Shown here: piece after piece, positions 1 to 64,000 of the stretch | Position numbering within the stretch: position 1 is the stretch's first letter | Layout: each line of letters starts with the position of its first letter | NCBI RefSeq assembly: GCF_026309355.1 | Contig: NZ_JAPJZK010000001.1 | Coordinates: 3,740,501-3,804,500, forward strand | Direction of reading: 5' to 3' | DNA from: Spartinivicinus marinus | Lineage (GTDB): Bacteria; Pseudomonadota; Gammaproteobacteria; Pseudomonadales; Zooshikellaceae | DNA length: 64,000 nucleotides | Program-made: the position numbers and the translations under genes | The notes under the pieces: generated by a model | Databases searched by the model: none | What the model was told of the DNA's origin: nothing | What the model saw: only the letters and a program-made list of their open reading frames with translations

Positions 1-22
1 GAGACAATAAAGGAGATGGCTT

Positions 23-256
23 ATGGAAATTAACCAGATGCATTTATCCAGAGAAAATAGAAAGGTTGTTGAGAGAATGAGGAAGTATATTAACTATTAC
101 AAGCTAGCCAAGGCAGATGGACGAAAGCCTGAGAGAATACAATTAGACGTTAAACAATATGAAAAGCTGAGGAAAAATTTACTAACCAAGACTAACGGCA
201 AATGTAAACCACCCTACACCCTCAACAATATACCTGTTGTACCGGTTAACCATTAA
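23..256 (+). CDS. Small phage-type protein, paralogue of two prophage genes
   Basis: This is a 77-residue basic, helical protein of unknown function. It begins MEINQM and ends with a CKPPYT motif followed by a proline-rich tail. The same architecture recurs in the protein at 8025-8255 on the other strand and in the C-terminal half of 7633-8019. It opens a tightly packed cluster with a CsrA-like gene, an excisionase-like gene and an integrase gene, the same order (mirrored) as in the prophage. An AGGAG ribosome-binding site precedes the ATG. Function is unknown; a regulatory or accessory role in the integration module is only inferred from position. Confidence 0.7.
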   Translation: MEINQMHLSRENRKVVERMRKYINYYKLAKADGRKPERIQLDVKQYEKLRKNLLTKTNGKCKPPYTLNNIPVVPVNH

Positions 257-265
257 GGAATCACT

Positions 266-571
266 ATGCTAGCACTCACGCGAAAATACGGACAATCCAT
301 AAATATTGGTAACGATATCAGAATTTCACTGGGTGGGTTTAATCGAAAATCGGCTCGGATCGGTGTCGTAATGTATAAACAATTAGCTATCAAAGAGGTA
401 CCTTACGAGCTTTATCAAAAATTAGATGATGACATTACGTTTTTTATTCGTCTTATTGGTGGTCAGGTGCGTTTCTATTTTGATGCACCGAGAGAGATTA
501 AAATATTACGAAGTGAGCTGGAAGCAAGGAAGAAAAAAGTTAAGCCTAAAAATTCATTAAATGTTGCTTAA
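266..571 (+). CDS. CsrA-like protein with internal insertion
   Basis: The first 20 residues, beginning MLALTRKYGQSINIG, match the first beta strand of CsrA/RsmA translational regulators. The later segment FYFDAPREIKILRSEL matches the CsrA NAPKEVxVHREEI strand and RNA-binding region. Between them lie about 45 extra residues where CsrA has a short loop, making the protein 101 residues instead of about 60. CsrA dimers bind GGA motifs in mRNA leaders; whether this version does is inference. A divergent relative is encoded at 7289-7630, also next to an excisionase and integrase. The gene overlaps the long upstream extension possible for the next gene but not its preferred start. Confidence 0.65.
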   Translation: MLALTRKYGQSINIGNDIRISLGGFNRKSARIGVVMYKQLAIKEVPYELYQKLDDDITFFIRLIGGQVRFYFDAPREIKILRSELEARKKKVKPKNSLNVA

Positions 572-581
572 GGAGAATGAA

Positions 582-776
582 ATGCAACTTAAGTGGGTTA
601 AGCTAAATAGATATTTAGAATTATCTGGTGATACACGGGATGCATTCGCCAATAAACAAAAGAAAGGTGTTTTTTTACGTGATCGTGAGTATCGAACCTG
701 TAGTGATGGGCGAGTTTGGGTAAACCTTGAGGCAGTAGAAAAGTGGGCTCAAAAAAGTGAACCTAGGAGGCACTAG
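582..776 (+). CDS. Excisionase-like DNA-binding protein
   Basis: This 64-residue basic protein has the WVKLNRYLELSGDT...REYRTCSDGRVWVNLEAVEKWA pattern, typical of small winged-helix excisionases and AlpA-like phage proteins. I chose the ATG at 582, which follows an AAGGAGAATGAA ribosome-binding site, over the upstream start at 561. Its stop codon overlaps the GTG start of the integrase, so the two are translationally coupled. Excisionases bend DNA at att sites to steer the integrase toward excision. The protein encoded at 6892-7278 contains two copies of this same domain. Confidence 0.7.
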   Translation: MQLKWVKLNRYLELSGDTRDAFANKQKKGVFLRDREYRTCSDGRVWVNLEAVEKWAQKSEPRRH

Positions 777-1942
777 TGAGTAGTAAATTGCCTGTGGGTA
801 TCAGTATTCGGCAAAATAACCGAACAGAGTCTATTCAAGTTGCCTTTTCTTATCGTGGTGTTCAGTGTCGTGAGACGCTTAGGCTTAAGCCAAATAAGGC
901 CAATATTAAGTATGCTGAATCGCTGAGGTCAGAAATCGTTAGCAAAATAAATAGAGGTTTATTTAAGTACAGTGAATATTTTCCAGAGTCACCTAAATGT
1001 AAATTATTTGGTGAACACACTCGTGAAAATATCACTGTAGCTGAATTGCTTAATGAGTATACGGCTGATTTATCCCGTACAGTTGAACCCTCAACTGAGC
1101 TTCGTTACCGTCGCTCGATAGAAGGGCAACTACTGCCGGAGTTTGGTGATATATTAGCTACTGAGCTAACGCCTAAGCGTATTCGTCAGTGGATTAAGTC
1201 AAAGGACTGTAAACGCAAGACAATTGCTAACCATCTTATTCCTTTGGTTAAAGTGCTTCGGCTGGCTGTTGTAGATGGGATTATCGCTAAGTCACCTATG
1301 GATTCTATCTCGCTTGATGATGTGGTTCATAAAGAGGCTAGGAGAAGTGACTATAAAATTGATCCATTTACACCGACTGAAATTGAAATACTGTTAAAGG
1401 CCATGGAAGGGCAGGTACACAATGCATATAAATTTGCCTTTTTTACAGGTGTTCGTACTAGCGAGCTAATTGGTTTAACTTGGAATAAGGTGGATTTGCC
1501 TAGAGGAAAAGTGCTGATTGATCAAGCTAAAGTAGAAAGGCAGATGAAGGGCACCAAAACAGGTGAAAAAGGGGAGAGGGAGATAGTTTTATTTCCTCCA
1601 GCATTGCAAGCTCTTACAGATCAACTGACGTATACAGGGGAGGGTGAATACGTTTTCCATAACCCAAGGACTAATCAATCATGGGATGATGATCAGCAAA
1701 TAAGAAAGCGGGCGTGGATGCCTGCAATTAAAAGTACAAGGCTACGGTATCGCAATCCCTATCAGACTAGACACACCTTTGCTTGCTTGATGATTGCCAG
1801 GAATGAAAATCTATTCTGGATTGCTAGCCAAATGGGGCATCAGGGTATTGAGATGATCAATAGACATTATGGCAAGTTTATTGAGGAAGCTGGAGCGCAA
1901 AGTTCTTATGAGCCTAATCATGATTGGAGAGAGTTTTGCTAA
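776..1942 (+). CDS. int: Tyrosine-recombinase phage integrase (element 1)
   Basis: A 388-residue tyrosine recombinase. It has an N-terminal arm-type DNA-binding domain (RGVQCRETLRL), a SAM-like core-binding domain around residues 95-180, and a C-terminal catalytic domain. Catalytic residues are visible in FFTGVRTSELIGL (Arg), TKTGEKG (Lys), YQTRHTF (second Arg; the usual His of HxxR is Tyr), GHQGIEM (His) and NRHYGKF (Tyr nucleophile). It starts with GTG after a TAGGAGG ribosome-binding site. It is clearly homologous to the integrase at 5632-6885 but on the opposite strand, and both point at the att site at 4740. It probably belongs to a second integrated element extending left of the window. 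Confidence 0.92.
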   Translation: MSSKLPVGISIRQNNRTESIQVAFSYRGVQCRETLRLKPNKANIKYAESLRSEIVSKINRGLFKYSEYFPESPKCKLFGEHTRENITVAELLNEYTADLSRTVEPSTELRYRRSIEGQLLPEFGDILATELTPKRIRQWIKSKDCKRKTIANHLIPLVKVLRLAVVDGIIAKSPMDSISLDDVVHKEARRSDYKIDPFTPTEIEILLKAMEGQVHNAYKFAFFTGVRTSELIGLTWNKVDLPRGKVLIDQAKVERQMKGTKTGEKGEREIVLFPPALQALTDQLTYTGEGEYVFHNPRTNQSWDDDQQIRKRAWMPAIKSTRLRYRNPYQTRHTFACLMIARNENLFWIASQMGHQGIEMINRHYGKFIEEAGAQSSYEPNHDWREFC

Positions 1943-3477
1943 TTTTTGATTTTAGGCTTTATATTGTGTACGTCTTCCAGGTGTTTCAAAACTTTATTCT
2001 CATAGTCTGTATAACCATCTAAGAATTGCTTTTCAACTTGAGAAGCATTTCGTAGGTCAATTTCTTTAAATTTTCCAGTTACTTCATCTTTCCTATTTCC
2101 TTTCATAGAAAAAAAAGCAAAATATCTTCTTGGGGATACACCACTAAAAGACCGAAAAATAACTTTATTACTATGGCTCTCAGAAGAGCAAATTATAGAG
2201 TCTGCATGAAGTTTGGAGGCTAAGCTTTTTTCATAAGGCTCCAGATAAATTACCTCTTTAATACCTGCACATACAATATGTCTTGCACAAGAATGACAAG
2301 GATAAGTTGTGCAGTATAGAGATGAGTTTTGTGCTGTTTTATTTAAGCTTCGAGAAATATGGACTATTGCAGCCATTTCAGCATGTACTGCTCTTGAAAA
2401 CTCAGTTAAATCTTTCAGTTTTGATTCTTTATATATTTTTTCTGCAATTGAATTCGATCTGTCATCATCTAACTCAAATTCTTTCTTAATTATTTTGCTG
2501 ATATCTTTTTTTATATTTTGTTTGTGTTGGTCATTGTGACAAATTTTGTTTCGGTAGTTAAAGCATCGATTGTCTTCTTGTTGGTCATGAAAATATGATG
2601 AATATAATCCTCCATTGAATTTTGGAACATCGTTAAACCCATGTGATACTATATTACCATCACTATCCATAATTGCTGCTCCAACTTGCCTAGATAAGCA
2701 TGATGAGTTTAATGATGCGCTGTAGGCTTCATGCATTCCAACTTCATCTAAAGTAGGAGTTATATTATTTTTTCCATGAACTAAGGCTAAAAAACGGTGA
2801 ATAAGATTTTCTACGACAGTATTATTGTTTGTATTATCAATTATAAAGTCGGACTTATAAATACAGTCAACAATTCGTTGGCTATATGATTCCTTTTGTA
2901 GTTTGTCTTTGTTGATTAATTTGTTAATATCATTTGAGTCTTTAATTCCAGAATCTTCTAAAGCTCTTTTTCTATCAGCCTCTGTTCTTATGATACCGAT
3001 CAAATAAAAATTGTTAGGGTATACAAGTCTTAAGAGATCAATTTCATCAGGATTTTTAATTTGGTTGATAATGTAAGCAACCCTATGTTCATTTGGATTT
3101 TTATTGTTATCTTGCCTGATTATTGCAATATTACCGATTGCTAGCTCTGCTAAAAAGTGATTTCCTTTAGTTTTTCGAAGTTGGTCACCAGCATCTTGTA
3201 GTTTATCGTAATACTCAAAACCATCTAATTTTTCAAGGTTAGCTTTACTTGGGGCGTACTGGCGAATAAGATCGCTCAGCTTTATCCTTTGGGTTTCATA
3301 CTCATGATTTTTTTGTAAAGTACGCTCTAAAGTCTCATCAGCCTCTTTAACTCCTGAGCCTATTGCACCACAGAGTGCAATAATAATTTCCTTAGAAAAT
3401 CGTTCACCTATTTGTTCGTATGGTGTTTTTGACTTTTTCTCTGTTACGATTTCTGAGCTTATTTTAGCTTGTTCCAT
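1939..3477 (-). CDS. avcD: AvcD-type anti-phage dCTP/dCMP deaminase
   Basis: A 512-residue two-domain protein. The N-terminal part is kinase-like with a P-loop GAIGSG at residues 37-42. The C-terminal part is a zinc-dependent cytidine/deoxycytidylate deaminase domain with the HAE motif at 365-367 and the PCHSC zinc ligands at 394-397. This fusion is the architecture of the AvcD/DcdV family, which deaminates dCTP and dCMP during infection and starves the phage of nucleotides. In characterised systems AvcD is held inactive by an RNA (AvcI) encoded just upstream. Here a 61-codon gene ends 36 bp before the start. The gene is AT-rich compared with the core genome and converges on the integrase with a 4-bp overlap. 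Catalytic residues look intact. Confidence 0.82.
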   Translation of the reverse strand: MEQAKISSEIVTEKKSKTPYEQIGERFSKEIIIALCGAIGSGVKEADETLERTLQKNHEYETQRIKLSDLIRQYAPSKANLEKLDGFEYYDKLQDAGDQLRKTKGNHFLAELAIGNIAIIRQDNNKNPNEHRVAYIINQIKNPDEIDLLRLVYPNNFYLIGIIRTEADRKRALEDSGIKDSNDINKLINKDKLQKESYSQRIVDCIYKSDFIIDNTNNNTVVENLIHRFLALVHGKNNITPTLDEVGMHEAYSASLNSSCLSRQVGAAIMDSDGNIVSHGFNDVPKFNGGLYSSYFHDQQEDNRCFNYRNKICHNDQHKQNIKKDISKIIKKEFELDDDRSNSIAEKIYKESKLKDLTEFSRAVHAEMAAIVHISRSLNKTAQNSSLYCTTYPCHSCARHIVCAGIKEVIYLEPYEKSLASKLHADSIICSSESHSNKVIFRSFSGVSPRRYFAFFSMKGNRKDEVTGKFKEIDLRNASQVEKQFLDGYTDYENKVLKHLEDVHNIKPKIKN

Positions 3478-3513
3478 TTATAAACCATCCATGGCTTATG
3501 GCTAAATAAGTTT

Positions 3514-3699
3514 TTACCAGTCTAACTTGTTTGCTTTATTCAGTAACGTTTGAAAAGACTCAGCATAGTTTGGGTCTTCTAGGAGTGACCCATTTTTAGT
3601 TATGGGTTCTGAAGGGATAAAGGTATCAGAATTTTGTTTTTGACTTTCAACTTCCTTTGCGACTTTTTTATTTTTGTATTTAACGAAGTCAATAATCAT
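3514..3699 (-). CDS. Small protein upstream of avcD; family repeated in prophage
   Basis: A 61-residue protein with a variable basic N-terminus and a conserved C-terminus: FIPSEPI, then KNGSLLEDP, a short amphipathic helix and a terminal KLDW. Two relatives are encoded at 18509-18676 and 18694-18870; the second shares FIPSEPI, KNGSLLEDP and KLDW exactly. The gene sits 36 bp upstream of avcD on the same strand, where the AvcI/DifV inhibitory RNA is encoded in characterised systems. Whether the RNA or the peptide matters cannot be told from sequence. A role in controlling AvcD is inference from position. Confidence 0.65.
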   Translation of the reverse strand: MIIDFVKYKNKKVAKEVESQKQNSDTFIPSEPITKNGSLLEDPNYAESFQTLLNKANKLDW

Positions 3700-3960
3700 T
3701 TCATAGCCCTCACTTACCGCCTGAAGGAATAGGCATCCTTGCTTTTGTAATCAAAATTTATACCGATGTGTACTGGAAGCATCTAACATCGGTACTTTGT
3801 ACATATCTTAGCACTGAGTTGCACTACATTGACTGTATATTGTAAAAATAACTGAACTTCATACTATCAACAAGTTTTTGTAAGGTTGGCTTTTATTTGA
3901 TCTTTTTTTTGTGTGTACATAAACTTAGTCTAGTGTTTGGTCAGTTTGTTAGAGGAGGGA
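3700..3960 (-). promoter_or_regulatory. Leader region of the avcD operon with strong hairpin
   Basis: This stretch has no convincing gene. On the minus strand, upstream of the 61-codon gene, there is a 9-bp perfect inverted repeat (3761-3769 with 3786-3794, 16-base loop) and a smaller GCCT/AGGC hairpin near 3718-3734. In known AvcID systems this position encodes the inhibitory small RNA, so it is the place to look for an AvcI-like transcript. No known RNA family can be assigned by eye. On the plus strand the region contains only the distal upstream sequence of the RRM gene. Confidence 0.35.
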
Positions 3961-4155
3961 GATGACGAAAAAATTAGAAGAAAGCTATTCTGGCTAAAAC
4001 CTGTTACTCTTGGCCTTTGACTATGTTCATTTGCGACTCCTGTCTTGATACGAACTAGCGAACATACCGCTAGCTTCTCTTATCCAAAGTCATTCAGCTG
4101 CAATACTTTGTTGTTCCATGAACCAGTCTACAATAGATATTCTCTATCAAGCAAT

Positions 4156-4200
4156 TTGTGTGGTTGGTTGCTGGTAGAGTACTTTCTATCAACACACGTT
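4156..4200 (+). promoter_or_regulatory. Conserved 5' leader hairpin of RRM gene, copy 1
   Basis: Just upstream of the RRM gene, TTTGTGTG (about 4155-4162) can pair with CAACACAC (4190-4197). The same hairpin and surrounding bases are conserved in the leader of the second RRM gene at 45582-45624, although spacer bases differ. Conservation of both arms suggests a structured untranslated leader, possibly a temperature- or protein-responsive element. That role is inference. Confidence 0.4.
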
Positions 4201-4216
4201 AAAAAGAGAGACATCT

Positions 4217-4489
4217 ATGAAAATGTACGTTGGCAACCTGTCTTATAGTGTAACAGCCGATGATTTGAAAGAAGCTTTTTCAGCTTATGGTACTGTAGCG
4301 ACTGTGGACCTTATTACTGATCGTGACTCAGGTCAGTCTAAAGGGTTTGGTTTTGTTGAAATGGAGAATAACTCTGAAGCGGATGCAGCCATCAAAGGAA
4401 TGAACGGAAGTTCTTTGCAAGGTCGTAATATCAAAGTTAATCAAGCGCAGCCTAAAACTAATAGTCGTCCTCAACGTAGAAGGTATTAA
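4217..4489 (+). CDS. RRM-domain RNA-binding protein, copy 1
   Basis: A 90-residue single RNA-recognition-motif protein. RNP2 is MYVGNLSY at residues 3-10 and RNP1 is KGFGFVEM near residues 42-49, followed by a short basic tail ending RPQRRRY. Small bacterial RRM proteins of this kind bind single-stranded RNA and are often cold-induced. The protein is identical to that encoded at 45642-45914, while the two genes differ at about ten synonymous sites. A GAGAGA ribosome-binding site precedes ATG 4217. It lies 250 bp from the left att site, so it may be the end gene of the neighbouring element or a copy of a host gene. Confidence 0.88.
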   Translation: MKMYVGNLSYSVTADDLKEAFSAYGTVATVDLITDRDSGQSKGFGFVEMENNSEADAAIKGMNGSSLQGRNIKVNQAQPKTNSRPQRRRY

Positions 4490-4616
4490 TACCTTTTAAC
4501 GTAATCCCCTGGGAGTGAAAAGCTTTAAGCTTTTTGCTTTCGGAGATAGCTCTATTCTTTTCTTGCATATAAATCCAAGCTTTTACTCTAGCTAGTTATT
4601 GGTTGAGTGTATTTCT

Positions 4617-4688
4617 CGTGTGAATTTCGTGTGAATTTGGTCCCCAAGCACACACAAAATCTCACCCGGTAAGACTTTTGGGTGAGAT
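4617..4688. repeat. Tandem repeat and hairpin flanking the distal att site
   Basis: An 11-bp tandem repeat CGTGTGAATTT occupies 4617-4627 and 4628-4638. A 9-bp perfect inverted repeat, ATCTCACCC (4659-4667) with GGGTGAGAT (4680-4688), follows. They lie 50-120 bp from the att core and could be recombinase arm sites or a terminator for the RRM gene; no T-run follows the hairpin. The region 4490-5066 otherwise holds only the att core and the promoter region of the DUF4234-like gene. Confidence 0.4.
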
Positions 4689-4739
4689 GGTAAGTGCTTG
4701 ATATTTAAAGACTTTATGAGATTTTGAGAAGTGTAAAAG

Positions 4740-4764
4740 TGGTGGAGGCGGCGGGAATTGAACC
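4740..4764 (-). repeat. Distal prophage attachment site (25-bp ssrA-end repeat)
   Basis: The 25 bases are identical to the 3' terminus of ssrA at 47113-47137, including the complement of the CCA end and T-arm. Sequence diverges immediately on both sides. This is the expected product of integrase-mediated insertion into the tmRNA 3' end. The interval between the repeats is 42.4 kb and holds a complete set of phage genes. The integrases at 776-1942 and 5632-6885 both read toward this site. Confidence 0.92.
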
Positions 4765-5066
4765 TGATGCAATAAAAATGCAAGTTGTTATTCTATAAAG
4801 TTATTTAGAGCATGACTGTAACATTTGGGTGAAATCTGGGGCAGGCAATTTCTCCTTCTTATAGCATTCAGACCTGTACTGACCTATTGAATTCATTAAA
4901 GTTTATATCAATCCCTACCCATTATAATAACAACTATAGGGCAAAAAGGTCGGTTAAATTTTGTGTTACGCGTTGATTAAATTTTAAACAGTTGTTAGTA
5001 TTTCGCTCCATCTTACTTAGCACGATAGTTCTTTCAATCTGGCTAGTTATAACCTGGAGTTCTTTT

Positions 5067-5564
5067 ATGAGTGTTGATCAAACCCCATACGCAGTTCCAA
5101 ATGCAGATTTAGAAACCAGTTCTACCAAAATTGGTGACTTCTCTCAGTTACCAAGGTTTAGTGCTTGGTGGGTGTTTTTGTTATCCGTTATTACATTTGG
5201 TATTTACTATTATATTTGGATGTATAAACGTACAGTAGTTATAAATAGAATTTGCGACAGAAAAATAGCGCCATGGTTGTCAAATACAGTAATTTCCTTA
5301 TTTATAGTAAATACCTTGCTTAGTTTTTATGTGGGTGCTGTTGGAGAGACAGTTGATCCTGCTGTGGACCTGGTGTCTCTCGTAATGACTGTTGCTGCAA
5401 CCATATTGGGGTTAGTGTGGATATATGCAATAAGGAATAGATTGCATGAAGTTGGAAATATAGCTAAAGGTAGTAAATACTGGATAGGTGGAATATTAAC
5501 CTTCTTTTTCACCTCTATTTATCTGCAATATAAAATTAACCAAGTAATCGATGATAGCCAGTAG
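5067..5564 (+). CDS. DUF4234-like membrane protein (prophage cargo)
   Basis: A 165-residue membrane protein. After a soluble, proline-containing N-terminus there are four hydrophobic segments, around residues 30-50, 68-90, 100-125 and 140-160. The FGIYYYIWMYK motif is typical of DUF4234-type proteins. I prefer ATG 5067, which follows a GGAG ribosome-binding site, to the longer form starting at 4992, whose extension looks like an artificial hydrophobic segment. It is the only gene between the distal att site and the integrase, the usual place for lysogenic-conversion cargo. Function is unknown. Confidence 0.7.
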   Translation: MSVDQTPYAVPNADLETSSTKIGDFSQLPRFSAWWVFLLSVITFGIYYYIWMYKRTVVINRICDRKIAPWLSNTVISLFIVNTLLSFYVGAVGETVDPAVDLVSLVMTVAATILGLVWIYAIRNRLHEVGNIAKGSKYWIGGILTFFFTSIYLQYKINQVIDDSQ

Positions 5565-5583
5565 TCTTAAAGCAAACTTTTCT

Positions 5584-5613
5584 AAACCCAGCTAATTATG
5601 GCTGGGTTTTTAT
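5584..5613. terminator. Bidirectional terminator between DUF4234-like gene and int
   Basis: AAACCCAGC (5584-5592) pairs with GCTGGGTTT (5601-5609), followed by a T-rich run. It separates two convergent genes. Confidence 0.8.
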
Positions 5614-5631
5614 TTATTAATATCTAAAGTG

Positions 5632-6885
5632 TTAAAATAATTTTGCTGTAACACCTGCGAACCCCTGCTTTGGCCGATACCTTTCTCCACTTTGCTCAAT
5701 AAATGCGCCATAGTGCCTGTTGAGCATTTCTATACCCCGGTGACCAAGCTGTCCAGCAAGCCAGAATAGGTTTTCATTTTGAGCAATCATAAGACAAGCA
5801 TAGCTATGCCTGGTTTGGTAAGGGTTTCTATATCGCACACCTGACCTTTTAATAGCTGGCATCCAGCCTGTCATCCTTAACTGCTTATCATTTGCCCATG
5901 GCTTATTTTGGGTAGGGTGGTGGAATACAAAGGCATCTTGGTTAAGAGTGTAGTTAGCCTGGTCCTCCAGAGCTTTGACCACAGGTTCTAACATGATCAC
6001 CTTGCGGATGCCTTTCTTGCCAGTTTTGGTGCCTTTCATAACACCATCAACTTTAGCCTGGTCTACCAGAATATAGCCTTCTCTAAAGTGTACTTTTTCC
6101 CAAGTAAGCCCAATCAGTTCGCTCGTACGCATGCCAGTAAAGAAGGCTGTTGTAAAAATATTTCTAACCTGGCCATCCATATGGGATAAGATTTGCTCAA
6201 TTTCCTGAATATTGAATGGGTCGCATTCATACTCACTCTCTCTGGCCTCCTTGACTATCTCCTGGTCAATATCGATGTCATCTAGGGGACTTCGGAGAAT
6301 GACTTTATCTGCTACTGCCTGCTTAAGTATTTGCTTAAGGGGGATTAGGTTGTTAACAATTGTTTTGCGTTTACATGACAAGCTTTTGTTATACATCCAT
6401 TCCCTTATGTGTTTTGGCTTTAGCTCCTGAACTGGCGTATCACGGAAGTAGGGCATAAGTTGACCTGTAATAGCTTTCTTGTAATTTCGAGCTGTACTTC
6501 TCTCCTTAAGCTTATCAACTTTTTGCAAGTACTCTTCCAGCAAGTCTCCTACAGTAACACTGTCATGGTATGTTTCACCGAATAGGGTGCATCGCTTTGA
6601 GTCAGGAAAGTGGTTGGAGTATTTAAATGTTCGACGCTGAATTTCGTATATTATTGACCCTCGCTTACTGTCAGCATAGGCAATATCTTTCTTGATATCG
6701 CTGGCAAAATGTTTCTTATGAGTTGGTGTTTCAATCTTAGGAATTTTTCTACAGGAAATAGTTTCGCGGCATTTGACTCCTTTGTATGAAAAATAAATCC
6801 TGCAACTGACGGTAGATTTAAGAACTCGAAGCTCCAGTCCTGATGGAACTTCGATATTTTTGATGATTTCTTCGATGTCATTCAT
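5632..6885 (-). CDS. int: Tyrosine-recombinase prophage integrase
   Basis: A 417-residue tyrosine recombinase of the same subfamily as the protein encoded at 776-1942. Its N-terminal arm-binding domain has an insertion around residues 45-70. Catalytic residues are visible in FFTGMRTSELIGL, TKTGKKG, YQTRHSY (His of HxxR replaced by Tyr), GHRGIEM and NRHYGAF. It ends about 870 bp from the distal att copy and reads toward it, as expected for the prophage's own integrase acting on the ssrA 3' end. The excisionase-like gene lies directly upstream. Confidence 0.95.
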   Translation of the reverse strand: MNDIEEIIKNIEVPSGLELRVLKSTVSCRIYFSYKGVKCRETISCRKIPKIETPTHKKHFASDIKKDIAYADSKRGSIIYEIQRRTFKYSNHFPDSKRCTLFGETYHDSVTVGDLLEEYLQKVDKLKERSTARNYKKAITGQLMPYFRDTPVQELKPKHIREWMYNKSLSCKRKTIVNNLIPLKQILKQAVADKVILRSPLDDIDIDQEIVKEARESEYECDPFNIQEIEQILSHMDGQVRNIFTTAFFTGMRTSELIGLTWEKVHFREGYILVDQAKVDGVMKGTKTGKKGIRKVIMLEPVVKALEDQANYTLNQDAFVFHHPTQNKPWANDKQLRMTGWMPAIKRSGVRYRNPYQTRHSYACLMIAQNENLFWLAGQLGHRGIEMLNRHYGAFIEQSGERYRPKQGFAGVTAKLF

Positions 6886-6891
6886 AGTAAA

Positions 6892-7278
6892 TTATCTATA
6901 TTTGTAAATACTTTTAGCTGCAAAATTATTGACTTCTTTAAGGTTTATCCAAATAACGCCATCAGCAGCTTTGCGATATTCGCAACCTTCTTTCCAAATG
7001 CCTTTACTCTTTTTGTGATAGAAGGCATTAGCAGTATCACCAGATAAGTCATAATATTTGTTTAGCTTAACCCACTGTAACATATCTTGATCTAGCCCCT
7101 GTATTTTGTGGTCAGTAAACTCATAAAGGTAGGCAAGGTTTACCCAAAAATTACCATCTGCAGCTTTCCGATATTCCCGTTCTGCTAACCATTCTCCTTT
7201 GCTTCTACGTTGATTAAACTCATTAACGCTTATGTTGAATAATTGCCGATATTTGGTAGCTCTTATCCACTTAAGCAC
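6892..7278 (-). CDS. Tandem-duplicated excisionase-like protein
   Basis: A 128-residue protein made of two copies of the domain seen singly at 582-776. Copy 1 spans about residues 2-55 (LKWIRATKYRQLFNIS...EYRKAADGNFWVNLAYLYEF). Copy 2 spans about residues 67-122 (LQWVKLNKYYDLSGDT...EYRKAADGVIWINLKEVNNF). The second copy is closer to the single-domain homologue than to its partner. Excisionases usually act as small monomers on repeated sites, so a covalent dimer is unusual. It lies 6 bp upstream of the integrase gene. DNA binding is inferred from family resemblance. Confidence 0.7.
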   Translation of the reverse strand: MLKWIRATKYRQLFNISVNEFNQRRSKGEWLAEREYRKAADGNFWVNLAYLYEFTDHKIQGLDQDMLQWVKLNKYYDLSGDTANAFYHKKSKGIWKEGCEYRKAADGVIWINLKEVNNFAAKSIYKYR

Positions 7279-7288
7279 GGTACCCTCC

Positions 7289-7630
7289 TTAACTCATTAC
7301 CCCGATGAACGACTGTCTTGAAATATTACTATTCCTCCTACAAAAGCCAGTTTCTGTCTCATCACGGACTATCTTTATATGCTCTGGTGCACTCACGCTT
7401 ATTTTTGCTTGGCGAAAAAGTTTCGATATTCCCTCCTTGTTAGGAGGGTAAGGGTAAACAGTGATTTCATGATCAAGTTTAAGGGGGTGTCCAAACTCAA
7501 CCTCTTTGATACTAATATGCCCACGGTGAATAGTGGTGAGCGTAACACCACCTACTGTCCTCGCTCTCAATATAAGTCGATAGTCACCGATCTTTATCGA
7601 CTCACCGACTCGTCGTGTTACAGTCAACAT
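7289..7630 (-). CDS. CsrA-like protein with insertion (prophage copy)
   Basis: A 113-residue protein whose start, MLTVTRRVGESIKIGDYRL, matches the CsrA signature more closely than does its relative at 266-571. ISVSAPEHIKIVRDE near residues 80-95 matches the last CsrA strand, which contributes to RNA binding. Roughly 45 residues are inserted between them, and there is a C-terminal tail. Its position between the excisionase and the small-protein genes is conserved with the left element. The likely role is post-transcriptional control by binding GGA-containing leaders, but RNA binding is inferred. Confidence 0.65.
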   Translation of the reverse strand: MLTVTRRVGESIKIGDYRLILRARTVGGVTLTTIHRGHISIKEVEFGHPLKLDHEITVYPYPPNKEGISKLFRQAKISVSAPEHIKIVRDETETGFCRRNSNISRQSFIGVMS

Positions 7631-7632
7631 AG

Positions 7633-8019
7633 TTAAACAGCTCCTAAGTAGTGCGTGTACATTACTCCGCGAAAATTTTTAGGGGGTGGCATTCCTGCTT
7701 TTTTGCAATCACTTTTAATTCTTCTTATTTGATCGTACGTAAGCCAAATAAAGTGAGGCTTACGACCTTTATTCGCCTCAAAAACTTCAATATATTGGTA
7801 AATTTTATTAACTAGCTTTCGATTTTCATCACTCAATTTTTCAACATCAAATTTATTTGAAGTAGCCATTTTAATGATTGCTTGGTTAGCAATGCCTGCC
7901 GATTGATCAAGAATAAACTCAGTGACTCTTTTTTCCTTCTTATCAGCACCAATACGACGATAGTTAAATACCCTGGTTCGCGGTTTCCATGGTTGTAGGT
8001 CTAGTTCGTTATTGATCAT
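7633..8019 (-). CDS. Small phage protein, two-part
   Basis: A 128-residue basic protein. The first 60 residues are unique. From about residue 62 (LSDENRKLVNKIYQYIEVF...GRKPHFIWLTYDQIRRI) it resembles the whole of the proteins encoded at 23-256 and 8025-8255, so it is a third member of that family with an added N-terminal region. It is separated by only 2 bp from the CsrA-like gene and is part of the leftward operon. Function is unknown. Confidence 0.6.
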   Translation of the reverse strand: MINNELDLQPWKPRTRVFNYRRIGADKKEKRVTEFILDQSAGIANQAIIKMATSNKFDVEKLSDENRKLVNKIYQYIEVFEANKGRKPHFIWLTYDQIRRIKSDCKKAGMPPPKNFRGVMYTHYLGAV

Positions 8020-8024
8020 GGTTG

Positions 8025-8255
8025 TTATTGGCTTCTTCCTTGGTTTAAGGGTATAAGCCGCACACCATTAATAGTATACGGCGGCTTGCAATTATATTTA
8101 ATTAAGTTTGTTTTAAAGGCTTCTAACTGTTCTTTAGTAATATGCAGCTGCGTCGGTTTTTTATTTTTGGCTAGAGTGTAATACTCAATATATTGCTTTG
8201 CTTTTTCGTATAATTTCAGATTCTTTTTGGTTAGCTCCATTTGGTTGATTTCCAT
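8025..8255 (-). CDS. Small phage protein, paralogue of 23-256
   Basis: A 76-residue protein beginning MEINQMELT and containing CKPPYTINGVRLIPLNQ, closely paralleling the protein encoded at 23-256. It sits in the leftward operon directly before a related longer protein. The conserved pairing of this family with CsrA-like, excisionase and integrase genes in two elements suggests a shared module. Function is unknown. Confidence 0.65.
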   Translation of the reverse strand: MEINQMELTKKNLKLYEKAKQYIEYYTLAKNKKPTQLHITKEQLEAFKTNLIKYNCKPPYTINGVRLIPLNQGRSQ

Positions 8256-8284
8256 GTCAATTTCTCCATGATAGATAGTATTAG

Positions 8285-8779
8285 CTACTTAATGAGGTCA
8301 ATTGGCATAAATATTTCGTCAATTCTTGGTTTTTCTAAAAAGCTTTCTTTGATAGTAAATCGGTAGCCTTCCCCTAATGTTCTAAACAAACCATAAGACT
8401 TCCAATCACATACTTCCCCTTCTTTTGACTTCACACCAGAATTACACTCATAAGGATTAGTTGAAATACCATTGCATGCGGGACACTTGAAAGCGACTGT
8501 TTTTATTGCAGCTTTCAAGTCCTCTAGTGTTTCATATACATCAACACCCTCTAGACTGGGAAAGTTTGCCTCTTGATAATAGTTAATGGCTGAATAATTT
8601 CTGGTCTTTTCGGTAGCAGAGATAATTTCGTACTTGGAGTAGCCAAGTTTTTCTGAGTACTCGGTAAGCATTTTATTCAAAAAGGACTCAAGTTTAACTG
8701 CTCTGTCTTCTCCGACTTCTCCTTCCCAGCTACCTCTAGCCTTCTCTTTAAGTTGATTGATGATGGTTTGGGTATTCAT
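8285..8779 (-). CDS. Hypothetical protein with putative zinc ribbon
   Basis: A 164-residue protein. A helical N-terminal half is followed by a cysteine cluster, CPACNG near residue 99 with further cysteines in YECNSG and EVCDW, that could bind one zinc ion. It is preceded by a good AGGAGATAA ribosome-binding site. I do not recognise the family. It belongs to the leftward lysogeny/recombination operon. Confidence 0.6.
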   Translation of the reverse strand: MNTQTIINQLKEKARGSWEGEVGEDRAVKLESFLNKMLTEYSEKLGYSKYEIISATEKTRNYSAINYYQEANFPSLEGVDVYETLEDLKAAIKTVAFKCPACNGISTNPYECNSGVKSKEGEVCDWKSYGLFRTLGEGYRFTIKESFLEKPRIDEIFMPIDLIK

Positions 8780-8853
8780 TAATTATCTCCTTTCTCCAGG
8801 CAATAAGATGCCGTGACTCAAAATTGAGCATTAGAAAATATTTATTAATTAGC

Positions 8854-9060
8854 TTAAAAAGTTGCTGGTTCTACAAATAACTTATGTAGAGTTTTATCAA
8901 GTAAGTATCTCATACGACAACGTAAACTATTATGGACTGCTAATTTAGTTTGATACTCCTCTGTTATTTTATCCCACATCAAATCGGCTTCTGTTTTTCT
9001 TCTCCTTAGTTGCTGATTATTAATTATTTCGTTCTGAGGTAATCGGGTAGCCATAGTCAT
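8854..9060 (-). CDS. Hypothetical basic protein
   Basis: A 68-residue, strongly basic, helical protein rich in Arg and Lys. Its start overlaps the stop of the RdgC-like gene by 4 bp, so the two are translationally coupled. No family is recognised. A nucleic-acid-binding accessory role is possible but unsupported beyond charge. Confidence 0.5.
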   Translation of the reverse strand: MTMATRLPQNEIINNQQLRRRKTEADLMWDKITEEYQTKLAVHNSLRCRMRYLLDKTLHKLFVEPATF

Positions 9061-9560
9061 GCCGCCACCGTATCTAACGTAATAGCTCTTGAACTACTAC
9101 CCAGCGCTTGCATAAATAACTGTATCAAAATCTTATTGGCATCTTTATCATGATTGTTAACTACTAAACAGCCTCGTTCAGTATCAATGTACGCTTCAAC
9201 CACTGTAGTTATCGTTGGTGTCCGAGGAAGTAGCCCGGTTCTAATTTCCTGCTTCAAGTCTTCAACTTGCTGCTTTGACAGCCGTTCGCCAGTCAGGTCT
9301 TTATGATCTTCAACTGCTTCAACCACATGCTTCCTTAAAACAGCAGGTGATAATATTTTTTTCTCTAATTTAACTCTGAACAATGCTTGCTTCTTACGAG
9401 TAATTAAATAATCGCCTTTTTTAACTGGTACAAATCCGTAGCTTAATTCTTCATATTTACCACAGGGTTTAAACGCAGCTTCTCCAAACCCACCTAATAA
9501 CATTTCTACGACATAATCAGCATTGGTTTTTAACTGATATACAGTTGCGTCTTCATACAT
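9057..9560 (-). CDS. Short RdgC-like recombination protein
   Basis: A 167-residue protein matching RdgC, a DNA-binding ring protein that limits RecA activity. Recognisable segments are FVPVKKGDYLITRKKQALFRVKLEKKILSPAVLRKHVVEAVE, the basic LSKQQVEDLKQEIRTGLLPR block and a YIDTERGCLVVNNHDKDAN segment like the RdgC WIDT...LVVDA region. Host RdgC is about 300 residues, so this version covers only the N-terminal half and ends where the RdgC central domain finishes. It may modulate RecA during lysogeny or phage recombination. It overlaps the neighbouring genes on both sides. Confidence 0.7.
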   Translation of the reverse strand: MYEDATVYQLKTNADYVVEMLLGGFGEAAFKPCGKYEELSYGFVPVKKGDYLITRKKQALFRVKLEKKILSPAVLRKHVVEAVEDHKDLTGERLSKQQVEDLKQEIRTGLLPRTPTITTVVEAYIDTERGCLVVNNHDKDANKILIQLFMQALGSSSRAITLDTVAA

Positions 9561-9973
9561 AGCTCGTCTCCTTTTATATTATTATCTAACGGCAAATACT
9601 CTGGCCGTCTTCCAGTCCGTTGTACTATGCGGACTTGCCGGGGTTTATCAGGGTTATCATTCACTAGCAAAGGCACGCTATTCACAACAAATACAGCCAA
9701 TAACATCATCACCATCGGTGAAACATTAAGTGTGACGATTTTTAGCCGTATTAACTCGGCTACCAGGTGCGCTCGATTAGCAGTTTTAAGCTTGTAATGT
9801 ACGTTTTTTATTCTGCTGCTCACTGACTGAGGTTCAATATCATGATCACGAGCAATTGTCTTATCAGTCTTACCGGATAGAAGCCCTAAGCAGTACAATG
9901 TTTCGCGTGGAGCTAGATACGGATTTTCTAAGTGAGCATTCCAAGTTCCGTCTGTGATAGTGTTGCCGTCCAT
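9530..9973 (-). CDS. LuxR-type HTH protein with membrane segment
   Basis: A 147-residue protein. Residues about 20-75 form a LuxR/GerE-type helix-turn-helix (LAPRETLYCLGLLSGKTDKTIARDHDIEPQSVSSRIKNVHYKL). A hydrophobic stretch, VSPMVMMLLAVFVVNSVPLLV, follows and could be a single transmembrane helix. Proteins of this design occur as the first gene of leftward prophage operons in Pseudomonas relatives. It probably regulates transcription from the divergent control region at 9974-10142. It overlaps the RdgC-like gene by 31 bp. Confidence 0.7.
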   Translation of the reverse strand: MDGNTITDGTWNAHLENPYLAPRETLYCLGLLSGKTDKTIARDHDIEPQSVSSRIKNVHYKLKTANRAHLVAELIRLKIVTLNVSPMVMMLLAVFVVNSVPLLVNDNPDKPRQVRIVQRTGRRPEYLPLDNNIKGDELCMKTQLYIS

Positions 9974-10142
9974 AGCAATGTCCTCAAGAAGCTAACTATC
10001 AAGATATATATAAATATGGAAAATTGCAAGATTATAATATGGAAATATGAAAGGTTTTAGTGTGGGGAGCTATAAGTTGCTGTTACAATAGGATTTGAGG
10101 TGATGTTAGAATATTTTTCCTAATACCTTGGGCAAGCGAGTA
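9974..10142. promoter_or_regulatory. Divergent control region with direct repeats
   Basis: This AT-rich region lies between the leftward operon and the rightward XRE regulator. The 10-bp sequence AATATGGAAA occurs at 10013-10022 and again at 10036-10045, 23 bp apart, about two helical turns. They are candidate operators for one of the flanking HTH proteins. Confidence 0.45.
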
Positions 10143-10547
10143 ATGATTAACTTATTTGAAAAGATCAAAGAGGCTAGAGTTAGGGCTGAGCTAACTCAAG
10201 AAGAGCTGGCTGAAATGTGTGGTGTTAATAGGGCTACTGTATGCCAGTGGGAATCGAAAGATCCAACCAAGAGGTTAAAGCCAAGAAAAGCAAACTTACA
10301 CAAAATCAGTCAAGCAACAGGCGTTTCTTTAAATTGGTTAAAGTCAAGATCTGAACAAGTACATGATAATCGCTACTTGGATATAGAGAGTGAGTTAGAA
10401 AAGGAAGTATTAAGCTTGCGTCAAGAGCAGAAAGAAAAGGCTAAAAAGGCAGTGCAAGATCTATATGCAATGGTTGTGAATGATGAACTCAATTCTGATG
10501 AAATAAGTGCAATTGTCGTTTTAGCAAGAGTCCTGGGTAACAAGTAG
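10143..10547 (+). CDS. XRE-family regulator, no protease domain
   Basis: A 134-residue Cro/CI-type protein. The helix-turn-helix spans residues 5-60 (LTQEELAEMCGVNRATVCQWE), followed by an acidic helical C-terminus. ATG 10143 is preferred over 10128. The C-terminus is far too short for, and lacks, the S24 self-cleavage domain of lambda-type repressors. It is paralogous to the regulator at 11762-12190 (shared KxRxKPR after the HTH and a related C-terminal helix). The two genes converge, with an IS element between them. Confidence 0.85.
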   Translation: MINLFEKIKEARVRAELTQEELAEMCGVNRATVCQWESKDPTKRLKPRKANLHKISQATGVSLNWLKSRSEQVHDNRYLDIESELEKEVLSLRQEQKEKAKKAVQDLYAMVVNDELNSDEISAIVVLARVLGNK

Positions 10548-10573
10548 GTGTAGTGGCTCAGACCTGATCGTAC

Positions 10574-11707
10574 AGTTACCCACTTTTCTACAGGCATCTG
10601 TCAGTTTAGATTTGAGCCAAATTCTTTTCCGCCCAAACCGACTTACCATCCAGTAATGTTTGCATTGGAGTTCGTCCACAGCATTTTTTACCTTGATGGG
10701 TTCGTTTAATATTATAGTAATTTGTCCAATCGTCTAAATCTTTTTGCAGTTCATCAAGAGTCGTGTAGAGCTTTTTCCTAAAAACAACTTGATAAAACTC
10801 AGTTAAAATCGTTTTATGGAATCGCTCACAAATACCATTGGTTTGTGGTGACCTCGCTTTTGTCTTAGTGTGATCAATATCGCTTACTGCCAGATAGAGC
10901 TGATAATCATGGTCTTCAACACGCCCACAGTACTCTGTCCCCCTATCGGTTAATATTCGTAACATCGGTAATTGCTGCTCCTCAAAGAAGGGTAATACTC
11001 TGTCATTTAACATATCAGCAGCAGTGATCGCTGTCTTAGTGGTATAGAGCTTAGCAAAAGCCACTTTACTGTAAGTATCAATAAACGTTTGCTGATAAAT
11101 ACGTCCTACGCCTTTTAAATTGCCGACATAATACGTATCTTGAGAGCCAAGGTAACCAGGATGCATGGTTTCTATTTCACCACAGGCTTCGTCATCCTGT
11201 TTTTTTCTTTCAAGAGCAATGACTTGCGACTCCGAAAGAATGATACCTTCACGCGCCACCTTCTCTTCCAAGGCTTTTAATCGCTTTTTAAAATTTTCTA
11301 GATTATGCCTTAGCCAAATAGATCGAACACCACTTCCTGAAACGAATACACCTTGTTTTCTAAGCTCATTACTTGTTCTTGCTTGCCCATGAGCAGGGTA
11401 CTCAACAGCATGTGCAACAACTGCATTCTCAGTGGAATCATCAACACGGTTCTTGAGGTTCGGTGTTCTTCTGCTTTGGTTAGCAAGCGCTTCTACCCCT
11501 CCTTCCTCAGCAAGCTCTTGATAACGATAAAACGTATCACGCGATACACCCATAATTTTACAGGCTCTAGAAACGTTACCAAGCTCTTCTGCAAGATTTA
11601 ATAAACCAACTTTGTGTTTAATGATGGGGTTGCTAGTATGGATCATTGAGAGTTACCTTTGTGCTTTGATTTAAAGATGATGATGCCTTTAAGAAAAGCG
11701 GGTAACT
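10574..11707. mobile_element. IS481-type insertion sequence
   Basis: A transposase gene is bracketed by imperfect inverted repeats. AGTTACCCACTTTTCT at 10574-10589 matches the complement of 11692-11707 with one mismatch, and AGGCATC extends the match inward on both sides. The exact outer ends and target duplication are not certain; a weaker similarity (GACCTGATC against GATTAGGTC) lies 10-40 bp further out. The element lies between the 3' ends of two convergent regulator genes and disrupts neither. Confidence 0.75.
10606..11646 (-). CDS. IS481-family transposase
   Basis: A 346-residue DDE transposase. The N-terminal HTH (residues 15-55, VSRACKIMGVSRDTFYRYQ) resembles other IS3/IS481 leucine-zipper-type HTHs. 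The integrase core shows FIDTYSKVAFAKLY, ILTDRGTEYCG and NGICERFHKTIL, giving the D, D and E catalytic residues, and ends with a typical YNxxRTHQG motif. Length and motifs are complete, so it may be active. Confidence 0.9.
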   Translation of the reverse strand: MIHTSNPIIKHKVGLLNLAEELGNVSRACKIMGVSRDTFYRYQELAEEGGVEALANQSRRTPNLKNRVDDSTENAVVAHAVEYPAHGQARTSNELRKQGVFVSGSGVRSIWLRHNLENFKKRLKALEEKVAREGIILSESQVIALERKKQDDEACGEIETMHPGYLGSQDTYYVGNLKGVGRIYQQTFIDTYSKVAFAKLYTTKTAITAADMLNDRVLPFFEEQQLPMLRILTDRGTEYCGRVEDHDYQLYLAVSDIDHTKTKARSPQTNGICERFHKTILTEFYQVVFRKKLYTTLDELQKDLDDWTNYYNIKRTHQGKKCCGRTPMQTLLDGKSVWAEKNLAQI

Positions 11708-11761
11708 CTCTCTTATGCAAGAAGTAAATGTCAGATTAGGTCGAGACTAATTCAAAGTAGG

Positions 11762-12190
11762 TTACTGCTTGTGCACTCTACCCTTAATTGCACTAACTAA
11801 TGCAATAATGACTTCAGCATCATCGTAACTGATAGTATCTTCAATCACCATAGTGTGGAGTTCAAGTAAGGCTCTTTCTAGGTCCTTTCTATTGCTTTGT
11901 CTTTGAGTTTTAAGTCGATGTTCTAAATTTTTACTTTGCAGGTCAGGGTTTTGAAGAATAAACTCTGGGTCAATTTCTGAGTTGTCTGAAACTAGCCACT
12001 TATAGGGTGCACCAGTGACTTCAGCTATTCTTCTTAACATTTTTTCTCTAGGTTTTGAACGCTTACTTGGGTCTGGTGTTTCCCATACGCCTATAGTAGG
12101 TCGAGCAACGCCTAGCTTTTCTGCCATCTCTTCTTGAGTCAAGCTGGCACTGGCTCTTGCCGCTCGTATTCTTTCCCAGAGTTCACTCAT
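11762..12190 (-). CDS. XRE-family phage repressor candidate
   Basis: A 142-residue regulator with an N-terminal HTH (LTQEEMAEKLGVARPTIGVWE, residues 17-37) and a helical C-terminus (LHTMVIEDTISYDDAEVIIALVSAI). It faces the replication genes divergently, the position of a lysogenic repressor. A 15-bp palindrome lies in its promoter region. No S24 peptidase domain is present, so RecA-stimulated self-cleavage is not expected. Confidence 0.8.
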   Translation of the reverse strand: MSELWERIRAARASASLTQEEMAEKLGVARPTIGVWETPDPSKRSKPREKMLRRIAEVTGAPYKWLVSDNSEIDPEFILQNPDLQSKNLEHRLKTQRQSNRKDLERALLELHTMVIEDTISYDDAEVIIALVSAIKGRVHKQ

Positions 12191-12255
12191 ATCTTACATT
12201 AAAGTCTTGCTTTGTAATTATTAGGCTGCTAACCTGACTAACGTATTTTAAATAT

Positions 12256-12270
12256 ATGACATTATGTCAT
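12256..12270. promoter_or_regulatory. Palindromic operator upstream of repressor
   Basis: The perfect palindrome ATGACATTATGTCAT lies 66 bp upstream of the repressor start and overlaps a possible TATATT -10 box on the minus strand. It is the best candidate for an XRE-repressor binding site. Confidence 0.6.
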
Positions 12271-12292
12271 GAATGCATAAAAATACGACAAT

Positions 12293-12323
12293 AAAAGACC
12301 GGAACTCCAAAGGAGTCCCGGCC
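12293..12323 (-). terminator. Hairpin upstream of repressor, minus-strand terminator
   Basis: On the minus strand a 12-bp stem (two G-U pairs) with a TTT loop is followed by TTTT. On the plus strand the same bases give A-C mismatches, so the structure favours leftward RNA. It would stop leftward transcription entering the repressor gene from beyond 12323. Confidence 0.5.
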
Positions 12324-12482
12324 AACTAATAAACCCGAATCAACAAAGCACTAGGGGGGTGATGCCTTATGACATGCAGCCTGGAATGAGGGCAAAAGGA
12401 GTAAAAGCACTCAATCCTAACGCCTTGTTGTATGGGGAAAATATACCTAAACCATGCAGTTTTGTCATTAGACTTTGTGTTG

Positions 12483-12498
12483 CTGTACGAGTGTACAG
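12483..12498. promoter_or_regulatory. LexA (SOS) box in the early promoter
   Basis: CTGTACGAGTGTACAG is a perfect CTGT-N8-ACAG LexA box. It lies in the spacer of a likely rightward promoter (TTGTGT, 17 bp, GTATCT) upstream of the 18-codon leader ORF. The host recN promoter region has a similar box at 53311-53326. Confidence 0.75.
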
Positions 12499-12523
12499 TA
12501 TCTAATACAAAAGGAGAGCTGAT

Positions 12524-12580
12524 ATGGAAGTAGTGAAAATGAATCCACAGTGTATCTATCCAAAATCTCAATCTGGGTAA
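12524..12580 (+). CDS. Possible 18-residue leader peptide
   Basis: A short reading frame, MEVVKMNPQCIYPKSQSG, follows an AAGGAGAGCT ribosome-binding site with good spacing and lies just downstream of the LexA-boxed promoter. There is no larger gene before the replication protein at 12793. It could be a small SOS-induced effector or simply a leader; no homology is recognised. Confidence 0.35.
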   Translation: MEVVKMNPQCIYPKSQSG

Positions 12581-12730
12581 TTTAGCCGTAATTAATTAAC
12601 TGGGCTTAGGCTCAATAAAATTTATTAAATCCTAATTTAGTAGCTAGCAATTAATTGGTTTTTGCTGGCAGGGTATTTTTACGTGCTGAATTTTCTAGCA
12701 GTAGTTTAGCAAAGGTTTATTTCGGGCATA

Positions 12731-12769
12731 AAAAAACTGCTTTACCGGTCAAAGCGAAGCAGTTTTTTT
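12731..12769 (+). terminator. Terminator upstream of replication genes
   Basis: ACTGCTT (12736-12742) pairs with AAGCAGT (12757-12763), with A-runs before and a seven-T run after. It would stop the rightward early transcript before the replication genes unless antitermination occurs. The stretch 12581-12730 holds nothing else recognisable. Confidence 0.7.
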
Positions 12770-12792
12770 AACAACCAAAGGATGTAGATATT

Positions 12793-13782
12793 ATGCATGT
12801 AAATGCCGAAGAAAGCAAAATTATTACCTTTCCAGGCACAAAAGACACTGAAAAATTAGAGTCTCAACAGTCAGAGCCACCAAAAAAAGTAAAAGGATTT
12901 ATTTCAATAGACAACTCGTTGTACGAGCAGCTTTATACAGCGGACATTACACGACGCCAGAATAGAGTTTTGCTTGTGATTATTCGTAAAACGATAGGCT
13001 TTCACAAAGAGCTAGACTGGGTTGCTGCTGAGCAAATTAAAGAAGCCATACATTACAAAGGCAGTATTACTCATATTCACAGCGATATCCGTGAGCTAAA
13101 AGAGCGCAAAATAATTGTCCAACAAGGCAAACAAATTGGCCCTAATTTATCTCTTCATGAATGGGTATCAAGAAAACCAAAAGTGACCGAAAACGGTTCC
13201 AAAACAAACCGAAAACGGTCACTACCAGAAGAGGAAAACAAACCAAAAACGGTCACAAAAGAAACCGAAAACGGTTTGTCTAGTGACCGAAAACGGTTTC
13301 AAAACAAACCGAAAACGGTCACCACAAAAGACACTAATACAAAAAACAATATAACTACTACGAGTAGTAGCTCGGGGTCGTGCAAAATGAATTCATCATC
13401 CGATCATCCAGTGTTTAATCAAAAACCACCGGCAACAAGAAAAAATTCTGGCACTCCAATGACACCCGATTGGGAACCGGACTGGAAAATAATAACCGGC
13501 ATGCTCATTCGAGCAGGGATTCCACCAGAGTTTGCAAAGCAAAGCCTTGATGAATTCAGGCTGTACTGGATTGACTCTGGTGAACATCATCCATCCTGGC
13601 AAGCCAAGTTTTTTCAGAGTGTTAAATCACAGTGGCCCATTTATCAAACCAAACAGCGTAGGCGACAAGAGTTAAATCAGGCTTTGGATCAAAAAACCGA
13701 GCAGCAAGTAAAACAAATCCAGAAGCAGTGCGAAAACATGCAGCCAAGCGAAGGCTGGTCAGGTGATTTAGGGGATTTTTAG
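12793..13782 (+). CDS. Phage replication initiator, lambda O-like with DnaT-like C-terminus
   Basis: A 329-residue protein. Residues about 34-120 form the winged-helix origin-binding domain of lambda O-type proteins (FISIDNSLYEQLYTADITRRQNRVLLVIIRKTIGFHK). Residues about 130-200 are low complexity and encoded by iterons. Residues about 222-290 (MTPDWEPDWKIITGMLIRAGIPPEFAKQSLDEFRLYW) match the DnaT single-strand DNA-binding domain. It likely binds the origin inside its own gene and helps recruit host DnaB with the P-like protein that follows 2 bp downstream. Confidence 0.85.
   Translation: MHVNAEESKIITFPGTKDTEKLESQQSEPPKKVKGFISIDNSLYEQLYTADITRRQNRVLLVIIRKTIGFHKELDWVAAEQIKEAIHYKGSITHIHSDIRELKERKIIVQQGKQIGPNLSLHEWVSRKPKVTENGSKTNRKRSLPEEENKPKTVTKETENGLSSDRKRFQNKPKTVTTKDTNTKNNITTTSSSSGSCKMNSSSDHPVFNQKPPATRKNSGTPMTPDWEPDWKIITGMLIRAGIPPEFAKQSLDEFRLYWIDSGEHHPSWQAKFFQSVKSQWPIYQTKQRRRQELNQALDQKTEQQVKQIQKQCENMQPSEGWSGDLGDF
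13186..13319 (+). repeat. Origin iterons inside the replication gene
   Basis: Six copies of the 12-bp palindromic ACCGAAAACGGT start at 13186, 13208, 13242, 13264, 13286 and 13308; the third reads ACCAAAAACGGT. Spacing is 22 bp except for one 34-bp step, so sites lie on the same face of the helix. An A-rich tract and a small hairpin near 13353-13368 follow. As in lambda, the origin probably lies within the initiator gene. Confidence 0.85.
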
Positions 13783-13783
13783 C

Positions 13784-14521
13784 ATGGAACAAGCAACTCA
13801 AATCGTATCAAAATTAAGTTTTAATCCAGGTCAGCAAGATATTCACAATAACCAAAATCAAGCACTCAACCAACAACAAACTGAGAAAATTATTAACCGA
13901 GTGTTTGAACAACTGCAAGCGATCAGACCTGCTTGGAAACTATCGTTACCAGACGGGCGAGCAGAGGCCATGGCCAAAAAAGAGTGGACCAAGGCATTCA
14001 TCAAAAACGGTATTTTAAGTTTTGAACAGCTACGCCTGGGTTTTGATAAAGCCAGATCAATTGATGATAAATATTTTCCTGACCCTGGCACATTCATCAA
14101 GTGGTGTACACCTCAACTTGAAGACTTGGGACTGCCTGAGCCTGCAACCGCGTATCACGAAGCTTGCAAACACGCCCATGAATTAACCCCAAGCAAAGCC
14201 AAATGGTCTCACCAAGCCGTATACGAAGCAGCAAAGCAAACCGGTTTCTTTGAATTAAAGTCAATGGCAGAAAAACACATACTGCCGGTATTCACCAGAA
14301 ACTACGACATTATCACTAAAAAAATACTGAAGGGTGAGCCCATCAGCGATATACCCAAAGCCCTACCTGGCCAAGTACAACAAACCCTTGCTGAACGTAA
14401 CAAAGCTTACCACGATGAACAGCAACAACAGCAAATACAACAAGCAGGCTTAAGCCATTTAAGTAATAAAACTGATGCGATGGCTGCTATCAAAGGAATG
14501 TTAAACAGAGGAGTTCAATAA
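13784..14521 (+). CDS. Lambda P-like replication protein (helicase recruiter)
   Basis: A 245-residue protein resembling lambda P. The central segment is RPAWKLSLPDGRAEAMAKKEWTKAF, followed by FPDPGTFIKWCTP, the family's best-conserved part. The C-terminus is Gln-rich. P-type proteins bring host DnaB helicase to the O-bound origin. It starts 2 bp after the O-like gene ends and its stop overlaps the next start. Confidence 0.82.
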   Translation: MEQATQIVSKLSFNPGQQDIHNNQNQALNQQQTEKIINRVFEQLQAIRPAWKLSLPDGRAEAMAKKEWTKAFIKNGILSFEQLRLGFDKARSIDDKYFPDPGTFIKWCTPQLEDLGLPEPATAYHEACKHAHELTPSKAKWSHQAVYEAAKQTGFFELKSMAEKHILPVFTRNYDIITKKILKGEPISDIPKALPGQVQQTLAERNKAYHDEQQQQQIQQAGLSHLSNKTDAMAAIKGMLNRGVQ

Positions 14522-14901
14522 TGGCTGACTTTAAACGCGAAAAACGATACTACGTACTGAAATTATCTGACATTCAGCATTTAAGTAGAGATGATCACGC
14601 AAAGCTTCTAAGTATTGGAGTAAAAGCCGATCAATTCCGCCAGCAACATGGCAAGCAAGACTTAGAGTGTGTAGTTGTTGAAAGCGACTGGCCTGAATAC
14701 GAAATTGTATGGTCGCTAATTGAAGCCAGAGAGACAGCCAAATCAGAAGTACAAAAGCTCAAAAGTATATTTCACCGTCTTCGTAATGAAACTGAAAAAG
14801 CTGCTCATGCTTACGCAGTTGCTTGTGATGTAGGCCCAGAAAGATTATTTGCTTTTGAGGTCTACGACAGAATTCGTCATGTAACCAGGAAGTTTTATTA
14901 A
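14521..14901 (+). CDS. Hypothetical early phage protein
   Basis: A 126-residue protein with a central helical region that may be coiled coil (ETAKSEVQKLKSIFHRLRNETEKAA). Its start overlaps the stop of the P-like gene. The family is not recognised. Confidence 0.6.
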   Translation: MADFKREKRYYVLKLSDIQHLSRDDHAKLLSIGVKADQFRQQHGKQDLECVVVESDWPEYEIVWSLIEARETAKSEVQKLKSIFHRLRNETEKAAHAYAVACDVGPERLFAFEVYDRIRHVTRKFY

Positions 14902-15062
14902 AAAAAGCACTGCTTCGTCAACGCTGTTTAGGGGTAGTGAGTAAAACGAAGCAATGCACACGGGGGCTACCGTGCAATCAGTATGACCCTAGCCAATTAA
15001 AGAAGTTCACCGCTAACGACGTCTTTACAAATAAATCATTAAGCGTACAGGGAGATAAGCTA

Positions 15063-15551
15063 ATGGGAGCATTAATCAGTGATTGTCAGCAATATCGATA
15101 CTGGCTAACAAGAACATGCGACACAGTTCATCCAGAAAAGTCATCTGTTTTATTTGTCATGCTTAACCCATCCACTGCAGATGCTGAGGTTGACGACCCA
15201 ACAATAAGAAGATGTAAAGGTTTTGCAAAGAAATGGAATTTTAAAGGCTTAACCGTTGCAAACCTATATGCGCTTCGCTCCACAAGCCCTAAGCACTTGT
15301 GGCAACACACTGACCCTGTGGGCAGTGACAATGATTATTGGCTTAAAAAATTAGCTGTTGAACACACTGAAGTAGTTTGTGCCTGGGGTGCAAATGCTAA
15401 ACCGGAGCGTGTTAATCAATTTATAAAAATGATGACCAACGCAGATATCAGGCTCTGGTGTTTAGGTGCTACCAAAACAGGAGCACCACGTCACCCGTTA
15501 TATGTAAAAGCTGATCAGCCATTAGTTGAGTTTAATGAAGTTCACCTCTAA
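15063..15551 (+). CDS. DUF1643 family protein
   Basis: A 162-residue protein with the DUF1643 hallmarks YRYWLTR, FVMLNPSTAD, DDPTIRRCKGFA and NLYALRSTSP. These proteins are common in phages and mobile elements; the activity is not known. I prefer ATG 15063, which has an AGGGAGATAA ribosome-binding site, over a GTG at 14937 that adds 42 poorly conserved residues. Confidence 0.8.
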   Translation: MGALISDCQQYRYWLTRTCDTVHPEKSSVLFVMLNPSTADAEVDDPTIRRCKGFAKKWNFKGLTVANLYALRSTSPKHLWQHTDPVGSDNDYWLKKLAVEHTEVVCAWGANAKPERVNQFIKMMTNADIRLWCLGATKTGAPRHPLYVKADQPLVEFNEVHL

Positions 15552-15578
15552 CGACATACAACAAAAGCTGAGAACTGT

Positions 15579-15794
15579 ATGAAACTGCAATATAAACCTA
15601 TTTCAAATGCTAAAGCGGGAGATCAGGTTTTATATAAGATTGGTCATCGCTTTAAAGAAGACAATATGGCGCCTTGCACCTTAGTCAACTCAAATAAAAA
15701 GAAAACCACAGTTTATTTTTATGGTGACCCAAAGTGCGATATGGCAGCTAAAACCACACACTTTTTTACCAAGGTAGGTGAATTGCATGAATAA
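15579..15794 (+). CDS. Hypothetical small protein
   Basis: A 71-residue predicted beta-rich protein with no recognised family (GDQVLYKIGHRF, then TTVYFYGDP). It overlaps the next gene by 8 bp in the early operon. Confidence 0.5.
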   Translation: MKLQYKPISNAKAGDQVLYKIGHRFKEDNMAPCTLVNSNKKKTTVYFYGDPKCDMAAKTTHFFTKVGELHE

Positions 15795-16179
15795 CAACAC
15801 AATAGAATCACCAAAAGAAGACAAATGCATTAACTGCGGTATGAGAAAAATACACAATGAAATTGCCAGTGTTCATACAGGCGTTATGGCAATTACCTAT
15901 GCATGCGGTACCAAGGTAGTAGGTCAACTGTTAGAAACCTCAGAAGTATGTGACGAAATTACCTTGTTAAAAGAACAAATATCAAGCTGGAATAAATTAG
16001 CTGATACCAGTTTTTCAAAAGCTGTCTATGAACTAAAAAAATCACTTAGTTTTTTAGCCAAGCTAAGCGAGAAAAACCATAAAAGAGTAAAAGGTGGTCA
16101 CGAAGCATTAAACGCCATTATTCAACACGAAGGCCGCCTAAGACACCACGCTGACGTAAATAACAGGCAGGTATTTTAA
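15787..16179 (+). CDS. Hypothetical protein with N-terminal zinc motif
   Basis: A 130-residue protein. CINCGM near the N-terminus plus a later HTG...YACG may bind zinc; the rest is helical. ATG 15787 has AGGT upstream and is preferred to a GTG at 15778. It is adjacent to the Ref nuclease gene. Function is unknown. Confidence 0.5.
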   Translation: MNNNTIESPKEDKCINCGMRKIHNEIASVHTGVMAITYACGTKVVGQLLETSEVCDEITLLKEQISSWNKLADTSFSKAVYELKKSLSFLAKLSEKNHKRVKGGHEALNAIIQHEGRLRHHADVNNRQVF

Positions 16180-16539
16180 ATGCTAGGCCGTAGCGTAACC
16201 AAACCACAAAAACAATTTCATGATGCCCTGGCGGAACACGTCGGCTGCATTGCTTGTAGAAAAGCAGGCAGCCACAACAACTGGGTATCAATCCACCACA
16301 TAGACGGCAGAACAAAAAGCCATGCCCATTGGTACGTATTACCCCTATGCGCTGGCCACCACCAGGATGGAACTGGAAACAAGCAATTAAAAGGCTGGGC
16401 AATCCACCCATACAAGGCACGATTTGAAAAACGCTACGGCACCCAACACCAGCTGTACATCGAATGCTTACACCTACTTGCTAGACATAACTATCGCTTA
16501 CCAGAAGAACTTAAAACTTGGATAAGGGAAACAAAATGA
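16180..16539 (+). CDS. Ref-like RecA-dependent nuclease
   Basis: A 119-residue HNH-type protein matching the Ref family. CIACRKAGSHNNWVSIHHIDGRTK gives the Cys and His ligands, VLPLCAGHHQDGTG the second half, and IHPYKARFEKRYGTQ the family C-terminal motif. P1 Ref cuts DNA at RecA-bound D-loops and stimulates recombination. With the RdgC-like protein this gives the phage two RecA-linked functions. Confidence 0.78.
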   Translation: MLGRSVTKPQKQFHDALAEHVGCIACRKAGSHNNWVSIHHIDGRTKSHAHWYVLPLCAGHHQDGTGNKQLKGWAIHPYKARFEKRYGTQHQLYIECLHLLARHNYRLPEELKTWIRETK

Positions 16540-16799
16540 TAGAAATCAACAAACAACTCATCAAGCAAGTATTCCCCGGCTCAATGTTCAAACAGTTAGC
16601 CAGACCCACCGTCAGCCAAACTGCAATAAACGTAAAGCCTGGCCAATGGGTATGGGAAGACGGACAAGGTAATACGTACAGCCTAGATGGCATAGTCGAA
16701 TGGCACGCTAATGACAGCCCATTCAACTATGAATACCGCGATGACGTGATGTACCAAGTGTATTTAAGACTAAGCCAATTACACGGATATGAGGTGTAG
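16536..16799 (+). CDS. Hypothetical small phage protein
   Basis: An 87-residue protein whose ATG overlaps the stop of the ref-like gene (ATGA). PGQWVWEDGQGNTYSLDGIVEWHAN suggests a small beta domain. Family not recognised. Confidence 0.5.
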   Translation: MIEINKQLIKQVFPGSMFKQLARPTVSQTAINVKPGQWVWEDGQGNTYSLDGIVEWHANDSPFNYEYRDDVMYQVYLRLSQLHGYEV

Positions 16800-16801
16800 A
16801 G

Positions 16802-17569
16802 ATGCTAATAGGAATAACCGGCAAAGCCCGAGCAGGCAAAGACACCTTTGCTAACTACCTGCAAGAACAACTGCCCGAGTACAACAAATACGCTATAGCT
16901 GATCCAATAAAACAGTTTATTAATGATTTATTCTGGAAAGGGTTAAATACCGAGCCATTAAAAGAGCTGGAAATACTAAGCCTGCCTATTCATTTTCTGG
17001 TGCTAGAAGATTTTTTAGAACCAATTCTTAAAGCACTCAATATAGATATGAAGCTTAGGGATATGGTTTTACACTTCATCAATGCATTCGGTGCCTACGA
17101 AGTAGATGAACAAGAAAGGAGAAGCATCAAAGAGGGATTGCATTACGACTCTGTAATTTACCAAGTTTCTCCAAGAAAAGCCTACCAGTTATTCGGCACT
17201 GAAGTCTGTCGCCACTTCGACCAAGACTTCTGGTTAAAGCCATTAAACCAAACGCAAAACACCATAATCACCGACGTAAGACTAAACCGCGAAGCTGAAT
17301 ACATTAAAAACCGTGGGGGTGTAATCATAGAAGTAGTCAGAAACAACACCCCAAAAGTCGAAAACCACATAACCGAACAAGGCATTGATAAAAAGCTTAT
17401 TGACTTTAGCGTACTCAACGATTCCCTAGAAGGACTACAAGAGCAAGCAGAAGACATTCATTTCAATATTGTGGAAAAAATTAGTGCTGAACTTCCCCAA
17501 AAAAGAAAAGCGATTAATGAGGCAGTATCCCTATTAAATGAAATATTCAACGGAAAGGTAAACCAATGA
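16802..17569 (+). CDS. Phage deoxynucleoside monophosphate kinase
   Basis: A 255-residue P-loop kinase. Walker A is GKARAGKDT at residues 7-15. Other motifs are RKAYQLFGTEVCRHFDQDFW and NTIITDVRLNREAEYI, typical of T4 gp1-like dNMP kinases. These enzymes raise dNDP supply for phage replication. This is relevant because the neighbouring element encodes AvcD, which drains the dCTP/dCMP pool. Residues 225-255 form a C-terminal extension. Confidence 0.78.
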   Translation: MLIGITGKARAGKDTFANYLQEQLPEYNKYAIADPIKQFINDLFWKGLNTEPLKELEILSLPIHFLVLEDFLEPILKALNIDMKLRDMVLHFINAFGAYEVDEQERRSIKEGLHYDSVIYQVSPRKAYQLFGTEVCRHFDQDFWLKPLNQTQNTIITDVRLNREAEYIKNRGGVIIEVVRNNTPKVENHITEQGIDKKLIDFSVLNDSLEGLQEQAEDIHFNIVEKISAELPQKRKAINEAVSLLNEIFNGKVNQ

Positions 17570-17988
17570 CAACAACTAACGTAGAAGCAGCCTTAGAAGA
17601 AACTATTGCTAAAACAGTAGTACAGCTACATAAAGCCAATCAATTACTTGGTCTATTTGCAGATGGTGTATGTGACCTACTTGATTGTGGCGCTTGTGAT
17701 TTAGGGCTGGAAATAGATCAATACCGAGAAATAATACCTGAAAACTGCTCAGTTGAATTCGCCTTTTTGCTATTGGATGAGTTCAAGCGGTACGTCAATT
17801 CAAACCCAAAATCTGATGCCCTTTGCACAACCTATTTTAATCTGGATAACTGGCAACTACCTGACAGTAAAGATATTGGGGGTGAGAACGCGAATAGACC
17901 TAGCGAATCCGACAGCAGGTGTACTGTTGATCCTGCAGTTGTTGCCAATGATCCCGGAGAAAAAGCATCACTACAACCAAGAAAATGA
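17566..17988 (+). CDS. Hypothetical early phage protein
   Basis: A 140-residue acidic protein with an N-terminal helical part, a CDLLDCGACDLG cysteine cluster near residues 36-47 and a disordered C-terminus. It overlaps both neighbours by 4 bp. No family recognised. Confidence 0.5.
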   Translation: MTTTNVEAALEETIAKTVVQLHKANQLLGLFADGVCDLLDCGACDLGLEIDQYREIIPENCSVEFAFLLLDEFKRYVNSNPKSDALCTTYFNLDNWQLPDSKDIGGENANRPSESDSRCTVDPAVVANDPGEKASLQPRK

Positions 17989-18305
17989 GCAAGCTCGAAG
18001 CTACTTTAGAACTACATATCAAAGCCCTAAAGCTACCAGCACCAAAGACTGAATATAAATTCCATCCCAAAAGAAGATGGCGCTTTGACTTCGCCTGGCC
18101 TGATAAAAAGTTAGCAGTAGAGGTAGAAGGCGGAGGATGGGTAAACGGAAGGCACAACCGAGGCCAGGGCTTTGCCAACGACATGGAGAAATACCACGAA
18201 GCAATGGACCTGGGCTGGAACATATACCGTTGCAACAGTGAGCTAATCCACAGTGGCCGAGCGGTAGAACTGATACAAAAGCTGTTGTCTGCTAGTTGCT
18301 ACTAG
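17985..18305 (+). CDS. PD-(D/E)XK nuclease, Vsr/DUF559-like
   Basis: A 106-residue small nuclease. RRWRFDFAWPDKKLAVEVEGGGW supplies the D...ExE catalytic pattern and a Lys, followed by GRHNRGQGFANDMEKYHEAMDLGWNIYRC, a layout common to phage homologues of Vsr/DUF559 endonucleases. It may process recombination or packaging intermediates. The stop lies inside the first of the 40-bp repeats. Confidence 0.72.
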   Translation: MSKLEATLELHIKALKLPAPKTEYKFHPKRRWRFDFAWPDKKLAVEVEGGGWVNGRHNRGQGFANDMEKYHEAMDLGWNIYRCNSELIHSGRAVELIQKLLSASCY

Positions 18306-18500
18306 GCGTGCTAGACAGCCTGAGACCGATTAGGAGGACATACACACGACAAATAGAGGACACGACAGGACACAGAAAAAGGCCGCTAATACTTGAGTTA
18401 GAGCAGCTAAGACTGAATTTAAAGACAAGAAATACGACAAGCTCAATATACTCATTTGCCGCTAGTAGGCGTGCTAGAGGGGGTGAGACCAGATTTAAAG
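18291..18500 (+). repeat. Three copies of a roughly 40-bp element
   Basis: Copies lie at 18291-18333, 18381-18424 and 18458-18500; a fourth is at 18888-18931. The shared core is GTGCTAGAGxGGCTGAGACC (allowing one to six changes), preceded by a GCTAxTA-like segment and followed by ATTAG or ATTTAAAG. Copies are not in the same reading frame and lie outside the supported genes except for the nuclease stop. They may be RNA structures or protein-binding sites. Between copies one and two there are four GGA motifs in ACA-rich sequence. Confidence 0.65.
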
Positions 18501-18508
18501 GAGACAGC

Positions 18509-18676
18509 ATGGTAAAGATAATTCCCTTTAACAAACCCAAGCAGCAACCAAGACAAAAATGTCAGAGCCGTGATAGCAACATATACATCACTAAAGACGG
18601 CTCACCCTTCACCAACCCGAAATATAAGGAGGCAGTAAAAAGCATATTAGAAGACGCAAAAAAACTGGGCTGGTAA
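18509..18676 (+). CDS. Small protein related to the avcD-linked gene, copy A
   Basis: A 55-residue protein, MVKIIPFNKPK at the start and DGSPFTNP followed by a helix ending KKLGW. It is the more divergent relative of the proteins at 18694-18870 and 3514-3699. ATG 18509 has an AAAGGAGA ribosome-binding site directly after a 40-bp repeat copy; a longer open frame starting at 18296 covers repeat sequence and is not supported. There is no AvcD-like gene in the prophage. Confidence 0.65.
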   Translation: MVKIIPFNKPKQQPRQKCQSRDSNIYITKDGSPFTNPKYKEAVKSILEDAKKLGW

Positions 18677-18693
18677 TAACTCACGAGGATGGC

Positions 18694-18870
18694 ATGGCAA
18701 AAATAATCCCTTTCAATAACCCCAGAAAACTACAACCCAGACAACAGCAAGAAGACAATAGCTTTATTCCATCAGAGCCAATTAATAAGAATGGTTCACT
18801 ACTTGAAGACCCGAAGTATCAAGAAGCATTTAAAGCATTATTAGAAAAAGCCAAAAAGCTAGATTGGTAA
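18694..18870 (+). CDS. Small protein related to the avcD-linked gene, copy B
   Basis: A 58-residue protein: MAKIIPFNNP at the start, FIPSEPINKNGSLLEDP in the middle and a helix ending KAKKLDW. It shares FIPSEPI, KNGSLLEDP and KLDW with the 61-residue protein upstream of avcD at 3514-3699; the nucleotide match across this part is also evident. It starts 17 bp after copy A stops, behind CGAGGA. Expressed with the early operon, it could mimic the avcD-linked component; this is inference. Confidence 0.7.
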   Translation: MAKIIPFNNPRKLQPRQQQEDNSFIPSEPINKNGSLLEDPKYQEAFKALLEKAKKLDW

Positions 18871-18887
18871 CCAAATACAACAATAAA

Positions 18888-18931
18888 AGCCTCCTACTTA
18901 TCGTGCTAGAGAGGCTAAGACCGTATTAGTA
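18888..18931 (+). repeat. Fourth copy of the 40-bp element
   Basis: CTCCTACTTATCGTGCTAG followed by AGAGGCTAAGACCGTATTAG matches the copies at 18291-18500. It separates copy B of the small-protein genes from the Q-type gene. Confidence 0.6.
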
Positions 18932-18961
18932 AGAACGAATAAACCCTTGAAGGAGTGAAGT

Positions 18962-19519
18962 ATGGTAAATGCAAACGTAATGGCATTATTAGCCCATGGC
19001 AGTATCAATTACGAAGGTGTACCTGGTGGTACTCCCCAATTAACCGCTGAAGATGTGGCTGGTGCTTTAGGTATGGGCAGCTTACCACGAGAGGCGTACT
19101 TATTAGGGCTGTTAAAGTATGCTGAAGATAAAACTGTACTGCATGAGTTGGATAGGTTGGTGCAGGAATATGTAATAGGTGTGGGGGTGAAGGAAGGTTG
19201 GCGCGAACCATGGCCAAAGGAGAAAAAGCGTTCCTTAATGTTCTTTAAGCAATTCGCCCGGTTAATGATTAACGAAATCGTTGACGAAAACATTTGTAAA
19301 TCCTGTAACGGAACTGGCATTTTCAGTCATTCAAAACTGATTCGAAAATGTAATTGTACTAACGGTAAAAAAGCTTTATCTAAACTTAAACAAGCAAAGT
19401 TCTGTAATATCAACCATCAAGCATGGAATGAAAGGTGGTATGAGAGATACAGCCACTGCCTTAAACAAATTCATGTATGGCATGCTAGTGTAATTTTTCA
19501 TCTTATTAACCATATTTAG
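18962..19519 (+). CDS. Q-type late antitermination protein
   Basis: A 185-residue protein at the end of the early operon. The N-terminal half contains a helical DNA-binding region. A zinc-finger motif follows at about residues 119-140 (CKSCNGTG...KCNCTNGKK), as in lambdoid Q/antitermination proteins with a CxxC...CxC finger. Q proteins load onto RNA polymerase at the late promoter. A promoter with leader hairpin and terminator lies at 20499-20619. Assignment rests on motif and position. Confidence 0.7.
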   Translation: MVNANVMALLAHGSINYEGVPGGTPQLTAEDVAGALGMGSLPREAYLLGLLKYAEDKTVLHELDRLVQEYVIGVGVKEGWREPWPKEKKRSLMFFKQFARLMINEIVDENICKSCNGTGIFSHSKLIRKCNCTNGKKALSKLKQAKFCNINHQAWNERWYERYSHCLKQIHVWHASVIFHLINHI

Positions 19520-19614
19520 CTAAGTTCTTTACAAGGAAAAATACATCAACTTCACTTACCTAAATTGAGGAGCTAAGAAAAATATTACAACTTCATAACC
19601 AAAGGGAATTGGTG

Positions 19615-20007
19615 ATGAGTAAGCCCATAATATACTTAGGAAGAAAAATTCAAAAAGAAATTGATCAAAGCCCTGAAGATGTAAGAGACAGAATAAACTT
19701 TGAGCTAGTGGCACTACAAGAAGGGCAGCCTTCTTCTTTTGAGTACCACACTTATAATGACCCAGAAGATGATAGCAAATACCCTCCTGTAGTACATAAG
19801 AATATGAAGGAGACAATTGGTAAACATGCAAGGCAGTTTACGATAAAGAGTCAGGATTCATACAGAATTATTTATGTCTCTGTGCACAAGGAAGCGATTT
19901 ATGTTTTACATTTCTTCAAAAAGAAAACTGAGGGGGTGAGTCCGAAAGAATACAACACCGCCCATCAACGTTACAAAAACCTTGAGCAGCACCGTAAGTC
20001 TCTATAG
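19615..20007 (+). CDS. Gp49/HigB-like RelE-family toxin
   Basis: A 130-residue protein with the RelE-fold signature TIKSQDSYRIIYVSVHKEAIYVLHFFKKKTEGVSPKEYNTAHQRY, typical of phage Gp49/HigB toxins that act as ribosome-dependent mRNA nucleases. It has an AAGGGA ribosome-binding site. An XRE antitoxin gene follows at 20161, the toxin-first order of HigBA systems, although the 153-bp gap is long. Confidence 0.8.
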   Translation: MSKPIIYLGRKIQKEIDQSPEDVRDRINFELVALQEGQPSSFEYHTYNDPEDDSKYPPVVHKNMKETIGKHARQFTIKSQDSYRIIYVSVHKEAIYVLHFFKKKTEGVSPKEYNTAHQRYKNLEQHRKSL

Positions 20008-20160
20008 TGAATAGCTATTAAGCCTAGCCATTCTAATATAAAACAAGGCTATGCATAATTCTGCATATTATGTATGCTTAATAGTAAGCAGATTAACTAC
20101 TAGTTTGTAGTTTGATTGTTTAACTAGCTGGATGCTAGTAATATCGATGAGGATCATCAT

Positions 20161-20481
20161 ATGGAATTTGTAACAGTTCGAAACCCTTACCTCTCATCTT
20201 CTAAGACAGAAGAAGAAGCAGTTGATAAGCACATGAGGGCACAGTTACTTGTCGTTTTACGTAAATTAATTGTTGAGCAAGGATTGACACAAACTGATGC
20301 TGCAGAAGTTTTAGGAATTACTCAACCACGAGTAAGTGATATTATTAACGGAAAAATATCTGTTTACACTGTCGAAAAACTAATGTTCCTTCTCTTTAAG
20401 CTTGGTTGGCGCTTTGACTTTAGTTACGAAAATGGAAAAGTTAGTATAGAAAGCGAAAATATAAAATCACAAGCAGCATAA
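20161..20481 (+). CDS. HigA-like XRE antitoxin
   Basis: A 106-residue HTH protein: LRKLIVEQGLTQTDAAEVLGITQPRVSDIINGKISVYTVEKLMFLLFKLGWRFDFSYE is the XRE_37 pattern of antitoxins paired with Gp49-type toxins. The gap before it contains ATGCATA/TATGTATGC inverted sequences that may be its operator. It stabilises the prophage or aborts infection by other phages, by analogy. Confidence 0.8.
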   Translation: MEFVTVRNPYLSSSKTEEEAVDKHMRAQLLVVLRKLIVEQGLTQTDAAEVLGITQPRVSDIINGKISVYTVEKLMFLLFKLGWRFDFSYENGKVSIESENIKSQAA

Positions 20482-20498
20482 TTTTTTGCTTATCTTTA

Positions 20499-20527
20499 TT
20501 GACATGGTAGAAACATAGTTATATATT
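20499..20527 (+). promoter_or_regulatory. Late promoter (pR'-like)
   Basis: TTGACA at 20499-20504 and TATATT at 20522-20527 are separated by exactly 17 bp, the strongest sigma-70 promoter visible in the prophage. It lies downstream of the Q-type gene and upstream of the lysis and structural genes. Confidence 0.75.
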
Positions 20528-20534
20528 AAATTCA

Positions 20535-20619
20535 GAATGTATTTCTGTGCCTAAACTAAAATACATTCAAGTATAGAAAGTTTTGGGAAAAAGCCTCATC
20601 ATCTGATGGGGCTTTTTTT
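20535..20619 (+). terminator. Late leader hairpin and terminator tR'
   Basis: A 10-bp perfect inverted repeat, GAATGTATTT with AAATACATTC, lies at 20535-20568. A terminator follows at 20591-20619: AAGCCTCATC, ATCT, GATGGGGC and seven T residues. Transcription from the promoter at 20499 would stop after about 85 bases unless the Q-type protein acts. Confidence 0.75.
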
Positions 20620-20656
20620 ATGCCTGCAGAAAACCACTCCCCTAATAGAAATTACT

Positions 20657-20830
20657 ATGGACACTACTAACCTGTTTACTGGCTCGCTTGTCAGATTAAA
20701 GTCGGGCGGACCGGTGATGACCGTTATTAATGTAAACGCTTTAACTGTCGAATGCCGTTGGTTTGATGGTGCTACTCCACATAAAGCTGTATTCCCAAAA
20801 TCTGCTTTAGAGCAAGTTAATTCTTTTTAA
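20657..20830 (+). CDS. YodC/DUF2158-like small protein
   Basis: A 57-residue protein: FTGSLVRLKSGGPVMTVINV, then ECRWFDG and FPKSALEQV, the pattern of the DUF2158/YodC family found in bacteria and phages. Function unknown. First gene after the late terminator. Confidence 0.75.
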   Translation: MDTTNLFTGSLVRLKSGGPVMTVINVNALTVECRWFDGATPHKAVFPKSALEQVNSF

Positions 20831-20832
20831 CC

Positions 20833-21255
20833 ATGAAAATCACTAAACTCGTTGTGCATTGTTCTGATACACCCGACGATAGGGATATATCAGCTGAGGA
20901 TATCCATCGCTGGCATAAAGAACGGGGGTGGGATGGCATCGGTTATCACAAAGTCATTAAGCGTGATGGTACAGTTGAAAATGGACGCCCTGAGTTCTGG
21001 CCGGGTGCACATGTTAAAGGCCATAATCATTGTAGCCTGGGCGTTTGCTTAATTGGCCGTGATTGCATTACTTCCGGTCAGTTAGTTAGCCTGGAAAAAG
21101 TCATTGACGACTGGCTATTAAAATACCCTGAAGCTGAAATAGTTGGTCATTGTGATTTAGACCCTGGTAAAACCTGCCCTAACTTTGATGTGCAAGACTG
21201 GTGGAGCATAGTTAAAGACATAAGGAGCTACAGTCAGAATGGATATAGTAACTAA
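20833..21255 (+). CDS. Endolysin, N-acetylmuramoyl-L-alanine amidase
   Basis: A 140-residue amidase_2 enzyme like T7 lysozyme. Zinc ligands are His in VVHCSDT near residue 9, His in GHCDLDPG near 117 and Cys in KTCPNFD near 125, with the catalytic Lys just before the Cys and YHKVIKRDGTVENGR in between. It cleaves the amide between MurNAc and the stem peptide. No signal peptide is visible, so export depends on a holin. Confidence 0.92.
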   Translation: MKITKLVVHCSDTPDDRDISAEDIHRWHKERGWDGIGYHKVIKRDGTVENGRPEFWPGAHVKGHNHCSLGVCLIGRDCITSGQLVSLEKVIDDWLLKYPEAEIVGHCDLDPGKTCPNFDVQDWWSIVKDIRSYSQNGYSN

Positions 21256-21382
21256 CTTTTTCATTATTCTTTCAGCTGCTTTTATTACCATTGTACTGCC
21301 TGCTCTCGGGCTATTAATTTACGCTCAAAACCAGCGTCAAAAGTACTTTCAGGATTACTTAAAAAGAAAACAGAAACACTAA
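21239..21382 (+). CDS. Small single-span membrane protein in lysis cassette
   Basis: A 47-residue protein: an N-terminal hydrophobic helix (FFIILSAAFITIVLPALGLLIY) and a basic C-terminus. The ATG overlaps the amidase stop by 17 bp. Size and position fit an Rz-type spanin fragment or a holin-associated protein; family is not recognised. Confidence 0.5.
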   Translation: MDIVTNFFIILSAAFITIVLPALGLLIYAQNQRQKYFQDYLKRKQKH

Positions 21383-21393
21383 TAAGGAATCAC

Positions 21394-21702
21394 ATGAATA
21401 AAACACACTTTATTGATAGCAATGGCAACCCTGCTGGTGGAACTACTTCTGGTAGAGGCTTTGCTATTAGTTGGCAAAATGGTCCTTTGGATGCTAATGG
21501 TGAAAGGTTGCCGCCAAATGGTGCTTTTGTAGAAGATATTATAAATGCTGCCAAAGATCGCTTAGAGTTTTATCAAGAATCAAAGTTTTGTTGTGACTAT
21601 AATGCTGAAGCAATAAAGCACTTAGAGTCAGCTATTGCTGTATTAAACTTACGCACTGCGGACCGTGAAAAGCGCGGTGTTGAAGGAACTCACGAAGTTT
21701 AA
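21394..21702 (+). CDS. Possible Tad1/Acb2-like signal sponge
   Basis: A 102-residue protein with FAISWQNGPLD, NGAFVEDIINAAKDRLEFYQESKF and NAEAIKHLESAIAVLNLRTADREKRGVEGTHEV. The helical hairpin ending RT..R..RGVEGTH is the pattern I associate with Tad1/Acb2 domain proteins, phage factors that sequester the nucleotide signals made by CBASS and Thoeris defences. I am relying on recall of the family; ligand residues cannot be confirmed by eye. Many prophages carry this gene near the lysis genes, as here. Confidence 0.5.
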   Translation: MNKTHFIDSNGNPAGGTTSGRGFAISWQNGPLDANGERLPPNGAFVEDIINAAKDRLEFYQESKFCCDYNAEAIKHLESAIAVLNLRTADREKRGVEGTHEV

Positions 21703-21708
21703 CTAAAC

Positions 21709-22101
21709 ATGATAGCCACTATCGTCACAGCCGTTAGTAGTTTATTTCAATCCTATTTAACCAACAAACAACACAAAGCCGAACTCAAGCAAGCCATCCA
21801 CAAAAAGCAACTAGACGAAATTCAGCAAGGCAATATCAGTGCCTCAGAACTGGATTCAATTAGTATTCAGTCGCGAGGCTGGAAAGATGACTTTTTGCTG
21901 ATTATTACTGTTTTACCTCTAGTTGTTTGCTTTATACCTGGCATGAGTATTTATATTCAGGACGGCTTTGGCGCATTAAAAGCCAGCGTACCTGAATGGT
22001 ATTTATACGCCTTAGCCCTCGTTTTTATTGATACCTTTGGATTTAGACGAATACTGCGTAGTGTGTTAGTTCAGTATTTAACGAATAAATTTGGTAAATA
22101 A
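21709..22101 (+). CDS. Holin-like protein (GTA_holin_3TM family)
   Basis: A 130-residue protein. A helical N-terminal region is followed by RGWKDDFLLIITVLPLVVCFIPGMSIYIQDGF and EWYLYALALVFIDTFGFR, the characteristic pattern of the three-TM gene-transfer-agent holin family. It would permeabilise the membrane for the amidase or protect against it. Confidence 0.75.
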   Translation: MIATIVTAVSSLFQSYLTNKQHKAELKQAIHKKQLDEIQQGNISASELDSISIQSRGWKDDFLLIITVLPLVVCFIPGMSIYIQDGFGALKASVPEWYLYALALVFIDTFGFRRILRSVLVQYLTNKFGK

Positions 22102-22121
22102 CTGACAACACGGTTAGCCTG

Positions 22122-22340
22122 ATGGTAACTGAAAAAATCATATCAAACGCCCCTTATGTCGCCAGTGTAGTCACTGTGATTGCTGGTCTAACTCTCAAAG
22201 ACTGGGGTGTCATTATCGGTATTATTCTTACCACGATTACCGTTGTGGTTAACTGGGTGTATAAGCACAAACAAGATAAGCGCGAGACAGAATTATTTTA
22301 TCGAGAAATGTATGGCGGTAAACCTCCTGAAAAAGAGTAA
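22122..22340 (+). CDS. Class II-type holin
   Basis: A 72-residue protein with two hydrophobic segments (YVASVVTVIAGLTL and VIIGIILTTITVVVNWVY) and a charged C-terminus, like phage 21/HP1 S-type holins. With the protein before it, this gives two candidate holins next to the endolysin. Confidence 0.75.
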   Translation: MVTEKIISNAPYVASVVTVIAGLTLKDWGVIIGIILTTITVVVNWVYKHKQDKRETELFYREMYGGKPPEKE

Positions 22341-22358
22341 ATAGTTAATCCCAACCTT

Positions 22359-22384
22359 TGCCCACGCCCTGTGGGCTTTTTTTT
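22359..22384 (+). terminator. Terminator after lysis genes
   Basis: GCCCAC (22360-22365), a GCCCT loop, and GTGGGC (22371-22376) followed by eight T residues. Confidence 0.85.
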
Positions 22385-22410
22385 AAAACAATAAAGAAGA
22401 TAGGTAAGTT

Positions 22411-23142
22411 ATGAATATTATTCCGTTTGAATTTAATAACTCTGCAGTACGTGTTATCAATAAAGATGGTGAACCTTGGTTTATTGCTAAAGATATAGCA
22501 GAAGTGCTTGGGTATGCCGAGGCTTATAAGATGACACGCAATCTAGATGATGATGAGATTGCCCCCCACATTGTGGGGACGAATGCTGGACCCCGTGAAT
22601 TCAGTATCATCAATGAGTCAGGTCTTTATTCAGCTATCCTCAAAAGCCGCCGGCCCGAAGCCAGAATCTTTAAAAAATGGGTTACCAATGAAGTGCTTCC
22701 AACTATTCGAAAAACTGGCAGCTATGGTACAACTCAAATTGATTGGACTAATACACAGCAAGTGGCTGGGATATTGGCGCAGTCAATGGAAAAAATCCAA
22801 GAACAAAGCCAACAAATAGGCGCTATGAAGCCTAAAGTTGAAGCCCTTGAGCGTATCGCTAAATCTGATGGTGGTATGTGTATTACCAATGCAGCTAAAG
22901 ATTTGCAGGTTAGGCCAAAGGATTTATTTAGTTGGTTATCCGAGAATAAGTGGATATATCGTAGGGCCGGTCATGCCAGCTGGACGGCCTATCAAAATAA
23001 AATACAGCAAGGTGTTTTAGAACATAAAGTCACTGTCGTTAGTCGTTCAGATGGGGCAGAGAAAACCACTGAACAAGTGAGGGTGACCCCTAAAGGTTTG
23101 GCTTTATTAGCTGAGCGACTTAACCCGTTTGAAGTTGCTTAA
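22411..23142 (+). CDS. Phage antirepressor, Bro-N plus KilAC domains
   Basis: A 243-residue protein. Residues 1-105 form the Bro-N domain (VRVINKDGEPWFIAKDIAEVLGYA...FKKWVTNEVLPTIRKTGSY). Residues 145-235 form a KilAC/ANT-type DNA-binding domain (ITNAAKDLQVRPKDLFSWLSENKWIYRR). Antirepressors of this design inactivate phage repressors. Here it is in the late region and bracketed by terminators. It could provide induction for a phage whose repressors lack the self-cleavage domain. Confidence 0.85.
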   Translation: MNIIPFEFNNSAVRVINKDGEPWFIAKDIAEVLGYAEAYKMTRNLDDDEIAPHIVGTNAGPREFSIINESGLYSAILKSRRPEARIFKKWVTNEVLPTIRKTGSYGTTQIDWTNTQQVAGILAQSMEKIQEQSQQIGAMKPKVEALERIAKSDGGMCITNAAKDLQVRPKDLFSWLSENKWIYRRAGHASWTAYQNKIQQGVLEHKVTVVSRSDGAEKTTEQVRVTPKGLALLAERLNPFEVA

Positions 23143-23172
23143 ATAATTTCACACCTGATATTCATAACCCTT

Positions 23173-23195
23173 GCCTACTTCGGTGGGCTTTTTTA
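23173..23195 (+). terminator. Terminator after antirepressor
   Basis: GCCTAC, TTCG tetraloop, GTGGGC (23183-23188) and six T residues. Confidence 0.8.
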
Positions 23196-23211
23196 TTTGT
23201 GAGAAATCATT

Positions 23212-23310
23212 ATGCGATTGATATTATTAGTTGTCTTAGTTTATTCAATATTTAATTATTCACTGGCTACTACTGACGTAGACTCCAGCACTCAAGAGCA
23301 TCATGCCTAA
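23212..23310 (+). CDS. Possible 32-residue secreted or membrane peptide
   Basis: MRLILLVVLVYSIFNYSLA followed by a polar tail, resembling a signal peptide with short mature part. It overlaps the HNH gene start by 8 bp. No lipobox Cys is seen, so an Rz1 assignment is not supported. Confidence 0.3.
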   Translation: MRLILLVVLVYSIFNYSLATTDVDSSTQEHHA

Positions 23311-23668
23311 ACGCACACCACGCCCCTGTCGTTCATTAGGCTGTAGTGGATTAACTCGTGAAAGACACGGCTATTGTGAGCAGCATAAACAACAGGCTTC
23401 AGGCTGGACCCAATGGCAAAAGAACAAAGGTAACCGCCATCAACGTGGCTACGGTAAGCAGTGGGAGCGGTTACGTAAATTGGTATTAGAGCGTGATACT
23501 TATCTATGCCAAGTGTGCTTAATAATTAATAAATTAACGCCAGCCAATATTGTTGATCACATTAAACCCAAGAGCCAAGGCGGTGATGATGCGCTTGACA
23601 ATTTACAAACCATTTGCCGTCCTTGTCACCAGAAAAAAACCGATCAAGAAAAAAATCATCGGCGTTGA
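23303..23668 (+). CDS. HNH endonuclease (packaging-associated)
   Basis: A 121-residue HNH nuclease with a Zn-binding frame: CQVCLIINKLTPANIVDHIKPKSQGGDDALDNLQTICRPCHQKKT supplies the two CxxC pairs and the H...N...H catalytic set. In HK97-type phages this gene lies immediately before the terminase and is needed for cos cleavage and packaging. Confidence 0.9.
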   Translation: MPKRTPRPCRSLGCSGLTRERHGYCEQHKQQASGWTQWQKNKGNRHQRGYGKQWERLRKLVLERDTYLCQVCLIINKLTPANIVDHIKPKSQGGDDALDNLQTICRPCHQKKTDQEKNHRR

Positions 23669-23734
23669 GACTGCCTGAGAGCCTTTCTAAGCAATGCCGC
23701 CCACAATTAATGGCAAGGTATTAATAATAATGCC

Positions 23735-23790
23735 ATAGGGGGGCGGGGTTAATCTCTGGGGCTTGTAGCTAGGTATCGAGCGCTTCAAGA
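23735..23790 (+). other. Candidate cos site
   Basis: The 160-bp gap between the HNH and terminase small-subunit genes contains a G-rich run, GGGGGGCGGGGTTAATCTC, and then TGGGGC. This arrangement is typical of the cos region in HNH/P27-terminase phages. The nick positions cannot be determined by eye. Confidence 0.55.
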
Positions 23791-23829
23791 ATTTTTTTAT
23801 TCCCGCGAAATTAAAAATTACAACATGCG

Positions 23830-24285
23830 ATGGCTAGAGGTCGAAAACCAAAGCCCACCCAGCAGAAGTTACTCGCGGGGAATCCCGGCAAGCGGGCTTT
23901 AAATCATGATGAACCGAGTTATGGTGCACTTACCAATGTTGATCCACCCGCCTGGTTGGACGCCACTGCTACAGAATTGTGGAGCTACTTAGCCCCCAAG
24001 TTAATCAAGAGTGGTGTGTTAACTGAAGTTGACTTTCATAACCTGGAAATCTTTTGTACGGCTTACGCGCGTTGGCGGGCCGCTGAAGAAGCGATAGAGC
24101 AACACGGCATTATGGTTACGGATAACAACGGTAACTTAAAGAAAAACCCAGCGTGTACGGTGGCGAACGAATCCATTAAGCAAGTGGATAGCTACGGTGC
24201 GAAGTTGGGCCTTGATCCTGCCAGTCGTGCTCGATTAGCTGTTGGTGGCCAGCCAGCGGAAGAAACCAACGAATTTAATCTATGA
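23830..24285 (+). CDS. terS: Terminase small subunit, P27 family
   Basis: A 151-residue protein with ARGRKPKPTQQKLLAGNPGKRAL at the N-terminus, the typical P27 start, and SYGAKLGLDPASRARL near the end. It binds the packaging site and directs TerL. It overlaps terL by 4 bp. Confidence 0.92.
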   Translation: MARGRKPKPTQQKLLAGNPGKRALNHDEPSYGALTNVDPPAWLDATATELWSYLAPKLIKSGVLTEVDFHNLEIFCTAYARWRAAEEAIEQHGIMVTDNNGNLKKNPACTVANESIKQVDSYGAKLGLDPASRARLAVGGQPAEETNEFNL

Positions 24286-25979
24286 CGAATTACGAGCGCG
24301 CTGAACATTACGCGAAAGCGGTGGTCGCTGGTGACATACCGGCTTGCCAATATGTTATTCAAGCGTGTCAGCGCCATTTAACCGATTTAACCCAAGTTGA
24401 TGAACCTGATTTTCCTTATTATTTTGATGAGGAAAAAGCCGAGCGCATTTGTAAATTTGTTCAGCTACTGCCGCATACCAAAGGCAAGTGGGCCTCTAAA
24501 AAGCAAAATATTCAGTTAGAGCCCTGGCAGTGTTTTGCGTTTGGTGTGCCATTTGGTTGGTGCAGAAAAAAAGACCACACCCGCCGTTATCGTGAGGTGT
24601 ATTACGAAGTCCCTCGTAAAAACGGCAAGTCCATTTTAGCAGCAGGTGTTGGTTTATATTGCTTTGCTATGGATGATGAATTCGGTGCAGAAGTTTACTC
24701 GGGGGCAACCACTGAAAAACAAGCTTGGGAGGTGTTTCGACCGGCCAAGATCATGGTGGAGAAAAGGCCAAAGTTACAGAAACATGCAGGCATTCAAGTC
24801 AATGCCAAAAACATGCATATTGTATTAGATCATGCCCGCTTTGAGCCGTTGATTGGTAACCCGGGTGATGGTTCTTCTCCTAGCTGCGCGTTAATTGATG
24901 AGTATCACGAGCATCAAACCAGTGACTTATATGACACCATGCGTTCAGGCATGGGCGCCAGAGAACAACCGTTATTATTTGTGATTACCACGGCAGGCTT
25001 TAACATTGCTGGGCCTTGTTATGACAAACGACAAGAGGTGATTAATATCCTTAACGGTTCAGTGCCGAATGATGAACTGTGGGGACTCATTTATACCATT
25101 GATGAAGACGACGACTGGACACAACCGGAAGCGTTAATTAAAGCGAATCCTAATTACAATGTGTCGGTATTGGAGGACTTTTTATTATCCCAGCAAGCCA
25201 GTGCCGTTGCCAATGCTAGCCGCCAAAATCCATTTAAAACTAAGCACCTGAATGTTTGGGTTAATGCCCGTGAAGCCTGGATTAATTTAGTCGATTGGCA
25301 TCGCTGTTGTGACAAAGGGTTATCCCTTGACGATTTTAAAGGCGATGAGGCTGTATTTGCGATTGACCTTTCATCACACATTGATATTTGTTCTTTTGTG
25401 CAGGTATTTACCCGTCAAGTCGCGGATAAACAGCATTATTATGCCTTTTCTCGTCACTATTTACCGGAAGACACAATCTATGACGAGAATAATAAAAACC
25501 ACTCCGCGTATCAGCAGTGGTTAAATGAAGGGTATTTAACGAAAACTGATGGGGCTGAAATTGATTACAGCCAAGTCAGGCAAGAGATATTAGAGCTTTC
25601 CGAGCAACATCAAGTAAGAGAAATTCCCCATGACCCTTGGGGAGCGGTACAACTGGCACAAGAACTGGATCAGTACAATTTAAGTCCGGTTAAATTTCCC
25701 CAAACCACGTCCAACTTTTCACCCGCGATGAAAGAGTTAGAGGCAGCCATAAAAGCCCAACGCTTTCACCATGATGGTAATCCGATATTAACTTGGATGA
25801 TGTCAAACGTAACGGTAAAAGAAGACGCTAATGAGAACATCTTTCCGCGCAAAGAAAAGCCCCATAACAAAATTGATGGTGCTGTTGCATTAATTATGGG
25901 AATTGGCCGTTCCATGCTCGACGACGACAGCCCCTCATTAAATAAAGCCTACGAAAACCACGGCATTCGTTTTCTATGA
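24282..25979 (+). CDS. terL: Terminase large subunit
   Basis: A 565-residue packaging motor of the HK97 group. The N-terminal ATPase has Walker A-like VPRKNGKS near residues 108-115 and Walker B ALIDEYHEH near 205. The C-terminal nuclease starts with AIDLSSHIDICS near 358. It packages DNA into proheads and cuts at cos. Confidence 0.96.
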   Translation: MTNYERAEHYAKAVVAGDIPACQYVIQACQRHLTDLTQVDEPDFPYYFDEEKAERICKFVQLLPHTKGKWASKKQNIQLEPWQCFAFGVPFGWCRKKDHTRRYREVYYEVPRKNGKSILAAGVGLYCFAMDDEFGAEVYSGATTEKQAWEVFRPAKIMVEKRPKLQKHAGIQVNAKNMHIVLDHARFEPLIGNPGDGSSPSCALIDEYHEHQTSDLYDTMRSGMGAREQPLLFVITTAGFNIAGPCYDKRQEVINILNGSVPNDELWGLIYTIDEDDDWTQPEALIKANPNYNVSVLEDFLLSQQASAVANASRQNPFKTKHLNVWVNAREAWINLVDWHRCCDKGLSLDDFKGDEAVFAIDLSSHIDICSFVQVFTRQVADKQHYYAFSRHYLPEDTIYDENNKNHSAYQQWLNEGYLTKTDGAEIDYSQVRQEILELSEQHQVREIPHDPWGAVQLAQELDQYNLSPVKFPQTTSNFSPAMKELEAAIKAQRFHHDGNPILTWMMSNVTVKEDANENIFPRKEKPHNKIDGAVALIMGIGRSMLDDDSPSLNKAYENHGIRFL

Positions 25980-27184
25980 GTTTTTTTAAAAAATTGTTTA
26001 CCAAGAGTCAGGCAGCCCCGTTTGATTCCCATGCACTATTGCAAGCACTGGGAGTTGGCTATGAAACCGATACTAATATCACTGTTACGCCTGAGAGCGC
26101 CATGCGTTGCTGTACGGTGTTTTCCTGTATCCGGGTATTGGCTGAATCGGTTGGGCAATTGCCACTGAATTATTTTGTGCAGCAAGGTGAAAAGCGAGTA
26201 AAAGCCACTGGGAGCCGTCTTTATCACCTACTTAAACTGTCGCCGAACAGTTACATGACTTCTCAAGAGTTATGGGAGTTGTGCATTACTCATTTATGTT
26301 TGCGGGGTAACTTTTACGCCTATAAAAATACGGTAAAGGGTGAGCTACGGGAATTATTACCCTTAAACCCGGATAATGTAGAACCCAAATTATTGGATGA
26401 TTACACCCTGGTTTATGATGTCACCTTTGCCAATGGTAGCCGTGATATTCTTACTGCTGATCAAGTCTTCCATGTAAAGGGTTTTTCCGTTGATGGCATC
26501 AAAGGCGTGTCACCCATTAGTTATGCCCGCAATGCCATTGGCTTGGGGTTAGCCACTGAAAAACACGGCGCTAAATTGTTCAGTAATGGGGCTCGTCCAG
26601 GGGGCATTTTAAGCACGGACCAAACCTTAAATGATGATGTGGTTAAGCGGGTCAAACAAAGCTGGGACGATCAATATCAAGGCTTAGATAATGCCCATAA
26701 AGTGGCGATTTTAGAGGCTGGCTTACAATGGGTGAGCGTGGGCATGACATCCGATGATGCCCAGTTTTTGGAAACCCGCAAATACCAACGTTCGGAAATC
26801 TGTGGATTATTTCGCGTGCCTCCCCATATGGTGGGTGATTTAGAAAAAGCCACGTTTTCCAATATTGAGCATCAAGCACAAGAATTTGTGGTTAATGCAC
26901 TGGTGCCGTATTTAACCCGGATTGAGCAGCGCATTCAGGTGAGTTTAATTCCTGAAGCCAAGCGTGCCAGCCACTTTGCCAAGTTTAATGTAAATAGCCT
27001 GTTGCGTGGGGACATGAAATCCCGAGCTGAGTTTTACACCAAGCTGCAACAAACCGGCTCACTATCGCCCAATGAAATTCGGGCGCTGGAAGATTTAGAC
27101 CCAAGGGAGGGCGGCGATATTTATTTAACGCCGATGAATATGCTGATTAATGGTAAAGAGCCAGAGAAAAATGAAATTAACTAA
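25976..27184 (+). CDS. Portal protein, HK97 family
   Basis: A 402-residue portal with VFSCIRVLAESVGQLPL near the N-terminus, the central FHVKGFSVDGIKGVSPI, and YQRSEICGLFRVPPHMVGDLEKATFSNIEHQAQEFV, all family landmarks. It forms the 12-fold DNA entry ring. It overlaps TerL by 4 bp and the protease by 14 bp. Confidence 0.96.
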   Translation: MSFFKKLFTKSQAAPFDSHALLQALGVGYETDTNITVTPESAMRCCTVFSCIRVLAESVGQLPLNYFVQQGEKRVKATGSRLYHLLKLSPNSYMTSQELWELCITHLCLRGNFYAYKNTVKGELRELLPLNPDNVEPKLLDDYTLVYDVTFANGSRDILTADQVFHVKGFSVDGIKGVSPISYARNAIGLGLATEKHGAKLFSNGARPGGILSTDQTLNDDVVKRVKQSWDDQYQGLDNAHKVAILEAGLQWVSVGMTSDDAQFLETRKYQRSEICGLFRVPPHMVGDLEKATFSNIEHQAQEFVVNALVPYLTRIEQRIQVSLIPEAKRASHFAKFNVNSLLRGDMKSRAEFYTKLQQTGSLSPNEIRALEDLDPREGGDIYLTPMNMLINGKEPEKNEIN

Positions 27185-27821
27185 GATTGCGAAACCGTTT
27201 GAAATTAAATCGGTAGACGAGTCAGGGGTATTTGCAGGCTATGGCTCAGTGTTTGAAGTAGAAGACAGTTATGGTGACGTGGTTGAAAAAGGGGCTTTTT
27301 TACAATCACTGAATCAGTGGCAACAGAAAAATAAATTACCGGCTTTATTGTGGCAGCATCGTTATGACGAGCCTATCGGCGTCTATACCAAAATGGTGGA
27401 AGATAACCACGGCCTGTATGTGGAGGGGAAATTATTAATTGACGATGATCCCTTGGCAAAGCGGGCTTATGCCCATTTAAAAGCCGGTTCCGTCACTGGG
27501 TTATCAATTGGCTTTACTCTTCCCAAGGGTGGTGGTGAATGGGATGAAGACACCGACACCTATCGTCTGAAGCAAGTGAAATTATGGGAAGTGTCCTTGG
27601 TGACATTTCCTGCCAATGAATCGGCCACGGTTGATGGCGTTAAATCGGCCATTGATGGTGGCCCAAAAACGTTTGAGCGATTCCTGCGCGAGGCCGGTTT
27701 ATCGCGAGCCCAAGCCAAAGGCTTAATGGCTGATGGTTATCACGCCTTGAATCAGCGAGACGCTGAGTTATCAAGTACCGTGAATCAATTGCAATCCCTT
27801 ATTCACACCTTAAAAGGATAA
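27171..27821 (+). CDS. Prohead protease, HK97 (S78) family
   Basis: A 216-residue serine protease. LLWQHRYDEPIG carries the catalytic His and GSVTGLSIGF the nucleophilic Ser. It matures the capsid by removing the delta domain. ATG 27171 is chosen because the alternative upstream start adds only residues encoded in the portal gene end. Confidence 0.92.
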   Translation: MKLTKIAKPFEIKSVDESGVFAGYGSVFEVEDSYGDVVEKGAFLQSLNQWQQKNKLPALLWQHRYDEPIGVYTKMVEDNHGLYVEGKLLIDDDPLAKRAYAHLKAGSVTGLSIGFTLPKGGGEWDEDTDTYRLKQVKLWEVSLVTFPANESATVDGVKSAIDGGPKTFERFLREAGLSRAQAKGLMADGYHALNQRDAELSSTVNQLQSLIHTLKG

Positions 27822-27825
27822 ATCA

Positions 27826-29037
27826 ATGGCTTACGCTGAAGATATTAATAAGACAATTGAGGAATTAGGTGGTGCCTTTAATGAGTTTAAAAAAACCAAT
27901 GATGATCGCTTAACTACCTTGGAAAAAGGTGACGCGCTGGATGGATTGGTTGAAGGTAAATTGAAGGCGATCAATGACAAACTCTCGGAGCTGGAAAAGC
28001 TAAAAGGCCAGTTTGAAGAGCTGGAAACCAAGGCAAATCGCCCTGGCAGCACGTTTGGTGGTAAACAACAAAACGCCGAATATGAAAAAGCCTTTGATCA
28101 ATTTGTCAGAAAAGGCAAAACCGACCAGATCGATGATTTAAAAACCAAAACCATGCAAACCAGCAATGATGAGGATGGCGGTTATGCGGTACCAGAACAA
28201 TTAGACCGGCAAATTATCGACTTTGGCCGTGATCAAGTGGTCATGCGTTCGGTTTGCTCCAGTCAAACCTTATCCACACCGGACCTTAAAAAACTACGGA
28301 AAGACGGGCGAGCTACATCGGGCTGGGTGGGTGAAACATCGCCAAGGCCGAACACTGATACTTCACAGCTGAAGCCAATTACCACGCACTGGGGCGAGAT
28401 TTACGCCAATCCAGAGGCTACTCAAACCATGCTGGATGATGCGTTTTTTAATGTACAACAGTTTTTGCTTAATGATATTGGTGAGGAATTTAGCGAACAG
28501 GAAGAAGCTGCTTTTACTAATGGTGATGGAAACCTAAAGCCTGTGGGCTTGTTTGCTTATCCTCGTACTACACAAAGCGATGATGTGAGGGAGTTCGGCA
28601 AATTACAGTATTTGGATACCGCCACCGCTAAGCTCGAAGCAGATGACCTGTTAAAGCTATTGTACGCTTTAAAACGTAAATACCGCACAGGTGCCCGCTG
28701 GATGATGAACAGCACCAGTGTTGGGCAAGTACGGCTGATGAAGGATAACGACGGTAATTATTTATGGAGCCCTGGCTTACAAGCCGGTGAGCCTTCGCGG
28801 CTGTTAGGCTATTCGTTGACGGAAAATGAGCAAGTCGATGACATTGCCGCGAAAAAAGCGCCGATATCCTTTGGTAACTTTAAGCGGGCTTATTTGATCT
28901 TAGATCGGATTGGTACCCGAGTGTTGCGCGATCCTTACACCAATAAGCCCTTTGTGTCATTTTATACCACCAAGCGGGTGGGTAATATGTTGTTGGATAG
29001 TAATGCTGTTAAGGTATTACAAATTAAAGGAGGGTAA
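27826..29037 (+). CDS. Major capsid protein, HK97 fold
   Basis: A 403-residue capsid protein. Residues 1-75 form a coiled-coil delta (scaffolding) domain. The mature fold begins around residue 105-115, after the region the protease would cut, and includes EQLDRQIIDFGRDQVVMRSVC and the C-terminal FVSFYTTKRVGNMLLDSNAVKVLQIKG. Confidence 0.96.
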   Translation: MAYAEDINKTIEELGGAFNEFKKTNDDRLTTLEKGDALDGLVEGKLKAINDKLSELEKLKGQFEELETKANRPGSTFGGKQQNAEYEKAFDQFVRKGKTDQIDDLKTKTMQTSNDEDGGYAVPEQLDRQIIDFGRDQVVMRSVCSSQTLSTPDLKKLRKDGRATSGWVGETSPRPNTDTSQLKPITTHWGEIYANPEATQTMLDDAFFNVQQFLLNDIGEEFSEQEEAAFTNGDGNLKPVGLFAYPRTTQSDDVREFGKLQYLDTATAKLEADDLLKLLYALKRKYRTGARWMMNSTSVGQVRLMKDNDGNYLWSPGLQAGEPSRLLGYSLTENEQVDDIAAKKAPISFGNFKRAYLILDRIGTRVLRDPYTNKPFVSFYTTKRVGNMLLDSNAVKVLQIKGG

Positions 29038-29041
29038 TTAG

Positions 29042-29063
29042 AGGCGGGAATTCCCGCCTTTTT
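29042..29063. terminator. Bidirectional terminator after capsid gene
   Basis: The perfect palindrome AGGCGGGAATTCCCGCCT at 29042-29059 followed by a T-run separates the capsid gene from the opposite-strand membrane-protein gene. Confidence 0.75.
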
Positions 29064-29082
29064 AATTGCCCAGTGCATACGG

Positions 29083-29274
29083 TTAGTATTTGCATGTACT
29101 TCCCTCATAATCCCATGCACCACCAGCATCTAAACAGGCATCAATTTGTAATGCGTTGGGATCAAAATCATGGAGCGCATAAATAATACCTGTCGCGGTC
29201 AGCCAAAAGAGAATAGCCATGCCAGCCAAAACGGCAATAATAATTAACAACTTCTTTTTGATGTTTTTACTCAC
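29083..29274 (-). CDS. Opposite-strand small membrane protein (moron)
   Basis: A 63-residue protein: a basic N-terminus, one transmembrane helix (LLIIIAVLAGMAILFWLTATGIIYAL), then a periplasmic segment with IDACLDAGGAWDYEGSTCKY containing two Cys. It is the only gene on this strand within the structural block and has its own intergenic upstream region, typical of a lysogenic-conversion moron. The CLDAGGxWxY pattern recurs in small inner-membrane proteins of unknown role. Confidence 0.7.
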   Translation of the reverse strand: MSKNIKKKLLIIIAVLAGMAILFWLTATGIIYALHDFDPNALQIDACLDAGGAWDYEGSTCKY

Positions 29275-29421
29275 AGTACAAAGAGCCTCACCAGACGTTT
29301 AAATTATCCATCTCAATATACTACTGGTTATTGACGTAATTGGTGTGCACTAAAGTTGCAAATTATGTGCAGAAAGGTTTTTTTTGTTTATTGTTGCGCG
29401 GTTATATATTAGGTAACCACT

Positions 29422-29730
29422 ATGCTAGAACTCAATCTTGTTAAAAAGCACCTGAATATTGATGAAGAAATAACCGAAGATGACGCCTATGTGCAGGTAT
29501 TGATTGAGGCGGCTATCGCTAACTTTGAAAGCACGACACAACGTCCGCTAGTGCAAGATAACCCCACTGATATAGCAGTGGTTATCACCCGTGAAATTGA
29601 AATTGGCTTACTCATGCTGATTGGTCATTGGTATAACAACCGGGAATCAGTGGTGATTGGTGGCGTTGTTAGTGAATTACCCTTATCGACCCAAACCATT
29701 TGGAATAAATACCGTTTTAAATCCCTATGA
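29422..29730 (+). CDS. Head-tail connector, gp6-like
   Basis: A 102-residue helical protein: LNLVKKHLNIDEEITEDDAYVQVLIEAAIANFESTTQRPL is the characteristic start of Phage_gp6-like/QLRG connectors that dock under the portal. Confidence 0.88.
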   Translation: MLELNLVKKHLNIDEEITEDDAYVQVLIEAAIANFESTTQRPLVQDNPTDIAVVITREIEIGLLMLIGHWYNNRESVVIGGVVSELPLSTQTIWNKYRFKSL

Positions 29731-30050
29731 GAGCCGGCCGCTTAAAACACCGAATCACCATTGAAAAACCTGAGTTGATTAAAGATGATTTCGGCCAGCC
29801 CACTATAAAAACCTGGGTAACCGTATGCAGCGCAAGAGCGGCGATTGATCCCATATCAGGTAAAGAGTTTTTTGCCGCCCAGCAAATTAATAATTCGATT
29901 AATTACAAAGTAACGATTCGTTATCGGCCTGGGATTAAGTCGCAGTTTCGGGTTAAGTATAAAGACCGTACTTTTGAAATTCATGCGCCACTTAACCCAA
30001 GAGAAGCCAACCGCGAGCTGCTACTCATGTGTGAAGAATATGAAACTTGA
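29727..30050 (+). CDS. Head closure protein (head-tail adaptor)
   Basis: A 107-residue beta-barrel protein: AGRLKHRITIEKPE, then AARAAIDPISGKEFFAAQQINNSINYKVTIRYRPGIK, the head-closure family signature. Overlaps neighbours at both ends. Confidence 0.88.
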   Translation: MRAGRLKHRITIEKPELIKDDFGQPTIKTWVTVCSARAAIDPISGKEFFAAQQINNSINYKVTIRYRPGIKSQFRVKYKDRTFEIHAPLNPREANRELLLMCEEYET

Positions 30051-30450
30051 TATTAATTTACGGGATGTTGAAGAGTTAACTGAACAACTTCGAGATGTAG
30101 AAGAAAAACTGATTAATCGGGCGGTACGGCAAGGCTTATTAGAAATCATTAAGCCGGTTAAAAAGCAGATGAAGCAAAACGCGCCAGTTGATACCGGTGA
30201 GCTTAAAAAAGCGATTAATCATAAATCCTTTGCTAAAGACCATTTTGCGGTGGTTTATTCGGGAATTTCACAAAAAAAACACCAGCCATCCGTCGTACAA
30301 AAAGCATTAGCCATGGAATATGGCAATGAACGGCAAAAAGCTAAAAAGCCCTTTATTCAACCCGCTGTTGATCAATCCAATTTTTCCAATGCTAAGCAGG
30401 AGGTTATCGAGCTGATTGAAAAAAGGCTTGATGAATTGCTAAATGATTGA
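30040..30450 (+). CDS. HK97-gp10-like tail completion protein
   Basis: A 136-residue protein with VKKQMKQNAPVDTGELKKAI and YGNERQKAKKPFIQPAVDQ, the gp10 family landmarks. I prefer ATG 30040, overlapping the previous stop by 11 bp, over the upstream start at 29974. Confidence 0.85.
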   Translation: MKLDINLRDVEELTEQLRDVEEKLINRAVRQGLLEIIKPVKKQMKQNAPVDTGELKKAINHKSFAKDHFAVVYSGISQKKHQPSVVQKALAMEYGNERQKAKKPFIQPAVDQSNFSNAKQEVIELIEKRLDELLND

Positions 30451-31306
30451 AATTAAAATCCAACAAACATTATCTGCATTAGTCGATGATCGGGCTTATC
30501 CCACAATATTACCGGAACAGGCCAAATATCCTGCCATTACTTACCATCGGGTGAATGCAGCCCAAGGCAGTGGTCGTATTAATACCACGGATATTACTGG
30601 GCAAAACAGCGTATTTCAGGTGGTAATCTGGAGTAAAAACTACGGCCAGGCTCATTTGCTACAAAAGAAGTGTATTACTGAATTTGCAGGATTAGGACTG
30701 CAACTAAACTCCAGTGCTGATGGCTTTGAACCAGAAAAAATGCTGCACTCAGTGATTATGGAGTTTGAGTGCTGGGGCGATTTAGCGTTAACGGCTGATC
30801 GCCAAAGCACACCGACTAAAAGCCCAATAAAACAGTTTTTGCACAGCGTAAGGCAACAGTTGTCAGGTATTTCAGAAACAAGCCTCAGCGATTACCAGCT
30901 GATTCAGCCGGTATTACCTACCATTGTCGTTAAACTCCAACAGATTAAACCTGCTGATGATTGGAATGGGCCAGGGGCCGTTAAGTGTTTTATGGCAGCC
31001 CATTGTTACCACCAAGTGGGTTACGCTGAAGACTTGGCGGCTCAGGTATCGCTTAAGATCAATGCTAATCAATGGGATTTGGGTGAGGCACTGGACTATC
31101 CAACGGATATTAGTGCCGATCAGCAAGTCATGACATTAGGTGGCGAGCCTTATGAACGTTGGCAAATCAAATGGCAGCAAGTTATAAGAACTGAAGCGTC
31201 AATCTGGCAAGACAGCGGAACCCCGCCAACCACTGTTTTATGCAGTGATGCCCCAGAGATAGGAATCCCTCACGAAGATGACTACCGAGTTGTTTCGAGT
31301 AAATGA
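30443..31306 (+). CDS. Tail terminator (DUF3168) fused to extra domain
   Basis: A 287-residue protein. Residues 1-115 match DUF3168 tail terminators (LVDDRAYPTILPEQAKYPAITYHRV). Residues 125-287 form an additional domain with SVRQQLSGISETSLSDYQLIQPVLPTIVVKL, possibly a second terminator-like or Mu gp37-like domain. DUF3168 proteins usually stand alone at about 130 residues, so this fusion may adapt an HK97-type head to the P2-type tail. Confidence 0.7.
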   Translation: MIEIKIQQTLSALVDDRAYPTILPEQAKYPAITYHRVNAAQGSGRINTTDITGQNSVFQVVIWSKNYGQAHLLQKKCITEFAGLGLQLNSSADGFEPEKMLHSVIMEFECWGDLALTADRQSTPTKSPIKQFLHSVRQQLSGISETSLSDYQLIQPVLPTIVVKLQQIKPADDWNGPGAVKCFMAAHCYHQVGYAEDLAAQVSLKINANQWDLGEALDYPTDISADQQVMTLGGEPYERWQIKWQQVIRTEASIWQDSGTPPTTVLCSDAPEIGIPHEDDYRVVSSK

Positions 31307-31850
31307 GCTTTACCGGCTACTGGTTAATTTAATTCGCCCTGGCACGATTCACCAAGTGGACCACCAACGCACACGGGTAAGAGTGCAAATCGATCAATTA
31401 ACCTCTGGCTGGTTACCTTGGTTAACGACAAGAGCCGGTCATGACCAAAGTTGGTGGGCACCGGAAGTGGGTGAACAAGTGATTGTGTTATCACCCAGTG
31501 GTGAGCTAGCCAATGGGTTTGTGTTACCGGCTGTCTATCAAAACAAGCATCCAGCTCCTAGCTATGATCCTGATGAATCGGTGTGGCAATTTAAAAATCA
31601 TGCTCGGTTTAGCTATCACCGAGGTAATGATGAATTAATTATTGAGCTAACCGGTGAAGGCAATACTAAGTTAATTAGCCCTAAAGGTATTCATTTTGTG
31701 GGTGACTTGTTTGTGGATGGAAATATTAAAGCCACCCAAGAAATAACAGACCACACGCGTAGTATGCAAGGCGACCGGGATATTTATAACGGCCATGGTC
31801 ATGATGTGCCAGGGCATGGTACAGCGATACCTACGGGTAACAAGCAATAA
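31278..31850 (+). CDS. Baseplate spike protein, gpV-like
   Basis: A 190-residue protein: RPGTIHQVDHQRTRVRVQIDQLTSGWLPWLTTRAG is the OB-fold typical of P2 gpV; the C-terminal HGHDVPGHGTAIPTG is a spike tip with metal-binding histidines. It pierces the host outer membrane. It starts inside the previous gene. Confidence 0.9.
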   Translation: MTTELFRVNELYRLLVNLIRPGTIHQVDHQRTRVRVQIDQLTSGWLPWLTTRAGHDQSWWAPEVGEQVIVLSPSGELANGFVLPAVYQNKHPAPSYDPDESVWQFKNHARFSYHRGNDELIIELTGEGNTKLISPKGIHFVGDLFVDGNIKATQEITDHTRSMQGDRDIYNGHGHDVPGHGTAIPTGNKQ

Positions 31851-31953
31851 CTCTTAAATCAGAAAATAAATACAATACTGGTTAATTAAACAGTAGTTAT
31901 CGTATAATTTTGTATTAAAGAATTGGATAACAGTTAACCATATAGGAGTATTT

Positions 31954-32514
31954 ATGGGAATTGCTTGTTGGGTGGACGCATGTAGGTTTAATATTCCAAA
32001 AGAAAAACATAGTGAGATATATGACTTGCTTATAAAAAAGCTAAAGAAAGAGTCATATGAATTTAAGGGCTATTCTTTTCCAAGAACATTGCGTGATTTA
32101 TTGGATAGGATAGGCATTGATATATCTGATGATGGTGAACTATATGGCTTTGTTAATGAAGTTAAATTTGGTTCTAGATCAGATACTATTTTTGAAGTAT
32201 TGAATGATATCGCTCCCTATGTAGAAGAAGATAGCTATATCCAAGTTGAAAATGAATTATCAATAGAATACGAAGAAGACCATACTCAAACACATTATGA
32301 TGTGCACACGGTTAAGAATGGCAAACTTGTTGAGAGCGGAAAAATTCTTATTGAGCTTGATAGACGCAATTGGTTCGAGATTACTGAATTCCCTGAAATT
32401 GACCCTGAAGATGAAGAATTGGATTATGGAGTTGGTAAGTTTATTAGAAAGCAAATTTATAATTATTATCTTGGCAAAACAGATAAAAGTATTGTTTTAT
32501 ATAAAAATAATTAG
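31954..32514 (+). CDS. AT-rich hypothetical protein inserted in tail operon
   Basis: A 186-residue acidic protein with no recognised family (MGIACWVDACRF, LRDLLDRIGIDISDDGELYGFV, EEDHTQTHYDVHTVKNGKL). It splits the conserved V-W pair, has its own 100-bp upstream region and AGGAG ribosome-binding site, and is more AT-rich than its neighbours. These traits suggest a late-acquired moron. Acidic character would suit an immunity or inhibitor protein, but nothing else supports that. Confidence 0.65.
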   Translation: MGIACWVDACRFNIPKEKHSEIYDLLIKKLKKESYEFKGYSFPRTLRDLLDRIGIDISDDGELYGFVNEVKFGSRSDTIFEVLNDIAPYVEEDSYIQVENELSIEYEEDHTQTHYDVHTVKNGKLVESGKILIELDRRNWFEITEFPEIDPEDEELDYGVGKFIRKQIYNYYLGKTDKSIVLYKNN

Positions 32515-32528
32515 CAAATATTAAAAGT

Positions 32529-32864
32529 ATGAAAGGCACTCACCGACAAACTGGTAAACCCCTTTCTAACCTCGATCACCTCCGCCAATCCATCACTGAC
32601 ATATTAACCACCCGCATTGGAACCCGACTGATGCGGCGTGATTATGGCAGCCGTTTGCCTGAATTAGTGGACCGCCCCATGAATGGTCAGTGGTTAGTGG
32701 AAATCTACGCGGCGACTGCTGAAGCCTTAATCCGTTGGGAACCACGCATAAAAGTCAACAAGGTTAAGGCTTATCGCGGCGAGCCAGGCGAGTTATTGAT
32801 TGCGTTAGAAGGGATTTATTTACCCGAAGGCAAACCCATTACGTTGGATGGCATCATTATATGA
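32529..32864 (+). CDS. Baseplate protein, gpW/gp25-like
   Basis: A 111-residue protein: LDHLRQSITDILTTRIGTRLMRRDYGSRLPELVDRP is the gp25-like lysozyme-fold baseplate signature (P2 gpW). It overlaps the gpJ gene by 4 bp. Confidence 0.92.
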   Translation: MKGTHRQTGKPLSNLDHLRQSITDILTTRIGTRLMRRDYGSRLPELVDRPMNGQWLVEIYAATAEALIRWEPRIKVNKVKAYRGEPGELLIALEGIYLPEGKPITLDGIII

Positions 32865-33757
32865 GCGAATTTACCGCCATTGATTTATCACAGTTACCTG
32901 CACCAGATGTTATTGAGCAAATCGATTATGAAATGGTCCTAGCATCAATGCTGGATGACCTAAAAAAGCGCGATAGCAGTTTTACGGCGCTGGTCGAATC
33001 TGATCCTGCGATGAAGATTTTAGAGGTCTGTGCTTATCGTGAAATGCTGATTCGACAGCAGTTTAATGAACGGGCTAAAGCCGTCATGCTAGCATATGCA
33101 GTGGGTAATGATTTAGATCATTTAGGCGCTAATTACGGCGTTAAGCGTAAAGTGATTGATTCAGGTGATGATAGCCAAATACCACCAGAACCACCGATTA
33201 TGGAGACTGACGAAGACTTTAGGCGTCGTATTCAATTAGGGCCTGAAGGTTATTCAACCGCTGGCCCAGTGGGTGCCTATTTAGCTCATGCGCATAATGC
33301 CCATGATCAAATTGCGGATGTCTCTGTGTATTCTGATGAGCCTGGCGAGGTGATGATTACTTTTTTGCGGCGACCTTTAGCTAATGAAGCCGATATGGCA
33401 CCGGATGATGAAATAAAACAGGCGTTGTTAACCGCGTTAAATGATGAAGATGTCAGGCCGTTAACCGATCATATTACCGTGCAAGCCGCTGCAATTATCG
33501 ACTATTCCATTGATGCCAAACTGCATGTACAACAAGGGCCGTCTTCTAAAGCCATTATCGATACAGCTACAACAGCACTGAATGAGTATGTCGAGCAGTG
33601 TTATAAACTGGGTAAAACTGTGGCGCTTTCGGGTATTTATGATGCGCTCCATATGGGGGGCGTTACCCGTGTGGAATTGCTGTCACCGACAGCAGATATT
33701 CAAGCCAAAGTCTTTCAAGCACCTAAAGCCAAATCAATTGCTATAAACCTCGCTTAA
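32861..33757 (+). CDS. Baseplate wedge protein, gpJ-like
   Basis: A 298-residue protein. YEMVLASMLDDLKKR, ESDPAMKILEVCAYREMLIRQQFNERAKAVMLAYAVGNDLDHLGANYGV and FRRRIQLGPEGYSTAGPVGAYLAHA are hallmark P2 gpJ segments. Confidence 0.94.
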   Translation: MSEFTAIDLSQLPAPDVIEQIDYEMVLASMLDDLKKRDSSFTALVESDPAMKILEVCAYREMLIRQQFNERAKAVMLAYAVGNDLDHLGANYGVKRKVIDSGDDSQIPPEPPIMETDEDFRRRIQLGPEGYSTAGPVGAYLAHAHNAHDQIADVSVYSDEPGEVMITFLRRPLANEADMAPDDEIKQALLTALNDEDVRPLTDHITVQAAAIIDYSIDAKLHVQQGPSSKAIIDTATTALNEYVEQCYKLGKTVALSGIYDALHMGGVTRVELLSPTADIQAKVFQAPKAKSIAINLA

Positions 33758-33774
33758 ATAATCCATTTTTTCTC

Positions 33775-34386
33775 ATGAGTTTATTACCCAACAATGCAAG
33801 CCCTTTAGAGGAAGGATTGGCTGATAGCACTGGTCGTATGAGTGACATACCCGCTTATCCTAATCACGTCTGGAATCCTGATACTTGCCCAGCGAATTGT
33901 TTGCCCTGGTTGGCTTGGGCCTTATCGGTGGATGTATGGAATCCAGATTGGCCTGAGTATGTTAAACGACAAACCATTGCGAATAGTGTGGCGGTGCATC
34001 GGATTAAAGGCACAAGAGGTGCGCTTAAAAAAGCACTAGACGCATTACATGTGCAAACCGAAATTAAAGAGTGGTTTGAATACAATGGCAAGCCCTTTAC
34101 TTTTCAGGTTACTGCCTATGCCAATGATAATTTAAATACATCAGGTGATATTTTAAATAAAGAATTAATTGAGCAAATCCAAGAAACTATTCAACGTACT
34201 AAAAATGTACGCAGCCATTTTAGTTTTCAGCTGGGTGCCAAATTTAATACAGGCATTACAGCAAGTTGTGTTACTCGAAATATCAATAGCATCAGAGTCA
34301 CCAGTGTTGGTCGCATTGAGCAGCAAAACACGCTGGGTATTTGTGCGACGGCTGTAGTCCGTCCACTGACAATTATTCGTGTATAG
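33775..34386 (+). CDS. Tail protein I-like
   Basis: A 203-residue protein with CPANCLPWLAWALSVDVWNPDWPE and VHRIKGTRGALKKALDAL, characteristic of P2 gpI. It links baseplate and fibre. Confidence 0.92.
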   Translation: MSLLPNNASPLEEGLADSTGRMSDIPAYPNHVWNPDTCPANCLPWLAWALSVDVWNPDWPEYVKRQTIANSVAVHRIKGTRGALKKALDALHVQTEIKEWFEYNGKPFTFQVTAYANDNLNTSGDILNKELIEQIQETIQRTKNVRSHFSFQLGAKFNTGITASCVTRNINSIRVTSVGRIEQQNTLGICATAVVRPLTIIRV

Positions 34387-34394
34387 GAATAACC

Positions 34395-34925
34395 ATGCAA
34401 ATTAATCCTATTATTACCGATGCAGGATTGCAGGCGGTATTTAATGCCAGTAATGATGGTTTACAAGCCACCATTGCTGAAATTGCGCTGGGTGATGGTC
34501 GTTACCTGCCTAACGCGAAACAGACTCAATTAAAAAGTGAGCAACTCAGGTTGCCTATTTCAAAAAGTGAACGTGCCGGTAAAACACATATCATTTTAAG
34601 CGCCATAGCCGATGGTGAGTCAGAGTTTTGGATTAGAGAGTTTGGCATATTTTTAGAGGATGGCACTTTATTAGCGGTTTGGTCATCATTAGAGAAAGCC
34701 TTGCAGTATAAGGCTGCAAGCGCGCCTTGTTTTTTCTCGACTGACTTCATACTCAGTGGCATGCCTGCCGACGCCATTACCGTCAATGACCAAGGGGCGG
34801 ATATTGCCATTGCCTTATTTTTAGAGCAGTTCGCTATGTTAAGTCAGGCGCAAATTGACCAAATGCGTCGCCACCTGGAATTGTTATTTTCATTTAATCA
34901 ATACGAAAAAACAGCGAGGAAATGA
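34395..34925 (+). CDS. Tail-collar fibre protein, gpH N-terminal-like
   Basis: A 176-residue protein: PIITDAGLQAVFNASNDGLQATIAEIALGDGRYLP and FWIREFGIFLEDGTLLAVWS match the N-terminal (DUF3751) part of P2 gpH. The rest of gpH is absent; receptor binding probably lies in the next gene. ATG 34395 is preferred to an upstream start inside the gpI gene. Confidence 0.85.
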   Translation: MQINPIITDAGLQAVFNASNDGLQATIAEIALGDGRYLPNAKQTQLKSEQLRLPISKSERAGKTHIILSAIADGESEFWIREFGIFLEDGTLLAVWSSLEKALQYKAASAPCFFSTDFILSGMPADAITVNDQGADIAIALFLEQFAMLSQAQIDQMRRHLELLFSFNQYEKTARK

Positions 34926-35695
34926 TGACTATCGAACAACGGTTAGCAGATGCGGTACAGGCCAGTAATCAATTAACAGAAGTAGTACAAAATAAAATCA
35001 ATGATATTAATCAGCAACTGAAAGCCGCTGAAGATCGTTTTAATGCTTTTATGTTAGAGGCCCATAAGGAAAGCCCCTTTTACCGACAATCCAAAAATCA
35101 GTTTGGAAATTTAGTGGATAAGATGTTAGATGGATTTGATAAAAGCGAAGCATTTTCTATTGAAGTCTCATTATATCGAGAAATTAAAACTGGTATAGAT
35201 TGGGAGCAGCGAGATAGCGAAGAAAAAGAAATTCTGACGTGTATGGGGCTTAAAGGGCATAAGTATTTACAGCCGACCATTCGTGTACTGAGACTGAAGT
35301 GGAGCGGTTATGATCGAGATACACATAATGCCTACTCTATTTACCCCACAGTTCCTGCCAACCGTTCAGTACCACTCACTGTAGGCTGCTATGCAAAATT
35401 AATCTCTGGTGATATTCGTTATACCTGGCTTAACGGTGTTAATCATGAATGGGGGGTATGCGGTGCAAACTATGAAAGCCAGCCTGGCTCATATTTTCAT
35501 GCTCACCCTTATGTGTATTCTCCGGCAGGTGAAGTGTTATTTTTCTGGCCTGCGATTGTGACGGGTTATGTGCCCATTGATAGGGATAAGCCGCTATGGG
35601 GCTATTATCCTTCAATGCACGGCGAAAATCCTTTTGATACAGACCCTTTGCCTGACCTTGATCGTGAGAGCCGGCGCTCAATCGAACGATCATAG
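34922..35695 (+). CDS. Putative distal tail fibre protein
   Basis: A 257-residue protein. Residues 1-45 are a likely coiled coil (VVQNKINDINQQLKAAEDRF). The remainder is rich in aromatic residues, with VFFWPAIVTGYV-like beta segments, suiting a receptor-binding tip. It takes the place of P2 gpG/fibre genes and overlaps the collar protein by 4 bp. Family is not recognised. Confidence 0.65.
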   Translation: MMTIEQRLADAVQASNQLTEVVQNKINDINQQLKAAEDRFNAFMLEAHKESPFYRQSKNQFGNLVDKMLDGFDKSEAFSIEVSLYREIKTGIDWEQRDSEEKEILTCMGLKGHKYLQPTIRVLRLKWSGYDRDTHNAYSIYPTVPANRSVPLTVGCYAKLISGDIRYTWLNGVNHEWGVCGANYESQPGSYFHAHPYVYSPAGEVLFFWPAIVTGYVPIDRDKPLWGYYPSMHGENPFDTDPLPDLDRESRRSIERS

Positions 35696-35739
35696 TTAGC
35701 ACTTTACTCCCCTATAAATTAATTCAAAAAGGAACCCTT

Positions 35740-36939
35740 ATGCCTGAAGAATTTCTCCATGGCGTCGAGGTCGTTGAAATTGACAGTGGCCCACGCCCGA
35801 TCCGTACCGTCAAAAGCAGTGTCATTGGTTTAGTGGGGACAGCACCCGAAGCTGACGAGAAAGTGTTTCCCTATGATACGCCGGTGTTAATGGCCGGCAG
35901 TTTAAAAAAAGCGGAAAAGCTGGGTAAGCAAGGCACACTGCCAGCTGCATTACAAGGTATTTTTAACCAGATTGGGGCAATGGTCGTTGTCATTCGGGTT
36001 AACGATAAACCGCCTGCAGCTCCTGAAACAACAGATAATGAAAATACTGCACTGAGTGCCATTATTGGTCAGGAAGGCGAGCCTAATACCGGTATTTATG
36101 CACTGCTTGATGCGAAAAGTACCGTACATGTTGAACCACGTATTTTAATTGCACCAGAGTTTTCACATATCAAAGCCGCAGCTGATGCCTTGATCATAGG
36201 CGCTGAGCGATTAGGTGGAGTGGCTATCATTGATGGTCCAAATACAACCGGTGAAGAGGCCGTTAACTACCGTAAAACATTTGGTAAACGTTATGCCTAC
36301 CTAGTCGATCCTTGGGTTAAAGTCTGGAATAGCGATGCAAATGAAGGTAAAGGCGGCATTGTCATTGAACCACCTTCATCCAGAGTCGCGGGACTCATGG
36401 CTAAAATTGATAACGACAACGGGTTTTGGCATTCACCCTCGAATAAATTAATGAACGGCGTGCTAGGTACCGCAAGACCGATTGATTTTAAACTGGGTGA
36501 TAAAAACTGCCGAGCCAATTACTTAAATAGCCATGATGTCACTACCATTATTCAAGAAAATGGTTATAGGCTCTGGGGCAACCGTACCTGTAGTAGTGAT
36601 CCTAAATGGACATTTATTAACGTGGTACGTACAGCCGCAATTATTTATGACTCACTGCAGCGCGCTCACATGTGGGCCGTTGACAGAAATATCACTAAAA
36701 ACTACATCGCTGATGTAACAGAAGGTGTGAATAATTATCTGCGCCGATTAAAAAATATCGGTGCTATTTTAGGCGGCACTTGCTGGGCTGATCCAGACTT
36801 AAATACCCCAGACGCCTTAGCGGATGGCAAGGTGTATTTTAACTTTGATTTTACCCCGCCCACCCCAGCTGAACATATCACCTTTAATGCCACGTTAACC
36901 GACGATTATTTTAAGGAGGTACTCAGTGCACGCCAATAA
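35740..36939 (+). CDS. Tail sheath protein, gpFI-like
   Basis: A 399-residue contractile sheath protein: FLHGVEVVEIDSGPRPIRTVKSSVIGLVGTAP at the start, KGGIVIEPPSSRVAGLMAKID and a C-terminal IYDSLQRAHMWAVDRNITK. Proves the tail is contractile. Confidence 0.95.
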   Translation: MPEEFLHGVEVVEIDSGPRPIRTVKSSVIGLVGTAPEADEKVFPYDTPVLMAGSLKKAEKLGKQGTLPAALQGIFNQIGAMVVVIRVNDKPPAAPETTDNENTALSAIIGQEGEPNTGIYALLDAKSTVHVEPRILIAPEFSHIKAAADALIIGAERLGGVAIIDGPNTTGEEAVNYRKTFGKRYAYLVDPWVKVWNSDANEGKGGIVIEPPSSRVAGLMAKIDNDNGFWHSPSNKLMNGVLGTARPIDFKLGDKNCRANYLNSHDVTTIIQENGYRLWGNRTCSSDPKWTFINVVRTAAIIYDSLQRAHMWAVDRNITKNYIADVTEGVNNYLRRLKNIGAILGGTCWADPDLNTPDALADGKVYFNFDFTPPTPAEHITFNATLTDDYFKEVLSARQ

Positions 36940-37429
36940 TGTCACTTATGCCACCCTGTTTATTGATGGGGTAAGCCAGGCAGGACGAGTGCAGTCTATT
37001 ACACTACCCAAACTCACGGTTAAAACCGAAGAGTTTAGAGGTGGTGGCATGGATGGCGTGACCCACCTGGATATGGGGATGGAAGCCATGGAGCTGAGCT
37101 TTACCATTGATGACTGTAATATCAATGTACTGAAAGAGTTTGGTTTCCAGCAAGGTAAGCAAGTGCCGTTTAATATCAAAGGCGTATTGCGCAACCCTGG
37201 TCAGGGCGATCAAGGAATTGATGCGGTTTGCCGTGGTCTAGTCAGTGAAATAGATTTTGGTGAATGGAAACAAGCCGAGCTATCCAGCTTAACGACCACG
37301 GTCAAACTGGATTACTACAAACTCACCATCAATAACAAACTCATTTACGAGATCGATGTGGTTAACCATGTGCGCAAAATAGAAGGCACTGATCACATGC
37401 AAAGCGTCCGTGAATTTTTAGGCTTATAA
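36926..37429 (+). CDS. Major tail tube protein, gpFII-like
   Basis: A 167-residue tube protein: VQSITLPKLTVKTEEFRGGGMDG and LTTTVKLDYYKLTINNKLIYEIDVVNHVRKIEG are conserved in P2 gpFII. Overlaps the sheath gene by 14 bp. Confidence 0.94.
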   Translation: MHANNVTYATLFIDGVSQAGRVQSITLPKLTVKTEEFRGGGMDGVTHLDMGMEAMELSFTIDDCNINVLKEFGFQQGKQVPFNIKGVLRNPGQGDQGIDAVCRGLVSEIDFGEWKQAELSSLTTTVKLDYYKLTINNKLIYEIDVVNHVRKIEGTDHMQSVREFLGL

Positions 37430-37463
37430 ACTCTAAACCAACATACAACACAATAGGTACATC

Positions 37464-37721
37464 ATGAGCGAATTAATTACCTTAAACTATCCTATAGAAC
37501 GTAATGGTGAAGTCATTAACGAAGTCACTTTACGTCGCCCTAAAGCCAAAGATTTAAAAAATATGGAAAAACGGGGTGGTGGGGAAATTACCCAAAGTAT
37601 TCATATGGTGGCTGATTTAACCAGCTTGGATATTGCTACTGTAGAAGAATTAGATGGAGAAGACTTTCAGTTAATCAGTAAAAAGGTGGAAGGTTTTTTA
37701 GGCTTGACTGGCGATCAGTAA
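37464..37721 (+). CDS. Tail assembly chaperone gpE-like
   Basis: An 85-residue protein with TLRRPKAKDLKNMEKRGGGEITQSIHMVADLT, the TAC_7/gpE signature. It is the short product of a frameshift pair; the longer product is described at 37464-37837. Confidence 0.9.
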   Translation: MSELITLNYPIERNGEVINEVTLRRPKAKDLKNMEKRGGGEITQSIHMVADLTSLDIATVEELDGEDFQLISKKVEGFLGLTGDQ

Positions 37722-37837
37722 AGCAAATTTGCTTAACCTTATCCTACTACCTGCGAGGCACCCCACTGTCAGAGCTGTTAGACATGGACCTCGAAGACCT
37801 CCTTGATTGGTACAAATCCCTTCCTAAGCAACAATAA
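37464..37837 (+). CDS. gpE-E' frameshift fusion
   Basis: The slippery heptamer T TTT TTA lies at 37694-37700, in correct phase with the gpE frame. A -1 shift there joins 79 residues of gpE to 45 residues read in the -1 frame to the stop at 37835-37837, ending DMDLEDLLDWYKSLPKQQ, a P2 gpE'-type tail. The product is about 124 residues. P2-type phages use the same strategy to make the tape-measure chaperone. Confidence 0.85.
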
Positions 37838-37839
37838 TC

Positions 37840-39969
37840 ATGGCTAATAAACTCAATATTGCCATTGGCGCTTATATTGATAAGTCACTGGCGAAAAGCT
37901 TTAAAAAAACTGAATCTGTTGCCAGTAAATTAGGCAAAGCTTACCGAGAGACTAATAAAAAACTGGCTGCTGTACGACAGGTGGATCAGTATCGCCAACG
38001 ACTAGCCAGACTACGCAGACAGCAACAACAAGCGGGTGGCAGCAGCGAACGGTTAGCCGAATCTATTCGACGGGCAGAAGCAAATCTGACTCGCGCCTCC
38101 CGTGCTGCCAGACGCTATGGAGTAGATATTAATAACACCGCTCAAGCACAACGACGGTTGCAGCGTACAGCTCGTTTTCAAGGACTTCAGCAAGCGGGCA
38201 TGCAACGACTTGGACAGTTAAAAACCGCCGGTAAATGGGCTGCAGGTGGGTTAGCCGGGGCAGCGGGTGGTTTGTTGGCGATGGTGAAATCCACGGCTGA
38301 TCGAGGAGACCCCATTGCCAAGCATGCGGCTAAACTGGGGTTTAGTGTTGAAGGGCTCCAAGAATATCAGTATGCGGCTGAGCGCTCCGGAGTATCTACC
38401 GCGCAATTTAATACGGCTTCCCAACGGATGGTACGACGGGTATCGGAAGCGGCTGCTGGGATTGGTAAAACGGGTAAAGCACTCAAAGAATTAGGGTTGG
38501 ATGCTAAGTGGCTAAACTCGCTGAAACCTGAACAGCAGTTTGAGCATATCTCGGAAGCGATGAAGCATATCCCCAATAAAGCCGATCGTGTGCGACTGGC
38601 GATGAAGCTATTCGATACGGAAGGCGTTGGGCTGGTCAATATGCTGAATGGCGGAAAAGCCGGCCTTGAGGCGTTAAGAAAAGACGCCAGGGCCACCGGT
38701 AATATAATTTCAAAAGAAGATGCCAAAAATGCAGAGGATTTTCAGGACGCCTTTTTAGACTTTAAACAAATCATTGGCAGTGTCAGTAAATCAGTGGGTG
38801 CCAAGTTTATGCCCTTGGTGACCAAGCTCATGATTAAGTTTAAAACTTTCCATGAAAAATACGGCGCTCGCTTTAATCAAGTGTTAATCCAGGTAGCTGA
38901 TTCATTAGTGAGTGTGGGTCGGTTTATGTGGAATCTGGGCAAAACCGTCGTTACTGTGGCTAGTAAAGTAAGCCATTTTATTGAGGAAGCCATTGGTTGG
39001 AAAAATATTGTGGCTGTTGTGGGTGCATTAGTTGGTGTGAAATTAGTCGGTGCCGTATTGGCAGCTGGGTCTGCATTAATAGCATTTATTCCAGCGATAA
39101 AAGCGGTTGGATTAGCCATGATGGCCAATCCCATTGGCCTAATCATTAAAATCATTGCGATTGGTGCGACATTAATTATTACCCACTGGAGTACTGTATC
39201 CACATTTTTAGGTGATACATTTGATACTGTTGCTAATGCTTGTAGTTCAGCATTTGAAACCATTAAACACTACTTTTTCAATTTTACACCACTAGGTTTG
39301 CTGATATCTAATTGGGAACCAATCACAGACTACTTTGGTAACTTATGGGAGAGAGTCAAAGCAATATTCGGTGTAGCCTGGGAGGCTATTAAAAACTACT
39401 TCTTTACTAGTACACCTCTTGGTTTATTAATCGCTAACTGGGACCAGATCAAAGACTATTTTAGTAATCTCTGGGATTCTGTGCTTAATGCATTTAGCTC
39501 AGGGGTAAATAACATTAAAACTAGGCTTTCTAGTTTTTCAGCTAAAAAGCTATTCATGAAGGTCTGGCAACCAGCGATTGATTGGCTCCGTAGTAAATTC
39601 CAGTGGATTAATAAAGCCATTGAGAAGCTAAAAGGTATTAAACGTTGGTTTACTGGCGATGATGAGGAAGAAAAGAAAACAGTTGCCGGAAAAATTAACC
39701 AGCGAACGCAGCAACGCAGAGCCCAGATACAAGAGACACAAGCCGTTAATGCTAAGCAAATAGAAAAGCGGCTACAGCAAATCAACCAGCAAAAGAATAT
39801 GAATGTCACCACCCACCTAAACGCACCAATTACCATCAATGCAGCCCCTGGTATGTCGGCAGAAGAAGTTACACAGCAAGTGAAGGATGCTTTAGAAGAG
39901 CGTGAGCAGGAAGCTGAAGCCAGACAGCGAGGCGCGCTTTATGATATGGATATGGCGGCTGCTCTATGA
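37840..39969 (+). CDS. Tail tape measure protein, gpT-like
   Basis: A 709-residue protein. Its N-terminus is coiled coil and Arg-rich; hydrophobic segments around residues 385-450 (IVAVVGALVGVKLVGAVLAAGSALIAFIPAI) could insert in the membrane. The FNFTPLGLLISNWEPITDYFGNLW repeat recurs around residues 480-560. The C-terminus is helical and charged. It sets tail length and is far shorter than in long-tailed phages. Confidence 0.92.
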   Translation: MANKLNIAIGAYIDKSLAKSFKKTESVASKLGKAYRETNKKLAAVRQVDQYRQRLARLRRQQQQAGGSSERLAESIRRAEANLTRASRAARRYGVDINNTAQAQRRLQRTARFQGLQQAGMQRLGQLKTAGKWAAGGLAGAAGGLLAMVKSTADRGDPIAKHAAKLGFSVEGLQEYQYAAERSGVSTAQFNTASQRMVRRVSEAAAGIGKTGKALKELGLDAKWLNSLKPEQQFEHISEAMKHIPNKADRVRLAMKLFDTEGVGLVNMLNGGKAGLEALRKDARATGNIISKEDAKNAEDFQDAFLDFKQIIGSVSKSVGAKFMPLVTKLMIKFKTFHEKYGARFNQVLIQVADSLVSVGRFMWNLGKTVVTVASKVSHFIEEAIGWKNIVAVVGALVGVKLVGAVLAAGSALIAFIPAIKAVGLAMMANPIGLIIKIIAIGATLIITHWSTVSTFLGDTFDTVANACSSAFETIKHYFFNFTPLGLLISNWEPITDYFGNLWERVKAIFGVAWEAIKNYFFTSTPLGLLIANWDQIKDYFSNLWDSVLNAFSSGVNNIKTRLSSFSAKKLFMKVWQPAIDWLRSKFQWINKAIEKLKGIKRWFTGDDEEEKKTVAGKINQRTQQRRAQIQETQAVNAKQIEKRLQQINQQKNMNVTTHLNAPITINAAPGMSAEEVTQQVKDALEEREQEAEARQRGALYDMDMAAAL

Positions 39970-40373
39970 GTTATACACTACTCAAGCTGGGTGATTTTAT
40001 ATTCTCGATTAAGACTGCCAGCTATCAAAAGCTTCGTCAACAATGGCAGTTTACATGGGCCAGCCAGCCTATTATTGGGGGTTATCCTCAGCAGCAGTAT
40101 ACCGGGGAAACCGTTCGAACGATGGCTTTAAGTGGCACCATGTACCCTGGCCAATATGGCAGTCGTGATAGCCTACTTCATATGGTTGAGCTGGCGGGTA
40201 CAGGTGCGCCCTTTATTTTGGTAGCGGGTACTGGCGAAATACTCGGCTATTGGTGTATCACCCAAGTGAGTGAAAGTGGCACCTACCCAGATAAGGAAGG
40301 CGTTTGCCGTAAGATTGAATTCAGCGTGAGCATAACCTACTATGGCGACAGTATACCGAACAAAGGACGGTGA
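39966..40373 (+). CDS. Tail protein U-like
   Basis: A 135-residue protein with RQQWQFTWASQPIIGGYPQQQYTGETVRTMALSGTMYPG, the gpU signature (tail terminator of P2-type tails). Overlaps the tape-measure gene by 4 bp. Confidence 0.92.
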   Translation: MSYTLLKLGDFIFSIKTASYQKLRQQWQFTWASQPIIGGYPQQQYTGETVRTMALSGTMYPGQYGSRDSLLHMVELAGTGAPFILVAGTGEILGYWCITQVSESGTYPDKEGVCRKIEFSVSITYYGDSIPNKGR

Positions 40374-40545
40374 TACCCTGGACTGGATTTGTAAGCAGTA
40401 TTATGGTGAAGAAAGTTTTGTGCTGCAGGTGTTAGATGCTAATCCAGGGTTAGTAGAAAAGGGGCCTGTTTTAGCAGCAGGAATTAATATTTTATTGCCA
40501 GCGCTAACCCCTCAAAATCAGACTGCAGAAACCCTTTGGTCTTAA
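40342..40545 (+). CDS. Tail protein X-like, LysM-type
   Basis: A 67-residue protein: TKDGDTLDWICKQYYGEESFVLQVLDANPGL is the gpX/LysM-like fold. Starts inside the gpU gene. Confidence 0.92.
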   Translation: MATVYRTKDGDTLDWICKQYYGEESFVLQVLDANPGLVEKGPVLAAGINILLPALTPQNQTAETLWS

Positions 40546-40571
40546 CTTTCCATTCTTATAAGTCATAAACC

Positions 40572-41507
40572 GTGCTTATTGATTATCAAGTATTAATTGC
40601 CAATCTGGCCGTTGATATTAAACAACATTTAATTAGCTTAGAGCTTACCGACGAAGCGGGCATTAAATCTGATCGTGTCACCCTTAAGTTATCTGACCCT
40701 GAAGGTAACTTACCGATACCCGCCAAAGGCACCAAGCTATCAGTCGCCATCCAGAATATTCATATGGGTGACTTCATTATTGATGAGGTATCACTCTCTG
40801 GCCCACCTAATCAGATGACCATTCAGGCGAAAGGAGCTAACTTAAGGGATCAACTCCGTAGCCCTAAGTCACGTTCATGGCATCAAAAAAAACTGGTAGA
40901 TATAGTTACCACCGTAGCTAATGACAATGGGTTGAAGCCTAAAATTGCAGAAGTATTTACCTCTATTGTCATTGACCATATAGACCAGACTGAAGAATCA
41001 GATATTAATTTTTTAAGTCGTATGGCGTTAGATCATGGGGCAATTGTTAAGCCAATGATGGAGCATTTAGTCTTTGTTGAGCGTGGCAAAACCAAAACAG
41101 CAACTGGTAAGCAACTGTCAGCAATAACAATTTCTAAAATTAATAAATGGAATTTAAAAGCCCCTGACAGACAATATTATAAAAGTGTGATGGCTAAGTA
41201 TCACAGTGCTGAAGGTGGTAAGACAGAGCATGTAAAGGTTGGCAATGGTGAACCGATCTATACTATTAAAATGGTATATCCAACCAAGGAAGCAGCCAAG
41301 GCCAGTGCTAAAGCGAAGCTAAGTGGGTTAAATGATACAGAAGCCAGTTTAAGCATAACGGTAGTAGGTAATCCTGAATTAATAGCTGAACGGCCAGTGA
41401 TTATTCAAGGTGTAAGGACTGGTGTTGATGGTCGGTGGGTAGTTAAACAGGCAAAGCATTCAGTTAGTGCCTCAGGGTATACAACGAGTGTTGATTTAAT
41501 TAAGTGA
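40572..41507 (+). CDS. Late control/baseplate hub protein gpD-like
   Basis: A 311-residue hub protein starting with GTG. LISLELTDEAGIKSDRVTLKLSDPEGNLPIPAKGTKLSV and DQTEESDINFLSRMALDHGAIVKP are conserved in P2 gpD. It is the last gene of the P2-like tail operon. Confidence 0.93.
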   Translation: MLIDYQVLIANLAVDIKQHLISLELTDEAGIKSDRVTLKLSDPEGNLPIPAKGTKLSVAIQNIHMGDFIIDEVSLSGPPNQMTIQAKGANLRDQLRSPKSRSWHQKKLVDIVTTVANDNGLKPKIAEVFTSIVIDHIDQTEESDINFLSRMALDHGAIVKPMMEHLVFVERGKTKTATGKQLSAITISKINKWNLKAPDRQYYKSVMAKYHSAEGGKTEHVKVGNGEPIYTIKMVYPTKEAAKASAKAKLSGLNDTEASLSITVVGNPELIAERPVIIQGVRTGVDGRWVVKQAKHSVSASGYTTSVDLIK

Positions 41508-41519
41508 AGTGTAAAGGGA

Positions 41520-41567
41520 ATTATACGTCAGCATGACACAATTTATTACATCGCTCTGACGTATAAT
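41520..41567. repeat. 12-bp inverted repeat after tail operon
   Basis: ATTATACGTCAG (41520-41531) and CTGACGTATAAT (41556-41567) form a perfect 12-bp stem with a 24-base loop, 12 bp after gpD. There is no T-run. It may end the late transcript. It is not an attC site (no AAC/GTT core). Confidence 0.5.
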
Positions 41568-41725
41568 ATAAAGCTAAAAACCATTCATACTATTAAAAAT
41601 CAGCTTATTTGTGAAGAATAGTTAAATATTAATCTGGATATAAAACTGTGAGTTTGATCAATTAGTTTGGGGTGTTAAACTTCACTACGACGTAATGTAT
41701 CACGTCATAGTGACGTTCATTAATA

Positions 41726-41732
41726 GTTAGGC
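41726..41732 (+). other. Left boundary of cassette array (core site)
   Basis: GTTAGGC is the consensus 7-bp core where integron cassettes join. It lies 11 bp before the first cassette gene. Upstream (41690-41720) CACTACGACGT and ACGTCATAGTG form a near-perfect hairpin that may belong to a remnant attC or attI-like site. Confidence 0.6.
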
Positions 41733-41742
41733 AATCTAAATC

Positions 41743-42279
41743 ATGAAGCTGCCAGATATTGAAAGAAAGCACGTAATTCAGTTTTGCTCAGGATTATCTG
41801 ATGCGCTCCCTGTAAAAATTCCATTGCGCCCATTGAAGGATGCCGACCAGAGGGACTGCTTTAATATCTTAAGTGAACATGTTGCTGAGCATGGCGGGAG
41901 TCAGCTATTCGGGTGGTCAATTTGGGAGTGGCCAAGCGTAATGATCGAGGCTGAATTTCACTCTGTATGGAAAAATGATGCAGGTGAAATCATAGATCTC
42001 ACACCAAAACCAAAATATTTTGAGTATACGATCTTCGTTCATGATTCGAGTAAGGTTTACCAAGGTCGTCAAGTCAATAATATTCGTAAGCCTATAGCAA
42101 AGGGGCTGACCACCAAAAAGTACATTGAAACAGCGGATGAAATTTACGCAGAAATGAACAAAGGAGATCTCGCAAATTATCATGGTGAACTGGAAGCAAC
42201 CCCGAAGCTAATGAGGCTCCACCAAAAAATGGCTGATCTTCAGCGAAAGTTAATGAAAAAACATGGCAGTCCAAACTAA
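41743..42279 (+). CDS. Cassette gene 1: hypothetical protein
   Basis: A 178-residue soluble protein of unknown family (SGLSDALPVKIPLRPLKDADQRDCF, then LFGWSIWEWPSVMIEAEFHSVW). It has no promoter of its own and ends 2 bp before an attC site, the normal layout for a promoterless integron cassette. Similar proteins occur in other cassette arrays as far as I recall, with no function. Confidence 0.75.
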   Translation: MKLPDIERKHVIQFCSGLSDALPVKIPLRPLKDADQRDCFNILSEHVAEHGGSQLFGWSIWEWPSVMIEAEFHSVWKNDAGEIIDLTPKPKYFEYTIFVHDSSKVYQGRQVNNIRKPIAKGLTTKKYIETADEIYAEMNKGDLANYHGELEATPKLMRLHQKMADLQRKLMKKHGSPN

Positions 42280-42280
42280 T

Positions 42281-42405
42281 GCCTAACAAATTGCTTCACG
42301 CGGACACATACTGCTACGCTCGTTTTTGTGTCTGTCGCTACGATCCGATCCATTTTTCCACAAAAAAGCTCTCCACAGTATGTGCCGGTGAGCAAGGCGT
42401 TATAC
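42281..42405 (+). other. attC site 1
   Basis: GCCTAAC at 42281-42287 and GTTATAC at 42399-42405 are the outer core sites. Between them, TTGCTTCACGCGGACACATACTG and the complement of CAGTATGTGCCGGTGAGCAA form the expected imperfect stem with extrahelical bases. Length is 125 bp, like the longer Vibrio-type attC sites. Confidence 0.8.
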
Positions 42406-42423
42406 ATTACGAGGAGGTAGCAA

Positions 42424-42819
42424 GTGATAGAAGGAAGTTGTTGTTGCGGAGCAGTTCAATTTGAGTTGTCTGAAAAGCCAAGCATGCTAGGTATGTGTCA
42501 TTGCAGTCGCTGCCGTAAGGTTGGTGCAAGCGCTTTGGCATTCGTAAAAGCCGATAATTTTCAAATTACTGCTGGCCTAGACAAAATAACAACCTATAAA
42601 GCGCAGCCACCATATAAATATGATCGTTGTTTTTGCTCTCTCTGCGGCACAGCGCTTGGTGAAGTCTTGTCAGGTATGGAGTCCTTTCCAATCAATGCAA
42701 ATTGCATAGACGGTGAATTTAAAATTGAAAATAAATTCCACGAATTTGTTTCTGAAAAACCAGGCTGGCTAAAAATTGGTGATAATGCCAAGCAATTCAG
42801 TGAACACCCACATGATTAG
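42424..42819 (+). CDS. Cassette gene 2: GFA-family protein
   Basis: A 131-residue GFA-family zinc protein. GSCCCGAVQFEL, CHCSRCRKVGAS and CFCSLCGTALGE supply the conserved Cys clusters of glutathione-dependent formaldehyde-activating-like proteins. Substrate is unknown. GFA genes are common in cassette arrays. It has an AGGAGGT ribosome-binding site close to the cassette start. Confidence 0.88.
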   Translation: MIEGSCCCGAVQFELSEKPSMLGMCHCSRCRKVGASALAFVKADNFQITAGLDKITTYKAQPPYKYDRCFCSLCGTALGEVLSGMESFPINANCIDGEFKIENKFHEFVSEKPGWLKIGDNAKQFSEHPHD

Positions 42820-42828
42820 CTAGCCAAT

Positions 42829-42883
42829 GTATAACAGAGCTAGCCAGAGGGACTGCCAAACAGTCGCTTCACTCTGGTTAGGT
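42829..42883 (+). other. attC site 2
   Basis: GTATAAC at 42829-42835 and GTTAGGT at 42877-42883 bound a stem (CCAGAGGGACTG with CAGTCGCTTCACTCTGG) around CCAAA. At 55 bp it is a short typical attC. Confidence 0.8.
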
Positions 42884-42900
42884 TTTCTAGAGGTATTGAA

Positions 42901-43326
42901 TTGAATCTTAAGATTGACGATAAATCAGTACCAATCGATATTTTTTGTTTGCCAGAAATGAGTTTGAGCTCGGCTCGGGCAAAAATGACCAAATGGACAT
43001 ATTCACTCTCCATTAAAGAGCAAGAGTTCATCGAGCTTCTAGAGGACGAATACCATCAGCTGATTTCAGATCTAAAAGAAGATGATGAGCAGGTTGGTGA
43101 AATTCAAGATGAGTTGGGTAAGGCAGGTTACCCTGCCTTAGATAAAGTACTACAAGATAACGAGTTGTTGTTCTCAACAATCTACTATTTATTTGAAAAT
43201 TTGATTTCCAACTTTAGTAGTTCAGGTGCTTCTACAGTTTATTGGCATGATGACATTACTTCATGTGAATATAAGCAGGGAAAAGTATATATTTATGGTA
43301 TTTGTTATAGCAAAGCACAAACCTAA
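42901..43326 (+). CDS. Cassette gene 3: hypothetical protein
   Basis: A 141-residue acidic, helical protein with TTG start, 17 bp after the previous core site. Its stop codon lies inside the following attC. Family not recognised. Confidence 0.7.
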   Translation: MNLKIDDKSVPIDIFCLPEMSLSSARAKMTKWTYSLSIKEQEFIELLEDEYHQLISDLKEDDEQVGEIQDELGKAGYPALDKVLQDNELLFSTIYYLFENLISNFSSSGASTVYWHDDITSCEYKQGKVYIYGICYSKAQT

Positions 43327-43393
43327 CAAGCAAAGGCAGCAGCGCCCTGCGGGATGGACGCGCTAACGCGCACCTTTGCTTGCGGCGTTAGCT
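43321..43393 (+). other. attC site 3
   Basis: ACCTAAC at 43321-43327 and GTTAGCT at 43387-43393 enclose AAGCAAAGG...CCTTTGCTTGCGG arms and an inner GC-rich hairpin. Length is 73 bp; the cassette 3 stop codon falls in the first core site, a common cassette feature. Confidence 0.85.
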
Positions 43394-43411
43394 TTTCTCA
43401 CGGAGATATAA

Positions 43412-44254
43412 ATGAGATCAATCATTTTTGCATTACTACTTCTTTCCTCTTCGCTCATCTGGGCGAGTGAAATATCAGTAGGAGGGGTCGATTTAAATAT
43501 TCCTGTGCCTGAAGGTTATAGTGCTGTTACACCTGAAATGGCAGTTCTTTATGAGGTTCAAAAACAATTCGTCGCACCTATGAACGAAGAGTTTGTTACA
43601 TTTATACCTGATGGCTTCGTCGATATGGTGTTGAGAGACGAAATACCTGAATTGCCTCGACGCTTCACAGTACAAACGGCCAAAAGCTTAATAAGCATAG
43701 CTGTAACAAGCTCAGATTTTGAGGCCCTTAAAAAAACCATAAAATCTCAAAATTCCGAGTTAATGAAGAAGGTCGAAGCTCAGTTGCCTGAGCTAATGGG
43801 AAAAATGAATGAAGGAATTAAAGAAAAATATGATGTTGATCTTGCTCTTTCTATATCGCAGATGGTACCTATGCCGGTGCATGAGGAAACAGACCGTACG
43901 CTCTCTTACTCATCGTTAGTTAAATATGATATGAAAGATGAAATGGGCAATCCAGCTCCCTTTGTTTCAGTCGTTACAGCAACGTTCGTACATATTAAGG
44001 GAAAAGTTTTATTTCTTTATTCATATGCAGAAGAGTCAGACTTAGAATGGAGCAAGAAAGCCTCTCATGAGTGGGTTAGCAGTATAGTTAACTCAAATCC
44101 ATCTGACTTCCAGGAAAGCATTATAGAAAAAGTTCCTTCAAGTGTTTCTAGAATCGATTGGGGGCAAGTTGGTATTAAAGCCGTAATAGGCGCTCTTGTT
44201 GGTCTAATAATTGGTCTGTTTGGGTGGCTTAGAAACCGTGCAAAAAAAAGCTAA
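43412..44254 (+). CDS. Cassette gene 4: exported, membrane-anchored protein
   Basis: A 280-residue protein with a signal peptide (MRSIIFALLLLSSSLIWASE, cleavage near ASE), a soluble domain and a C-terminal transmembrane helix (AVIGALVGLIIGLFGWL) followed by a positively charged tail. It is thus anchored in the inner membrane with the main domain outside the cytoplasm. Function is unknown. Its stop lies inside attC 4. Confidence 0.8.
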   Translation: MRSIIFALLLLSSSLIWASEISVGGVDLNIPVPEGYSAVTPEMAVLYEVQKQFVAPMNEEFVTFIPDGFVDMVLRDEIPELPRRFTVQTAKSLISIAVTSSDFEALKKTIKSQNSELMKKVEAQLPELMGKMNEGIKEKYDVDLALSISQMVPMPVHEETDRTLSYSSLVKYDMKDEMGNPAPFVSVVTATFVHIKGKVLFLYSYAEESDLEWSKKASHEWVSSIVNSNPSDFQESIIEKVPSSVSRIDWGQVGIKAVIGALVGLIIGLFGWLRNRAKKS

Positions 44255-44303
44255 CAAGGCGCTCCACGTGGATTCTTCGCATCGGCGTGCTTAGTCGTTA
44301 GCC
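44249..44303 (+). other. attC site 4
   Basis: AGCTAAC at 44249-44255 and GTTAGCC at 44297-44303 with AAGGCGCTCCACG and CGGCGTGCTTAG arms. It closes the array; no further cassette is visible to its right. Confidence 0.75.
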
Positions 44304-44404
44304 TCACAGAAAACTCTTTTCTTAATAATTTTAATATTTTTACCAGTCTACCTGTACTTGCAGGGCACTTGTAAGTAGCTTTTTCCCTTGTAGAAGGAGA
44401 CTCC

Positions 44405-45149
44405 ATGTCTAAACCTATCTTCGCCTGGATGGGCGGCAAGCGCCGTTTAGCTAAGCATATCTTACCATTATTTCCTGATCATACTTGCTATGTTGAGCCG
44501 TTCTGTGGCGCAGCAGCATTATTTTTTATGAAGGAACCTTCAAAAGCTGAGGTGCTTAATGATACCTCCTCGGACGTGATTAATTTATTTAGGGTGGTAC
44601 AACATCACCTTGAAGAATTTATCCGACAATTTAAGTGGGCTTTGGTTAGTCGTCAGTTGTTTGAATGGACCACCAGAGACGTTAACCGATATTCAGCGAG
44701 CAGCGCGTTTTTACTACCTACAACAACTAACCTTTGGCGCTAAGCCAACTGGCAGAAACTTTGGTACCAGTACCACCACGCCACTGAGATTAAATTTAAC
44801 CAGGTTAGAAGAAACACTTTCACAAGCTCATTTGAGACTAGCCAGGGTAACGATTGAGCATCTGGATTGGCAGCAATGTGTTAAGCGCTACGACCGGGAA
44901 CACACCTTGTTTTACCTTGACCCACCTTACTGGGAAACGAATGGCTACGACAACAAGTTTGATTTTGACCAATACGAAGCCATAGCAGAACTAGCCAAAA
45001 CCAGCAAAGGCCGATTTGTGGTTAGCATTAATGATCACCCTGATATACGGCAAGTGTTTGAAGGACTGAAAATTAATGAGGTTAAAATCAACTACACGAT
45101 AGGAGGTAATAACAGAAAGCAATCAAAAGAATTAATTATTTGTAATTAA
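44405..45149 (+). pseudogene. DNA adenine methylase, frame-shifted
   Basis: Two overlapping frames together encode one Dam-type enzyme. The first (44405 on) has FAWMGGKRRLAKHILPLFP, the SAM-binding FxGxG region, to QLFEWTT. The second continues NGPPETLTDIQRAARFYYLQQLTFGAK and contains the catalytic DPPY (YLDPPYWETNGY). The shift lies around 44655-44680 and equals one extra base (or two missing). It could be a true disabling mutation, a sequencing error or, less likely, recoding. Homologous phage Dam proteins protect DNA from restriction or time replication. Confidence 0.8.
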
Positions 45150-45159
45150 TCAGCCCAGG

Positions 45160-45348
45160 TTAAAACCTAGGCTCAATATCACCAGTTCCCACCTCACCTA
45201 AATATCGTAACGCTCTCAATTCTTCAGGCTCCAAAATGCTAACACCGCCTATTGCTTCAATAACAATACCAGTCTTTTTAGACAAGGCTGTTAGTTCTTT
45301 GATGAATTGCTGTAAGCGTTGCTCTTCTGTTGGGGTGGCTGGTTTCAT
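45160..45348 (-). CDS. Hypothetical small protein
   Basis: A 62-residue protein (KELTALSKKTGIVIEAIGGVSILEPEELRALRYLGEVGTGDI) with an AGGAGAG ribosome-binding site and opposite orientation to the late genes. Similar helix-plus-strand small proteins are found in phages; function unknown. Confidence 0.6.
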   Translation of the reverse strand: MKPATPTEEQRLQQFIKELTALSKKTGIVIEAIGGVSILEPEELRALRYLGEVGTGDIEPRF

Positions 45349-45581
45349 AGTGCTCTCCTTGCTGGTGTTTGTTTACATGTCCAGACTAACTCTGGTCTAA
45401 ACACCCAGCAAGCAGATGAATTGATTATCTGCGTCTGTACGGACGAGTATGAAGCTTAGAAGAAAGTTAGTATAAAGTGCTAATATAGAGTAGTATGCCG
45501 TATCTAATTAACTCTTAATTATTAGATAAGTGTTACGGAGTTCTAACAAATCATCTAAGAATGGTTTTCTCTATCGAGTAA

Positions 45582-45624
45582 TTTGTGTGCTTGGTTTTCG
45601 ATAGTGCTATTTCTACCAACACAC
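45582..45624 (+). promoter_or_regulatory. Conserved 5' leader hairpin of RRM gene, copy 2
   Basis: TTTGTGTG (45582-45589) pairs with CACACAAA around 45620-45627, matching the hairpin upstream of the other RRM gene. The rest of the 290-bp gap 45349-45641 holds the likely promoter and nothing else recognisable. Confidence 0.4.
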
Positions 45625-45641
45625 AAAATAGAGGAAAGTTT

Positions 45642-45914
45642 ATGAAAATGTACGTTGGCAACCTGTCTTATAGTGTAACAGCCGATGATTTAAAAGAAGC
45701 TTTTTCAGCTTATGGTACTGTAGCAACTGTGGACCTTATCACTGATCGTGACTCGGGTCAGTCTAAAGGATTTGGTTTTGTTGAAATGGAAAATAATTCT
45801 GAAGCGGATGCAGCCATCAAAGGAATGAACGGAAGCTCTTTGCAAGGTCGTAACATCAAAGTTAATCAAGCGCAGCCTAAAACTAATAGTCGTCCTCAAC
45901 GCAGAAGGTATTAA
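45642..45914 (+). CDS. RRM-domain RNA-binding protein, copy 2
   Basis: A 90-residue RRM protein identical in amino acid sequence to the protein encoded at 4217-4489 (RNP2 MYVGNLSY, RNP1 KGFGFVEM). The start is at ATG 45642 behind GAGGAAAG, as in copy 1; a longer frame starting at 45585 covers the leader hairpin. Nucleotide differences are synonymous. It lies in the ssrA-proximal end of the prophage. Confidence 0.9.
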   Translation: MKMYVGNLSYSVTADDLKEAFSAYGTVATVDLITDRDSGQSKGFGFVEMENNSEADAAIKGMNGSSLQGRNIKVNQAQPKTNSRPQRRRY

Positions 45915-45934
45915 TTTTAGTTTAGCTACGCAAT

Positions 45935-45950
45935 CCTCCCAATAGGGAGG
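45935..45950 (+). terminator. Hairpin after RRM copy 2
   Basis: CCTCCC, AATA loop, GGGAGG, 20 bp after the stop; only a short T-stretch follows, so it may be a weak terminator or an RNA-stabilising hairpin. Confidence 0.45.
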
Positions 45951-46018
45951 TTGCCATTACTTGGAAATTGGATGACTTAAAAAGTGCCTGATGTAAAGGT
46001 TTTCCTTATACTTGATAA

Positions 46019-46276
46019 CTAGCTATTTAAACAAGCAGATAAATGATCAATAATTAATTTTGAATGTTGATTAATAAAATAGACATAATTTTTTAGATAA
46101 TTTAATTCTTCTTTTAAAATCACTGCTTTTTGTACCTCCTTAATTGGCTTTAGATATATACCTGTTGATGTCTGGATAATATCGTTGCTTTCTCCTTTGT
46201 TTATACCTTGAGTTGCTATCTCGGCAACTTGTGTTTCTTCTTGAAAATTACCCCAAGGTTTCACTCTAAAAGACAT
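46019..46276 (-). CDS. Hypothetical small protein
   Basis: An 85-residue protein with a helical C-terminal half (LKEELNYLKNYVYFINQHSKLIIDHLSACL). It is divergent from the XRE gene at 46501 with operator-like palindromes between them. Family not recognised. Confidence 0.55.
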   Translation of the reverse strand: MSFRVKPWGNFQEETQVAEIATQGINKGESNDIIQTSTGIYLKPIKEVQKAVILKEELNYLKNYVYFINQHSKLIIDHLSACLNS

Positions 46277-46397
46277 GTTTCATCCTTAAGGCACTAACTT
46301 AAGCACTTACGTCCAAGCCGTTGATAAGAGAAATTACAAGTAATCATACGTGATGTAAATCATATTACTCTGAGCAATAATTAATCATTTAGAAATT

Positions 46398-46446
46398 TGC
46401 CAAATGGCATTGGCTTATTGCGTTAATTTTTTGGCATTTCGCCAAA
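46398..46446. promoter_or_regulatory. Two palindromic operator candidates
   Basis: TGCCAAATGGCA (46398-46409) and TTTGGCATTTCGCCAAA (46430-46446) lie in the divergent promoter region upstream of the XRE gene at 46501. Centre-to-centre distance is about 34 bp. They are likely autoregulatory sites for that protein. Confidence 0.6.
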
Positions 46447-46500
46447 ACCAGGAGTGAAATTCATAGTAAATATTCGCAATAGGTTCATAATGAAAAAATT

Positions 46501-46860
46501 ATGAAAAGAAGTACCAAAGTAACCCAGGAAGTAAAGGCAATTGGAGATCGACTTAGGCACGCCATCAATAGCCATTCGCTTTCGGTTGAGCAAATAGGGC
46601 AGAAGGTAGGGCTTAGCCCAACACAAATTTATGACCGAATAAGGTACGGCAATCTTAGATTGCACGAAGCTGTTGCACTGGGTCGGTTGCTTGGTATTGA
46701 CTTGGAGTGGCTGGCTACTGGCTATGAAGATATTCCAAACCTTGAAGGTGTCGTAGCAAAACTATCTGAGCTCCACAAAACCAAGCCACAAACTGTTGAA
46801 AGCTTTCTTTTAACAATTGATCGGCTATGGCTTGAGGAGCAACTTGGAAGTCATAAGTGA
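46501..46860 (+). CDS. XRE-family regulator near att site
   Basis: A 119-residue protein. The HTH spans about residues 16-55 (HSLSVEQIGQKVGLSPTQIYDRIRYG) and is followed by LHEAVALGRLLGIDLEWLATGYED, a typical C-terminal extension of XRE regulators. It probably controls the divergent gene or the neighbouring RRM gene. It is the last gene before the ssrA-proximal att site. Confidence 0.75.
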   Translation: MKRSTKVTQEVKAIGDRLRHAINSHSLSVEQIGQKVGLSPTQIYDRIRYGNLRLHEAVALGRLLGIDLEWLATGYEDIPNLEGVVAKLSELHKTKPQTVESFLLTIDRLWLEEQLGSHK

Positions 46861-46932
46861 TTTATTGAAGGGTACAAATTTGAGTGAAAGCTTATAAATG
46901 TATGAGGGGAGAACTAAAAGTACCCACGATGA

Positions 46933-47076
46933 TAACTCTTTGATTTATAAATAACTATTTGGGGAGGTGTGGGGAAATCATGGGTTCCACGTGGGGAACC
47001 CGGCATTAAAAACAGGGTGATTTAGGCTATCTTGGTGTTAAGGTTTGAAGTTAAGTCTGTATGTTAACTCTTTGAT
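46933..47076. repeat. Candidate integrase arm sites and hairpin
   Basis: The 12-bp direct repeat TAACTCTTTGAT occurs at 46933-46944 and 47065-47076; TTGATATTTAA also occurs near the distal site at about 4698-4708. A hairpin GGGTTCC-GGAACCC lies at 46982-47001. The position, within 200 bp of the att core and gene-free, suits integrase or excisionase binding. Confidence 0.45.
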
Positions 47077-47112
47077 ATTTAAGTAAATATAAGACCGTTT
47101 GATAAATGAAAT

Positions 47113-47137
47113 TGGTGGAGGCGGCGGGAATTGAACC
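47113..47137 (-). repeat. ssrA-proximal prophage attachment site
   Basis: The 25-bp end of ssrA, identical to 4740-4764. Integration has preserved the full tmRNA 3' end, so the host gene remains intact. Confidence 0.92.
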
Positions 47138-47483
47138 CGCGTCCGCCAGTTCTCTGCCTTCGGCTCTACATGTTTAGATTCGTCTATTTAGTTAGCTCAA
47201 AACAACCCGACGATCAGGATGTAACAAGCGAGCCTGAAAATTAGTTTAACTGATCCGCCTCAGGCATGCTTCACAGCGACCTTGTTTAAATTGACAGTTG
47301 AAACCAGCCAACAAGTAAGCCAATTACAACCGCTAGCTGGGTATTAAGCAGCTAGAGCGCCTTGAGCGCCGAAGTTATCGTCGTTTGCGATTACTATTTT
47401 GCAGCTTTTGATTTACGAGATTGGCTGCCATCTCGACATGCACCTGAAGGTTTCGTAACCGTCGTCGAATCCAAATCGCCCCC
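47113..47483 (-). ncRNA. ssrA: tmRNA (ssrA)
   Basis: The 5' end GGGGGCGATTTGG (at 47483) pairs with the 3' GCCTCCACCA end (at 47113). The mRNA-like part encodes the tag from 47388 to the stop at 47344: ANDDNFGAQGALAA, which with the charged Ala gives a 15-residue tag ending ALAA. It rescues stalled ribosomes and marks the nascent chain for proteolysis. smpB lies directly upstream. The 14-codon tag is longer than the usual 10-11 codons in Gammaproteobacteria. Confidence 0.97.
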
Positions 47484-47547
47484 GAAACCTTAATGGATAT
47501 TAGGTAAGATAAGGGTTTTAACAGTAAGTTTCAACCCTAAAATAAAA

Positions 47548-48024
47548 CTAGTGGCGCATAAGCCGTTGCTTTTGCTTCTGCCAGTCTTTTTCTTTCTCTG
47601 CTGCTCGTTTGTCATAATCCTTTTTACCTCTGGCAATTGCAATTTCACACTTAACCAGGTGTTTTTTCCAATAAAGAGCTGTGCAGATGCAGGTTTGCCC
47701 TTTTTGTTGGGTAATAGAAAATAACTTAGCTAGTTCTTTGCGGTGAAGTAGTAATTTTCTGTCTCGTTGCGGGTCTGCTACAACATGAGTAGATACTGTG
47801 CTTAAAGGAGTAATATTGGCACCTACTAGCCAGGCTTCACCATCCTTAAGTAAGACATAGCTATCCACTAGTTGTACTTTACCTGCACGCAGGCTTTTTA
47901 GCTCCCAGCCAGATAAGGCTATTCCCGCCTCAAACCGTTCATCGATATGGTAGTCGTGGCGAGCTTTTTTATTGAGAACAATTGTACTGCTGGACTGACC
48001 AGACTTTTTCTGTTTCTTTACCAT
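47548..48024 (-). CDS. smpB: SsrA-binding protein SmpB
   Basis: A 158-residue Smp[33 protein letters not shown] and the C-terminal [27 protein letters not shown]-like basic helix are intact. It delivers tmRNA to the ribosome A site. Adjacent to ssrA as in most Gammaproteobacteria. Confidence 0.98.
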
Positions 48025-48200
48025 AGTGGTATATTATACGGTTATATAACAAAATGTGCTATCACTCTGTGGTATATGTTCTTGTTTGACAGGGGTAAAT
48101 GACTAAAATGCCACATCTTAACCTGTTAAGCGTTGCTAGCACTAAGCTCGCTATGCTTTATGGGGGTTAATACGCCAATTACAACTACAAGAGGTTACAC

Positions 48201-49571
48201 ATGGCTGAAGCGCATAAGGCTGTAAGTGGGACTTGGGCCACGCGGTGGACTTTTATTTTGGCTGCTACTGGGTCGGCAGTCGGTTTGGGGAATATTTGGA
48301 AATTTCCATATATCACTGGGGAGTACGGGGGAGGTGCTTTTGTTTTAGTGTATTTAGCATGTATTGCTGTGGTGGGAATACCCATCATGATGTCAGAAGT
48401 ATTAATTGGCCGTCATGCTCGTCGTAATCCTATTAATGCGATGGGTGACCTAGCGGTAGAGTCTGGATCAACTAGGGCCTGGAGCTTGGTCGGTTGGATG
48501 GGCGTACTGGCTGGCTTTCTTATTTTATCTTTTTACAGTGTTATTGCAGGCTGGGCACTTAACTATACTGCCGATATTGGTATGGGGTTATTTAACGGTG
48601 TAAATGCCAAGCAAACAGGGGAAATGTTTGGTGATCTTACCAGTAACCCAGGCCGATTAATTTTCTGGCATTCCCTGTTTATGATTTTAACGGCCATCAT
48701 CATTGCCAGAGGTATTCATAAAGGCTTGGAAAACAGTGTGCGCATTATGATGCCTGCGCTATTTGTTTTGTTGCTGGTCATGGTTGGGTACAGCATAACC
48801 AGTACAGATAAGTTTGGAGAGGGTTTAAAGTTTTTATTTGCCTTTGATTTCAGCAAACTGACTGGTGAAGCGATCCTGGTTGCAATGGGGCATGCCTTCT
48901 TTACGTTAAGTTTAGGAATGGGTGCCATTATGACTTATGGAGCCTATATGCCCAAGCAGGCATCAATTGGTGGTACTGTATTGACAATTGCGGTATTGGA
49001 TACACTGGTTGCATTAGTTGCCGGTATGGCTATTTTCCCAATTGTATTTGCAAATGGTCTTGAGGCCGGTGCGGGGCCAGGATTACTGTTTGTTTCGTTA
49101 CCACAAGCTTTTGGTAGCATGGCTGGTGGGCAAATTTTCGGTACGATATTCTTTTTGCTTGTTTCGATTGCAGCGCTAAGCTCTGCTATTTCGTTGATTG
49201 AGCCAGCGGTTGCTTATATTGTTCAGCAGCATAATGTTTCTCGGTTAACTGCAACGATTTGTTTCAGCTTGATTGTGTGGCTACTTGGCTTAGGTACAGT
49301 CTTCTCATTTAATATTTGGTCAGAAGTTAAGCTGTTTGATAAAAACTTCTTTGATCTGTTAGATTTCCTAACAGCCAATATTATGTTGCCGTTGGGAGGT
49401 TTGCTCATTTCAATATTTGCTGGCTGGATCTTAAAACGTTCCGTTGTGTTGAATGAGTTGGCTATGCAGAACTTAGTTCGCTTTAACACCTGGCGTGCTG
49501 CTGCTCGAGTGCTTTCTCCTTTGGCTGTACTTGTGATATTTGTGACTACGTTGTATAAAGCATTTAGTTAA
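48201..49571 (+). CDS. Sodium-dependent NSS-family transporter
   Basis: A 456-residue membrane protein with about 11-12 helices. The TM1 sequence FILAATGSAVGLGNIWKFPYITGEYGGGAF is diagnostic of the neurotransmitter:sodium symporter family and contains Na+ site residues. Substrate probably an amino acid; not identifiable by eye. Confidence 0.93.
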   Translation: MAEAHKAVSGTWATRWTFILAATGSAVGLGNIWKFPYITGEYGGGAFVLVYLACIAVVGIPIMMSEVLIGRHARRNPINAMGDLAVESGSTRAWSLVGWMGVLAGFLILSFYSVIAGWALNYTADIGMGLFNGVNAKQTGEMFGDLTSNPGRLIFWHSLFMILTAIIIARGIHKGLENSVRIMMPALFVLLLVMVGYSITSTDKFGEGLKFLFAFDFSKLTGEAILVAMGHAFFTLSLGMGAIMTYGAYMPKQASIGGTVLTIAVLDTLVALVAGMAIFPIVFANGLEAGAGPGLLFVSLPQAFGSMAGGQIFGTIFFLLVSIAALSSAISLIEPAVAYIVQQHNVSRLTATICFSLIVWLLGLGTVFSFNIWSEVKLFDKNFFDLLDFLTANIMLPLGGLLISIFAGWILKRSVVLNELAMQNLVRFNTWRAAARVLSPLAVLVIFVTTLYKAFS

Positions 49572-49616
49572 TCACGTATTTATTTGCCAGTAATTATTTG
49601 GATTGTCATAAACAAT

Positions 49617-50048
49617 ATGACACAAATCAGTCGTTCAGCCCTGGTCCTTTATTCGGCCAGGGCAATGTTTAATCTTGTAAATGACATTAAATCTTATCCT
49701 CATTTCCTTCCTTGGTGTGTCGATACAGCCATTCATCAGCAAACTGACGAGCTAGTAGAGGCAACCCTTTACTTAGCAAAAGGTGGGCTTAAACATAGTT
49801 TTACAACTCGTAATAGGCTTGAGTATGGCAGCGCTATTCATATGGAGCTGATAGAAGGGCCTTTCAAAAGCTTAACTGGGCAGTGGGATTTCCTTCCTTT
49901 AGAAGAGAGTGCCTGTAAGGTGTCGTTAAGTCTGCACTTTGAGTTTTCAAGTAAGATGATGGAAGCTACGCTAGGTAGCTTGTTTAATGGAGCTGCTAAC
50001 ACCATGGTAGATGCTTTTTGTAAGCGAGCAAAAGAGTATTATGGCTGA
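49617..50048 (+). CDS. ratA: Ribosome-association toxin RatA
   Basis: A 143-residue START-like (polyketide cyclase/COQ10 type) protein: MFNLVNDIKSYPHFLPWCVDTAIHQQTDELVEATL and FSSKMMEATLGSLFNGAANTMVDAFCKRAKEYYG. ATG 49617 is chosen. It overlaps rnfH by 8 bp, conserved gene order. Confidence 0.93.
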   Translation: MTQISRSALVLYSARAMFNLVNDIKSYPHFLPWCVDTAIHQQTDELVEATLYLAKGGLKHSFTTRNRLEYGSAIHMELIEGPFKSLTGQWDFLPLEESACKVSLSLHFEFSSKMMEATLGSLFNGAANTMVDAFCKRAKEYYG

Positions 50049-50355
50049 AGAAATTCAAGTAGAGGTGGCATATGCGTTGCCTCATAAGCAAAAGATTATT
50101 GCTATGACGGTTGAAAAAGGGATTACAGCCTACGATGCTGCTCGTCAGTCAGGGATTGATCAAGCTTTTCCTGAAATTGATTGGGAGAGTTGTAAGTTTG
50201 GTATATTAGGTAAGGTAGTACCTAAACCTAAAGAAAGAGTGCTAGAACAAGGGGAGCGGGTTGAACTGTATCGTCCACTAATAGCCGATCCCAAGGAGGT
50301 CAGGAAAAAGCGTGCTGCCCAAGCCAAGCAAAAACGAGAGACTGAGCAGCAGTAG
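50041..50355 (+). CDS. rnfH: RnfH-family ubiquitin-like protein
   Basis: A 104-residue protein: VEVAYALPHKQKIIAMTVEKGITAYDAARQSG and CKFGILGKVVPKPKERVLEQGERVELYRPLIADPKEVRKKRA, the beta-grasp RnfH pattern. The longer upstream start at 50011 lies inside ratA and is not used. Confidence 0.95.
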   Translation: MAEEIQVEVAYALPHKQKIIAMTVEKGITAYDAARQSGIDQAFPEIDWESCKFGILGKVVPKPKERVLEQGERVELYRPLIADPKEVRKKRAAQAKQKRETEQQ

Positions 50356-50479
50356 TATATTGGTAGTGGCAGGATACATTAACTCGATAAATCGCGAGTA
50401 TGTATCCAGGTCTATTTATTTATCTGTGTTCTATCTACTCAACTGCCTTTAGATAAGATAGCAGTTAGGTTGCAAATAA

Positions 50480-50938
50480 TTATTCAATAATATCTTTAAT
50501 TACGTCTTCTTCAATAGGTGTTGCCGAGGCCTCTTCTGTCGGCTCAGCTGAAATCTGTGGCTGTTCAATTGCTGGGGGTGGCTCTGGCCGAAAGTCTCCC
50601 GTGAAATGACTGAGCTTACCATCAGAGAAATAAAGGCTGAGTGTCTCTTGAACACGTGACTTTCCTCCAGGTTGATAGCTATAAATATAATCCCACCGAT
50701 CCTGTTGAAAAGTATCAACTAATAGGGGGGTTCCCATAATGTAACGTACTTGACGTTTAGTCATACCCGGTCTGAGCTGGTTAATCATTTCTTGGGTTAC
50801 AACATTGCCTTGCTGAATATCAATTTTATGCACGCCAGGGAAACTGATAGATTGATGCTGGCTGTCACTAAATAAAGAGCAGGCAGATAAACATGTTAAG
50901 CTTACTAAAATTATGAGTCGCATTATGGTCTTTTGCAT
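50480..50938 (-). CDS. bamE: Outer membrane assembly lipoprotein BamE
   Basis: A 152-residue lipoprotein with signal and lipobox LTCLSAC, then [42 protein letters not shown], the SmpA/OmlA domain. Part of the BAM complex. Met at 50938 or 50923 is preferred to 50968. The C-terminal 40 residues are a Pro/Glu-rich extension. Divergent from fur, as in Pseudomonas. Confidence 0.95.
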
Positions 50939-51029
50939 CTTGGATAGACTTCCACTATCTTGGGTCAAAATGTGATAATACCTTACTTCTTGGCATCTGC
51001 TAAGTGCACTGTTTATATAGGATAGGGTT

Positions 51030-51431
51030 GTGGAAAATCAAGAGTTACGAAAAGCGGGCCTCAAAGTTACTTTACCACGTGTAAAAATCTTGCAAATTCT
51101 CGAAAGTAATGAACAGCGTCACATGAGTGCAGAAGATGTATATAAAGCACTAATGGATGCTGATGAGGATGTTGGGCTAGCAACTGTTTATCGGGTTTTG
51201 ACTCAATTTGAAAGTGCTGGCTTAGTGGTCAGACATAACTTTGATGGTGGTCACTCAGTTTTTGAGTTAGCGCACGGGGATCATCATGATCATATGGTTT
51301 GTATGGAAACTGGTGAAATTGTTGAGTTTTGTGACAAGGATATCGAGCGGCTGCAACATGAAATTGCAGAGAAGCATGGATTTGAGTTAATCGACCATAG
51401 CTTGGTGCTCTATGTAAGGCCCAAAAAATAA
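51030..51431 (+). CDS. fur: Ferric uptake regulator Fur
   Basis: A 133-residue Fur with GTG start. [19 protein letters not shown] is the winged helix; [19 protein letters not shown] and a later His supply metal sites. Represses iron genes with Fe2+. The usual C-terminal Cys pair is absent; the protein ends LYVRPKK as in Pseudomonas Fur. Confidence 0.97.
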
Positions 51432-51461
51432 TAAAATAGAGTAAGCTTGTGTAAATGATTA

Positions 51462-51485
51462 AAAGCCGATGTAAGTCGGCTTTTT
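51462..51485 (+). terminator. Terminator after fur
   Basis: AAAGCCGA, TGTAAG, TCGGCTTT and further T residues; also a possible stop for recN transcripts from the other side. Confidence 0.8.
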
Positions 51486-51533
51486 AAATTGTGTTAAAGA
51501 ACTAGTGTGGCAAATATTAATAATATTTTTAAA

Positions 51534-53216
51534 TTAGCTTGTTTGTGCGTTAAGTAGCATTTCTTCTGCGTAAGCTAGGGTTTGATCTGTTAGTTTTACC
51601 CCGCCTAGTAGTCGAGCAATTTCAGATACTTTCCCGGTAGGGGTTAGAGCTTCAATTTGAGTAAATGTTGTATTATTTTTTATTGCTTTTTTTACATTGA
51701 AATGATGATGGCCTTGTGAAGCTACTTGAGGTAGATGGGTAACACACAACACTTGTCCTTGATTGCCAATTTGGCGCAATAATGAGCCAACCACTTCGGC
51801 GGTACCTCCACTAATCCCCACGTCAACCTCATCAAAAATGAGTGTTGGGGTTGTACTGGTTTGCGCTGTGACTACCTGAATAGCAAGACTAATTCTGGAT
51901 AATTCACCTCCGGAAGCAACTTTTTGAATGGGCCTTAATGATTGCCCCGGATTGGCTGTTACTAAAAACTCAATGCTATCCAGGCCTGAGGGTAATGGTT
52001 TGGCGCTGGATATTGCGTCTATTTTTACCTCAAATTGACCTTGAGGCATACCTAAACGATTGATTTCTGATGTAACGGCCTTGCTCAGTTTATTTGCAGC
52101 TAGCTGCCTTTTTTTAGAGAGTTTTACTGCCAGCTGAAAATATTCATCAGCTAACTGTTTGGTTGTCGTTTCCAGTTCAGCGATTAACTCATCAGAGGCT
52201 GCTAAATGATTTAATTCATTTTCTAATTGCTGTTGCAATGCGACAAGTTCAGTGGGGTGAGTGCGATGTTTGCGAGCAATATCGTATATGCAGCTCAGTC
52301 GATGCTCTATTTCTTGTAAATGCTGTGGATCGGCTTGTGACTGATGAATGGCTTGTTGCAAAGAAGACTCTGCTTCCTCAACTTGAATTTGGGCATTGAT
52401 TAATAGTTGTTGTGCTTCTAATAATTGTGGGTTGTCAGTGTTTAAACTGGAAAGCACTTGTAGTGAATGATTAAGTAATTGCAATAAATTGGTCGATTCA
52501 CTTTCGCTACAAATATCTATCACTTGTTGGCAGTTTTGTTGTAAAGCGTCAATATTGCTTAATAGTTTTTGTTCTTTTTCTAAGGCGCCTACTTCTCCTT
52601 CATGTAACTCAAGAGAGGTTAATTCGCTAAGCTGATAGTCGAGTAGTTGTTGCTTGGCCTGCTGCTCTTCGGACTGACGTGTAATAATCTCAAGTTGCTG
52701 GGTTTTTCGCTGCCATTTTTTATAGGTGGTAACAAGTTGCTGATAAAGATGTGTAAGCTGGCCATACTCATCTAATAGCTGGCGATGACAGTCTTTTTTG
52801 AGTAGAGAGTGATGTGCATGCTGGCCATGAATTTCCAGCAATAAACTGCCAAGCTCTCGTAAGTCTTGTAGTGGGGATGGGCTGCCATTAATGTAGCTGC
52901 GTGATCGCCCTTCACGGCTGATTACTCGACGTAAAATGCACTCATTTTCGTACTCACTTTCAAGCTGTTTGGTTTTTAGCCAGGTTTGCGCTTCAACGCA
53001 GTTGCTCAACTCAAATGTGGCAAGAATTTCTGCTTTAGCAGCGCCGTTGCGAACTACAGTTGAATCGGCACGCTCCCCTAAAGCCAAACTTAAGGCATCA
53101 AGCATGATAGATTTCCCAGCTCCTGTTTCACCGGTAATTGCAGTCATGCCTGTGGGAATATCAATTTCTAGCTGATCGACAATGGTAAAGTTTTTTATTA
53201 CGAGTTGGGTCAGCAT
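51534..53216 (-). CDS. recN: DNA repair protein RecN
   Basis: A 560-residue SMC-like ATPase. Walker A is GETGAGKS near residues 30-37. A long coiled coil spans about 165-370. The signature VASGGELSRISLAIQV and Walker B TLIFDEVDVGISG are intact. It acts in recombinational repair of double-strand breaks. A LexA box lies in its promoter. Confidence 0.98.
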   Translation of the reverse strand: MLTQLVIKNFTIVDQLEIDIPTGMTAITGETGAGKSIMLDALSLALGERADSTVVRNGAAKAEILATFELSNCVEAQTWLKTKQLESEYENECILRRVISREGRSRSYINGSPSPLQDLRELGSLLLEIHGQHAHHSLLKKDCHRQLLDEYGQLTHLYQQLVTTYKKWQRKTQQLEIITRQSEEQQAKQQLLDYQLSELTSLELHEGEVGALEKEQKLLSNIDALQQNCQQVIDICSESESTNLLQLLNHSLQVLSSLNTDNPQLLEAQQLLINAQIQVEEAESSLQQAIHQSQADPQHLQEIEHRLSCIYDIARKHRTHPTELVALQQQLENELNHLAASDELIAELETTTKQLADEYFQLAVKLSKKRQLAANKLSKAVTSEINRLGMPQGQFEVKIDAISSAKPLPSGLDSIEFLVTANPGQSLRPIQKVASGGELSRISLAIQVVTAQTSTTPTLIFDEVDVGISGGTAEVVGSLLRQIGNQGQVLCVTHLPQVASQGHHHFNVKKAIKNNTTFTQIEALTPTGKVSEIARLLGGVKLTDQTLAYAEEMLLNAQTS

Positions 53217-53310
53217 GTATATAGCCCTCTTAGCTAATAAAAGCTATATCTCTTAAAAGCCAAGCTTTTGCTTGGCTGAAAGACATAAGCGCTTATCAAA
53301 AAATCGCTAA

Positions 53311-53326
53311 CTGTTTATTTTTACAG
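53311..53326. promoter_or_regulatory. LexA box of recN
   Basis: CTGTTTATTTTTACAG (CTGT-N8-ACAG), 95 bp upstream of the recN start, with a partial second site (CTGTATAAACGTATAT on the minus strand) next to it. Confidence 0.8.
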
Positions 53327-53413
53327 TATATACGTTTATACAGGTATTTGTGTCAAGTCATGTGATGATTTTTTTGGAAGAAAAATGTGGCAAAAAAAGA
53401 AGCTAGTACTTGG

Positions 53414-53440
53414 TTGAAACCTAAACCTTTAACCCCATAT
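53414..53440 (+). promoter_or_regulatory. Sigma-32 heat-shock promoter of grpE
   Basis: TTGAAA (53414-53419), 13 bp, CCCCATAT (53433-53440), a near-consensus RpoH promoter 65 bp before grpE. It probably serves grpE and dnaK-dnaJ. Confidence 0.85.
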
Positions 53441-53505
53441 AGCACCAGTAAGAGGTTTTAGGGCATAAAACTTATGCGAATGATTACTTTTGAGGAGGAC
53501 CTGGG

Positions 53506-54144
53506 ATGAGTGAAGAGAAGTCAGTACCGAATGAGCAAGAAGAGGTTGCTAGCAATGATCAAGTTGATACTCAGCAAGCTGAAGAGCTAGGTGCCGGTTC
53601 TGATGAAATAAGCTCTTTAGATGAACAGGCCCAGGATGCAGCTTCTCTTGAAGCATTACAGCAGCAGTTAGGTACTGCGCTGGCAGAAGCTAATGAAGCA
53701 AAAGAGCATGTCTTACGTGCGCAGGCTGAAATGCAAAATGTACAGCGAAGAGCAAAACAGGATGTTGAAAAAGCACATAAATTTGCCTTGGATAAATTTT
53801 CAAATGAGTTGTTACCAGTTGTTGATAGTTTAGAGCGAGCACTAGAAACGGCAACACCCACTGGAGAAGAAGCCAGCAAAGCAATGCATGAGGGTATCGA
53901 GCTAACCCTGAAGATGTTTTTGGACGTTCTTAAGAAATTTAATATTGAGCAGCTTGATCCTGTTGGGGAGCCTTTTGACCCTCAATTCCATGAGGCAATG
54001 GCTATGCAAGAGAGCCAAGATGCAGAGCCTGGCACAGTGTTGGCTGCTATTCAAAAAGGCTACACCTTAAATGGCCGCTTAGTTCGCCCTGCAATGGTTG
54101 TTGTGTCTAAAGCAAGTGCAACAAAAATTGATGAAAAAGCTTGA
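53506..54144 (+). CDS. grpE: Nucleotide exchange factor GrpE
   Basis: A 212-residue GrpE. The acidic N-terminus and long coiled coil ([43 protein letters not shown]) are followed by the beta-domain ([45 protein letters not shown]). Releases ADP from DnaK. Confidence 0.97.
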
Positions 54145-54290
54145 AATTAACTAAATAGCACACATATTCAAAAGCAAGATTTAGTGGTTATCACTGGCAA
54201 AGTTACCCAACCTGCAAACAGCGATAATCGAGTTAACGCTAGAGTATTTCATGTCTCTGCTGGTTGGATGGCAGAGAGGGGAGAGTTGAA

Positions 54291-56213
54291 ATGGGCAAAA
54301 TAATTGGTATTGATTTAGGAACTACAAACTCTTGTGTCGCCATTATGGATGGTGATCCAAAAGTTATCGAAAATGCTGAAGGTGCGCGCACAACCCCTTC
54401 TATTATTGCATTTACTGATGAAGGTGAAACGCTGGTAGGGCAGCCTGCAAAGCGTCAGGCGGTTACTAACCCGGATAGTACTTTATTTGCAATTAAGCGT
54501 CTTATAGGCCGTCGCTTTAAAGATGATGTCGTTCAGAAAGACATTAAAATGGTGCCTTATAAAATTGTAGAGGCTGATAACGGTGACGCTTGGGTTGAAG
54601 TAAAAGGTGATAAGAAAGCACCACCACAAATTTCTGCTGAAGTTTTGAAAAAGATGAAGAAAACAGCAGAGGACTATTTAGGTGAAACGGTAACAGAGGC
54701 AGTTATCACCGTTCCTGCATACTTTAATGACTCTCAGCGTCAAGCGACTAAAGACGCAGGTCGTATTGCTGGCTTAGAAGTAAAGCGAATTATTAATGAG
54801 CCAACTGCTGCTGCGCTGGCTTATGGCTTAGATAAAAAACGTGGTGACTCCACTATTGCTGTATATGACCTAGGTGGCGGTACATTTGACGTTTCTATTA
54901 TCGAAATTGCAGAGGTAGATGGTGAGCATCAATTTGAAGTGTTATCAACTAATGGTGACACTTTCTTGGGTGGTGAAGATTTTGACTTACGCTTGATCGA
55001 CTACCTGGCTGATGAGTTCAAAAAAGAGTCTGGTATTGACTTGCACAATGACCCATTGGCTTTGCAGCGCCTAAAAGAAGCTGCAGAAAAAGCTAAAATT
55101 GAGCTTTCTTCTAGCCAGCAAACTGATGTCAATTTACCTTACATTACTGCAGATGCCTCAGGACCGAAGCACCTTAATGTAAAAGTAACTCGTGCTAAAT
55201 TAGAGTCTTTGGTTGAAGAGTTGGTAGAAAGGTCAATTGAGCCATGCCGCATTGCTTTAAAAGATGCTGACTTAGATATCTCTGAAATTAATGAAGTTAT
55301 CTTAGTGGGTGGTCAAACCCGGATGCCGTTGGTTCAAGAGAAGGTCAAAGCATTCTTTGGTAAAGAAGCACGTAAAGATGTAAACCCGGATGAGGCAGTT
55401 GCCATGGGTGCTGCTATTCAGGCTGCTGTATTGGCGGGTGATGTTAAAGACGTACTGCTGCTTGATGTAACGCCTCTGACTCTGGGTATTGAGACAATGG
55501 GTGGGGTGATGACGCCTCTTATTGAGAAAAACTCAACTATCCCAACCAAGAAGTCTCAAGTTTTCTCAACAGCTGAAGACAACCAGACAGCGGTAACTAT
55601 TCATGTCTGTCAGGGCGAGCGGAAGCGTGCGCAAGAAAATAAGTCGCTTGGTCGCTTTGACTTAAGTGATATTCCTCCTGCACCACGTGGCGTGCCACAG
55701 GTTGAAGTAAGCTTTGATATTGATGCAAATGGTATTTTGCATGTGTCTGCGAAAGATAAAGCAACAAATAAAGAGCAATCTATCGTTATCAAGGCATCTA
55801 GCGGTTTGTCAGATGATGAAATTGATAAAATGGTGCGTGATGCAGAGGCCCACGCTGAGGAAGATCGTAAGTTCGAAGAGCTAATCGGTGTTCGTAACAC
55901 AGCTGACTCTATGATTCATGCAACTCGCAAGACTTTAGAAGAAGCAAAAGACAAAGTTACTGCGGACGAAAAAGAGAATATTGAAAAAGCCATTAGCGAA
56001 CTTGAAGAAGTCGTGAAAGGTGATGACAAAGAAGCGATTGAAGCAAAAACAAAGGCGCTAACAGATGCCTCAGCTAACCTGGCACAAAAGCTGTATGCTG
56101 AGCAAGCAGCAGATGGTCAGGCACAGCAGCCGCAAAATGAAGCTGCAGACGATAAAAAAGCTGAAGACGCTGTTGATGCAGAGTTTGAAGAAGTTAAAGA
56201 TGACAATAAGTAG
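54291..56213 (+). CDS. dnaK: Chaperone DnaK (Hsp70)
   Basis: A 640-residue Hsp70 starting [37 protein letters not shown] and [12 protein letters not shown] are the ATPase motifs; [14 protein letters not shown] starts the substrate domain; it ends with [11 protein letters not shown] 54291 is chosen; the extra nine codons upstream overlap the ribosome-binding site GGGGAG. Confidence 0.99.
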
Positions 56214-56251
56214 TTGCCTTTGGCAAACGTGTTGTCTATAGCAGTCTGACC

Positions 56252-56275
56252 AACGCGGGAGGGATCTCCCGCGTT
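56252..56275 (+). terminator. Hairpin between dnaK and dnaJ
   Basis: AACGCGGGAG, GGAT loop, CTCCCGCGTT, a 10-bp perfect stem. With only short T-stretches after it, it probably attenuates rather than stops transcription, tuning the DnaK to DnaJ ratio. Confidence 0.65.
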
Positions 56276-56345
56276 GTTGTTTCTGTGATAAGGAGACTGC
56301 ACTGAATTATTATTAACCAGTGAACTAACTGGCAGGTTATTGTTT

Positions 56346-58315
<1,970 letters not shown>

Positions 58316-58531
58316 ATTTTTGCTAGACCAAACAGATGGGTTCATATAAAATTCCGTCAATTTGTGCCGACTGAACGGTTAAGGTTTGTACGTAGTTGGT
58401 AATTGTTATAATTAAGTCAGTTGTCGACTATATTTATTTCATTAAATAGCGCAAGCCTTAAAGCTCTTTATCAATGAGTAAGTTATTTAAAAGGCGATAT
58501 TAAATATCCCAAAAAAATAGCTGCTCGCAGA

Positions 58532-58567
58532 AAAGCGGGATGAAACATTTTGTTACATCTCGCTTTT
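58532..58567 (+). terminator. Terminator/attenuator upstream of carA
   Basis: AAGCGGGATG and CATCTCGCTT with inner AACA/TGTT pairs and six T residues. It lies 50 bp before the carA start, so it either ends dapB or attenuates carAB. The rest of 58316-58531 holds no gene or recognisable element. Confidence 0.65.
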
Positions 58568-58617
58568 TTATGGCCTACAAAAATGTTTGGTTAATTTATT
58601 TACAGGGGAGATTTTCA

Positions 58618-59748
58618 TTGGCTAAGGCAGCAATTCTCGCTCTCGAAGATGGCAGTATTTTTCGAGGGGTTGCCATCGGCGCTGAAGGTTACGCCAGTGG
58701 TGAAGTAGTTTTTAATACTGCAATGACAGGCTATCAAGAAATTCTCACTGATCCCTCCTATGCCCGCCAGCTTGTTACGCTTACTTATCCTCATATTGGA
58801 AATACCGGAACTAATCAACAAGATGAAGAATCTTCCCAAATTTGGGCAGGTGGCTTGATTATCCGTGATTTGCCATTGTTAGCTAGCAACTGGCGAAATG
58901 AGCAGTCTTTATCGGACTACTTGGCTGAGCGAAATATTGTTGCGATTGCTGAAATTGATACCCGCCGGCTAACTCGTTTATTACGAGAAAAAGGTACACA
59001 AAACGGTTGCATTATAGCAGGCGAAAACTTAGATGAGGACAAAGCAATTGCTTTGGCAAAAGACTTTCCTGGCTTAAAAGGAATGGATTTAGCTAAAGAA
59101 GTAACTACCAAAGAAAACTATGACTGGGCTGAAGGAACTTGGGAGCTTGATGCCAATGCTCATGTTGATCACGATACTCAGCCCTATCATGTAGTTGCTT
59201 ATGACTTTGGTGTTAAGCGTAATATTTTGCGGATGCTGGCTGACCGTGGTTGCCATCTAACCGTTGTACCAGCAACCATGCCTGCTGATGAAGTATTAGC
59301 AATGGACCCTGATGGTATTTTCCTATCTAACGGGCCTGGTGATCCTGAACCTTGTGACTACGCAATTAAAGCAATTCAAACTATCTTGAAGACTGAAATC
59401 CCAGTCTTTGGTATTTGCCTTGGACATCAATTACTAGCGCTAGCAGCTGGTGCTGAAACTGAAAAAATGAAGTTTGGCCATCATGGAGCAAACCATCCAG
59501 TTCAGGACTTGATGACTACGAAAGTTATGATCACCAGTCAAAACCATGGGTTTGCAGTAAAAGAAAGCTCCCTCCCTGAAAATGTAAAAGTAACTCATAA
59601 GTCATTATTTGACAGCTCGCTACAGGGAATACACCTAACTGATAAGCCAGCATTTAGCTTTCAGGGACACCCTGAAGCAAGTCCAGGCCCCCATGATGTA
59701 GCACCACTATTTGACCACTTTATAGAGCTAATTAAAGCTCGGCGTTAA
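58618..59748 (+). CDS. carA: Carbamoyl-phosphate synthase small subunit
   Basis: A 376-residue glutaminase subunit. I choose the TTG at 58618 (AGGGGAG upstream), giving [17 protein letters not shown], the family's usual start; a longer form from ATG 58540 would cover the terminator. Catalytic Cys in [15 protein letters not shown] and His-Glu in [13 protein letters not shown]. Confidence 0.96.
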
Positions 59749-59807
59749 TAGGTAGTGGAAGTAGATAGGTAACCCTGACCATTTAGTTTTGTAGTGTAGA
59801 GATAGCC

Positions 59808-62800
59808 ATGCCAAAGCGGACTGACATCAAAAGTATTCTGATTTTAGGGGCTGGGCCAATTGTGATTGGCCAAGCTTGTGAGTTTGATTATTCGGGGGCT
59901 CAAGCCTGTAAAGCACTTCGGGAGGAGGGGTATCGAGTAATCTTGGTTAACTCTAACCCCGCTACTATTATGACTGATCCTGTGATGGCGGATGCTACCT
60001 ATATTGAGCCAATCCGTTGGGAAACAGTCGCTAAAATCATTGAAAAAGAAAAACCGGATGCACTGCTGCCAACAATGGGGGGGCAAACGGCCCTTAATTG
60101 TGCGCTGGATTTGCACCGTCATGGTATTTTGGAGCAATTCAAAGTAGAGCTGATCGGTGCAAACCATGATGCTATTGATAAAGCTGAAGATCGTCACCGC
60201 TTTGATGAAGCAATGAAAGCCATTGGTTTGGCAACGCCAAAAGCGGGTATTGCTCACAGCATGGAAGAAGCTTATCAAGTGCAGGCTGAAGTTGGCTTTC
60301 CTTGTATTATTCGTCCGTCTTTCACTATGGGTGGAACGGGTGGTGGTATTGCCTATAACCGTGAAGAGTTTGAAGAAATCTGTCAGCGAGGCTTGGATTT
60401 ATCACCAACCAATGAGCTTTTAATTGATGAATCGCTGATTGGCTGGAAAGAGTACGAAATGGAAGTTGTTCGGGATAAAAACGACAACTGCATTATTGTT
60501 TGTTCGATTGAAAACTTTGACCCGATGGGCGTTCATACCGGTGACTCAATAACGGTTGCACCTGCACAAACGCTTACTGATAAAGAATATCAGCTGATGA
60601 GAAATGCATCGGTTGCTGTGCTTAGGGAAATTGGCGTAGAGACTGGAGGGTCAAATGTACAGTTTGGTATGGACCCTAACAATGGTCGGATGGTAGTCAT
60701 TGAAATGAACCCAAGGGTTTCTCGCTCTTCTGCACTAGCCTCTAAAGCAACTGGTTTTCCAATTGCTAAGGTAGCGGCTAAGTTAGCAGTAGGTTATACC
60801 CTGGATGAGTTGAAGAATGATATCACTGGTGGTGCAACCCCTGCCTCTTTTGAGCCTGCAATCGACTATGTAGTCACTAAAATCCCTCGTTTTGCCTTCG
60901 AAAAATTCCCTCAAGCAGATGCTCGATTGACCACGCAAATGAAGTCTGTCGGTGAGGTGATGGCGATTGGCCGTAACTTCCAAGAGTCTGTGCAAAAAGC
61001 CTTGAGAGGTTTGGAAGTGGGGGTCGATGGGTTTGACTCCATGCAGAACTTGGATGCTGAAGATGCGTTGCAAACGTTAAAGTCTGAGTTGATAACTCCA
61101 AAAGCAGAAAGAATATGGCGTGTGGCAGATGCATTTAGAGCAGGTCTATCTGTAGATGATGTCTTTGAGTTTACGAAGATCGATCGCTGGTTTTTAGTGC
61201 AAATTGAAGACTTGGTTAAAGTTGAGGAGAACGTTGCTAAGCTGGGGCTTCATGAGATTGATGAGAAGCTGACTTTCCAATTGAAGCGTAAAGGATTTTC
61301 TGATGCGCGCTTGGCCAAGTTATTAGGGATTAGTGAAAAGAGCTTCCGCGAGCATCGTCAGAAGTTTGGAGTGCGCCCTGTTTATAAAAGAGTAGATACT
61401 TGTGCAGCTGAGTTTGCTTCTTCCACTGCCTACATGTATTCGACCTATGATGAGGAGTGCGAGGCAGCACCAACCGCTAGGCCTAAAATCATGGTGCTGG
61501 GTGGTGGGCCAAACCGGATTGGTCAGGGTATTGAATTTGATTATTGCTGTGTTCATGCGGCGCTGGCGCTCAAGGAAGATGGTTATGAAACCATTATGGT
61601 TAACTGTAACCCTGAAACGGTTTCAACAGACTATGATACGTCCGACCGACTATATTTTGAGTCAGTCACTTTAGAAGATGTGCTGGAAATTGTTGAAGTT
61701 GAGCGGCCGCAAGGAGTGATTGTTCATTATGGTGGACAAACACCTCTGAAATTGGCTAGAGGCCTTGAAGCGGCAGGTGTGCCTATTATTGGTACTACTC
61801 CGGAAGCGATTGACCGTGCGGAAGATCGTGAGCGCTTCCAGCAAATGATTGAGCGGTTAGGACTCAAGCAGCCTGCTAACGGCACGGCAAGAAGTACTGA
61901 TGAAGCTGTCACCATTGCTACGGAAATTGGTTATCCCTTAGTGGTTCGTCCGTCCTATGTGCTGGGTGGTCGAGCGATGGAAATCGTAAGTAATGAAGAA
62001 GAACTGCAAAAATATATGCGGGAAGCGGTTCAGGTTTCCAATGACAGTCCGGTTTTACTAGACTTTTTCTTGAACCGTGCCATTGAGGTTGATATTGATG
62101 CGGTTTGTGATGGTAAAGCTGTGGTGATTGGCGCCATTATGCAACATATCGAGCAAGCGGGCGTACACTCTGGTGATTCTGCCTGCTCTCTACCTCCCTA
62201 CAGTCTCAGCAAAGATTTTCAGGATCAGATTCGCGAGCAAGTGAAGCGAATGGCGCTTGAGCTGGGCGTAGTTGGGTTAATGAATGTGCAACTGGCAATT
62301 CAGGATGACGAAATTTATGTCATTGAAGTCAACCCAAGGGCTTCACGAACGGTACCATTTGTTTCAAAATGCATAGGCCGCTCGTTAGCGAAAGTGGCAG
62401 CACTGGTAATGGCTGGCAAGTCGCTAGCAGAAGTTGGTTTTACTGAGGAAATAATCCCCCCTTATTTCTGTGTGAAAGAGTCGGTTTTTCCATTTAATAA
62501 GTTTCCAGGTGTGGACCCGATTTTAGGGCCTGAAATGAAATCAACAGGTGAAGTGATGGGGGTGGGGGATAGCTTTGCAGAAGCTTTTGCTAAAGGACAT
62601 CTGGCTGCTCATGCTATGCTGCCAACAGAAGGCAAAGTTATTATCAGTGTTAGAGATGAAGACAAGCCACGAGCGGTTGGTGTGGCAAAGGCACTTATTG
62701 CTCAAGGCTTTAGTATTTACGCAACTGCTGGTACAGCAAAAGCTTTAGAGTCAGCTGGCCTGGTAATTCAGCGAGTGAATAAAGTGACTGAAGGCCGTCC

Positions 62801-63032
62801 GCACTTAGTTGACATGATTAAAAATGACGAAATTTCGCTAGTGATCAATACTACCGAGGGGCGCCAAGCTATTGCTGACTCTTATATGATTAGGCGATCA
62901 GCGTTACAGCATAAAGTGCCTTACTCTACTACATTAGCAGGAGCTGAGGCTGTTGCTCAGGCAATTCAATTTGGCCCTGAGCGAACAGTTCGTCGGCTAC
63001 AGGATTTGCACAAAGGTATTATGAATGAATAG
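59808..63032 (+). CDS. carB: Carbamoyl-phosphate synthase large subunit
   Basis: A 1074-residue enzyme: two ATP-grasp halves, residues 1-400 ([21 protein letters not shown]) and 550-935 ([19 protein letters not shown]), joined by an oligomerisation domain, and a C-terminal MGS-like allosteric domain from about 936. Supplies carbamoyl phosphate for arginine and pyrimidines. Confidence 0.99.
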
Positions 63033-63501
63033 GGTTCCAATGACTGTCCAGGGTGAACGTGCCCTAAGGGATGAGTTAGAACGACTAAAAGGGGTTGAGC
63101 GCCCAAGAATTATTCAAGCAATTGCCGATGCTCGAGAGCATGGTGATCTTAAGGAAAATGCTGAGTACCATGCAGCTAGGGAGCAGCAAAGCTTCACTGA
63201 AGGACGGATCAATGAAATAGAAGCGAAATTATCAAGCGCTCAGGTAATTGATGTCACCAAAATTGCTAAAACGGGTAAAGTGTTTTTTGGTACTACAGTT
63301 GCGCTGATTAATTTAGACTCAGATGAAGAAATGGAATACCAGATAGTGGGTGAAGATGAGGCGGATATTAAAAGTAATAAAGTATCCGTGAGTTCTCCTA
63401 TTGCTCGAGCCTTAATTGGTAAAGAAGAAGGGGATGTTGTTCTGGTTAAGACGCCTGCTGGTGACACTGAGTATGAGGTTGCAGAAGTTAAGCACCTATA
63501 A
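63025..63501 (+). CDS. greA: Transcript cleavage factor GreA
   Basis: A 158-residue GreA. The N-terminal coiled coil includes [21 protein letters not shown] with the acidic tip, and the C-terminal FKBP-like domain ends [18 protein letters not shown] fits the family start; it overlaps carB by 8 bp. Confidence 0.98.
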
Positions 63502-63520
63502 ACTATTCTGTTGATAAATA

Positions 63521-63550
63521 AAAAAGCCCCTTTGAGCAGGGGTTTTTTTT
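63521..63550. terminator. Bidirectional terminator between greA and yhbY
   Basis: AAAAAGCCCC, TTTGAGCA, GGGGTTTTTTTT; flanks two convergent genes. Confidence 0.88.
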
Positions 63551-63855
63551 TAGCTGCGTAATAAGTTTGATAATGCTGGATTCGGCTCTTTGGCTGGTTT
63601 GTAAATGAGTGCAATATTGCCGATGGTTTGAACCAGTTCAGCACCGACTTCTTTACAAAGCTCACCAATAAATGCTTTTTTTGCTTCTCTATCTCCCACT
63701 GCAAACTTAACTTTGATTAGTTCGTGATCAGCTAGGGCTCGAGTGGTTTCTTCTAAAACCCCTGCTGACAGCCCATTACTAGCAATGGTAACCACTGGTT
63801 TGAGATTGTGGCCGATGGTGCGAAAGCGCTTCTTTTGTGCAGCGGTTAAAGCCAT
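63550..63855 (-). CDS. yhbY: YhbY/CRS1-like RNA-binding protein
   Basis: A 101-residue CRM-domain protein: LTAAQKKRFRTIGHNLKPVVTIASNGLSAGVLEETTRALADHELIKVKFA. Associates with pre-50S ribosomes. Its stop lies at the terminator; the last 145 bases of the window hold only its upstream region. Confidence 0.96.
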   Translation of the reverse strand: MALTAAQKKRFRTIGHNLKPVVTIASNGLSAGVLEETTRALADHELIKVKFAVGDREAKKAFIGELCKEVGAELVQTIGNIALIYKPAKEPNPALSNLLRS

Positions 63856-64000
63856 GTAAATGATTCCGTAAAACTTAAGTGATTTCTCATGATAAACTAG
63901 AGGAGCATACTGTAATTAAGAAGCATACACCATCAAATAAGGTCGCGGATAATACAAGAACTGTTAGGTTGTTGCATAGTGGCTCAAGTGAAATAGTGAG

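Follow-up and report, generated by a model that had tools for sequence, protein, structure and literature searches.

A conserved small peptide encoded beside an AvcD-type deaminase and its relatives in a neighbouring prophage: a candidate antitoxin and candidate antitoxin mimics

The window (the whole stretch of 64,000 nucleotides of Spartinivicinus marinus DNA that was analysed) carries two prophages side by side and the gene of an AvcD-type anti-phage deaminase (Table 1). This gene was assigned by NCBIfam NF041025 (496 bits against a cut-off of 400), PADLOC dCTPase (E 5e-168) and phrog_9198 (E 2.5e-122), and the first two of these matches give its product the deaminase type of AvcID systems. 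A search of the PDB for a solved AvcD structure yielded distant relatives for the deaminase domain only; the N-terminal part of AvcD we take to be a P-loop kinase-like domain. The ORF listing agrees with what the sequence-only reading had stated about the surroundings of the deaminase gene, namely that a small ORF lies 36 bp upstream of it. The ORF thus occupies the place of the small antitoxin-position gene of AvcID systems, immediately upstream of avcD, and an SD-like GAGG is found 8 nt before its ATG.

Prophage 2 is bounded by a 25-bp exact attachment repeat (4740-4764, identical to 47113-47137) at the end of the tmRNA gene, which was the only Rfam match over the window, and encodes its integrase at 5632-6885. 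Prophage 1 lies to the left of it in opposite orientation and is related to it, with many late proteins being 93-100% identical. No direct repeat of at least 15 nt was found at the far end of prophage 1; avcD likely lies inside this prophage. A CsrA-type regulator (PF02599; 266-571) is encoded near the integrase gene of prophage 1, and a similar ORF (7289-7630) near that of prophage 2.

Table 1 Features of the window and C-terminal ends of AvcD partner peptides encoded at other loci.
Feature	Position	Strand	Remarks
Integrase of prophage 1	776..1942	+	phrog_1, PF00589; ends beside avcD
AvcD-type anti-phage dCTP/dCMP deaminase	1939..3477	-	512 aa; NF041025, PADLOC dCTPase, phrog_9198
AvcD partner peptide (window copy), proposed antitoxin	3514..3699	-	61 aa; ends ..NKANKLDW; position and C-terminal motif conserved in AvcD clade
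Prophage 2, carrier of C and B	4740..47137	.	integrated in tmRNA gene; 25-bp exact repeat
30-bp repeat, copy 1	18298..18327	+	near orphan cassette
30-bp repeat, copy 2	18461..18490	+	just upstream of C; can form hairpin
Prophage orphan peptide C	18509..18676	+	55 aa from its ATG; ends DAKKLGW; SD-like AAGGAG
Prophage orphan peptide B	18694..18870	+	58 aa; ends KAKKLDW; SD-like GAGG; nearest relative found of the window's AvcD partner
30-bp repeat, copy 3	18893..18922	+	just downstream of B
Q-like antiterminator after orphan slot	18962..19519	+	phrog_127, E 1.6e-5; similar gene after slot in G001
Partner peptide of L054, Zhongshania			ends ..NRANQLDW
Partner peptide of L157, E. coli IncI plasmid			ends ..AASKKITW
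Partner peptide of L158, Photobacterium plasmid			ends ..KAAQKIRW
Partner peptide of L159, Vibrio coralliilyticus plasmid			ends ..AASKLDW
Partner peptide of L160 and L161, Klebsiella and E. coli small plasmids			ends ..EDSKSLKW
Partner peptide of L162, gut phage scaffold			ends ..RRAQKTDW
Partner peptide of L172			ends ..ARAQELDW
Partner peptide of L182, E. coli integrative element			ends ..RAESIIW

Two small genes of prophage 2, C and B, had been taken for relatives of the gene beside the deaminase, and this kinship holds. In BLASTP, the window's AvcD partner (hereafter the window copy) matched B with 29 of 42 identical residues (E 2e-21) and C with E 9e-9, while B and C matched each other with E 6e-17. 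The motifs FIPSEPI, KNGSLLEDP and KLDW are indeed common to B and the window copy, all three peptides have the LxW ends ascribed to them (Table 1), and the C-terminal helix was predicted for B at residues 40-55 (block pLDDT 77-81). Over 42 ungapped C-terminal codons the window copy and B differ at 38 nucleotides, which fall 11/4/23 on codon positions 1/2/3. These differences cause 13 amino-acid changes, where random placement would lead to 24.0 ± 2.1 (0 of 5000 trials gave 13 or fewer), and 15 of the 29 identical residues are written with different codons. Selection between the window copy and B acts on the protein, and the saturation of synonymous sites shows that their kinship is old. Identity to B amounts to 55% for the window copy and to 17-26% for six other AvcD partners. 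Pfam, NCBIfam and PADLOC returned no credible family for the small peptides, and C gave a weak PHROG match (phrog_36108, E 0.002). A match to gamma-glutamyltranspeptidase (E 0.009, under the cut-off) was taken as chance.

The location of C and B in the prophage is as described before; their assignment to an "early operon", however, is better replaced by that to an accessory slot just before the gene of a Q-like antiterminator. Small accessory genes of phages in exchangeable slots near Q, before the late antiterminator, form a general class, from which C and B differ in that they have an identified relative beside AvcD. This genome contains the pair three times, at C1 579 kb, at 2703 kb and in the window, each time within related prophage DNA. 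A single match in the genome (G000) exceeded the NF041025 cut-off, namely the window deaminase, and none did so at the three sites of the pair. The earlier remark that the prophage has no deaminase thus stands: C and B are encoded without the toxin, the only AvcD above the cut-off adjoining prophage 1, and we refer to them as orphans.

Not one of the 345 coding bases of C and B differs among the three prophages, and their intervening and flanking bases agree to 97-100%. The adjoining genes agree to 74-91%, with 281 or 291 of 321 identical bases in the gene that precedes the slot and 412 of 558 in the Q-like gene that follows it (17985-19519 compared with L046 and L047). From the sequences, it seems that an accessory cassette was recently exchanged or underwent gene conversion. 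A 30-bp hairpin-forming repeat (core GCGTGCTAGAnnGnnTGAGACC) stands at gene junctions round the orphan slot in four prophages (L045-L047 and the window); it is found at matching junctions in the other two prophages and G001, is absent from the G003 contig, and may be a recombination element or one for processing or antitermination. The corresponding slot of prophage 1 holds other genes, with neither an orphan nor the 30-bp repeat. The AvcD-linked prophage 1 is thus devoid of orphans, and the three orphan carriers are devoid of AvcD. Some 1 kb ahead of the orphans lies the gene of a deoxynucleoside monophosphate (dNMP) kinase (16802-17569; phrog_139, E 1.4e-43), which probably shares their operon. 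Behind the Q-like gene, Gp49-like and HTH_37 genes stand in tandem (19609-20481), which we take to be the layout of a HigBA-type toxin-antitoxin pair.

To place the small gene beside the deaminase in a wider frame, AvcD loci were sampled by similarity to the window's AvcD. They comprised the best 80 of at least 168 confirmed relatives from genome contigs, 29 and 13 loci in overlapping sets from viral contigs, and loci from 6 of 62 matching plasmid records, 2 of 6 GenBank phages, 5 of 58 matching E. coli genome records and further genomes; with such sampling, other branches may have other kinds of partner that are invisible to a W motif. Of 131 loci entered, L067, L109 and L164 (less than 1000 nt of deaminase match in one open frame) and L014 (the same as L128) were dropped, which left 127 rows for a quick tree by FastTree. 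Deaminase fragments (L153-L156, L181), the window itself as L012 and L165, other deaminases below the cut-off (L015-L041) and the re-fetched loci L170, L171, L174, L175 and L180 were never part of it. In the dropped L164, a 5.8-kb E. coli plasmid, avcD is broken and the small upstream ORF is intact.

The window's AvcD falls into a clade of 21 rows (support 96), which also includes the AvcD of E. coli H10407 p58. A small upstream ORF is present in all 19 rows that have upstream DNA (2 of the 21 are without it). Fifteen of these ORFs end in W, one of them with ..RSW, and those of four E. coli rows, three of which are near copies, end in D (IILD or IVFD). Outside the clade, a W end was found in 1 of 100 testable rows (L088, ..GPGW), probably by chance. 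The difference corresponds to a Fisher value of 1.4e-14, which is not a probability over independent trials since many rows are relatives. Among ORFs on the same strand whose end lies close to where the deaminase match begins, 12 of 192 had ends of the form [LITMV]xW, compared with 61 of 10,677 ORFs elsewhere (116 loci). The proposed link of the family to AvcD was thus recovered in E. coli, Klebsiella, Vibrio, Photobacterium, Zhongshania and viral contigs (Table 1). An SD-like sequence precedes 14 of the 18 family ORFs examined and is absent at L014, L048, L158 and L183. In the E. coli elements next to yjjG (L183, L184, L186), avcD directly adjoins an integrase gene, as in the window.

A scoring matrix for the C-terminal 16 residues was made from 17 peptides and used to scan 13,459 ORFs of 30-140 aa from 197 sequence entries, some of them overlapping or duplicate. 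The family scored from 40.5 down to 13.9 bits, the next ORF 8.4 bits. All ORFs of at least 13.9 bits lie beside avcD or are orphans of the host family, with the one exception of a 16.5-bit ORF that overlaps the G003 orphan (see below). Co-occurrence of the family with AvcD, as had been suggested for a check, is therefore borne out in so far as no wide spread without an AvcD link appeared in the entries scanned, most of which were chosen via AvcD and hence amount to no genome survey.

The scan also placed the peptide gene downstream of avcD in six sister AvcDs (L050, L051, L052, L053, L058 and L130, the last re-fetched as L174), none of whose peptides had been used in making the motif. In L052 the ATG of the peptide gene overlaps the avcD stop codon, and possible ATGs in L050 and L051 precede the end of that stop by 10 and 7 nt; the peptide starts 10 nt after avcD in L053, with possible starts 172 and 157 nt after it in L058 and L130. 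A wider clade of 30 rows (support 99) contains 21 rows with the peptide, 15 upstream and 6 downstream, 15 of the 21 being in, or identical to, the motif-defining set. By comparison, none of the 97 tree rows outside the wider clade has a W-motif peptide beside AvcD. Rows of the wider clade without a W peptide are the four D-type E. coli rows, L049 and L056, which have an upstream ORF with no W, and L129, L133 and L169, whose upstream DNA is cut and for which no peptide was found downstream. We define the partner-peptide family by an ORF of about 55-80 aa that adjoins avcD and ends in A-x-x-(L/I)-x-W, a description that fits the window copy. Twelve further loci were held out, two of which belong to the clade by best match: L195 has a W peptide (..LSRASKIDW) and L196 a 50-aa ORF at the corresponding place with no W. 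No peptide was found at the other ten, one of which has only 6 nt of upstream and one 77 nt of downstream DNA.

According to PMC10511110, AvcI is a non-coding RNA that binds and inhibits AvcD as part of a type III toxin-antitoxin system. The same paper describes AvcD as depleting dCTP/dCMP, as being held by the co-encoded AvcI and as being released when host transcription stops, and states that the formation and active form of the AvcI RNA need further study. The p58 copy is probably the E. coli ETEC system of that paper. The active inhibitor could accordingly be an RNA at the present loci as well, with the ORF carried along or serving as a short coding leader and the phage copies acting as RNA mimics; we regard this as unlikely. 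Apart from the published AvcI (PMC10511110), it draws on the location of the gene in the AvcI position in 19 of 19 testable clade rows and on fold z-scores below -2.4, which were obtained in 3 of 17 regions (L147, L158 and L172). Further, L160 and L161 (Klebsiella and E. coli) have in common a block upstream of the peptide ORF that is conserved almost without interruption and includes a short inverted repeat (CTGTTATAAAGATAACAG); it may be a regulatory site or an RNA element. The codon pattern is also weak between some AvcD-linked pairs (16/19/33 for L160-L161, 21/19/30 for L185-L183 and 26/26/38 for L147-L157). Their third-position excess, much weaker than that between the window copy and B, counts against a peptide and would mean that the peptides change fast outside the C-terminus. 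Also counted against a peptide is that the p58 ORF is of the D type and goes undetected by the W motif.

What is conserved at these loci is, however, the peptide: the window copy and B show the codon-position pattern of a protein, the same motif is encoded by different codons, and the partner gene stands downstream of avcD in six loci, where a 5' RNA leader is no explanation and a two-gene protein operon is one. The RNA version of the partner, which the sequence-only reading had left as an option, is thereby disfavoured. The prediction of a fold shared by the three loci, suggested there as a check, gave it no support either: B, C and the window copy showed no unusual fold (z +0.78, -0.46 and -0.82), and neither did the regions of L183 and L185 from E. 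coli, RNA folding z-scores being a weak test. By eye, hairpins that precede C do not resemble those before the window copy. For the window's AvcD partner, the sequence evidence thus favours a peptide over a non-coding RNA, although an RNA may act there as well. The published RNA result for Vibrio AvcID is not contradicted by these data.

We asked how the orphans relate to the AvcD-linked peptides. A matrix was built from 13 AvcD-linked peptides other than the window copy and applied without its W column; none of 5337 background ORFs scored as high as B, C or the G003 orphan. Five of the 5337 outscored the window copy, and 0 to 26 outscored the individual members when each was omitted from the matrix. 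This background covers regions downstream of avcD as well, and the downstream peptides described above may be part of it. A profile of the three orphans matched eight AvcD-linked peptides over 18 columns (E 5.5e-6, probability 86%), which identifies the C-terminal helix as the shared part. Outside the window subfamily, the rest of the peptide is too diverged for confident alignment; a KIIxF/NVVxF segment recurs, by eye, in many members. By BLASTP, profile and matrix, the orphans are homologous to the antitoxin-position gene of a defence system, as would be the case for phage antitoxin mimics.

Among 56 relatives, an intact orphan was found in a G003 phage and a decayed remnant in G001. Behind the G003 orphan, which has 58 aa, come an ORF of 205 aa, a Q-like gene and genes that by similarity are amidase- and holin-like. 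The G001 remnant consists of a decayed C-terminal part, with another gene in place of the N-terminal half. This replacing gene is a 265-aa ORF (L010 1579-2376, minus strand) that has no Pfam match at 0.01 and presumably resembles a PAPS-reductase-type protein. The search for further orphans gave none in viral contigs, GenBank phages or plasmids (matches of the G003 peptide to GenBank phages had E 0.3 or worse only), and in 369 genomes of the class it returned the own genome and two weak matches inside long open frames (E 0.007 and 0.034). Likewise, a search of GenBank phages with three AvcD partner peptides from E. coli found no orphans. Orphans were found only in this host family. The AvcD of G003 belongs to another branch without a partner peptide, which counts against mimicry. 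It is encoded as a 600-aa ORF with a long N-terminal extension (L013 1303-3105, minus strand), and its neighbour, we assume, resembles a phage tail gene.

Based on these sequence comparisons, we favour, with modest confidence, the reading that the small gene encodes a peptide antitoxin of one AvcD branch and that the phage orphans are antitoxin mimics. It builds on a partnership of AvcD and the peptide that is apparent from the adjacency on either side of avcD, on homology and selection at the protein level, on the orphan status of B and C, and on their near-identical cassette in diverged prophages. By eye, the peptide is designed as a short strand-like segment (KIIPF/NVVxF) with basic residues, followed by a helix that ends in A-x-x-(L/I)-x-W at the C-terminus. 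Such a peptide would bind AvcD, docking via the C-terminal helix and the W, and keep AvcD inactive. Once a phage stops host gene expression, the peptide, if labile, would be lost and AvcD would deplete dCTP/dCMP. Orphans made from the phage's own operon may then act as decoys that replace the lost host copy, so that AvcD would stay off during infection or induction. That B is so close to the local AvcD partner is expected of a mimic of the local antitoxin. In an AlphaFold model of a peptide-AvcD read-through fusion the core was confident and the peptide was not docked (block pLDDT 30-60; alignment without relatives for the peptide part). Terminator-like hairpins with T runs are seen by eye between the peptide gene and avcD in L014 (1311-1416) and L158 (2343-2416); they would fit an antitoxin made in excess.

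The partnership itself does not give the sign of the effect, and the peptide might instead be a co-factor or trigger of AvcD (a chaperone, an activator or a phage sensor), with the orphans competing for its target or acting as dominant negatives. Strong divergence over most of the peptide, with the C-terminal end kept, would suit a sensor that docks by a fixed end. A phage, however, is not expected to retain an activator of a defence enzyme in two intact copies, and the terminator-like hairpins ahead of avcD in two loci are, by eye, antitoxin-like, which makes this alternative improbable. It is quite unlikely that the orphans regulate the phage's own nucleotide enzymes, such as the dNMP kinase encoded by the prophage at 16802-17569, via the P-loop kinase-like domain that AvcD presumably also has, as no closer relative of B was found than the local AvcD partner, and family members from outside this group of phages adjoin avcD. 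Least probable of all is that the orphans remain from an avcD operon since lost or are carried as neutral passengers: the decayed C-terminal remnant in the G001 prophage shows that the gene can be lost, but B and C are two intact, diverged copies under purifying selection, the identical pair occurs in three prophages with diverged flanking genes, and the copy in the G003 phage is intact.

The proposed antitoxin and its mimics may be compared with three known systems. With AvcID they share the deaminase family, the small antitoxin-position gene directly upstream of avcD and, through the p58 copy, the AvcD clade. In contrast to the non-coding AvcI, the conserved partner here is a peptide that is also encoded downstream in sister loci, and orphan phage copies, which are present here, are not described for AvcI in the passages of PMC10511110 consulted. 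Like the pseudo-ToxI of phage PhiTE, which faces ToxIN, the phage copies are relatives of the antitoxin to a defence toxin of the host; according to PMC3475682, an escape phage also gained ToxI by recombination and the RNA mimic was shown by experiment, whereas here the mimic is a peptide of predicted function. A further difference is that the present orphans are old copies with saturated synonymous sites, apparently exchanged between prophages as a cassette. AdfB, an antitoxin mimic of phage ICP1 against DarTG, reportedly differs from the orphans in its toxin and protein family. The likeness is that a phage encodes a protein antitoxin to a defence toxin, one by which the replication of phage genomes is blocked; the action of AdfB was shown by experiment (PMC11481870), and the orphans are predicted mimics. 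In the open-licence PMC literature, covered at title and abstract level with the original 2022 papers outside this scope, we found no peptide partner of AvcD and no phage anti-AvcD gene.

AvcID is classed as type III, with an RNA antitoxin, and a conserved peptide partner makes the nature of the inhibitor directly testable. A broader picture, which we consider plausible but not quite probable, is that the AvcD branch including that of H10407 p58 is under a peptide antitoxin, instead of or besides an RNA, and that temperate phages carry the orphans as an exchangeable anti-AvcD cassette. If true, phages would here have a gene dedicated to inhibiting deoxycytidine-depleting immunity, the first so far as the open-licence PMC literature shows, and one prophage would use it against the defence cargo of a neighbour and relative. 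Should the orphans inhibit AvcD, they would give phages a countermeasure against immunity by nucleotide depletion, and the pair of prophages in the window would be a natural experiment in prophage-against-prophage warfare.
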